From the NCBI GenBank assembly GCA_019247305.1, contig JAFAPC010000044.1:1-32541 (forward strand): a stretch of DNA of 32,541 bases, given 5' to 3'. Both the position numbers and the translations under genes were made by a program. Origin of the DNA: Pseudonocardiales bacterium. Lineage in GTDB: Bacteria; Actinomycetota; Actinomycetes; Mycobacteriales; Pseudonocardiaceae. The first letter of the stretch is position 1. The number at the start of each line of letters is the position of its first letter. A model generated the notes under the pieces. The model was given only the letters and a program-made list of their open reading frames with translations, ran no database searches and was not told the origin of the DNA. Positions 1-32,541 of the stretch are shown piece by piece.

Positions 1-60
1 CTGTTCGCCCACTGGAAAGCCGGCGCCTACCCCATCGGCTGGGCGACGGGAGCCGTGTGA
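1..60 (+). CDS. C-terminus of group II intron maturase (partial)
   Basis: Only the last 19 codons are present; the gene starts left of the window. The residues visible (…FAHWKAG…GWATGAV, stop at 58-60) match the usual ending of bacterial group II intron reverse transcriptase/maturases, which bind the intron RNA and carry out splicing and retrohoming. The stop codon lies inside the intron's domain V, the normal arrangement when the open reading frame runs to the 3' end of domain IV. The domain V match directly overlapping the stop is the main support; the protein tail alone would be weak evidence. Confidence 0.7.
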   Translation: MFAHWKAGAYPIGWATGAV

Positions 61-122
61 CGCGAGAGCGTCACGCACGGTTCAACGAGCGCCGGGGGGC
101 GCAACTCCCCCCGGCGACTCAC
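50..122 (+). ncRNA. Group II intron domains V and VI (3' end of intron)
   Basis: Positions 50-83 form a 34-nt domain V: the conserved AGC triad is at 51-53, a GNRA-like GAGA tetraloop caps a GTGACGC/GCGTCAC stem, and a two-base bulge (GC) separates it from the GAGCCGT/ACGGTTC base stem. Positions 87-120 form domain VI: GAGC+GCCGGGGGG pairs with CCCCCCGGC+GACTC, leaving A117 bulged as the expected lariat branch point. The intron should end about 5-7 nt after it, near 122, just before sequence that is recognisably a member of the dispersed repeat at 9873. The intron is on the + strand and most of it lies outside the window. Confidence 0.85.
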
Positions 123-123
123 C

Positions 124-300
124 TGCCAAAACCGACAGGACCTGTCGCTTTTGGCACACAAACAGCGATCATGGTGTCTCTGCCGAGCGCTGGCGTCCGG
201 CACGGGCCGTGGCAGCGCCCACAGCTCAGCTCAACCACCCTCTTGGCGGTTCGCGGCGACGCCTCACTGGGGCTGTGGAGAGGGAACGGCGAGCGCCCTG
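124..300. repeat. Dispersed repeat, copy A, interrupted by the intron
   Basis: From the TGCCAAAACCGACA at 124 the sequence aligns for about 170 bp with the stretch starting at 9873: the palindrome remainder, then GTCCGGC…, GCCCACA…, CAGCTCA…, CTTGGCGGT and GCGACGCCTCACT in the same order. In copy B the palindrome is perfect; here the left arm is cut by the intron, and the right arm has a few substitutions. The remaining sequence to 476 shows no credible gene, only the tandem duplication at 307-338. Confidence 0.75.
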
Positions 301-306
301 GTGTCG

Positions 307-338
307 AACTCGGGGACAGAACAACTCGGGGACAGAAC
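307..338. repeat. 16-bp tandem duplication
   Basis: AACTCGGGGACAGAAC occurs twice back to back (307-322, 323-338). It lies just downstream of repeat copy A in otherwise gene-free sequence. A similar 17-bp duplication lies near copy C. Origin unknown. Confidence 0.85.
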
Positions 339-476
339 AACGCTGACGATGCCCTCCCCACTTAGCCCGGTGCCCGGAATCCTGACCGATCCCCGACGGA
401 TTTCCGGCTCCGACCACTGAGGTTGCCCGATTCGGCGCAGCAGACGGCGGCGGGCTGCGGAAGTGCGAGTGTAGCA

Positions 477-1679
477 CTATCGATGACGGTGGCTTCGCGC
501 GATGAGCCAGGTGCCAACGATGACCAAGAGTGCAAAGATGGCAAGCCCGGCACCGAGGACGATGAGGAGATAGATTCGGTCCCGCAGCGCCAGTTCGCCG
601 TTCAGGGTGATCTGGAGTGATCCGACGGTAAAGGCGATGGCCGCAGTGAAGATCGCAATGAGTTCGACGGCGCGGATAGTGGAGGATTGCATCGTCTGGC
701 GCAGGTCGGTGTTGGCGGATTCCTGTCGTTCCCATCGGCGCTGTTGTTCGGTAGCCCACAGCGCCCGGAGTCGTCCTTCTTGGATCGCGTCGCGCTTGGC
801 CAAGTACTGTTCCTGGAGCAGTTTATGGCTCCCTCGGTTGCCGACCGCAGGAAGCAGCCGCAGTGCGCTGTCGATGCTGGTGAGCGCGGCGTCATGCTGA
901 TCACACATGTGCTGTCCGGTGGCGAGCCGGAAATGAAAGAGGCCATCCTGCGGGTAATGGGCGACCGCCTCTTCGGCGCGTTGCCGCAGTAGCTGCCCCT
1001 GGCCCTCGAAGGGGACGGCGGCCGAGAGCGCGTTGAGGCAGATGTCCACGACGTGGCGGGAGCGTTGCGAAGCGTTCCAGGCCCGGTTGAGCTGGGTGGT
1101 GGCGTGCTCAACGGTGATCGCTCGGCTACCGAACGCTGCGAACGCCTGCAACGCCACGAAGAGAGGATCCTCGCGGTGTCGGCCGGCGGCGATCGCGAGC
1201 AAGGAGGATTCCAGGAACTGATGGAGCTCATCGAACCAGAAGTTCGACCGCAACTTCCCCGCGTGATAGAGCGTGGCGAAGAACGCAATATCACCCGCCG
1301 CGTCGTCCTCCCGCACGATCCGTTCGGTGGCCTCGGCGAGCTCGCCGCGGGACTCGACACTGTCCCGGGTGATGAATCCATAGCCGAGGGACCATTTTTG
1401 TCCGATTTCACCGCGATATTCTGTGGCGACATGGGTGATCAGCCAGCGGGCGCACTCACCTGCGGTGGTGATGGTCGGGCGATCGAGGAACCGCAACCGC
1501 CAGTACCGGTCCGCGCAAATCAGGTAGGGATCCGCCGCGAAATCTGCTGATCTGACCTCGAATGGTGGCGTTACGTTCTCCTTGATCAGTGCCTCGGCCA
1601 CCTGCTCGCAGATACGATCCAGCTCGCGGGAGTCGGACGCCGCCCGGCCCAACTCTGTGGAAATCGACGTGCTGTCCAT
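477..1679 (-). CDS. TPR-like protein with two C-terminal membrane helices, unknown function
   Basis: A 400-residue protein I do not recognise. The ATG at 1679 is preceded by GAAGGGACCC, a good ribosome site; the frame stays open further upstream to 2306 but that part overlaps the glycosyltransferase. Residues 1-220 look helical and soluble, with a Trp/Arg-rich patch around 57-65. About 232-276 resembles one tetratricopeptide repeat (AEEAVAHYPQDGLFHFRLA…). A charged, probably coiled-coil segment (287-330) leads into two hydrophobic helices (about 338-358 and 369-394) joined by a short loop, and a basic tail (RSHRHR). This implies a cytoplasmic N-terminal domain anchored by a C-terminal hairpin. 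It is divergent from the glycosyltransferase gene. Function cannot be inferred from context. Confidence 0.75.
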   Translation of the reverse strand: MDSTSISTELGRAASDSRELDRICEQVAEALIKENVTPPFEVRSADFAADPYLICADRYWRLRFLDRPTITTAGECARWLITHVATEYRGEIGQKWSLGYGFITRDSVESRGELAEATERIVREDDAAGDIAFFATLYHAGKLRSNFWFDELHQFLESSLLAIAAGRHREDPLFVALQAFAAFGSRAITVEHATTQLNRAWNASQRSRHVVDICLNALSAAVPFEGQGQLLRQRAEEAVAHYPQDGLFHFRLATGQHMCDQHDAALTSIDSALRLLPAVGNRGSHKLLQEQYLAKRDAIQEGRLRALWATEQQRRWERQESANTDLRQTMQSSTIRAVELIAIFTAAIAFTVGSLQITLNGELALRDRIYLLIVLGAGLAIFALLVIVGTWLIARSHRHR

Positions 1680-1754
1680 GGGTCCCTTCGTGCTCGTGTT
1701 GGTGCCGCCCCCCGACCACGCCCCATGATGACCAGGATGGGGCACACTGCGCTC

Positions 1755-2514
1755 ATGCGGGTGGATGTGATCACTGCGGTCCACGCCGCCCACGCCAGGT
1801 TCCTGACCTTCGCCTGGGCGTCGTTGCGGGCCCAGAGCTATCCGGACTGGACCTGGCTCGTCCAGCTCGACGGCCCGCAGGCCGAGGCCTGGGACGCGCT
1901 GTCCCGATGCGGTGCCGCCGGGGAGCCTCGGGTCCGCGTGGCGGCCCACGGAACCCACGAGGGTCCCGCTGTCACCCGCAACATCGCGCTCGGCGGGGCG
2001 AGCGCACCGTTGGTGCACAGCCTCGATGCGGACGACGAATTCGAACCAGACGCGCTGGCGCTGCTCGTCACGGCGCTGCAGACACACCCAGCGGCCGGGT
2101 TCGCGGTGGGCCGCGTCCGGGACCTGCTCGTCACCGGCGAGCTCCGCGACCACCCCTTGCCGGTGCCCGCTGGCGTCTTGCCCCGAGGCATCCTGCTCAC
2201 CGAGTGGCAGACCACCCCGGGGCAGTATCGGCTGCCGGTGCACCCAGCCGGAGTCATGTGGCGGCGTTCGCTGTTGCTGTCCGTCGGGGCCTGGGCTGCC
2301 CTGCACGGCATGGAGGACACCAGCGCTGTGATGGCCCGCGTCGGCAACCGCGGCGGGTGTGCTCCTGGACGTGCCTACCCTGCGGTATCGTCGGCACCCT
2401 GGCCAACGATCGACGCAGGAGTCGAAATTCGCCGGGGGGGGGGCACAAATTGCGCTTATCCGGCAGCGAGCAGCGGTTCTCGGAGCTGGCCCGGCATGGT
2501 CGCCAACCAGCTGA
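1755..2514 (+). pseudogene. Family 2 glycosyltransferase, frameshifted
   Basis: From ATG 1755 the product begins MRVDVITAVHAAHARF and shows the GT2 layout: a nucleotide-sugar binding N-terminus (LRAQSYPDWTWLVQLDG), HEGPAVTRNIAL, then the metal-binding LDADDEFEPDAL. After GMEDTSAVMA (about 2338) the frame becomes implausible, while the +1 frame continues as SATAAGVLLDVPTLRYRRHP…SKFAGGGAQIALIRQRAAVL and stops at 2514. A single extra base in the GCCCGCG at about 2333-2339 explains it. The enzyme would transfer a sugar to an unknown acceptor. Either a real pseudogene or a sequencing error; the downstream half is well preserved, which favours error or a very recent mutation. A run of ten G at about 2432 is another risky spot but is in frame. 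An upstream ATG at 1725 is possible. Confidence 0.75.
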
Positions 2515-2550
2515 AGATCTCCTCACCTGCTGGTTGGCTACGATGCCCCG

Positions 2551-3015
2551 GTGCGCGTCCGAGGCACCGGCGGAGCCGGTGCGGTGCTCCTCACCCCGGT
2601 GATGGGGCTGGGGTTGATCGGCTTGGCGTTGATCGGGCTGGGATGGCTGCTGTGGCCACACCCGGACAGCGGCGTGGTCCGCTCTACCCGGGCCACCGTG
2701 GTGGAGTCGGTGCTCTGCGGTTCCTCCGGCACCCGGGACGTGGTACGCATCGATCTGCTCGACGGTCATGACGTCCTGGCCCGGCTGGATGGCTGCGGCC
2801 ACCGGCTGGGTGAGGTGCTCACCGTCGAACTGCCCGACCCACTGCCGGAAGGCGAGCTGCTCGCGCGCTTGCAGGGGACCGGGGTACCAGCCGCGAGGGC
2901 AGCCGGGCAGCGCCTGGGCGCGGTCGGCGTCGCCCTTGCCGGGGTCGCCGGTGCACTGCTGGCGTGGCGGCTGCGCACCGGCTGGGGCGCGCCGCACCGT
3001 AGGGTGGACTCATGA
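2551..3015 (+). CDS. Small membrane protein, DUF3592-like
   Basis: A 154-residue protein starting at GTG 2551. A hydrophobic helix (about 12-35, VLLTPVMGLGLIGLALIGLG) is followed by an extracytoplasmic β-rich domain with two cysteines (VVESVLCGSSGTRDVVRI…, LDGCGHRLGEVLTVEL) that could form a disulfide, and a second helix at about 123-142. The layout resembles DUF3592-type proteins, but I would not assign a role. Its stop overlaps the next gene's start by 4 bp (ATGA), so it is translationally coupled to the M16 pair. Confidence 0.7.
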   Translation: MRVRGTGGAGAVLLTPVMGLGLIGLALIGLGWLLWPHPDSGVVRSTRATVVESVLCGSSGTRDVVRIDLLDGHDVLARLDGCGHRLGEVLTVELPDPLPEGELLARLQGTGVPAARAAGQRLGAVGVALAGVAGALLAWRLRTGWGAPHRRVDS

Positions 3016-4352
3016 CCCGCATCCCCTCACCCACGGTGGAGCTGTACCGCGAAACACTGCCCAACGGGTTGCGGGTGGTGCTCAGCCCAGAGCTCTCCGC
3101 TCCGGTGGTCGCTATCGGCGTGCACTACGACGTCGGGTTTCGCTCCGAGCCCCAAGGCCGTACCGGTTTCGCGCACCTCTTTGAGCACCTGATGTTCCAG
3201 GGCAGCGAGAGCTTGGAAAAGCTCGCGCACTTTCGCCATGTGCAGGCCTCGGGTGGGACATTCAACGGCTCCACCCATCTCGACTACACCAATTATTTTG
3301 AGGTCGTGCCCTCGGCAGCACTGGAGCGGGCGCTGTTCATGGAGGCGGACCGGATGCGGGCGCCGCGGATCACCGCCGAAAACCTGCGCAACCAGATCGA
3401 CGTGGTCAAAGAGGAGATCCGGCTCAACGTGCTGAACCGGCCTTATGGCGGGTTCCCCTGGATCACGCTGCCGCCGGTGCTCTATGACACCTTTCCCAAC
3501 GCGCACAACGGGTACGGTGACTTCTCTGAGCTCGAAGCGGCCACGGTCGAGGACTGCGCGGCGTTCTTTGACGGCTATTACGCGCCAGGCAATGCGGTGC
3601 TCACGGTGTCCGGGGATTTCCCGGTGGATGCCGCGCTCGAGCTCGTGCACCGGCACTTCGGCGACGTCCCCGCTCGAGCGGTTCCGGCCCGGCCGTCGTT
3701 CGCCGAGCCACCCCCCGACCGGGAACGCCGGCACCGCCATCTGGATCCGCTCGCCCCGCTGCCCGCGTTGGCCATCGGCTACCGGCTGCCTGATCCGGCT
3801 GCCGGATTCGAGAGCTACCTCGCCTACGAGGTGCTCTGCGCGGTGCTCTCCGACGGTGATTCCTCCCGCCTGGAGCAGCGCTTGGTGCACACCGATGCGC
3901 TGGTGACCGACATCGGTGCCCGCTGCGGTCTGTTTGGTGAGCCGCTGGATGCCCGCGACCCGGACACCCTCACCATCACCGCCGTCTATCCCGCCACCGT
4001 GGACGTCAACCGGGTGCTTGAGGTGACCGACGAGGAGATCGCCCGGCTCGCCGCGGAGGGACCAGACCCCGACGAGCTGGCCCGGATCACCGCTCGGTGG
4101 GTCGCGACACTGTTCCGCCACAACGACCGGCTGGTGTCCCGGACGATGGCTCTGGGCGCCTTTGAGTTGCTGCACGGACGCGCTGAGCTGGTGACCGAGC
4201 TACCGGCTATGGTGGCCGCGATGGGCGCTGAGCAGGTCGCGAGCGCGGCCGCCGCGCTCCGACCGGATTCCCGCGCCGTGTTGATCCTCGAACCCGCCAG
4301 CGGTTCTTCGGTGCCCGTCCTCGAACCTGCCGCCGCAGGACAGGAGGCGTGA
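3012..4352 (+). CDS. M16 family zinc peptidase (active-type subunit)
   Basis: 446 residues. The inverted zinc motif HxxEH is present as H55-L-F-E58-H59 in TGFAHLFEHLMFQGS, and the third zinc ligand is probably E134 or E135 in VVKEEIRLNV. The rest shows the usual two-lobe M16 fold with a weaker second half (residues about 235-430). Family members cleave peptides or short proteins in a closed chamber; bacterial two-gene pairs resemble the mitochondrial processing peptidase, with one catalytic and one non-catalytic subunit. It overlaps both neighbours (ATGA at 3012, and at 4350-4352), so the two M16 genes should be made in equal amounts. No signal peptide is seen, so it is probably cytoplasmic. 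Confidence 0.93.
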   Translation: MTRIPSPTVELYRETLPNGLRVVLSPELSAPVVAIGVHYDVGFRSEPQGRTGFAHLFEHLMFQGSESLEKLAHFRHVQASGGTFNGSTHLDYTNYFEVVPSAALERALFMEADRMRAPRITAENLRNQIDVVKEEIRLNVLNRPYGGFPWITLPPVLYDTFPNAHNGYGDFSELEAATVEDCAAFFDGYYAPGNAVLTVSGDFPVDAALELVHRHFGDVPARAVPARPSFAEPPPDRERRHRHLDPLAPLPALAIGYRLPDPAAGFESYLAYEVLCAVLSDGDSSRLEQRLVHTDALVTDIGARCGLFGEPLDARDPDTLTITAVYPATVDVNRVLEVTDEEIARLAAEGPDPDELARITARWVATLFRHNDRLVSRTMALGAFELLHGRAELVTELPAMVAAMGAEQVASAAAALRPDSRAVLILEPASGSSVPVLEPAAAGQEA

Positions 4353-5713
4353 TGTTACACCGCAGCGCCGAGCAGATCGGCCGGACCGAGCTGGGGCCGC
4401 GTCCACTACCGCCGCTGGGTCCGCCGCGCACCCCCAGTGCACCGTCGGTGACGGACACCGTGCTGGACAGTGGGCTACGGGTGATCGCGGTACGGCGGCC
4501 CGCGGTGCCGATGGTGGAGGTGCGGCTGAGGATTCCCTTCGGCGGCACGGACCGCGCTCACCCGGCCAGCGCTGAGTTGCTCGCGATGACCCTGCTGCAC
4601 GGCACGCCGCAGCGGGACCGCTTCGCCATCGACCGGGTGCTGGCTGCCGTCGGTGGCGACCTGGCCGCTGGGGTGGATCCCGAGCACCTGTCGGTGTCGG
4701 GATCTGCGCTGGCCAGCGAGTTGGACGTGGTCCTTGAGGTCCTCGGCGACGCGCTCACGTCGGCCTCGTACGCCAGCGCTGAAGTGGCCCGGCAGCGGGA
4801 CCGGCTGGTGGAGCGGCTCATGGTGAACCGCTCCCAGCCACGGGTGATCGCCCGGGAGGCGTTGCAGCGGCGCCGCTACGGCGACCACCCGTTCGCCCGG
4901 GAGTGGCCGGAGGTCGACGACGTGGCCGCCGTGACGCCAGCGGCGTTGCGCGCCCTGCATCACCGCTCGGTGGTGCCGGGCGGTGCGGTCCTGGTACTGG
5001 TGGGCGACATCGTGCCGGCCAGCGCGGTGGACACGGTGTCATCGGTCCTGGCGGGCTGGCGATCGGACCACCCGGCCATCGAGATGGCGGCCTTGCCCGA
5101 GCTGACTGGCGCTGACCTGCAGCTGGTACATCGGGACAGTGCGGTGCAGTCGCAGCTACGGCTGTCCGCCCAGGCGGTGCCGCGCAACCATGAGCGCTAT
5201 CCGGCGCTGCAGGTGGCGAACCTGGTGTTCGGCGGGTATTTCTCCTCCCGCTGGGTGGAGAACATCCGGGAAGACAAGGGCTACACCTACAGCGCGCACT
5301 GCGGCTTCGAGTTCACCCGGCACGGGGCCACGCTCATCGCTGATGCGGACACCGCCAGTGAGGTCACTGCCGTCGCCCTGCTGGAGACCCGCTACGAGTT
5401 GGGCCGGCTTGCCCTGATGCCCCCCGACGAATCGGAGGTGGAGAGCGCGCGGCGCTACGCGATCGGGTCCCTCACCATCGCGACCTCCTCTCAGCGGGGG
5501 CTGGCTGGCAACCTCGCCACCCTGGCCACCCTCGGCTTGGACCTCGACTGGCTACTCACCCATCCCGGCCGGTTGCAAGCGGTCACGACCGGGCAGGTTG
5601 CCGAGGCCGCCGCCGAGTTCTTCGCCCCCCGGCGGTTCACCGGCGTGGTGGTGGGTGACGCCAAACGCCTGGCCGACCCGCTCGCCGCCCTGGGCGGTGT
5701 GGAACTGCCCTGA
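4352..5713 (+). CDS. M16 family peptidase-like protein, non-catalytic partner
   Basis: 453 residues from ATG 4352 (AGGAGG at 4342-4347, spacing 4; a GTG at 4349 is the alternative). The position of the zinc motif reads HPASAELLAMTLLHGT, without HxxEH, so zinc-dependent catalysis is not expected. The C-terminal half keeps the features typical of the partner subunit: FSSRWVENIREDKGYTYSA, matching the conserved R…Y substrate-binding motif of M16B proteins. The overlap with the upstream catalytic gene supports a heterodimer. The arrangement is common in actinobacteria. Substrate unknown. Confidence 0.92.
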   Translation: MLHRSAEQIGRTELGPRPLPPLGPPRTPSAPSVTDTVLDSGLRVIAVRRPAVPMVEVRLRIPFGGTDRAHPASAELLAMTLLHGTPQRDRFAIDRVLAAVGGDLAAGVDPEHLSVSGSALASELDVVLEVLGDALTSASYASAEVARQRDRLVERLMVNRSQPRVIAREALQRRRYGDHPFAREWPEVDDVAAVTPAALRALHHRSVVPGGAVLVLVGDIVPASAVDTVSSVLAGWRSDHPAIEMAALPELTGADLQLVHRDSAVQSQLRLSAQAVPRNHERYPALQVANLVFGGYFSSRWVENIREDKGYTYSAHCGFEFTRHGATLIADADTASEVTAVALLETRYELGRLALMPPDESEVESARRYAIGSLTIATSSQRGLAGNLATLATLGLDLDWLLTHPGRLQAVTTGQVAEAAAEFFAPRRFTGVVVGDAKRLADPLAALGGVELP

Positions 5714-5782
5714 CCTCCGGGTTAGGTCTGCGGGATGGTTGCCTGCCAGCGCCCGCGCCTCAGCTGGCAGATGCCCTCACGA

Positions 5783-6294
5783 TCAGCCCAGGCAGGGTCG
5801 CTCACGCCACCGTGTCCCGCCCAGGATGTCACCCAAGGGCTGGTCGTTCACGTTGCCCGCAACCAGAAACCGACCGATGACGCACGGGGACAGGTCACCG
5901 CTCAGGGTGATGGCGGCACGGCCGCGCCCGCACTGCCCGCACAATTCCGAGATATCGGGAATACCGCGTGCCGCACGCCCGACACCGCGTGTCCGGTCGG
6001 TGTGGATATCGGTCACGCCTACTTGAGTCCCTTGCCGAGCGCATAGCGGACTAGCTGGGGCAGCTCAAGATGAAGGGTCGGCTCTCCACCGATGAATTGA
6101 ACGGTGTCCATCGAAAGCGCCTGCGCATCATCGATAACACGTTCCCAGTCATCCGCAGTCATAGTGCCGTGATCGCCTTCGGGACTACTGTCGGCGTAGC
6201 AGTGTCTGCACTTCAGCGGACAGAAGCCAGTGATCTCCAGTTCCAGGAACGAGGTGCCGGCGGCCCGTAGCGATGGATCACTTTTCGGCTGCAT
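5783..6294 (-). pseudogene. Radical SAM/SPASM enzyme, internally deleted
   Basis: From ATG 6294 the product runs MQPKSDPSLRAAGTSFLELE…GFCPLKCRHCYADSSP, with the radical SAM CxxxCxxC cluster and the later GGEPTLH motif, then stops at 6019 after about 92 residues. The next part, in another frame from about 6016, encodes what looks like the C-terminal SPASM end: RTRGVGRAARGIPD, ELCGQCGRGRAAI, LSPCVIGRFLVAGN. Intact relatives are roughly 330-400 residues, so some 150-200 residues of the barrel are missing and the frame is broken at the joint. Such enzymes install crosslinks or other changes in ribosomal peptides and sit next to Xre/TPR regulators and PIMT-type methyltransferases in actinobacteria. 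Inactive here unless the deletion is an assembly artefact. Confidence 0.75.
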
Positions 6295-6359
6295 GAACCG
6301 GTGTCTTGTCTCGGCCAACACGGTGGCGTGCCTGGCCCAGTTGTGGTGCGCGGGTTCGC

Positions 6360-6371
6360 TAGGGTGATCCC
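6360..6371 (+). promoter_or_regulatory. Possible leaderless promoter of the Xre/TPR regulator
   Basis: TAGGGT at 6360-6365 fits an actinobacterial -10 (TANNNT) and lies six bases before the ATG at 6372, the spacing of leaderless transcripts. TTGTGG at 6341 is a poorly spaced -35. The 77-bp gap also has to serve the divergent radical SAM remnant. Confidence 0.4.
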
Positions 6372-7841
6372 ATGTGTGCTCTGGGGAGATCGCGGTGTCC
6401 GGACTGTGGGGTGCAGCTGCGTCGGGGCCGTGGGGCAGGTGAGCGGTGTGGTCCGTGCCAGCGTGAGGGGCTGCGGATCGTGCTGCCGGCGGGCTTGTAT
6501 GACCGTCCGGTGCTGGAGGACGCGTTGGCTCGCTGGGATTTCGCTCTGGTGTTCGTGGCGGTGCGGGCCGTTCAACGCCCCGAGCCGTGGAGTCGAGAGG
6601 TGTTGGGGGTGTTCCTGGGGTGGGAGGAACGCCGGATTGTGGCTCTTGAGACGGGCAGGCGCCCGTTGGTCGATGTGCGGGCGGTCGTGTGGGTGGCCAA
6701 CCAGCTCGGGATCCCGGCGGGCAAGCTGGGGTTCATCCACGGAGTTACTGTGGGTGGGCGGAGCAACACCGGGCGGGAGGGCAGTTGGGTGCATCGCAGA
6801 GACTTCGTGGAGCACGTCGCGGGGTTGACCGTCGCCACCGCCGGGTCCCCCGGGCTGGATGTCGACCGGGCCACCGCGTTGCTGCCCCAGGCTGAGCCCA
6901 CGGGCACTCGGCATGTCGGGGCAGCTGATGTGGCGGTCATCGATGAGGTCACCGCCATCTTCGTCCGCCAGGACTTCGCCACCGGATCGGGGCCGGTGCG
7001 AGACCACGCCGTGACCCACCTGAGCTCGGTGCTGCCGCTGCTGGACGCCCAGGTGAGCGACGCGCTGCGGCCCCGGTTGTACCTCGCCATCGCGCGGCTA
7101 GCCACCCAGGCGGGTTACCTGAGTTACGATAGTAGGCAGCACGACGCCGCCCGCGAGCTGTGGCTGATCGCACTCGAGGTCACCCGCACCGCACACCACC
7201 CGCTGGGGACCGACCAAACCGTCTTCGTGCTCTACGACCTGGCACAGCAGGCACTGGAACTCGGCCGCCCTGATGAGGCGCTGCGCCTGATCTACCTCGG
7301 CCATGCCACCGCAGCGGCCTCGCCGGCCGTTTCCGCAGCCACCATCAGTTGCCTGGCTGGCATCCAGGCCCGGGTCCACGCCGCCCGGGGCGACGTGGCG
7401 GGTTGTGATCGCGCGCTGGGCCAGGCCCTTGAGCACTTCAGCAGCATCGACCCGGCTCAGGAGTCATGGGCTGATTTCCTCGATGAAGCCCACCTCGCTT
7501 CCTTCCAGGGTGGGGCGCGCTATGAACTCGCCCTGGCCACCCGCGACCCGCGCGCCGCCGACCGGGCGGTGCCGCTGCTGCGCCAGGCCGTGGAGGGCTT
7601 CGGTCCCGGCTACGCCCGAGCCCGGGCGCTGTACCTACCGAAGCTTGCCGGGGCCCACGCGATCGCCGGGGACATCGACACCGCTGTCACCCTCGGCCAC
7701 CAGGCCATTGACTCAGTTACCGCGGTGCACTCCCCCCGAGCCTATGGCCGGCTACGGGTCCTGAACACCGCGCTGGAACCCCTGCACACCAGTGCGGGTG
7801 TCGCCGAGCTGCGCAAGCGGCTGCGCGTCACCGCCGTCTAG
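6372..7841 (+). CDS. Zinc-ribbon/Xre-HTH/TPR regulator
   Basis: 489 residues. The N-terminus has a zinc ribbon with CxxC pairs (C9/C12 and C26/C29), followed by a helix-turn-helix of Xre type at about 66-112 (WSREVLGVFLGWEERRIVALE, …VVWVANQLGIPAGKL) and a long all-helical C-terminal half (about 185-485) that reads as TPR repeats (e.g. QALELGRPDEALRLIYLGHA). This layout is typical of pathway regulators beside RiPP and other natural-product clusters in Streptomyces and Pseudonocardiaceae, where the TPR part is thought to sense a ligand or peptide. It is divergent from the radical SAM remnant and 118 bp upstream of the peptide gene. The start at 6372 is supported by the -10-like TAGGGT. Confidence 0.88.
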   Translation: MCALGRSRCPDCGVQLRRGRGAGERCGPCQREGLRIVLPAGLYDRPVLEDALARWDFALVFVAVRAVQRPEPWSREVLGVFLGWEERRIVALETGRRPLVDVRAVVWVANQLGIPAGKLGFIHGVTVGGRSNTGREGSWVHRRDFVEHVAGLTVATAGSPGLDVDRATALLPQAEPTGTRHVGAADVAVIDEVTAIFVRQDFATGSGPVRDHAVTHLSSVLPLLDAQVSDALRPRLYLAIARLATQAGYLSYDSRQHDAARELWLIALEVTRTAHHPLGTDQTVFVLYDLAQQALELGRPDEALRLIYLGHATAAASPAVSAATISCLAGIQARVHAARGDVAGCDRALGQALEHFSSIDPAQESWADFLDEAHLASFQGGARYELALATRDPRAADRAVPLLRQAVEGFGPGYARARALYLPKLAGAHAIAGDIDTAVTLGHQAIDSVTAVHSPRAYGRLRVLNTALEPLHTSAGVAELRKRLRVTAV

Positions 7842-7959
7842 GGGCTCCCGGGCGGTGATCCGATGACACAGCCACGTCCGCGGCAGGGGGAAGCGGTAGT
7901 CGATTCTGCGTCCTGCGCATCGTTGCGCACGAGGTGGTCAGTCCGGCACGGTGTGTCGC

Positions 7960-8100
7960 ATGGGCGCGCACGATAAGCCAACCCCGAACCCGGATCCGAT
8001 GGGCGACGCGCAGCTCCCGCCGGGCACGCTGCCCCCTCCAGCGCCGGAGCCCGGTAAGCACAGCAAGCCAGAGCACCCCGATAAGGGTGGCAAGGAGTAG
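7960..8100 (+). CDS. 46-residue Pro/Lys/Asp-rich peptide, candidate RiPP precursor
   Basis: ATG 7960 to TAG 8098-8100. The peptide has no cysteine, serine-rich or aromatic core; it starts MGAHDKPTPNPDPMGD, has a Pro-rich middle (LPPGTLPPPAPEPG) and ends in a charged tail (KHSKPEHPDKGGKE). Aspartates are at 5, 12, 16 and 41. Third codon positions are strongly G/C, as in real genes here. The stop overlaps the methyltransferase start by one base (TAGTG), which implies coupled translation and a shared function. Because PIMT-type enzymes act on aspartate (methyl ester, aspartimide, isoaspartate), it is a plausible substrate of the pamtide/imiditide kind; that is inference. No clear ribosome site precedes the ATG, and a GTG at 7951 is an alternative in-frame start. 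Confidence 0.6.
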   Translation: MGAHDKPTPNPDPMGDAQLPPGTLPPPAPEPGKHSKPEHPDKGGKE

Positions 8101-9293
8101 TGGCCGACGCCGAGGTGTTGCGTGGGCGTATGGTGGAGGGCTTGGTCCGGCAGGGTGAGCTGGACGAGCGGTGGCGAGCCGCGTTCACCGAGGTCGCTCG
8201 CCATGAGTTCATCCCGGACCTAGTGTGGCGCCACGACCCCGATGCGGGTGGTCTTGAGGACTTGGTGCCGTTGCGGCGCTGCGATGACCCGCAGGGCTGG
8301 TTGGAGCGCGCCTACGCCAATGCCCCGGTGACCACGCAGGTGGATGACGGCCACCCGATTGGTGAAGGGGGGTGTGGGTTCGAGGTCACTTCATCAGCAT
8401 CGATGCCGGCCGTGGTGGCGCAGATGCTGGCCGCGCTGGAGGCGCAGCCGGGGATGCGGGTGTTGGAGATCGGCACCGGCACCGGGTACAACGCGGCACT
8501 GCTCGCGCACCGGCTCGGCGCGGGCAACGTCGTAAGCGTGGAGGTGGACCCGGGCGTAGCCGAACACGCTCGCCACGCCTTAGTCGCCGCAGGGTTCGGC
8601 GCCGTAACGGTCGTGAGCGCTGATGGTGCGGAGGGCTACCTGCCGGGGGCGCCGTACGATCGGGTGATCTCCACCGCGGCGGTCGCTGAGGTGCCGTATG
8701 CCTGGGTGGCGCAGACCCGCCCAGGGGGACGGGTACTCACCCCGTGGGGCACTCCGTACTACCCGGGTGGCTTGCTGGCGCTCACTGTGCACCGTGCGGG
8801 CACCGCGACGGGCCGGGTCGTCGGGCCGGCGTCGTTCATGTGGCTGCGCTCCCAGCGCATCCCCCGCTACACCACGAGCCAGATCGTGCGCGGCGAGGAC
8901 ACGGTGCGGCTGTCCACCACGGACCTGCACCCCTGGTCGGTGGCCGGCGATACCCACGCGGCCACCGCCATCGGGCTGCGCGTGCCGAAGTGCGAGACCT
9001 TCTATCACCCGGAGAGCTCAGAGACCGGCACGCTGTATCTGGTGGATCAGTGGAGCCGCTCCTGGGCCACCCTCCACCTCACCACCGAGGCGCCCTATGA
9101 GGTACGCCAAAGCGGGCAACGCGCACTCTGGGACGAGGTACAGGCCGCATACCGGTGGTGGCTAGATATGGGTAAACCAGCCGTTGAGGCATGGCGGTTC
9201 ACCAACGACCCCAGCGGCCAGCGGATCGACCTTCTCCTGAGCGACGAGCCCTCCTCCGATGCGTCCACCGCGGTATTTCCAAGAGACGAGTAA
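8100..9293 (+). CDS. PIMT-type peptide/protein aspartyl O-methyltransferase
   Basis: 397 residues from GTG 8100 (AAGGAG lies just upstream, within the peptide gene; ATG 8130 is possible). The core is the protein-L-isoaspartate methyltransferase fold: a substrate-loop motif VTSSASMPAVVAQML at about 96-110, SAM motif I VLEIGTGTGYNAALL (121-135), the acidic VVSVEVD, and PYDRVISTAAV. A C-terminal extension (about 240-397, Trp-rich) is absent from housekeeping PIMT and typical of versions in RiPP clusters (FxLD-type lanthipeptides, graspetides, pamtides). These methylate peptide aspartates and drive aspartimide or isoaspartate formation. The neighbouring peptide is the likely substrate. Repair of aged proteins is less likely given the context and length. 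Confidence 0.88.
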   Translation: MADAEVLRGRMVEGLVRQGELDERWRAAFTEVARHEFIPDLVWRHDPDAGGLEDLVPLRRCDDPQGWLERAYANAPVTTQVDDGHPIGEGGCGFEVTSSASMPAVVAQMLAALEAQPGMRVLEIGTGTGYNAALLAHRLGAGNVVSVEVDPGVAEHARHALVAAGFGAVTVVSADGAEGYLPGAPYDRVISTAAVAEVPYAWVAQTRPGGRVLTPWGTPYYPGGLLALTVHRAGTATGRVVGPASFMWLRSQRIPRYTTSQIVRGEDTVRLSTTDLHPWSVAGDTHAATAIGLRVPKCETFYHPESSETGTLYLVDQWSRSWATLHLTTEAPYEVRQSGQRALWDEVQAAYRWWLDMGKPAVEAWRFTNDPSGQRIDLLLSDEPSSDASTAVFPRDE

Positions 9294-9858
9294 AAGCGGT
9301 AGCGGGATGATCTCGGTTTCGGTCAAGGTAGGACGGGAGCCTGCTATCAGGTGCGTTGTAGCTGGTCAGTCGGGAAAGGGAAGGCCCCCAGAGCGCCAGG
9401 GGGTGGCCAGTAGGAGAGCGGGATTAATGGGGGAGCCTACGCGGCCAGGCTTGTTGATCGGGTCTGTCGGTGAGACCGGGTATCAGCGGTAGAAGTCATT
9501 TGCATTGTCCGCCGCTACCGCAGCGCCCGACCCGGCCCGTCGGCTCTGACCCGATTCCGGGTACGGGCTGTGAACCCTCATCGTCTACGCCAACCTGTGG
9601 CACCGGAGTGTCGAGCCGTGGCGCCCCTACGGGAACGGCTTCTAGATCAACTAGGTCCTAGTAACTTTGAGGTTTGAGCCAAGTTTTTCTGCGGCGGACC
9701 GTGGGCAGGCCCGCTGCGCATCGGCGGACTCGGTGTCTGATGACCAGCCACGGGGGAGTGACACGGCCGATCACGATGGTGTGCGGCGGGTGGCGGCGGT
9801 GTGTCGATCACCTACCAGCCCGGCTCGGCTGGCCTGCTTGGCACCTCCCGCCTGGAAA
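9294..9858. other. Gene-free region, no recognised feature
   Basis: About 565 bp without a credible gene. Short open frames here lack ribosome sites and familiar motifs. The only pattern seen is a 13-bp palindrome ACTAGGTCCTAGT at 9650-9662, a possible operator or att-like site with nothing nearby to regulate. This begins the remnant-rich stretch that runs to about 11322. Confidence 0.5.
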
Positions 9859-9919
9859 GATCACTGTTTATGTGCCAAAACCGACACATTCTGTCGGTTT
9901 TGGCACATAAACAGTGATC
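9859..9919. terminator. Perfect palindrome with 28-bp arms (repeat copy B), terminator-like
   Basis: Arms 9859-9886 and 9892-9919 are exact reverse complements, with a five-base loop (CATTC). The inner part CCAAAACCGACA/TGTCGGTTTTGG contains an A-run and a T-run. On the minus strand it begins at the stop codon of the gene remnant at 9918-10181, so it may have been that gene's terminator. The same palindrome, degraded and split by the group II intron, is at 124-170. Confidence 0.7.
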
Positions 9920-10181
9920 ACCGCGTCCCTGCGCCTGCGTCCGGCTCGTGCCATGGCAGTGCCCACATGGGCAGCTCAGCCGCCCCGCTTGGCGGTCCAA
10001 GGCGACGCCTCACTAGACCCAAAGGGAACGCGTCCGCGTACTCGGCGAAGGCCCGCAGCCGCTTCTCCCGCTGGCATCCAGTCAGTGACGCTCGAGTAGC
10101 CCACCCTGTAGCGCGGCTGTCGTCAAGAGCCAGGCTGGCGATTCTGGAGAGCTCACAAGACAACCAGCCACCCGTTGTCAC
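9918..10181 (-). pseudogene. C-terminal remnant of an unidentified repeated gene
   Basis: The minus strand contains an open stretch with QREKRLRAFAEYADAFPLG and LVRRRLGPPSGAAELPMWA before a stop at 9918. A related stretch is at about 10935-11040 (read NQRATRLRALLTHADAFP) and part of the DNA also matches copy A at 124-300. The recurring pattern suggests the 3' end of a mobile or multicopy gene, not a functional protein. I do not recognise the family. Upstream sequence shows no start region or domain. Confidence 0.35.
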
Positions 10182-10208
10182 CTCAGGCCTTTCTAACTAA
10201 ATTTTAAT

Positions 10209-10316
10209 TTGCGAAAGCGCACGAGTTTGCCGTAACAGCATCCTTAGACCGACATTAATTCAATGGCAGGCGAACGGACCGGGGCCTCCAGGCAGGGAGA
10301 CTCCGGTCCGTTCGCC
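10209..10316 (+). promoter_or_regulatory. AT-rich promoter region and leader hairpin before small membrane gene
   Basis: The AT-rich stretch 10195-10260 stands out in this GC-rich window; TTGCGA (10209) and TAACAG (10233) with 18-base spacing are a possible promoter. Downstream, 10269-10282 and 10303-10316 form a perfect 14-bp stem (GGCGAACGGACCGG and its complement) with a 20-nt loop, 43 bp before the ATG at 10360. It could be a leader control element or a terminator of something lost. There is no T-run after it. Confidence 0.4.
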
Positions 10317-10359
10317 GCACGTCCACCGCCACCGGCCAGGCAACGAGAGGGCTAGCGAC

Positions 10360-10566
10360 ATGCCGAAACGTACCAAACGAAATCTCCCTGAGAACGAGCA
10401 CAGGCCCGAGCGGTTACGGATCTTGGTCGAAATTTTCCGCGCGTCGACCCCAGCCATATACTGCCGGAGCTGGGTGCCCTACGTGCGGCTCGTCTTGCTG
10501 CTCATCATCCTGCTGGGAATACTCGCTGTCGCACGTCTCCTGTTGGTCGGAAGCTGGTCGTGGTAG
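10360..10566 (+). CDS. Small single-pass membrane protein
   Basis: 68 residues with a basic N-terminus ([20 protein letters not shown]) and one membrane helix at about 43-63 ([20 protein letters not shown]). GAGAGG at 10345-10350 is well spaced from the ATG. No family is recognised. It lies alone among remnants behind a strong hairpin, so it could be the last intact gene of a decayed element. Expression is unproven. Confidence 0.5.
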
Positions 10567-10759
10567 CAGGTCCACACATGGTCCAGAAGACCTTGAACGG
10601 GTGGATCCGTCGCCGTCTGGCTGACTGTCGTCCGCACGCCGTGTTAGGGCTGCTCTGCTTAGGCCAAAGTTGCCGGGTGATAACGCGTGAACCCTCTCAC
10701 CCCTACCAGGTTCGCTCCACCGCCACGACGACACCGGGTCTCGGTGCTTGGGGCCGTCG

Positions 10760-10872
10760 CTGCGAGTGAACCGGCGCAGCACCTGCTCAGAGTCGGCCGT
10801 GCCCAGCTGCAGGGCGGTGGCGTAGTTGACCATCCGGTCGTACTGCTGGGTGATCAGATCCATGCCGATACC
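10760..10872 (-). pseudogene. Tn3-family transposase fragment
   Basis: The minus strand reads [20 protein letters not shown] then [14 protein letters not shown], which matches the internal TnpA segment of Tn3-family transposases (…QYDQMIKYATAIRLGTAEAEAILRRF). Only about 35 codons are kept, and no inverted ends are visible nearby. Evidence of an old transposon insertion in this intergenic region. Confidence 0.7.
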
Positions 10873-10883
10873 GCACGCAGGTC

Positions 10884-10917
10884 ACCGAACCATGCATTGA
10901 ACCGAACCATGCATTGA
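10884..10917. repeat. 17-bp tandem duplication
   Basis: ACCGAACCATGCATTGA is repeated exactly at 10884-10900 and 10901-10917, followed by three copies of GGCGT (10921-10935). It lies between the Tn3 fragment and repeat copy C. Confidence 0.85.
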
Positions 10918-10934
10918 CATGGCGTGGCGTGGCG

Positions 10935-11040
10935 TCCACCGTCACGGGAACGCGTCGGCGTGAGTGAGAAGAGCCCGCAGTCGCGTTGCCCGTTGGTTGA
11001 TCGTGGACAGGGCCAGGTTGAGACCAGACTCGTCTTTGCA
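10935..11040. repeat. Dispersed repeat, copy C (partial, diverged)
   Basis: GGGAACGCGTCNGCGT, GCCCGCAG and GCCAGG recur in the same order as at 10020-10135 (copy B). The palindrome part is absent. The minus strand reads NQRATRLRALLTHADAFP against QREKRLRAFAEYADAFP in copy B. Confidence 0.45.
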
Positions 11041-11089
11041 CACCTGCTGCCAACGCGGACATCACACCCGCGGACGCAACAACCCACCA

Positions 11090-11322
11090 CAGCCACCCCA
11101 ACTCTTGGATGCCTCAGTACTGGTGGCCTACGAGCGTGAGCTGACGCGGCGTGCCCGGCCTTCGTGGCGGCCATTACCGATGGTCGGATTTTGGTGGCGT
11201 CGGCGCTGTCTCTCGCGGTCGCCGCTGCCGAAGTGGCTGGTCAGCATCGCGAGCTGAGGTGGCTGGTGGAAGACCCCGAAGGGCCCCTGCAGGTTCCCGT
11301 CCATCTGGGAGTTATCAGATGA
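11090..11322 (+). pseudogene. PIN-domain-like remnant, frameshifted
   Basis: One frame reads LLDASVLVAYERELTRRARP (from 11102); the next continues from 11161 as FVAAITDGRILVASALSLAV…ELRWLVEDPEGPLQVPVHLG and stops at 11322. The first part resembles the start of PIN-type proteins (LDAS.LVAY) and the join needs a one-base shift. No start codon or partner antitoxin is seen. It overlaps the end of the next gene on the other strand by 8 bp. Confidence 0.35.
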
Positions 11323-11521
11323 AGTACAGGCCGACTGCCCAGCCCACGCTGGTGATGATGATCACCAAGATTGTCCAGAGGTAGACCTGGCGGGCGGTGA
11401 CCCAGATGCCGGGCGCAGGCGGCCGGGCAGGGGATGTGTCGTGCAGGTCGGCGGCGTGGCGCCGCATATGGTCAGTGAGCTCTCGTTCCCAGCGTTTCCG
11501 GTCGGTGATCTTCACCGGCAC
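11315..11521 (-). CDS. Small single-pass membrane protein
   Basis: 68 residues from GTG 11521 (GAGGGTG upstream). The N-terminal 40 residues are charged ([20 protein letters not shown]) and a single helix near the C-terminus ([20 protein letters not shown]) suggests a tail-anchored protein. It is divergent from uvrD2, with about 110 bp between starts. No known function; the position upstream of uvrD2 is held by a mycoredoxin gene in mycobacteria, and this is clearly different. Confidence 0.6.
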
Positions 11522-11631
11522 ACCACCCTCGGCCCGAACCGTCAGTCACCAAGCACGCTCGCATCATAACGCTTTGTGGCCGGCTGCGCGGCGCTGCTGG
11601 GATGTCGGAGCGCTCTGCCAGGATGCCCCTC

Positions 11632-13437
11632 ATGGGCAGCGGACGGGATCCCCTCGACGGTCTTGATGAGGAGCAGCGCGCTGCGGTGTGCGCGCCACGG
11701 GGGCCGGTCTGTGTGCTGGCGGGCGCGGGCACCGGGAAAACGCGCACCATCACTCGGCGGATCGCCCAGCTGGTCCGTACCGGCCACATCTCCCCGGGGC
11801 AGGTTCTCGCGGTGACCTTCACCGCCCGCGCCGCGGGTGAGCTGCGCACCCGGTTGCGCGACTTGGGGGTCGGGGGGGTGCAGGCCCGGACCTTCCATGC
11901 CGCGGCGCTGCGCCAGCTGCGCTACTTCTGGCCCCAGGTGGTGGGCGAGCAGCCGTGGCCGCTGCTGGAGCACAAGCTGCGGCTGGTCGGCCAAGCCGCG
12001 CAGCGAGCCGGCGCGGGCACCGGCGTCGAGGACCTCCGTGATGTCGCTGGTGAGATCGAGTGGGCCAAGGCCAGTCTGGTGAGCGCGCAGGACTATCCCG
12101 CCGCGGTGGCCGCCGCCCGTCGGGGCATCCCGCTGCCGGCGGCCCAGGTCGCGGCGATCTACGCCGGATACGAGGAGCTCAAGAACCGCAACCGAGTCCT
12201 GGACTTCGACGACCTGCTGCTGCACACCGCTGCCGCCCTGGAAGAGCACTCGGCGGTGGCACAGGAGTTCCGGGACCGCTACCGCTGCTTCGTCGTCGAT
12301 GAGTACCAGGACGTCACACCGCTGCAGCAGCGGGTGCTGGACGCCTGGCTGGGGGAGCGTGATGACCTCACCGTGGTGGGCGACACGAACCAGACCATCT
12401 ACTCCTTCACCGGTGCGGCTCCCCGCTTCCTCCTGGAGTTCACCCGGCGATTCCCGGACGCGGTGACGGTGCGGCTGCACCGCGACTACCGCTCCACACC
12501 CCAGGTCGTGTCGCTGGCGAACCGGGTGATCTCCGCTGCCCGCGGGCGGGCGGCGGGGAGCCGGATAACGCTGGAGGGCCAGCGCAGCGCCGGTCCGGAG
12601 CCCTCGTTCGCTGAGCATGACGACGAACCCACCGAGGCGGACGCCGTGGCAGCGGCCATTGAGCAGCTGCTGCGCGAGGGAACCCCGGCCGGCGAGATCG
12701 CCGTGCTGTACCGGGTGAACGCCCAGTCCGAGGTGTACGAGCAGGCATTAGACGCCCGAGGAATCCCGTTCCAGGTCCGCGGCGGGGAGCGGTTCTTCCA
12801 CCGCCCGGAGGTCCGGGCTGCTCTTCGGGCGTTGCGGGCGGCGGCCACTGGACACTCACCGGCGGATTCGGCCCTAGAGCTGGGCGTGGCCGTTCGGGCG
12901 GTGCTGGCCCAGCAGGGACTGACCGACCGCCCCCCTGAGGGCAGTGCCGCGCGCGCCCGCTGGGAATCGCTGTGCGCGCTGGCCGAGCTGGCCGATGACC
13001 TCGCTAGCGGCACTCCGGATGCTGACCTGCGCCAGCTCGTCGCCGAGCTCGACGCCCGTGCCGATGCCGCGCACCCGCCTGCGGTGCAGAGCGTGACGCT
13101 GGCCTCGCTGCACTCGGCGAAGGGCCTGGAGTGGGATGCGGTGTTCCTGGTCGGGCTCGTCGAGGGGACGTTGCCTATTCAGTACGCGGAGGGCAATCAG
13201 GCTGCGGTGGAGGAGGAGCGCCGGTTGCTCTACGTCGGGGTGACTCGGGCCCGCCGCTGGCTGGCGCTGTCCTGGGCACTGTCGCGCAGCGCTGGCGGGA
13301 GGCATTCCCGGCGTCGCAGCAGCTTCCTGGACGGCCTGGTGCCCCCGGGCCCGAACGCGCGACCGTCGGCCGCCAAGGCGGCCTCCCCGGCATCCCGGGC
13401 CAGAAAATCGGTTGCCGGTGTATCAGCAGGGCCCTAA
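11632..13437 (+). CDS. uvrD2: UvrD-like superfamily 1 DNA helicase, lacking HRDC end
   Basis: 601 residues from ATG 11632 (AGGA eight bases upstream; residues [19 protein letters not shown] align with the start of mycobacterial UvrD2; ATG 11602 is possible). All SF1A motifs are present: Walker [51 protein letters not shown] and [15 protein letters not shown], so a 3'-5' helicase/translocase for repair is expected. Mycobacterial UvrD2 continues into a tetracysteine linker and HRDC domain; here the protein stops soon after the helicase core, and a different frame at 13403-13470 reads [13 protein letters not shown], like a decayed CRVCG… linker. The last codons overlap the whiB7 promoter. Synteny with whiB7 supports the name. 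Confidence 0.88.
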
Positions 13438-13440
13438 TCT
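13404..13440 (+). promoter_or_regulatory. WhiB7-type autoregulated promoter of whiB7
   Basis: AAAAT at 13404-13408 is followed by CGG and a -35 TTGCCG (13412-13417), 17 bases and a -10 TAATCT (13435-13440). In mycobacteria WhiB7 and SigA act together at promoters with an A/T-rich block about three bases upstream of the -35, bound by the AT-hook; this is that arrangement. It lies within the last codons of uvrD2. Transcription would begin near 13447, giving a leader of about 215 nt. Confidence 0.7.
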
Positions 13441-13501
13441 CGCTCTTAATCTCCGAGAAGCGGTCGTTGTAGGCAGCTGACCAGTGTAGATCACAGCCAC
13501 T

Positions 13502-13584
13502 GATCCGCGGAGTCGTGATTCGCCAGCCAGCAGTAGCTGGCTCAGCAAGGCCGCGGACCCCGCGTGGGATCCGCGGCCTTGCTG
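13502..13584 (+). promoter_or_regulatory. whiB7 leader with terminator-like hairpin and competing pairings
   Basis: Arms 13543-13557 and 13570-13584 (CAGCAAGGCCGCGGA and complement) form a perfect 15-bp stem with a 12-nt loop. A smaller stem lies just before it (13525-13531 with 13536-13542). TCCGCGGA at 13504-13511 can pair over 7 bp with either arm's CCGCGG core, so mutually exclusive folds are possible. WhiB7/WblC genes are known to be controlled by leader attenuation in response to ribosome-targeting antibiotics. No U-run follows the stem, so termination would have to be of the GC-hairpin type. Confidence 0.6.
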
Positions 13585-13661
13585 CGTGGTGAGGGCTCTC
13601 ATCCCGTGGCAGATCGGCATTGGTGAGTTCCGCCGACACCACTACCGAAGAGGAGAGACAC

Positions 13662-14027
13662 GTGTTGACCGCGACCATCCCGGTGGACGGCGGGGCGTTG
13701 TCCAACCTGCGGGGTGGGACGCAGCGAGCCCACCTGCGCGATACCCCCGCACCGTCTGGGTCGGACACTGTGCCCTGCCGTTCACACGACCCGGACCTCT
13801 GGTTCGCCGAGTCGCCCGCTGAGCTGGAGCGGGCCAAGCAGCTGTGCCGGGGTTGCCCGATCAAGGCTGCCTGCCTGTGCGGCGCGCTGAGGCGGCAGGA
13901 GCCCTGGGGCGTGTGGGGTGGTGAGATCTTCGAGCACGGCGTTGTCATCCCGCGCAAGCGTCCGCGTGGCCGGCCCAGCAAGGCCGCCCTCGAGCGGGAC
14001 CGCGCCGAACGGCACACTGCCGCGTGA
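13662..14027 (+). CDS. whiB7: WhiB7 transcriptional activator of intrinsic antibiotic resistance
   Basis: 121 residues from GTG 13662 (AGGAGAG at 13651; TTG 13665 is an alternative). Iron-sulfur ligands C39, C62, C65 and C71 follow the WhiB pattern C…CxxCx5C (CRSHDPDLWF, LCRGCPIKAAC). The turn GVWGGE (83-88) and the C-terminal AT-hook RGRPSK (102-107) identify WhiB7 among WhiB proteins. It binds SigA region 4 and A/T-rich promoter DNA and induces efflux, ribosome-protection and drug-modifying genes. Context (uvrD2 upstream, ABC1 kinase convergent downstream) matches Mycobacterium. Regulation is probably autoactivation plus leader attenuation. Confidence 0.95.
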   Translation: MLTATIPVDGGALSNLRGGTQRAHLRDTPAPSGSDTVPCRSHDPDLWFAESPAELERAKQLCRGCPIKAACLCGALRRQEPWGVWGGEIFEHGVVIPRKRPRGRPSKAALERDRAERHTAA

Positions 14028-14085
14028 GGCGACCACCTGCCCGCCACAGGAGCGCAACCCCGCCAAGAGGGCAACGCTGTGGTGC

Positions 14086-15396
14086 TCAGCTGGCGAAACC
14101 CGGCTGCCAGCGCTGGGCGATCCCGCGCAGCGGCACGGTGGCGTCGAGCTGGCAGAGCACGCCGAACGTCCCGGTGCTCACCCGGTGAATCAGCAGGTAA
14201 CTGGGCGGCAGGTTCAGCGCTCGCCCGGTCCGGAAGTCCGGGCTAGAAAAATCGCCGACGCGCTCGGCCTGGGCCTGCATCCAGGCCCGGGTGAAGTGGA
14301 AGGTTTCGGTGCGTAACGGATCGGCGAAGGGCCCGAGGTAGGCCAGCACGTCCTCGGCCCGTAGCGGCATGCCCGGCCGGACGAAGCCCGCCGAGCGCAG
14401 CAGCTCCAGCAGCTCCTCCGAGCGCTCCTCGACAGCCAGCCGGATCGCTACTCCCAGTGTGCGTGGGGCTCCACCGGGCAGCTTCGCGGCGGCGCCGAAG
14501 TCGAGCACGCCGAGGCGGCCGTCGTTCAGGCGCAGGAAGTTCCCCGGGTGTGGGTCCGCGTGGAGCAGTCCGGTACGGGTGGGGGAGGAGGAGTGGAACA
14601 GGGACAGCTTGGTGCCGATGTCGTCTCGTTCGGATTGTGAGCCATCACGGATGATCTGTGCCATCGGAGTTCCGGTGACCCACTGCGACACCATCACCTT
14701 CGGCGCGCTGGCCACGATCGCCGGGACGGCGATCTCAGGGTGACCACGGAACGCGGCGGCGAACTCGCGCTGGTTATTAGCCTCGTCGCGGTAGTCGAGC
14801 TCCTCCACCATCCGGTCTCGCAACTCGGTGAGCAGCGGCTTGACCTCCATGCCGGGCACGATCGCCTGGAACAGCCGGCTGAACCTCTGCAGTTGGCGCA
14901 AGTCCGAGCGCAAAGCTTCGTCGGCGCCTGGGTACTGCACCTTGACGGCGACCTCACGGCCGTCATGCCATACCGCCCGGTGCACCTGCCCAATGCTGGC
15001 GGCCGCCGCAGGCTCCTCGGAGAACTCGCGGAAGCGGCGAGGCCACCCCGAGCCGAGTTGCTCATCGAGCACCCGCCGCACCGATTGCGGGGACATCGGC
15101 GGTGCCGCGGATTGCAGTTTGGTCAGGGCCTCCCGATACGGCGCGGCCAGTTGGTCGGGAATCGCGGCCTCGAACACGCTCAGCGCTTGGCCCAACTTCA
15201 TCGCGCCGCCTTTGAGCTCACCGAGCACCGCGAAGAGCTGCTCGGCGGTGCGCGCGTTGAGTTCGGCGTTGACCTCGTGCGCGTTGTGCCCGGTCAGCCG
15301 CTTGCCCCAGGCCGCAGCGACCCGCCCGGCCACCCCGAGGGGGAGGCTTGCGAGCCGGGCAGTTCGCTGCGTGGCTCGGCGCGGGATGTCGGTCAC
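14086..15396 (-). CDS. ABC1/AarF (UbiB-like) atypical kinase
   Basis: 436 residues from GTG 15396, where GGGAGA sits 9 bases upstream and the product begins TDIPRRATQRTARLASLPLG, like family members; an ATG at 15465, in a 4-bp overlap with the upstream gene, would add 23 residues. Motifs: KLGQALS at about 67-73 (the KxGQ lid), AAASIGQVHRA (Ala-rich loop), VAVKVQYPG (lysine), VEELDY, LLHADPHPGNF (catalytic loop) and VLDFGA (metal-binding). UbiB-type proteins are ATPases linked to lipid/quinone handling; the actinobacterial role is unknown. Equivalent of Rv3197. Convergent with whiB7 and cotranscribed with the ThiF-like gene. Confidence 0.9.
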   Translation of the reverse strand: MTDIPRRATQRTARLASLPLGVAGRVAAAWGKRLTGHNAHEVNAELNARTAEQLFAVLGELKGGAMKLGQALSVFEAAIPDQLAAPYREALTKLQSAAPPMSPQSVRRVLDEQLGSGWPRRFREFSEEPAAAASIGQVHRAVWHDGREVAVKVQYPGADEALRSDLRQLQRFSRLFQAIVPGMEVKPLLTELRDRMVEELDYRDEANNQREFAAAFRGHPEIAVPAIVASAPKVMVSQWVTGTPMAQIIRDGSQSERDDIGTKLSLFHSSSPTRTGLLHADPHPGNFLRLNDGRLGVLDFGAAAKLPGGAPRTLGVAIRLAVEERSEELLELLRSAGFVRPGMPLRAEDVLAYLGPFADPLRTETFHFTRAWMQAQAERVGDFSSPDFRTGRALNLPPSYLLIHRVSTGTFGVLCQLDATVPLRGIAQRWQPGFAS

Positions 15397-15461
15397 GGTG
15401 TAATTGTCTCCCGGGTGTGCTGGGCGCAGTAGTGGGCTCCCCGGCTCATCTGGCGCCCCGC

Positions 15462-16532
15462 TCATCTAGCGCCACAGCCGCAGCGGGGATGCGCTGGCCG
15501 GGGGTGGTGACGCAAGGTGCCGCGCACCGGGTCCACCTCCAGGGTGGCGCCCCACGTCGGGGGGACCGGAAGACCAGCGGTTGGCCCGGCGAGTGCGGCG
15601 AGCACCTGCTCGGCGATCAGTGCGGCGGCAAGCTGGGTGCAGGCCAATCCGGCGGTCGGGATGTGTCCGACCAGTTGGGCCGCCAGTTTCGGCCAGGCGA
15701 GGTCCACCTCCGCCCGATGCAGCTCGGCGCAGCGCAGGCAGCTGCTGCGACCTGGCCACACCAGCGGGCCCACCACCGCGGCCCCTTCGTGGGCGTAGCC
15801 GATCAGATGCGGAGTCCGGGTCGTCAGTAGCTCGCTCACCATCGCCGGCTCCGCAACCACCACGTCGGACAGGACGATCAGGTCTGGCTGGCGGCCAGCG
15901 GCGACGGTGAGGTCCGGGGCGCAGCGGCGCACGGCGTCGTCGGCCGCCTCGGCGCGGGATCTGCCTAGGTCGCCAGCTTGGTATCCGGTGCCCAGGTCGG
16001 CGGCGGTGACCGAGCCGCGGGCGTGCACCGTGACGTGACCAACCCCGGCTGTGGCGAGCGCGGTGGCCACAGCTACCGCCACCCGGCCGGATCCCCTTAC
16101 CTGCACGGCAGCGTCGTGCCGCTGGCGCAGTACGTGTCTCGTCGGATGGGTGGTGTGGACTGACCAGTTGGCTGCCTCGGTGGCCAGCGCGACGCGGTGC
16201 CAGCCTGGTGGGCTGTGGTCGGCGGCGCAGGCGTCTTGCACCAGGCCACAACGGTGCAGGTCGATGAGCATCGCGAGGGCGTCGCGACGGGAAGCTCCGG
16301 CGCTGCGCGCCTCGGTGAGCAGCTCGGCCGTGCTGCGGATGCCGTCCATCCGCTTGAGTAGCGCGGCTAAGGGTTCCGGGAGGTCGTCGAGGACCATGGC
16401 GCGTTGTGGGTCCAGCCCGAGCTGCAGGCAGGTCGGGGAGCGCCAGAGGACGGCTCGGCCCGGCGCAAGTCGCAGCCGTTCGGGAAGGCCGGGCGGCGGA
16501 GCTTCGGATCCGGCGGTGGCGCTTGAGGTCAT
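15462..16532 (-). CDS. ThiF/E1-like protein, TOMM cyclodehydratase-partner type
   Basis: 356 residues from ATG 16532 (AGGA eight bases upstream; ATG 16541 possible). The N-terminal third is a small helical domain (LLKRMDGIRSTAELLTEA…) resembling a winged-helix. The C-terminal part has a Rossmann start (VRGSGRVAVAVATALATAG) and paired cysteines SCLRCAELHR and HPRCGCGA, likely a structural zinc site as in E1-like proteins. It matches the Rv3196-type gene of the conserved block. The canonical adenylating residues are not clear, so catalysis is doubtful. It overlaps the kinase's possible ATG by 4 bp and lies 85 bp after the DUF2342 gene. Confidence 0.75.
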   Translation of the reverse strand: MTSSATAGSEAPPPGLPERLRLAPGRAVLWRSPTCLQLGLDPQRAMVLDDLPEPLAALLKRMDGIRSTAELLTEARSAGASRRDALAMLIDLHRCGLVQDACAADHSPPGWHRVALATEAANWSVHTTHPTRHVLRQRHDAAVQVRGSGRVAVAVATALATAGVGHVTVHARGSVTAADLGTGYQAGDLGRSRAEAADDAVRRCAPDLTVAAGRQPDLIVLSDVVVAEPAMVSELLTTRTPHLIGYAHEGAAVVGPLVWPGRSSCLRCAELHRAEVDLAWPKLAAQLVGHIPTAGLACTQLAAALIAEQVLAALAGPTAGLPVPPTWGATLEVDPVRGTLRHHPRPAHPRCGCGAR

Positions 16533-16617
16533 GCCCGCCATCCTGGGCGATTCGCCCTGATGGCTCAACTGCGTGTCCACAGGCCGTCCACAGGTGTGGA
16601 CAACCTGTGGACACCGA

Positions 16618-18012
16618 TCACGCCGTGGGGCGCGCGGGCGGATCCTCGCCGTGGTCCTGGGGAGCCTCAGGAGGTGGCTGTTCGCGGGGGGCGTCCGCTG
16701 CCATCGTGCGCTCCAGCGCAGCGATCGGGTCATCCAGATCGGCGGCGTGCCGCGCGGCCCGATCGACGAACGCGGCGGGATCATTGAGGTCCTCGGTCGT
16801 GGGCAGCAGGTCCGGATGGGCCCACAGCGCATCCCGGTCCTCGATGCCGTGTTGCTCGGTGAGCCGTCGCCACAGCTCGCTGGCAGCGCGGAGCTTGCCT
16901 GGCCGCAGCTCCAAACCGACCAGCGTGGCGAAGGTATGCTCGGCGGGACCTCCGGAGGCGCGTCGCCGTCGCAACGTTTCGCGGAGCGCTGGGGAACCGG
17001 GGAGTCGCTCGCCCAACGCGTCCGCGACGACGACATCGACCCAGCCTTCGATCAGGACAAGCAGGGTTTCCAGCCGGCTCAGGGCAGCCTTCTGCTCAGG
17101 ACTGTGCCGCTGCTCGAGCAGACCGGAGGAGATCAGCTGGTCCATGCTTTGGAGGTCGGTCGGGTCGACCTGACGGGCGAGCTCCTGGAGCGCGTCGGTA
17201 TCCACCTGGATGCCCTGGGCGAATTCCTCGACGGTGGCCAGCAGCCGCTGGCGCAACCACGGCACGTGCCCGAATAAGCGGTGGTGCGCAGCCTCCCGAG
17301 CGGCAAGGAAAACAGTCACTTCGGAGCTCTTGCGGCTCAGTCCGGAGGCGAACTGCTCGATGGCGGCTGGCAGCAGCGCTGCCACGCCCAACGGTCCCAG
17401 GGGGAGCCCGATCTCGGTGGAGGTGAGGACCTCGCCACCCAGCTGGGCCAGCGCCGAGCCGAGCTGCGAGCCGAACGCCATACCACCCATCTGTTGCACC
17501 ATCGCCACCAGGGGACCGGCTGCTTGAGCAACGTCGCTGGGCAGCGCATCGATCCACGAGCGGGCCATCCGGCGGGCTACCGGGTCGCACAACCGCTGCC
17601 AGGTGGGCAGAGTCTGCTCCACCCAGTCCCGCGGCGCCCACGCGGCGCTGCTGTGCGTCCCGGCTGGCAGCGCGGTCGCTGGGTCCAGCCACACCTCGGC
17701 CAGCCGCAGGGCATCGGTGATCGCGGTGGCCTGCCGGACCGACGGCAGCCCAGTCGTGGACAGCTTCTGCACCGCCATCTGCTTGGCCAGGTCATAGTTC
17801 ACCGGGCCACCGCCCCCCACGGCGCCCTGGCTGAGCATCTGCCCCAGCTGGGTGAGCATCTGGCCCAGGGCACCAACGTCGAAGCCGCTAGCTCCGAAGG
17901 CGACAAACGGGTTGGCCGGGTCGGGACTGCTGCTGCCAGCGTCGTCGGGGGAGCTCCCCCGATCGGGGTCCCGAGGGTCCTGGGAGCCGAAGCCGAAAGG
18001 CATATCGCTCAT
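16618..18012 (-). CDS. Zincin-like DUF2342 protein
   Basis: 464 residues from ATG 18012 (GTGGAG upstream). The N-terminus is Gly/Ser/Pro/Asp-rich (1-45). The middle is helical, with an EAAHHRLFGHVPWLR segment (metal-binding-like histidines and glutamate) and a later LLVLIEGWVDVVV. This matches the 'zinc-dependent metalloprotease' / F420-associated DUF2342 family (Rv3195). Peptidase activity is predicted only from fold. The C-terminus is acidic and Pro-rich. It is divergent from the PDZ/Lon gene and starts the leftward operon with the ThiF-like and ABC1 genes. Confidence 0.88.
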   Translation of the reverse strand: MSDMPFGFGSQDPRDPDRGSSPDDAGSSSPDPANPFVAFGASGFDVGALGQMLTQLGQMLSQGAVGGGGPVNYDLAKQMAVQKLSTTGLPSVRQATAITDALRLAEVWLDPATALPAGTHSSAAWAPRDWVEQTLPTWQRLCDPVARRMARSWIDALPSDVAQAAGPLVAMVQQMGGMAFGSQLGSALAQLGGEVLTSTEIGLPLGPLGVAALLPAAIEQFASGLSRKSSEVTVFLAAREAAHHRLFGHVPWLRQRLLATVEEFAQGIQVDTDALQELARQVDPTDLQSMDQLISSGLLEQRHSPEQKAALSRLETLLVLIEGWVDVVVADALGERLPGSPALRETLRRRRASGGPAEHTFATLVGLELRPGKLRAASELWRRLTEQHGIEDRDALWAHPDLLPTTEDLNDPAAFVDRAARHAADLDDPIAALERTMAADAPREQPPPEAPQDHGEDPPARPTA

Positions 18013-18041
18013 GACTCCACGGTACGCGGATCTCAGGCACG

Positions 18042-18055
18042 TACGCTGGTCGGCC
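18042..18055 (+). promoter_or_regulatory. Possible leaderless promoter of PDZ/Lon protease gene
   Basis: TACGCT (18042-18047) fits a -10 element eight bases before GTG 18056, with no ribosome site, suggesting a leaderless mRNA. No good -35 is seen. Confidence 0.4.
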
Positions 18056-19081
18056 GTGAGCCGCCGAACCTGGACCCTGCTGGTCAGCCTCGGCCTTGCC
18101 GTGGCGCTCGGATTGCTGGGAGCGTTGGCGACGGTGCCCTATGTCGCGCTTGGTCCCGGACCGACGTTCGACACCCTCGGAGTAGTGGCTGGCAAGCCGG
18201 TGGTGGACATCACCGGCACCCGGACCTATCCCACCAGTGGCCACCTCAATATGACGACCGTGTCGGTGGTTGACAACGTGACCCTCTACGGGGCGCTGGC
18301 GTTGTGGATATCCGGGCGTAACGAGCTGGTTCCCCGCGCCGAACTCTTTCCGCCGCAGCTGTCTGAGCAGCAGGTTGAGCAGCAGAATCAGCAGATGTTC
18401 CGGGACTCGGAGGCCAACGCCAAGACTGCTGCGCTGCGCTACCTGGGTTACCCGACCAAGGTCGTGCTCGGCCAGGTGATACCCCACGGTGCCGCGAGTG
18501 GCACGCTGGCCGCCGGAGACCGGCTGCTGGCGCTGGACGGTCGGGAGCTCCACAGCTCGCGGCAGGTGGTTGACCTGCTTACCGGCAGCCACCCCGGGCA
18601 GCTCGTCCGAGTCCGTTTCCAGCGCGGGGACGCCCCGCCGCGGGAGGCGGCCATCACGCTCGGTGCGGGAGCCCAATCAACTCGCGGCTACCTCGGAGTC
18701 GGGGTGACTGAGCGGCCTGAGGTGAATTTCGCCATCACCATCAACCTGGCCGATGTGGGGGGTCCCTCGGCGGGCCTGATGTTCGCGCTGGCCATCGTGG
18801 ACAAGCTGACACCGGGCGGCGCACTCGCCAGCAATACCTTCGTGGCGGGCACCGGCGAGATCGCCCCGGAAGGCAAGGTGGGTCCGATCGGTGGTATCCC
18901 GCTCAAGATGGTGCGCGCCCGGGAAGCGGGGGCCTCGGTGTTCCTGGTGCCGGCGGACAACTGCGCCGAGGCGGTGCAGCGCGCCCCAGCGGGGCTGCAG
19001 CTCGTGCGGGTGGACACGTTGGCGGGTGCGGTCCACGCGCTGGAGGAGATCCGAGCCGGTCAGCAGCCACCGCACTGCTGA
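18056..19081 (+). CDS. Membrane-anchored PDZ/Lon-type (S16) serine protease
   Basis: 341 residues from GTG 18056, chosen because the product begins SRRTWTLLVS like relatives (an ATG at 18011 would add 15). One N-terminal membrane helix (about 5-27) precedes VALGPGPTFDTLG and TYPTSGHLNMTTVS, signature segments of the family. A PDZ domain spans about 130-200 (GAASGTLAAGDRLLALDG). The Lon-type dyad is S238 in GGPSAGLMFALAI and K284 in GKVGPIGGIPLKM. It faces the outside of the membrane. Homologues (YlbL-like, Rv3194c) are thought to process or degrade envelope proteins. Divergent from DUF2342. Confidence 0.92.
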   Translation: MSRRTWTLLVSLGLAVALGLLGALATVPYVALGPGPTFDTLGVVAGKPVVDITGTRTYPTSGHLNMTTVSVVDNVTLYGALALWISGRNELVPRAELFPPQLSEQQVEQQNQQMFRDSEANAKTAALRYLGYPTKVVLGQVIPHGAASGTLAAGDRLLALDGRELHSSRQVVDLLTGSHPGQLVRVRFQRGDAPPREAAITLGAGAQSTRGYLGVGVTERPEVNFAITINLADVGGPSAGLMFALAIVDKLTPGGALASNTFVAGTGEIAPEGKVGPIGGIPLKMVRAREAGASVFLVPADNCAEAVQRAPAGLQLVRVDTLAGAVHALEEIRAGQQPPHC

Positions 19082-19086
19082 GCGCC

Positions 19087-19635
19087 TCAGTGCAAAGTGG
19101 CCAGCAGCGCGCGGAGCAAATGCGGAGCAAGCTGCGGGTTCTCCACCATGTCGTCCTGGCCTTGATCGTCGTCAGCATGGGCTCGCAGCCGTAGCACGCA
19201 GGCTCCGACGCCGTTACGCAGCACGGCCGCGACTAACCTGCCCTCCCGCCGCTGCGGATGCCCGGCAACGACCTGGCGGGCCTGCGCTGGGTCCTTGGGC
19301 AGCTCACCGAGACCAGCCTCGGCCGTTGGCGGGAGCACCACGATCTCCTGCACCAACGCGCAGCCAGCGACCGAGTCGGGCCATTCGATGCCGGCCAGCG
19401 CGGCGTCGAGCTCGCCGGTGGGCAAGGCGTCCTGAGCCACCGGGGTGAGCGGGGTCTGCGCGTCCAGATGATCGGCCAGCTCTGGTTGGCTCGCCAGCAG
19501 AGTCGCGGTGGCTACCAGCGCAAACAGTTGCGGCTGCTGGTCCCACCCGGCGGCTGCGACGAACTCCTCGACCTCCCGCGCAGCGGCTGGCAAGGCATGG
19601 GACAGGGCGGCTGGGCACGGCTGTGGCTCGCTCAC
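19087..19635 (-). CDS. PPA1309 family protein
   Basis: 182 residues from GTG 19635 (upstream in-frame sequence to 19719 is unlikely to be coding). The product begins SEPQPCPAALSHALPAAAREVEEFVAAAGWDQQPQLFALV and later has LPTGELDAALAGIEWPDSVAGCALVQEIVVLPP, which I recognise as the small conserved actinobacterial PPA1309 family near UPF0182 genes. No catalytic motif is known. It ends 5 bp from the convergent protease gene. Confidence 0.8.
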   Translation of the reverse strand: MSEPQPCPAALSHALPAAAREVEEFVAAAGWDQQPQLFALVATATLLASQPELADHLDAQTPLTPVAQDALPTGELDAALAGIEWPDSVAGCALVQEIVVLPPTAEAGLGELPKDPAQARQVVAGHPQRREGRLVAAVLRNGVGACVLRLRAHADDDQGQDDMVENPQLAPHLLRALLATLH

Positions 19636-19816
19636 CCGGCCATCGTCGCATTGGTGGGGGGAACGGGTAGTAGCAGTGCGGCCACCGGAACCCGAAGGCG
19701 CTCCGTAGAGTTGGGACAAGCAGACTCAGTCTGGCGTGGCACCGGCTGCCGCCCAAGGAGTCCTCAGTGTATCGCTGTCCGTCACCGTATCGCCGTCGTC
19801 GCCAGGAGTGTGTTCT

Positions 19817-22720
19817 GTGGCCAACCGGCCCTCTGCCAGAGTTCCCGTCCTGTCGCGCCGCGCCCGGATTCTGATCACCGTCGGGGCGCTCGCGCTGGCG
19901 ACACTCATTATTGGATCGCGATTGATCGACGCCTACGTCGACTGGTTGTGGTTCGGCGAGGTGGGCTACCGGTCGGTATTTTCCACCGTCCTAGTCACCT
20001 GTCTTGTGCAGTTTGTGGTTATCGGGCTGGTGGTCGGTGGTGTGCTCGCGCTCAATATCGTGCTCGCGTTCCGCACCCGGCCGGTGTTCGTGCCCGTGGT
20101 GGGGCCGGAAGATCCGGTGGCGCGGTACCGCGCTGCGATCGTGGGACGGCTGCGGCTGGTGGGCCTCGGTGCGCCAGCCCTGGTGGGCCTGATTGCCGGG
20201 CTGTCCGCGCTCGGCGACTGGCAGACAGTGCAGATGTTCCTCCACGGAACCAGTTTTGGTGTGTCTGATCCCCAGTTCCACAAGGACGTCAGTTTCTACG
20301 CCTTCACTCTACCGTTTTATCGCATGCTGCTGGGCTGGGCCTTCGTCGTCGTGGTGGTGTCTTTCGTCGGGGCATTGCTTACTCATTACTTGTTCGGCGG
20401 GCTGCGGCTAGCCGGTCGCGGCGGCCAACTCTCTGGCCCGGCCCGGGTCCAGCTCGGGGTGCTGGCTGGCATTTTCGTGCTACTCAAGGCCCTTGGCTAC
20501 TTTCTTGACCGTTACGAGCTGATGTTCTCCCGGCGTAATCCGCTGTTCACCGGGGCCAGCTACACCGACCTCAACGCGGTACTCCCCGCGAAGATCATCC
20601 TGATGTGCATTGCGGTGATCTGCGCGGTCACGTTCTTCGTCGGCGCGGTGCTGCGCAATCTGCAGCTGCCGGCGATTGCCGTCGTGTTGCTGTTGTTGTC
20701 CAGCATTCTGGTGGGCGCGGCGTGGCCGGTGGTTCTGGAGCAGTTCGTAGTGCGTCCCAACGCCAACGAACGCGAAGCGCCGTCCATCCAACGCAATATC
20801 GCCGCGACTCGACAGGCCTACGGCATCACCGACCAGCAGGTCGTGTATTCGCAATATTCCGGGCGTAGCGTCGCCGCACCGCCTGACGTCCGAGCCGACA
20901 CCGCCACGATCCCGAACGTACGGTTGCTGGACCCTAGCGTGCTGTCTCCGACCTTTACTCAGCTGGAGCAGCGGGAGAACTTCTACGGTTTTCCGGACAA
21001 GCTCGATGTCGACCGCTACACTATCAATGGCAAGACGCAGGATTACATTGTTGCGGTACGGGAGCTGGAGTCGGCGTCGTTGGCCGAAAATCAGCGTACC
21101 TGGATCAACCAGCACCTCACTTTCACCCACGGCAACGGCTTCGTCGCCGCCCCGGCCAACACGGTGACCCCGGACGGCTACCCGGTGTTCACCGTGTCGG
21201 ATACCTCGCAGCAAGGCGATATCCCCGTTCAGCAGCCGCGGATTTACTTCGGCGAGCTGATCGATGATTACGCGATTGTCGGCGGACACCCCGGTGCCCG
21301 TCCCCGGGAGTTCGACGGCCGCCCGGAGAACTACACGTACCAAGGCAAGGGCGGAGTGCCGCTGGGAAATTGGACGAACCGGTTGATATTCGCCTCGTAC
21401 TACGGCGAGCGCAACATCCTGTTCAACCAGGCGATCGGGCCGGATTCGAAGATTATCTACAATCAGCACCCGAGGGAGCGGGTGGAGAAGGTCGCGCCTT
21501 GGCTCACCGTGGACGGCGACCCGTATCCGGCCGTGATCAACGGCCGGATCGAGTGGATCCTGGATGGCTACACGACCCTGGACGACTACCCGTACGCGCA
21601 GCGGACCGTGTTGAGCAAAGTGACCACCGACTCGCTGACTGGGCCATCCCGTCCCCGCTTGCCGGATGAGGAGATCAGCTACATCCGTAACTCCGTCAAG
21701 GCCACGGTGGACGCCTATGACGGTACCGTGACACTCTATGCGGTGGATGAGCACGACCCGGTGTTACGGACGTGGATGAACGTGTTTCCGGGTACCGTGC
21801 GGCCCGCTAGTGCGATCAGCAATGAGTTGCGGGCTCACTTTCGTTACCCTGAGGACCTGTTCAAGGTACAGCGGGAGATGCTCGCTCGCTATCATGTGAG
21901 CAACTCGTCGGTGTTCTTCACCAATGACGATTTCTGGAATGTGCCCAACGACCCGACGCAGAACCAACAGGGTGTCGACCAGCCGCCGTACTATGTCCTG
22001 GCCGGGCCGCCAAACGGAAGGGGACCGGCAGAGTTTCAGCTGACCAGTGCGCTGGTCAGCCTCCGTCGCCCGTTTTTAGCGGCCTATATCTCAGTGGGGT
22101 GCAACCCAGAAGATTATGGCAAGATCAGGGTGCTTGAGCTGCCCAGCGAATCCCAGACGCTGGGGCCAGAGCAGGTGCAGAACAGGTTCGTGTCCTCCGC
22201 GGACGTCAGTCGCGAGCTCAACTTGCTGCGGCAGTCTGAGACTGACGTGCGCTACGGGAACCTGCTCACCCTCCCGGTCGGTGGTGGGCTGCTTTATGTG
22301 GAGCCGATCTATATCGAGCGAGCGAGCCGGCAAGCGGCGTTCCCCCAGCTGAACCGGGTGCTCGTGGCCTACGGTGATCGGGTCGGGTATGCGCCGACCC
22401 TGCGCGAGGCGCTCAACCAGGTCTTCGGCGCTGGCGCCGGAGATGCCACCATCGCGCCCAACGAGCAGTTCAAGGCGCCCAGCCAGGGCCCAATCCAGCC
22501 CCCGACGGCAGCCAGTACTGGTGTCGCCAGCCAAGAGATGCGCCAAGCCGTCGCTGATATCGCCGATGCGCTCAAGCGCCTGCGAGCGGCCGAGGCTGCC
22601 GGCGATTTCGCCGCCCAAGGCAAGGCGCTGGCCGACCTCGACGCGGCCACCAAGCGGTTCGACACGGCCGCCGCAGCCGGTAGCAGTGCCACCCCGGCAG
22701 CCGGCGACGGTGGTGGCTGA
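19817..22720 (+). CDS. UPF0182 family large membrane protein
   Basis: 967 residues from GTG 19817, with AGGAG about 9 bases upstream. Roughly seven membrane helices occupy the first third (e.g. ILITVGALALATLIIG, FVVVVVSFVGALLTHYLF, ILMCIAVICAVTFFVGAVL). The large extracytoplasmic part contains family landmarks (WQTVQMFLHGTSFGVSDPQF, RNIAATRQAYG, FPGTVRPAS). The C-terminus is Pro/Ala-rich with a helical tail (DIADALKRLRAAEAAGDFAA). This matches PF03699 (Rv3193c). Function is unknown. It is the last chromosomal protein gene before the tRNA. Confidence 0.93.
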   Translation: MANRPSARVPVLSRRARILITVGALALATLIIGSRLIDAYVDWLWFGEVGYRSVFSTVLVTCLVQFVVIGLVVGGVLALNIVLAFRTRPVFVPVVGPEDPVARYRAAIVGRLRLVGLGAPALVGLIAGLSALGDWQTVQMFLHGTSFGVSDPQFHKDVSFYAFTLPFYRMLLGWAFVVVVVSFVGALLTHYLFGGLRLAGRGGQLSGPARVQLGVLAGIFVLLKALGYFLDRYELMFSRRNPLFTGASYTDLNAVLPAKIILMCIAVICAVTFFVGAVLRNLQLPAIAVVLLLLSSILVGAAWPVVLEQFVVRPNANEREAPSIQRNIAATRQAYGITDQQVVYSQYSGRSVAAPPDVRADTATIPNVRLLDPSVLSPTFTQLEQRENFYGFPDKLDVDRYTINGKTQDYIVAVRELESASLAENQRTWINQHLTFTHGNGFVAAPANTVTPDGYPVFTVSDTSQQGDIPVQQPRIYFGELIDDYAIVGGHPGARPREFDGRPENYTYQGKGGVPLGNWTNRLIFASYYGERNILFNQAIGPDSKIIYNQHPRERVEKVAPWLTVDGDPYPAVINGRIEWILDGYTTLDDYPYAQRTVLSKVTTDSLTGPSRPRLPDEEISYIRNSVKATVDAYDGTVTLYAVDEHDPVLRTWMNVFPGTVRPASAISNELRAHFRYPEDLFKVQREMLARYHVSNSSVFFTNDDFWNVPNDPTQNQQGVDQPPYYVLAGPPNGRGPAEFQLTSALVSLRRPFLAAYISVGCNPEDYGKIRVLELPSESQTLGPEQVQNRFVSSADVSRELNLLRQSETDVRYGNLLTLPVGGGLLYVEPIYIERASRQAAFPQLNRVLVAYGDRVGYAPTLREALNQVFGAGAGDATIAPNEQFKAPSQGPIQPPTAASTGVASQEMRQAVADIADALKRLRAAEAAGDFAAQGKALADLDAATKRFDTAAAAGSSATPAAGDGGG

Positions 22721-22737
22721 GGCGATGACCACTCGAT

Positions 22738-22767
22738 TTGCGCGTCCGGCATCTGCTCGCGTAGGGT
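22738..22767 (+). promoter_or_regulatory. Likely promoter of initiator tRNA
   Basis: TTGCGC (22738-22743), 18 bases, then TAGGGT (22762-22767), 12 bases before the tRNA 5' end. Confidence 0.45.
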
Positions 22768-22779
22768 CACCTCCACCAA

Positions 22780-22856
22780 CGCGGGGTGGAGCAGCTCGGT
22801 AGCTCGCTGGGCTCATAACCCAGAGGTCGCGGGTTCGAATCCCGCCCCCGCTACCA
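22780..22856 (+). tRNA. Initiator tRNA-fMet (CAT), CCA encoded
   Basis: A 77-nt cloverleaf starting CGCGGGG and ending CCCCGCTACCA, with anticodon CAT at 22814-22816 in loop CTCATAA. The anticodon stem CTGGG/CCCAG has the three G-C pairs of initiators, and position 1 (C) does not pair with position 72 (T), also an initiator mark. The T arm is GCGGG-TTCGAAT-CCCGC. It lies next to the integrase, so it is the attachment site of the element to its right. Confidence 0.97.
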
Positions 22857-22860
22857 GGGA
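22821..22860. other. Putative att site (left junction) at tRNA 3' end
   Basis: AICE integrases usually recombine in the 3' half of a tRNA gene, restoring it. The integrase gene ends 78 bp from the tRNA 3' end. The other junction is outside the window, so the core length cannot be read here. Confidence 0.4.
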
Positions 22861-22897
22861 AAAGAGCCTGCCAGAGATCGCCTGGCAGGCTCTTTTC
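22859..22897. terminator. Bidirectional intrinsic terminator
   Basis: A perfect 16-bp stem (22859-22874 with 22882-22897; core AAAAGAGCCTGCCAG) with loop AGATCGC, and T-runs readable on both strands (TTTTC; minus strand likewise). It ends the tRNA transcript and the leftward integrase operon. Confidence 0.85.
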
Positions 22898-22933
22898 GTG
22901 GCTTGGTAGTAAGAACGGTAGTACGAGGGTGGG

Positions 22934-24310
22934 TCAGGGGTCCCTCGGTGTCTCCTGGGCACTCTCGCTGAGAGCGTCGGCGATCATTCGGCCGATGAGT
23001 TCGGCGGCGGCTCGGTCGTGGCCTGTGGAGTGGTGTGAGTAGATCTGGAAGGTGACGGTGGGGTTGGCGTGCCCGACGCGATCGCTGAGGATTTTCGGCT
23101 CGACACCGGAGTTGAGCGACAGCGTCGAGTAGGTGTGGCGGACGTCGTGTAGCCGGATTCGTCGTGCTCCGGCGGCATCGACGAGTCGGTTGAACCGGTC
23201 GGTCACGGTGTCGGGGTGGGGCCGGCGGCCGTCTTCCCACACGAACAGCCACCCGTCCTCGGGGTAGGCGGTTCCGAATGCTTTCTGTTCGTCGTCGAGC
23301 ATCTCCAGGTGTCGGCGCAGCGCGGCCACGGTGAAGGCATCCAGGGAGACTGTCCGGCGGCCTGCCTGGGTCTTGCCGTCCGATTCCTCAGCGCGTCCTG
23401 CGACCGAGATCAGGGTGTCGTCAACGGTGAGGGTTCGCGCGGTGAGATCGAGCCCCTCGCGGCGCACTCCGAGGAGCTCGGATCGCCGCATCCCCGTGGT
23501 GGCGGCCAGAACCCACATCCCGGCGAACCGATCGGTTTGGGCGAGCCTGAGCCACTGGCTGAGCTCCTCTAACGACCAGGGTTGTGGTGTGGCCCGGCGT
23601 CGGTGCCGTTCCCGAGGAAGACTCGCGTGCTCCGCCGGATTAAACACCACATAATCCCAGGCGACAGCGTCCGAGAACGCACGGTGGATCAGCCTGTGGA
23701 TGTTGCGGACGGATTTAGGTGAGAGGCCGGCGTGGTAGTCAGTGGGTATCCGGCCGCGCCGGTACCGTGTGACGGCTTCCTTGGCTGATTGGTAGGACGT
23801 GCCGCAAGCGGTGCTGAGTTCCATCGGCGTCGGTCCGCGCCCGTTGTGGCGGTGGTGATGCGTCTTCCAGTACTCGTACATTGTGCTATTCGTGTCTCGT
23901 TTGAGTCTGCCTGCTTCCAGTAGGTGGACGTAGAACGCGTTGAGCACGGGTACCGTGATATCTTGGAGGCGCCGGCCACCAATGCTGGGGAGGATGTAGG
24001 CGGCGACGTTGGTGGAATAATTCGTGTAAGCGGACGGCTTTAATGCGTATTTGACGCTGGCGAGCCACTCGGTAAAAAACTGCTCGACCGTGCGCGCGGC
24101 GGGCTTGACCCTGCGTCCCCCGTCCATCTCAGCGTGCTTCTTGAGTGCGCCGGCCCAGGCTTCCTCCTCGGAGGCGAATCCGCCTTTGTTGAAGCGTTCC
24201 CGTTTCCCGGTGAGTATGTCGGGCTCACCATAGATCGTGTAGGCCCATTTCGTGCCTCGCTGGTAGACGGTGATCCCAGGCATGCGCCGCCGGTTCGGCG
24301 TGGGTGTCAT
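22934..24310 (-). CDS. Tyrosine site-specific integrase of the AICE
   Basis: 458 residues. An N-terminal arm-binding domain (KWAYTIYGEPDILTGKRERF) and core-binding region precede the catalytic domain, where R275 (TGMRRSELLGVR), K313, H388 and R391 (LHDVRHTYS), H414 (RVGHANP) and nucleophile Y424 (IYSHHSTG) are all visible. Unusually, about 55 residues (137-192) including TPMELSTACGTSYQSAKEAV are inserted before the LSPKSVRNIHRLIHRAF segment, where relatives have a short loop. It recombines the element into the initiator tRNA. Its ATG overlaps the xis stop by 4 bp (ATGA). Confidence 0.95.
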   Translation of the reverse strand: MTPTPNRRRMPGITVYQRGTKWAYTIYGEPDILTGKRERFNKGGFASEEEAWAGALKKHAEMDGGRRVKPAARTVEQFFTEWLASVKYALKPSAYTNYSTNVAAYILPSIGGRRLQDITVPVLNAFYVHLLEAGRLKRDTNSTMYEYWKTHHHRHNGRGPTPMELSTACGTSYQSAKEAVTRYRRGRIPTDYHAGLSPKSVRNIHRLIHRAFSDAVAWDYVVFNPAEHASLPRERHRRRATPQPWSLEELSQWLRLAQTDRFAGMWVLAATTGMRRSELLGVRREGLDLTARTLTVDDTLISVAGRAEESDGKTQAGRRTVSLDAFTVAALRRHLEMLDDEQKAFGTAYPEDGWLFVWEDGRRPHPDTVTDRFNRLVDAAGARRIRLHDVRHTYSTLSLNSGVEPKILSDRVGHANPTVTFQIYSHHSTGHDRAAAELIGRMIADALSESAQETPRDP

Positions 24311-24564
24311 GCCACGCTCCGGTTATCGGCCGTCGAGATGAGCTCGTGCAACAGTGCTGTCACGATGTAGACGCGACCGCCGAGGCGCCTGGTGGGTAAG
24401 TCGCCTGCCGCCGCGTAGCGGTACGCCGCTGATCGGCTAATCCCCAGCACCGTCGCCGCCACCGAGACCGTGATCAGCGGCGGAAGCCCCGTCAGCGTCG
24501 CGGCTGTGCCCCTCGCACCTCCTTTCTCCGCCGAGCTCACAGGCGATGACGGGGGGGTGGTCAT
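24307..24564 (-). CDS. Excisionase/MerR-like helix-turn-helix protein (Xis)
   Basis: 85 residues; ATG 24564 overlaps the upstream stop (ATGA). The HTH is at about 32-55 (TVSVAATVLGISRSAAYRYA) followed by LPTRRLGGRVYIVTALLHEL, the helix-17/excisionase signature. It bends att DNA and directs the integrase to excise. The position immediately before int is the standard AICE arrangement. Confidence 0.9.
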   Translation of the reverse strand: MTTPPSSPVSSAEKGGARGTAATLTGLPPLITVSVAATVLGISRSAAYRYAAAGDLPTRRLGGRVYIVTALLHELISTADNRSVA

Positions 24565-26120
24565 TGGATGCCTCCGACTGGGGTGGGGTGCCTCGGTTCG
24601 TCCGCTACTGCCGCTACTGCCGCTACCGTGCAGGTCAGAGGGGTAGCGGCTACTGGTTGGAGATCCGCTACCGCTACTGGTGCCGCTACCTGGTCACCTC
24701 GGGTGGTAGCGGAGGCCTCCGCTACCGGGATGGTGTCCGCTACCCCTCTGACCTGGGCGGTAGCGGTGGTAGCGGTGGTAGCGGTGGTAGCGGCTGAGGG
24801 CAGGTAGCGGCTCCAGGCGTCAGCGAGTCCGTCGTCGCCGTCGATGCGGTAGCCCTTGACCACCGCGCCATTGGGAAGTTTGAGGTTTTTGGGTTTGACG
24901 CCGTAGCGGTCGAGGAGCCGGGCGAGGTGGCGGGCGTCGAGGGGTTTGCCCTCAAGGTCTCCCCAGGGTGCTTCATCGAGGCTGGTGAGGGTGGTGAGGA
25001 TGTCCGTGGTCCGCAGCCGCCCCGTGCCAGCCTGAGTGAAGACGTCTCGCAGGTCGGCCAGGAGTCGAATCCCGTCGGAGGTCATCACCGGTCCGGCGTC
25101 GAGGACAAAGTGTCGGCAGGCACGGTGGGCGGTGGTAGGCCAGTGGCCGCCGGCGGTCTCGGCAAGAGCGAGGAGCGGTTCCCAGATTTCGGCAGGTCGA
25201 TCGGTGACACCCTCAGGCATCGTGGGGAGGACACCGCTTAGCTGAGGTCGTACTGAGTCGATCCAGGTGGTCAGGTGGTCCCGGAGGGGCCGGGCATCCC
25301 GTGCGACGTGTCGTTCTCGGAAGGGTTCGACGGGTTCATCAGGGCGGCGTCGGCGCATGTGAATGGTGATCGCCCGGGTGGTAATGGTGGACGGCATGGC
25401 ACCGGCGATCCCGGCCAGCGCGGCGGGGGCGTAGACGGGAAACCGCTCCACTTTTATGTTTTTGGCGTCCCCGACACAGCGGGCGATCGTGGCTGAGCGC
25501 TTATACCCGGCGTTGAGCAGGCCCCGAAGATCCTCGTGATTTCCCCCGTTTTTGGGGTTGAAAATCGCGTCCACTTCGTCGAACAGGATCGTGATAGGTC
25601 CCAGAGACACGAGCCGAAAGAGTGCGGCGGGGGTGGCGGAGATGGTCATCTCAGGAGCCCGGACCAAGTATTGGGCAACCTCTAACACCCGGGTTTTGCC
25701 GGAGCCGGGCTCGGCGGAGTCCAACACGAGGCGGGGGGTGACATAGAACTGCTCCGCGGCGTGGGTGTGGGCATACCACAACGCCAGGGTCGGCGCGCAG
25801 TGCTCGGAGGGGAACACCGAGAACCGGGTGATGAACGCGGTCAGCTCGTCGAGGATCTCGTGACCAGTCCGGGCAGTGGCGGTGGCTGATGGTGGGTGCA
25901 GCCAGGTCAGCGGCTGGGCCGGGGTGGCCTCGGGTAGTGACTCATCCGGGCCCCCGCCCTGATCAGGGAGGGGTGGTGTGGCCTGCTGGGTGTGCCAGGT
26001 GTGTTGGCAGGTCTCGGAGCAGAAGTCGTCGGACACCGAGGACCCCCGGGGTTGCCCGCAGTGCTGGCAGGTGGGGGTGTCGAGCAGGTGGTCGAGGGTG
26101 GTGGTCAGGTTCGGGCTCAT
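24561..26120 (-). CDS. DUF3631 ATPase, replication protein of AICE
   Basis: 519 residues from ATG 26120 (overlapping the PrimPol stop by 4 bp). N-terminal zinc ribbon with TCQHCG…DDFCSETC at 18-38; an ATPase domain with Walker A P138-G-S-G-K142-T (SAEPGSGKTRV) and Walker B ITILFDEVDAIF (D181, E182); then the DUF3631 C-terminal part. DUF3631 proteins often sit next to PrimPol genes and probably act as replicative helicase/initiators. The last 70 residues are a low-complexity Ala/Thr/Val stretch encoded by the GTAGCGG iteron cluster. The zinc ribbon resembles that of TraB in this element. Confidence 0.88.
   Translation of the reverse strand: MSPNLTTTLDHLLDTPTCQHCGQPRGSSVSDDFCSETCQHTWHTQQATPPLPDQGGGPDESLPEATPAQPLTWLHPPSATATARTGHEILDELTAFITRFSVFPSEHCAPTLALWYAHTHAAEQFYVTPRLVLDSAEPGSGKTRVLEVAQYLVRAPEMTISATPAALFRLVSLGPITILFDEVDAIFNPKNGGNHEDLRGLLNAGYKRSATIARCVGDAKNIKVERFPVYAPAALAGIAGAMPSTITTRAITIHMRRRRPDEPVEPFRERHVARDARPLRDHLTTWIDSVRPQLSGVLPTMPEGVTDRPAEIWEPLLALAETAGGHWPTTAHRACRHFVLDAGPVMTSDGIRLLADLRDVFTQAGTGRLRTTDILTTLTSLDEAPWGDLEGKPLDARHLARLLDRYGVKPKNLKLPNGAVVKGYRIDGDDGLADAWSRYLPSAATTATTATTATAQVRGVADTIPVAEASATTRGDQVAAPVAVADLQPVAATPLTCTVAAVAAVADEPRHPTPVGGIQ
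24601..24815. repeat. CCGCTAC/GTAGCGG iteron cluster, candidate replication origin
   Basis: About 15 copies of the 7-mer CCGCTAC or its complement GTAGCGG occur in both orientations, including four in a near-tandem run of GGTAGCGGT at 24758-24790. A perfect 19-bp inverted pair (CAGGTCAGAGGGGTAGCGG at 24631-24649 and its complement at 24737-24755) frames the centre. They are in the coding 3' end of the DUF3631 gene, as plasmid origins often are in rep genes. One further copy is at 24903. Confidence 0.75.
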
Positions 26121-27019
26121 GCGGCGCTCCGGGGGCGAGTGCGGCGGGGATTCGCTATCCCGGCGGTCAGGCTGGTGGTGATGACGCGGGTGATTTCGTG
26201 GGGTGTGCAGTCGCAGTCGGCGCTGATGAGGGCGTGGGCGGCGGTGGTGAGCTCGGCCTGGGCGGTGTGGTGGTCGAGGAGGTCGGCGCCGACGAGTTGA
26301 CCGAGGGCGTAGGCGGCGCGGCACAGGGCCGCGTTGTGTCGGCCTGGGGGTGCGGTGCGGACCCGGTGGCACTCACCCTCTAGGGCGGCGGCGACGTAGC
26401 CGTGGGGGTTGGTGGTGGCCGCCACAGCGGGCGTTGAGCGCCCCGGAGCGGGTGTGGGGGTGAGGGCCTGGTGTAACCAGGTGGGCAACTGCGCAGGCTC
26501 CCGGTCGTCCACCAGCTCGTATCCGTGTGGGGGGAGGGGGTTGCCGGGGGCGAGGACGTAGCCACCGTGGGCGCGGGTGTCGATCTTCCATCCGATCGTG
26601 CTCTGGGTGTTGCGCAGGGTGGTCCCGGGTGGGGTGGTGTAGTAGAGGTGCCAGCCTCCGGAGGGGGTGCGCACGGTGTAAGTCGGGGTGAGCGTGGTAC
26701 TCCGCTCCCGGGCGAGGGCTCGCAGGACGCCGGCCCCGGTGGTGATCCCCCGAGCGGCCCAGGGCTCGGGGATGGGTTCCCCCGGTTTGGGGGCGTCGAG
26801 GTCGATCACGATGAGGCCGGAGGGGCCGGTCGCGATGCCGATCGCATACGGGGCCTGGCGCCACCAGTCGTGGATCTGCTCCGGGTTGGTGCTGGCCCGG
26901 GCCTCCCACTGATCGAGGATCGGGGGTTTCTTGCGGTAGGGGGTGATCGGGTGCACGTGCCAGCTCCGCTCAGCCAGACGCAGCGCCTGCTCGCGCAGGG
27001 CCGTGGTGGTGGTTATCAC
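26117..27019 (-). CDS. Bifunctional DNA primase/polymerase (PrimPol)
   Basis: 300 residues from GTG 27019 (GAGAGGAG about 8 bases upstream). The first 190 residues carry the AEP-type primase-polymerase motifs: GIATGPSGLIVIDLDAP (D73, D75 metal ligands), GGWHLYY (H124) and DTRAHGGYVLAPG. The C-terminal third is helical. It primes and may copy element DNA during autonomous replication. It is overlapped by the DUF3631 ATPase, forming the replication module. About 220 bp upstream holds two hairpins and an SSB-tail remnant. Confidence 0.93.
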   Translation of the reverse strand: MITTTTALREQALRLAERSWHVHPITPYRKKPPILDQWEARASTNPEQIHDWWRQAPYAIGIATGPSGLIVIDLDAPKPGEPIPEPWAARGITTGAGVLRALARERSTTLTPTYTVRTPSGGWHLYYTTPPGTTLRNTQSTIGWKIDTRAHGGYVLAPGNPLPPHGYELVDDREPAQLPTWLHQALTPTPAPGRSTPAVAATTNPHGYVAAALEGECHRVRTAPPGRHNAALCRAAYALGQLVGADLLDHHTAQAELTTAAHALISADCDCTPHEITRVITTSLTAGIANPRRTRPRSAA

Positions 27020-27057
27020 TGGGTGAGCTCCTCTCGCTTGTGTGCAGGACGGGGAGG

Positions 27058-27111
27058 GTGGTGCCGCACCCTCCCCGCGTTGGGGGTGAGCACGGGGGGG
27101 TGCGGCACCAC
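27058..27111. promoter_or_regulatory. Strong hairpin in leader of PrimPol
   Basis: Arms 27058-27071 and 27098-27111 (GTGGTGCCGCACCC and complement), 14 bp, 26-nt loop; the base is 38 bp from the PrimPol start. It may be a terminator/attenuator between ssb and primPol or a replication-related structure. A related hairpin is at 27181-27230. Confidence 0.55.
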
Positions 27112-27121
27112 GGGGACCGGT

Positions 27122-27240
27122 TTAGAAGGGGGGCTCATCCCCGGGGGTCCTTTTGGTCGGGTGCTGGATGTGGGGTGGTGGTGGCGCACCCTGTTGTGGC
27201 CCGGGGTGATGGGCCGGTGGGGTGCGCCACTGCTTGGGGT
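27122..27240 (-). pseudogene. Second SSB-like tail (C-terminal tip remnant)
   Basis: The minus strand reads KQWRTPPAHHPGPQQG, then APPPPHIQHPTKRTPGDEPPF and a stop at 27122, that is, a typical Pro/Gln-rich SSB linker and acidic PPF tip. It is in a different frame from the ssb stop at 27244, so it looks like the older tail of ssb or a duplicated end. A hairpin with 11-bp arms (27181-27191, 27220-27230, with inner GGCCC/GGGCC) lies within it. Confidence 0.45.
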
Positions 27241-27243
27241 GGT

Positions 27244-27698
27244 TTAGAAGGGGGGTTTATCCCCGGTATCCGGGTTGGCTGGTGTGGTGGTCCAGGGGTC
27301 GGTGTTTCCCTCACCGGTCGTGGTCGCGGTGGTGCGGGTGGTTTTGTTGACGGTGACGGTGGCCCATTTCAGGCTGGCGCCGATTTCGGTAGCATCAACC
27401 TGGAAGCTGGTGCGTGTTTCTCCGTCGCTGGTTTCCCAGTCGTGTTGCCGGAGGACACCGGTGAGGAGGATGCGGGTGCCTTTGGTGAGGGATTCGGCGA
27501 GGTTTTCGGCGGCTGGCGCCAGATCGAGCACCGGAGGAATGTGGCACCGTTGTCGACCCATTCGCCTTTGGTGGGGTCGTAGCGGCGGTCGTTGGCGGCG
27601 ACGGTGAAGTTCGCGACCGCGGCCCCGGTGGCGGTGTAGCGCAGTTCGGGGTCAGCAACCAACGTGCCAGCAATCGTGATTTCTGGTAATCCAGCCAT
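27244..27698 (-). pseudogene. ssb: Single-stranded DNA-binding protein, frameshifted
   Basis: From ATG 27698 (AAGGA seven bases upstream) the first 62 residues read MAGLPEITIAGTLVADPELR … NGATFLRCSIWRQ, a clear SSB OB-fold start. The frame then fails; shifting one base near 27512 restores AENLAESLTKGTRILLTGVL … EIGASLKWATVTV and the tip DTGDKPPF with stop at 27244. A missing base in a CCAGCCGCC run explains it. SSB coats lagging or transferred single strands and recruits partners through the tip. Either a recent null allele, an error in the sequence, or, least likely, programmed frameshifting. Confidence 0.85.
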
Positions 27699-27730
27699 GA
27701 GAGAATCCTTTTTCCTGGTTCGGGTGGTGG

Positions 27731-28402
27731 TTAGAACGGGGGCTCGTCGTCGTAGTCGTCGTCGTGGTCGGTGTGGTTGTGGTGGGTACGGGCTTGGGTG
27801 ATGTCGTGGACGTCGATCACCAGTTGTCCCTGAATGTCGACAGGCGTTATTCCGTAGTGGGCGAGGGTGCTGGTGAGGTCGTCCAGGGTCCATCGGGCGT
27901 AGCGCTCGTGGTCGTAACTGGCGAGGAGGCGCAGGAGGACCTGGGGGTGTACGTGGTGTTCAAACCCCAGCACGCTGTCGATATCGGCAAGCAGGGTCTC
28001 GGGTGCTGGTGGGCTGTCGTCGGGGGTGGGGAGGGTGTCGAGCCAGGCGAGGGCGACCGCAGCGAGGGTGGTGAGTCCGTGGTGGAGCACGGTGGGGTCA
28101 GGCTGGCCGGTGGGACCTGCGTCGAGGAGTTCGCCGCCGATGAGACCGAGGGCGCGGCTGAGCGCGGCGTGTCGATGCGGAGCGGGCGTGTGAGGCCCGA
28201 CTGAGCTGTCGTTATCGGGGTCGGTGTAGCGGGCGGTGAGGCCCTGGCGGGTGTCGGCGACGGCGGTGAGGGTGTCGGGGCTCGCCGCCGGATGCTGATC
28301 GGTCGTGAGGAGGTCGAAGAGGGCACTGCGGATCGCATCCCGGATCGGGACACGCACGGGGTCCGGGATGCTGGTCGGGGTGCTGCTGCGGGTGGTGGTC
28401 AT
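27731..28402 (-). CDS. 223-residue protein with TraB-like C-terminal domain and SSB-type tip
   Basis: ATG 28402, with AAGGA upstream. Residues 1-130 have no familiar motif. Residues about 136-207 (LLADIDSVLGFEHHVHPQVL…) align with the C-terminal end of TraB in this element, about 33 of 72 positions identical by eye; in TraB proteins this region is the winged-helix that recognises clt repeats. The extreme end is DDDYDDEPPF, an SSB-like acidic tip. It is not an SSB. A small DNA-binding partner of TraB or a regulator that docks on SSB-tip-binding proteins is plausible but inferred. It lies 32 bp before ssb. Confidence 0.75.
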   Translation of the reverse strand: MTTTRSSTPTSIPDPVRVPIRDAIRSALFDLLTTDQHPAASPDTLTAVADTRQGLTARYTDPDNDSSVGPHTPAPHRHAALSRALGLIGGELLDAGPTGQPDPTVLHHGLTTLAAVALAWLDTLPTPDDSPPAPETLLADIDSVLGFEHHVHPQVLLRLLASYDHERYARWTLDDLTSTLAHYGITPVDIQGQLVIDVHDITQARTHHNHTDHDDDYDDEPPF

Positions 28403-28435
28403 GGTGGTCCTTCCGGGTTGTCCGGCCACGATCAT

Positions 28436-28681
28436 GTAGTGGGGTCGTGTGGGGTCTCGGTGGTGACGGTGGGTAGTGGGGTGTGGGTGTGTGGGGTCAA
28501 GGGCGGGGGGAGGGAGGGAGGTCTCCCCGACCCTGTTGAGGCCTGGTTTTGGGGGGTGTCGGGGGGTGTTTACGGGGTGGTGGTCGGGGTCCTTGGTGGG
28601 TGTTGTGGCTGGTAGGGGCAGGGAGGTGGAGTCAGGGAGGGGCGAGGGAGAACTCCCTGGGTTCCCTGGGTGCCTCCCTGG
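28436..28681. other. G-rich spacer beside traB, candidate clt-like locus
   Basis: Gene-free 245 bp. It has three GACCCCA copies on the minus strand (28440-28446, 28450-28456, 28492-28498), similar to the GACCCGGA repeats of known AICE/plasmid clt loci, plus long G-runs. No promoter is obvious. Confidence 0.4.
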
Positions 28682-28693
28682 TCAGCTCCCTGC
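28618..28693. repeat. AGGGAG/CTCCCT inverted repeat array at the end of traB
   Basis: AGGGAG at 28620, 28634 and 28645, then CTCCCT at 28653, 28674 and 28686 (and TTCCCTGGG at 28662) form a nested inverted array, outermost GCAGGGAG/CTCCCTGC. It overlaps the traB stop, so it may terminate traB or act as a transfer/recognition structure. Confidence 0.55.
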
Positions 28694-30997
28694 GTCGTCG
28701 TCACTGTCCGTGTCGTTGTGGTGGTGACGGTGGGTGAGAGCGTGGGTGATGTCCTCGGTGCGGATGACCATGAGCCCATCGGATTTGGTGGGTTCGATGC
28801 CGTAGGGGGCGAGGGCGGTTTTCAGGTCGGTGAAACTCCATCCCTCGTAGTGGGTGGGGTTGTGCTCGGCCAGGCGGGTCAGGGCGACTTGGGTGCGGAC
28901 GCGTCGCTCGGCACCGAGCACGGTGGCGATGTCGGCGAGCACGTCCACCGGTTCCGGACCCTCCCCCACAGCGGCCGTCCTGCCGGTGCGGCGCAGCTGG
29001 GTGATGTGGGTCATGGCGCGGGTGATCACCGGGGTGACGTGGTCGATGTCGTCCTCGTAGGGAATGTAGAAGGTGGTGAGGAGTTCGAAGGTGGCTTCGG
29101 TGAGGCCGACGGCCACGCAGGTGCCGCGGTCGGTTTTCATACGGAGTTCGGTGGCGCGGATGCCGGCCCGGTATTTCCCGGAGCCGAGCAGCCCATCGTT
29201 GGCGACGTGATCGGCGACGGAGAACGCTAGGCCGCAGGAGATGTTGCGGGTGACTTCGCGGGGGATGGAGTCTTTGGTGGGGGATTGGGTGGCGAGGAGG
29301 AGGCTGATGCCGTATTTGCGGCCGCGTTTGATCAACCGGACGGCCCACTCCGCAGCCTGTTGGCCGTAGCTCGGGTGTTGGAACAATTCGTGGCACTCAT
29401 CGATCCAGCACCCGAGCCAGTGCAGCCCCAACCCGGGTTTGTTCGCCAGTTTGCGGCTGGTCTTCGGTGGTGAACCCGGTTGGTGTTCCAGGACCTTGCC
29501 CCGGCGTTCCATCTCGTCGAGCAGATCAGCCAGGGCGTGCATGGCGGCTTCGGCCACAGTGTCGTCCATACCCATCGCGTAGCGGGACAGCCGCGGCCGG
29601 AACGGGGCGAAGTCAGGGGACTGACCCATCACGAACACCCAGAGTTCCGCGGTGGGATCGAGGGCCGCACCCAGTAGCAGGGTGCGCAGTGCGGCGGACT
29701 TGCCCTGCCCGGGGCGCCCCCCAATCAAATAGTTCGCCTCGAACAACGGCGCCGGCACAATCGCCCCACGCTGGGTCTTACCAACCGGCACCCCCTCGAA
29801 CACATCGACCGTGCCGTCGTGAAGTAGGGGCCACTGGCCGGCGCCGGTGCCGAGTTTGCCTTTATCAGCAACCCACAGATCGAGAACGCCGGCCTCGGGG
29901 CCTTGGGTGGGCCAGGTTTCCAGGACGGCGCGGCCCAGGTTGGCGGCGAGGGTGGCGCGTTTGGCAGCGACCATCTCGGCGGTGACGCCCATCGGGAGCC
30001 GGATCTGGGCGGAGGTGCCGTTGCCATCGAGGCGGGCGGGGATGGTGTAGACCAGGGCGCCCCCGTTTTTGAAGAACCGGTCCAAGGGAGTGATGCTGAG
30101 GTGGGCCAGGGCTTGGGAGATGATCCGTTCGTCGATCCAGGAGTCCGGGTCCTCCACGCTGGGGCGGGTGAGGAACCCGACGCCGGGGGTGCGTTCGCGG
30201 CCCTCCCACACCGCCGCGCTCAGCCAGGCGATCGGGGTGAGTTTCAGGACCCAGGTCAGGACCGTGCCGGTGAAGGCGAGCAGGGTGTAGAGGGTGGCGA
30301 GCCAGGGCCACATCCGCTCCCGGGGCACCGACGCGTCCACCAGCACCAGGACCCCGCCGAGGGTGGTGAGTAGCAGGCCGATCCCGATGCCCCGGCGCAG
30401 GATGCGCCCGAGCTTGGCCCAGCGGTGCTGGGCATCGGCCCGGATCAACTCCTGCGCGGTCCGCCGAGCCTGGGAGTCCCCGGTGAGGCGCGCGGTGCGG
30501 GCATCGGCGCGCAAGTCTCCGTAGCTGGCCCACCGCCAGGCCTTGCTGAGCCACCGGGCGTGCCCGCGCAGCGCAAACCAGCACAATCGGCCTGCGTCCT
30601 GGGGAGCGTGGCGCACCCGGTAGGCCACCAGTCCGCGCAGGTGCACCACCTCGGGTGAGGTACTCAGGGATTGAAGGCGCGCCCGCAACAGCGGCGACTC
30701 GCCCGCTCGACGAGTCGCGAGAGCGGCGTCCTCGGCGTCGTCGGGGAGGAGCTCGCCCTCCAGGACTTCCGGGGCGGGTTCCACCGCCGTACTCGGGCTG
30801 AGGGGCTCGGTTCCCCTCAGCGGCTCACTCCGGTCCGCGCCGTGAGCTACGACCGCTGGTGTGGTGTGAGCGGTGTGCCCGGCGTGGTGACAGGCCTCGG
30901 AGCAGACATCATCGAACACCGACGCCTCTAGCGGTGCTCCGCAGTGCTGGCACGTGGGGGGTTGGGGTGGGTTGGTGAGCAGCGTGGTCGTCATCAC
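28682..30997 (-). CDS. traB: TraB/FtsK-SpoIIIE-like conjugative DNA translocase
   Basis: 771 residues. N-terminal zinc ribbon TCQHCG…FDDVCSEACHH (15-38), two membrane helices (about 203-222 and 230-258), Walker A GRPGQGKS (427-434), Walker B LHWLGCWIDECHE (D533, E534), and QSPTKDSIPREVTRNIS, typical of AICE FtsK-like TraB, which moves double-stranded DNA between mycelial cells. The C-terminal region (690-760) is a winged helix. Residues 682-753 resemble the small protein at 27731. ATG 30997 overlaps the upstream stop (30994). The ATPase core is intact. Confidence 0.95.
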   Translation of the reverse strand: MMTTTLLTNPPQPPTCQHCGAPLEASVFDDVCSEACHHAGHTAHTTPAVVAHGADRSEPLRGTEPLSPSTAVEPAPEVLEGELLPDDAEDAALATRRAGESPLLRARLQSLSTSPEVVHLRGLVAYRVRHAPQDAGRLCWFALRGHARWLSKAWRWASYGDLRADARTARLTGDSQARRTAQELIRADAQHRWAKLGRILRRGIGIGLLLTTLGGVLVLVDASVPRERMWPWLATLYTLLAFTGTVLTWVLKLTPIAWLSAAVWEGRERTPGVGFLTRPSVEDPDSWIDERIISQALAHLSITPLDRFFKNGGALVYTIPARLDGNGTSAQIRLPMGVTAEMVAAKRATLAANLGRAVLETWPTQGPEAGVLDLWVADKGKLGTGAGQWPLLHDGTVDVFEGVPVGKTQRGAIVPAPLFEANYLIGGRPGQGKSAALRTLLLGAALDPTAELWVFVMGQSPDFAPFRPRLSRYAMGMDDTVAEAAMHALADLLDEMERRGKVLEHQPGSPPKTSRKLANKPGLGLHWLGCWIDECHELFQHPSYGQQAAEWAVRLIKRGRKYGISLLLATQSPTKDSIPREVTRNISCGLAFSVADHVANDGLLGSGKYRAGIRATELRMKTDRGTCVAVGLTEATFELLTTFYIPYEDDIDHVTPVITRAMTHITQLRRTGRTAAVGEGPEPVDVLADIATVLGAERRVRTQVALTRLAEHNPTHYEGWSFTDLKTALAPYGIEPTKSDGLMVIRTEDITHALTHRHHHNDTDSDDDAGS

Positions 30998-32094
30998 GCG
31001 GCCCTTTCGTCTCGGTCTCGGTCGGTTCGAGCCGTCGTTCCGCCCTCAGCGGGGTGGTGTGTCGTGGTCAGCTCCGCGGCCAGGGTGGTGGCGATCTTGG
31101 TGGAGGAGCCGCGGGAGCAGGTGGTGACCTGGCGCACCCACGCGGGGGTGATCACGGTTCCGGGTGTGTAGGCGGTGCGGGCTTCGGTGAGGTAGTCGGC
31201 CAGCAGCTTGCGCCGCACCCGCTGAGCAGCCCGCGCGCTGCCCGGTGGTGGGTGGTGGGGTGCACCACCCCGGTTCGCTCCCCGACCGGCATGCGGGGCT
31301 GGGGGGTTCACCGGGTGCGCGGGTGAGCGTTCACCAGCAGGGCCCCTGAGCTGCTCACCACCGCCGGTCACGGGGTTACTGGTGGCCGCCGCTGGGTGGT
31401 GCTCACGATCGCCTACGGGGCTCGTCATGCTGGTCGCCTCCGGGTGACTGGTGGTGCCGGCGGGGGCGGGCTGCTCTGGGATGGTGGTGGTCACCGCGGC
31501 GCGTTGTGCCTGCTCGCTCGGTGTGGCTGGGGGTGTGTGGGCGGCGCGCTGAGCGCAGTCGGTCAGCGCGTATTGCAACTCGGTGAGCGCCTCAGCGGCG
31601 ATGACCACGACCAGGGGCGGGACGGAGTGCAGCACGACCCCGGAGGCGGAGCCTGCGGCCCAGTAGGCCCAGGTGTTCATCACATACGTGGCGGAGAGGA
31701 GTACCCATTTCGTGATCCGGGGCCACGGGCCGGTGTGCACCTGGGCCCGGGTGGTGGCCTGCTCGGCGCGCAGGACCGCGAGCAGGACCAACGACACCAT
31801 GGGGTCGAGCAGCCAGGCCGCCCACCACACCAGCGACCCCGTGGGGGTGTCGGTGGCGGCGAAGTGTTGGACGGTGGTCATGGTGAAGCACAGTCCGAGT
31901 CCGATGCCGGTCCACATGAGGTGCTCGACTTGGGTGCGTAAGCGCTCCACCCGTAACGCCACCACGTCGGGGTCGCTCTGGTAGGCCCGCGCCTCGGCCG
32001 CGGCAGCGGCCTGCGCCGCGAGGCGTTGGGCGGGACTCACCGATGGGTGCCCGCTGTCGGGTGGGGGTGGTCCGTGCCGGGTCGGGGCGCTCAT
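30994..32094 (-). CDS. DUF2637/SpdB-like membrane protein with C-terminal DNA-binding-like region
   Basis: 366 residues from ATG 32094 (AGGAGGGG upstream). Four membrane helices lie at about 57-78, 88-110, 127-148 and 152-172 (WLLDPMVSLVLLAVLRAEQ is the DUF2637 signature part). A Pro/Ala/Thr-rich low-complexity linker (about 190-285) follows, then a helical C-terminal domain (RRKLLADYLTEAR … WVRQVTTCSRGSSTKIATTL) like a winged helix. DUF2637 proteins accompany TraB and are thought to help spread of plasmid DNA in mycelium. It overlaps both neighbours by 4 bp. Confidence 0.85.
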   Translation of the reverse strand: MSAPTRHGPPPPDSGHPSVSPAQRLAAQAAAAAEARAYQSDPDVVALRVERLRTQVEHLMWTGIGLGLCFTMTTVQHFAATDTPTGSLVWWAAWLLDPMVSLVLLAVLRAEQATTRAQVHTGPWPRITKWVLLSATYVMNTWAYWAAGSASGVVLHSVPPLVVVIAAEALTELQYALTDCAQRAAHTPPATPSEQAQRAAVTTTIPEQPAPAGTTSHPEATSMTSPVGDREHHPAAATSNPVTGGGEQLRGPAGERSPAHPVNPPAPHAGRGANRGGAPHHPPPGSARAAQRVRRKLLADYLTEARTAYTPGTVITPAWVRQVTTCSRGSSTKIATTLAAELTTTHHPAEGGTTARTDRDRDERAA

Positions 32095-32426
32095 GAGCGG
32101 CCCCTCCTGCGGTGGTGCTGGTCGCCGTTGATGATTTCGGTGACCGCGAACAGGCGGGCGATCGTGCTGCCGGCGAACAACGCGGGCACCGAGAGGGTCA
32201 CCGCCCAGGCGCGCGGATCGGTGGTGGCGGCCAGCACGACCCACTGCACCCCGACGATCACACCCATGGTGACCAGGGCGTGCAGCAGGGTCGTGCCCAC
32301 CCGGGTGACTTCCTGGGTTTGGCGGGCCAGCTTGTAGGCACCCCGTGCCCCACTGCGAAACGCCGCCAAGGCCCCGAGGGCGGCCAGTACGGTGAGGGTG
32401 AGCAGGGCGAGTGTGGAGGAGCTCAT
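32091..32426 (-). CDS. Small membrane protein of the transfer operon
   Basis: 111 residues from ATG 32426 (GTG 32429 possible). Three hydrophobic helices: LTVLAALGALAAF, LVTMGVIVGVQWVVLAA and SVPALFAGSTIARLFAV; the end is basic (HHRRRGRS). Spd-like by position and size, no specific family. Overlaps the SpdB-like gene by 4 bp. Confidence 0.7.
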   Translation of the reverse strand: MSSSTLALLTLTVLAALGALAAFRSGARGAYKLARQTQEVTRVGTTLLHALVTMGVIVGVQWVVLAATTDPRAWAVTLSVPALFAGSTIARLFAVTEIINGDQHHRRRGRS

Positions 32427-32541
32427 CACGGCACCTCGTGGAGGGGGATGGGGGTGGCGGTGCGGGGGGTGTAGAGCGGGTGGCGGGGTGCTCCGGTGTG
32501 GGTTGTGCCCAGGCAGCGCAGGAGGGTATTAGGGGCCGCCC
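32426..32541 (-). CDS. C-terminus of a further element gene (partial)
   Basis: An open frame enters from the right edge and ends at TGA 32426-32428, overlapping the next ATG by one base. The last 37 residues include LLRCLGTTHTGAPRHPLY and TPIPLHEVP. The APRHPLY segment is common at the ends of small AICE/plasmid proteins of unknown function. The overlap fits the rest of the operon. Confidence 0.5.
   Translation of the reverse strand, partial: AAPNTLLRCLGTTHTGAPRHPLYTPRTATPIPLHEVP

Follow-up and report, generated by a model that had tools for sequence, protein, structure and literature searches.

The window analysed here (the whole stretch of 32,541 nucleotides) carries two overlapping genes, a short open reading frame followed by a methyltransferase gene (Table 1). 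The short frame opens with ATG, ends with TAG at 8098-8100, and encodes the 46-residue peptide MGAHDKPTPNPDPMGDAQLPPGTLPPPAPEPGKHSKPEHPDKGGKE, which contains 28% Pro, no Cys, and four Asp (residues 5, 12, 16, and 41). An alternative GTG at 7951, three codons 5' of the ATG, would prepend V-C-R. The GTG start codon of the enzyme shares one base with the peptide stop codon. Both the coordinates and the translation agree with the original prediction of a Cys-free Pro/Lys/Asp-rich peptide overlapping a PIMT-type gene by one base.

Table 1. Coordinates of the peptide-enzyme pair, of other features in the window, and of related loci (positions refer to the window unless a locus is named).
Feature	Position	Strand	Remarks
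Short repeated element	124-268; ~9642-10016		no clear gene; also at L024, L043, and L013 (several contigs, same assembly)
Radical-SAM fragment, 100 aa	6019-6321	-	truncated gene
NsdA-family TPR-like regulator	6372-7841
Precursor peptide gene, 46 aa	7960-8100	+	predicted modified residue Asp16, codon 8005-8007; related peptides in G006, G003, and G007
N-terminal box M-G-A-H	7960-7971	+	start-[GSA]-x-H in 50/68 type I precursors, a count favored by the choice of starts
G-D-A-Q, predicted imide site	8002-8013	+	aligns with DG(H/Q/R) of relatives, NG in one subclade
C-terminal box P-G-K-H-S	8050-8064	+	[GPSE][KRQ]H past residue 12 in 34/35 genus and 15/33 outside precursors
PIMT-like L-aspartyl O-methyltransferase (PAMT), 397 aa	8100-9293	+	start overlaps peptide stop (TAGTG)
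SAM-binding motif EIGTGTG	8466-8486	+	residues 123-129
WXXXGXP motif of RiPP-associated PIMTs	9159-9179	+	WLDMGKP, residues 354-360
ThiF-like gene	15462-17036	-	partial ThiF match
Tyrosine integrase and FtsK-like protein	22934-32541
L045 (contig C167)	G000:C167:4000-16000		flanks of the window
Longer piece of the radical-SAM gene	L045, 5626-6476	-	adjoins a C-terminal PAMT remnant
L020	G000:C150:90000-102000	-	Nramp frame just before a PAMT
Asn-Gly precursors			L108, L118, L125, L126, L114, L028, L019 (both strands), L154

The enzyme matched the PCMT domain PF01135 with 112.9 bits. Its best curated family was TIGR04188 ("ATP-grasp peptide maturase system methyltransferase"), at 325.6 bits and below the cut-off of 380, and TIGR04364 (lanthipeptide/FxLD methyltransferase) reached 155.8 bits, far below its cut-off of 320. 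In an AlphaFold2 model (mean pLDDT 90) the C-terminal extension was predicted as a folded domain, and the best PDB match of the model was the PIMT of T. maritima, 1DL5 (383 alignment columns; TM 0.52 by query and 0.64 by target). The C-terminal part was predicted in the order strand-helix-four strands-helix, which is the order given for this domain in PMC10787088. The WXXXGXP motif is described for RiPP-associated PIMTs in PMC13001092; across 38 sequences, counting the window enzyme, W354 and P360 were invariant and G358 occurred in 90% or more. The expectation of a PIMT-type methyltransferase with a C-terminal extension was thus borne out, by the PF01135 match and, for the extension, by the predicted model.

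The 46-aa ORF by itself was weak evidence, because 84 ORFs of at least 30 aa overlap positions 5500-11500 and profile searches gave no family match for the peptide; a protein search with the peptide as the query returned only itself. Related peptides were recovered by reading the DNA upstream of the enzyme relatives, where the ORF with the highest share of D/E/K/G/P/H was chosen for the relatives in the G006 and G003 set. The closest enzyme relatives within the genus had 79% identity in the genome G006 and 74-75% in G003, with identical rows for the G003 contig C52 and the Pseudonocardiales MAG contig JAFATA010000045.1. The enzyme of G006 is preceded by MGTHDMPPPQPDPSSDGRPPPGQPPPSPPDPGKHSKPDPPPRKDGK and that of G003 by MGAHDKPDPKPDSTGDGQYPQGRPIPPEPDPGKHSKPDPDPPEPDPQR. 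The nearest precursors have in common M-G-x-H-D, a G/S-D-[G/A]-[Q/R] site, a Pro stretch, and PGKHSKP, and the stop/start overlap is kept in the window and the two relatives (TAGTG, TAGTG, and TAATG). In three pairwise comparisons of the peptide genes, which are not independent, 46-50% of the differences fell at third codon positions (binomial p 0.014-0.049), and against the two relatives third-position changes outnumbered those at other positions.

When 12 other window proteins were compared with ~14 kb around each relative (E 1e-6), no match was found besides the peptide itself; the G006 and G003 contigs end ~640 and ~290 bases upstream of the peptide. The peptide and the enzyme therefore stay together while their neighbors change. 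On the type I side, defined as a phmmer score of at least 220 to the window enzyme, 37 of 49 loci had an upstream ORF with at least 55% D/E/K/G/P/H, compared with 3 of 64 loci scoring 80-180, and two of these three exceptions are second halves of broken type I genes. Homologous peptide genes upstream of related methyltransferases, which had been proposed as the check, are thus present in two other species of the genus, and the outcome that was to speak against the pair, no conserved peptide beside homologous enzymes, did not hold upstream of the relatives. Judged from the sequences, this conservation beside related enzymes lifts the predicted ORF above chance.

The position of the enzyme within its family was then taken from a quickly built tree with 134 rows, 125 of them different, including nine ATP-grasp-linked enzymes of the window's assembly. 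One branch (SH-aLRT 99) parts 40 peptide-linked from 48 ATP-grasp-linked enzymes, the other 46 rows bearing neither label, and none of 500 shuffles gave a split as low. The window enzyme lies on the peptide side and groups with peptide-linked enzymes of Streptomyces, Nocardiopsis, Streptomonospora, and Nonomuraea; SpaM and NmaM stand outside the comparison set. This bears on the view that the window holds a graspetide (ATP-grasp) locus after loss of its ATP-grasp gene, with which the best curated family, a graspetide methyltransferase, and the short ATP-grasp matches beside other paralogues in the window's assembly would agree. However, the branch sets the window enzyme apart from all 48 ATP-grasp-linked enzymes, neither the ATP-grasp model TIGR04187 nor GRASP_targ TIGR04186 matched on the window's contig, and the 10 GRASP_targ matches of the assembly are all on other contigs. 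Such a loss is very improbable.

The copy number of the enzyme family was compared across genomes. The window's assembly, a 5.2 Mb draft (87.7% complete, 6.87% contamination), gave 29 TIGR04188 matches at E 1e-60 with fragments counted, and the other ten genomes of the genus gave 37 (a sister genome), 13, 12, 6, 3, 1, 1, 1, 0, and 0. A TIGR04188 match was found in 97 of 394 Actinomycetes (window's assembly included) in a survey that scored at most four candidates per genome. Only the 20 other genomes reaching four were searched again in full, so the rest could hold a few more than counted. The highest count among these 20 was 11 (G419), the top outside the window's genus in the genomes searched. 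The fetched loci, covering 39 of 48 PAMT matches in G003, 12 of 14 in G006, 10 of 15 in G010, and 6 of 11 in G007, contained 49 type I-side loci in the genus, of which 20 are in G003, 15 in the window's assembly, and 6, 4, 2, 1, and 1 elsewhere. From the 107 matches listed in the 20 genomes, 40 outside loci were sampled among those below 345 bits; 26 had a type I-like precursor in the analyst's judgement, two a Cys-rich one, and 12 neither. Seven of a further 14 loci gave an outside precursor, and one was the G003 relative.

In the window's assembly, the contig C167 (L045) repeats the flanks of the window at 83-91% DNA identity; the regulator, the peptide, and the full enzyme are absent there, and the ORF at the window-equivalent site appears transporter-like by eye. 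The assembly contains some sequence of a second, closely related organism. We rejected the copy number as a mixed-strain artefact: with alignments of 150 aa or more considered, a single PAMT pair within the assembly exceeded 80% identity, and most PAMT copies are likely true paralogues. Paralogue groups recur across the species of the genus and some copies appear disrupted, so that the family apparently follows a birth-and-death mode of evolution.

An intact precursor ORF was found at 13 of the 15 type I loci of the window's assembly, at one of the 15 (L023) the precursor frame is seemingly broken, and at the remaining one (L020) a box resembling the precursor C-terminus is fused to an Nramp transporter. 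In the whole set of 49, the 12 loci lacking an upstream ORF of the expected make-up include some whose precursor frame looks broken, and single copies may therefore be dead. The window pair could be such a copy, a family member in decay and no longer productive, and the site on C167, syntenic but emptied of regulator, peptide, and enzyme, would fit that course. Against this, both window genes are open, their overlap is kept, the catalytic and WXXXGXP motifs are intact, and third-position changes predominate over others in comparison with the two relatives, which makes decay of this pair unlikely.

The product of the upstream gene matched the NsdA-family TPR-like regulators (NF053720, 234.7 bits, cut-off 75). 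It had been read as a zinc-ribbon/Xre/TPR regulator, and the TPR-like part stood; the HTH match was weak (PF13560, E 0.0086, below the cut-off), and the zinc ribbon consists of just two CxxC pairs read in the sequence. We considered the regulator as a part of the unit and rejected it, since no regulator match was found beside the relatives in G006 (L162) and G003 (L163), within the short upstream reach of their contigs, and NsdA-like regulators occur at 3 of the 15 type I loci of the window's assembly. The peptide-enzyme unit seems not to include it. In a survey of ORFs of at least 100 aa within ~5 kb of the 15 loci, contig ends permitting, no protease or transporter recurred in at least three loci, the NsdA-like regulator being the sole exception; the matches at two loci were mostly the same genes counted twice on contigs holding two loci.

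A scan of 17 window ORFs revealed no intact known RiPP maturase besides the methyltransferase. The window also holds a truncated radical-SAM gene, a possible second player. The longer piece of the same gene at L045, adjoining a PAMT remnant, suggests a decayed rSAM-PAMT pair at that locus; 249 rSAM-PAMT pairs are reported in PMC10787088. A further possible second player is the ThiF-like gene (41.7 bits, cut-off 28.1). These two doubtful genes could matter against the reading of a lone modifier. The integrase and the FtsK-like protein likely belong to a mobile element that has integrated downstream, and no connection between it and the peptide-enzyme pair was seen. The short repeated element lies at two places in the window and is shared by several contigs of the assembly.

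We infer that the enzyme acts on the window peptide. Among 33 genus pairs, peptide and enzyme distances correlated (Mantel r 0.66, 0 of 5000 permutations); for the 80% of enzyme pairs lying farthest apart r was only 0.17, and 14 of 33 pairs shared nearest neighbors. The correlation is thus carried mainly by close relatives. The enzyme might instead target another protein, the small ORF being merely a coupled leader ORF. In keeping with this, PAMTs encoded next to FHA proteins are proposed in PMC10787088 to modify those FHA proteins, and at L020 the C-terminus of an Nramp transporter runs in frame into a precursor-like C-terminal box, while the nearest Nramp (G006, 569-aa frame) matches up to residue 584 of 622 and is without the tail. 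The conservation of the peptide sequence itself, the boxes common across families, and the correlated distances, weak as these are among the most distant pairs, argue against another target, which is quite unlikely.

For the modification of the peptide, Asp16 in GDAQ is the best candidate. A residue before Pro offers no backbone NH for imide closure. Asp16 was favored over the other three: Asp12, with Pro as its next residue, cannot form an imide; Asp5 precedes Lys and lies within the box at the N-terminus; and the two closest relatives have not retained Asp41. The conserved Asp that was to be looked for was found at this position, which holds Asp in 7 and Asn in 3 of 10 aligned precursors. 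D-[GA]-[QHKRNSY] was present in 23/35 genus and 24/33 outside precursors (shuffled means 13.1 and 11.5, maxima 22 and 21), only mildly above the expectation from composition. The wider pattern [DN][GA] is missing in 3/35 genus and 5/33 outside precursors, and in several others it occurs at non-aligning places.

By analogy with SpaM and NmaM, the PIMT-like enzyme would methylate Asp16 of the linear 46-residue peptide on its side chain, the methyl ester would close to the aspartimide, and water would open this ring to isoaspartate or aspartate. Imide closure should be slower with Ala rather than Gly after Asp16. Charge contacts may steer the recognition of the peptide by the enzyme, as reported for NmaA/NmaM. 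We consider it probable that the window holds a two-gene type I pamtide locus whose enzyme follows this route at Asp16.

Both ends of the peptide carry His boxes. Start-[GSA]-x-H was found in 26/35 genus and 24/33 outside precursors, compared with at most 4 and 5 among shuffled peptides; the start codons were picked by the analyst, often at this very box, which favored the count, and 49 of the 50 precursors with the box begin with ATG or GTG. For the C-terminal pattern [GPSE][KRQ]H past residue 12, the shuffled maximum was 13 in each set. After Met excision, NH2-x-x-His forms an ATCUN copper/nickel site. Precursors with [GSA]-x-H would therefore present a putative copper/nickel site once Met is removed, and literature searches joining ATCUN with aspartimide or with ribosomally synthesized peptides showed no prior claim. 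In NmaA the first 20 residues were removable with the modification kept, at lower levels once 15 were gone, as reported in PMC13001092. A metal-clamped hairpin, with paired G-x-H boxes around the Asp, was considered and not favored, given this tolerance of NmaA for the loss of its first 20 residues.

The site residue varies within the family. Asn-Gly stands at the predicted site in 9/35 genus precursors. One subclade of 10 enzymes, supported at 97/92, has nine precursors with Asn-Gly where others have Asp-Gly, and one with Asp-Gly. Of the 33 genus precursors in this comparison, 7 that lacked a clear site, or matched [DN][GA] only at an unaligned place, were omitted from both groups. Close relatives read SDGQVP, SNGQVP, and GNGQVP at the site, and the outside precursor L205 likewise has Asn-Gly. 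The subclade keeps the catalytic, SAM, and WXXXGXP motifs with two exceptions, a V in place of P and an N in place of G. Deamidation of Asn-Gly proceeds via a succinimide. Because this intermediate is shared, the Asn-Gly pairs may use the enzyme on isoaspartate, reaching the same imide by deamidation. The review PMC13001092 also states that Asn-Gly passes through the same succinimide. A wider and doubtful proposal is that selection in this paralogous array would keep a succinimide or isoaspartate at [Asp/Asn]-[Gly/Ala], not a methylated Asp. In the Asn-Gly subclade the imide would then arise by spontaneous deamidation and the methyltransferase would act on isoaspartate, as if a repair enzyme had been recruited into a cycle that shapes the product. 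In the same peptides the N-terminal Gly/Ser-x-His would add an ATCUN site after Met removal. The natural Asp-to-Asn swap at the predicted site would make the useful product (ester, imide, or isoaspartate) directly testable.

The precursor had been thought to differ from known ones, and a linear Pro-rich core had been regarded as unusual for PIMT homologues. Neither view could be upheld. Type I pamtides/imiditides are described in PMC10787088 and PMC13001092 with linear precursors of ~45 aa rich in Gly, Pro, and Asp (Lys), adjoining a solitary PIMT homologue that bears a C-terminal domain, and the window peptide fits them in length and composition. The window pair combines a precursor gene with a PIMT homologue, and no primary enzyme of another class was found among the 17 window ORFs, nor an ATP-grasp on the contig. 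The conserved Asp16 lies near Pro/Gly. Charged residues are conserved at both precursor ends (the start-[GSA]-x-H and [GP][KR]H boxes and an acidic/basic tail), and the enzyme has WXXXGXP and, by its predicted model, a C-terminal domain of >100 aa as in TmPIMT.

Because of WLDMGKP, the 1DL5-like predicted model, and the tree position with peptide-linked enzymes, we assign the pair to the predicted type I pamtides/imiditides, with SpaM and NmaM compared via their published descriptions. It would thus be of a known kind and not a new RiPP class; from the proposal of a new aspartate-modified RiPP, the unit with its sole visible modifier and the conserved Asp16 remain, and the novelty of the kind does not. 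Two expressed type I members are named in the review PMC13001092, and the window pair adds a new group to this class. Tens of RiPP-type aspartyl methyltransferases in single draft genomes of this one genus also provide a natural matched series of peptides and enzymes for substrate specificity.

Other known systems share parts of this arrangement. The graspimiditides (fuscimiditide and amycolimiditide, with TIGR04188 methyltransferases) have a methyltransferase family homologous to the window enzyme, whereas the window has neither an ATP-grasp enzyme nor a GRASP_targ precursor and falls on the opposite side of the tree. Type II pamtides/cysimiditides likewise have a two-gene locus with a PAMT, but their precursors have two CxxCxGxG motifs, and the window precursor has neither Cys nor this motif. 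The lanthipeptide-linked LanSA/FxLD methyltransferases have the PIMT domain in common with the window enzyme, while a lanthipeptide core is absent here and the window ORFs scanned include no lanthipeptide enzyme. The closest likeness is to SpaA-SpaM of Streptomyces sparsogenes and NmaA-NmaM of Nonomuraea maritima, which, like the window, consist of two genes, with a ~45-aa linear Cys-free Gly/Pro/Asp/Lys precursor, a conserved Asp, and a lone PIMT homologue with a C-terminal domain and WXXXGXP. The window pair differs from them in having D-A instead of D-G at the site, in being one of many paralogous pairs in one assembly, and in belonging to a group whose close relatives were found in two further genomes of its genus.
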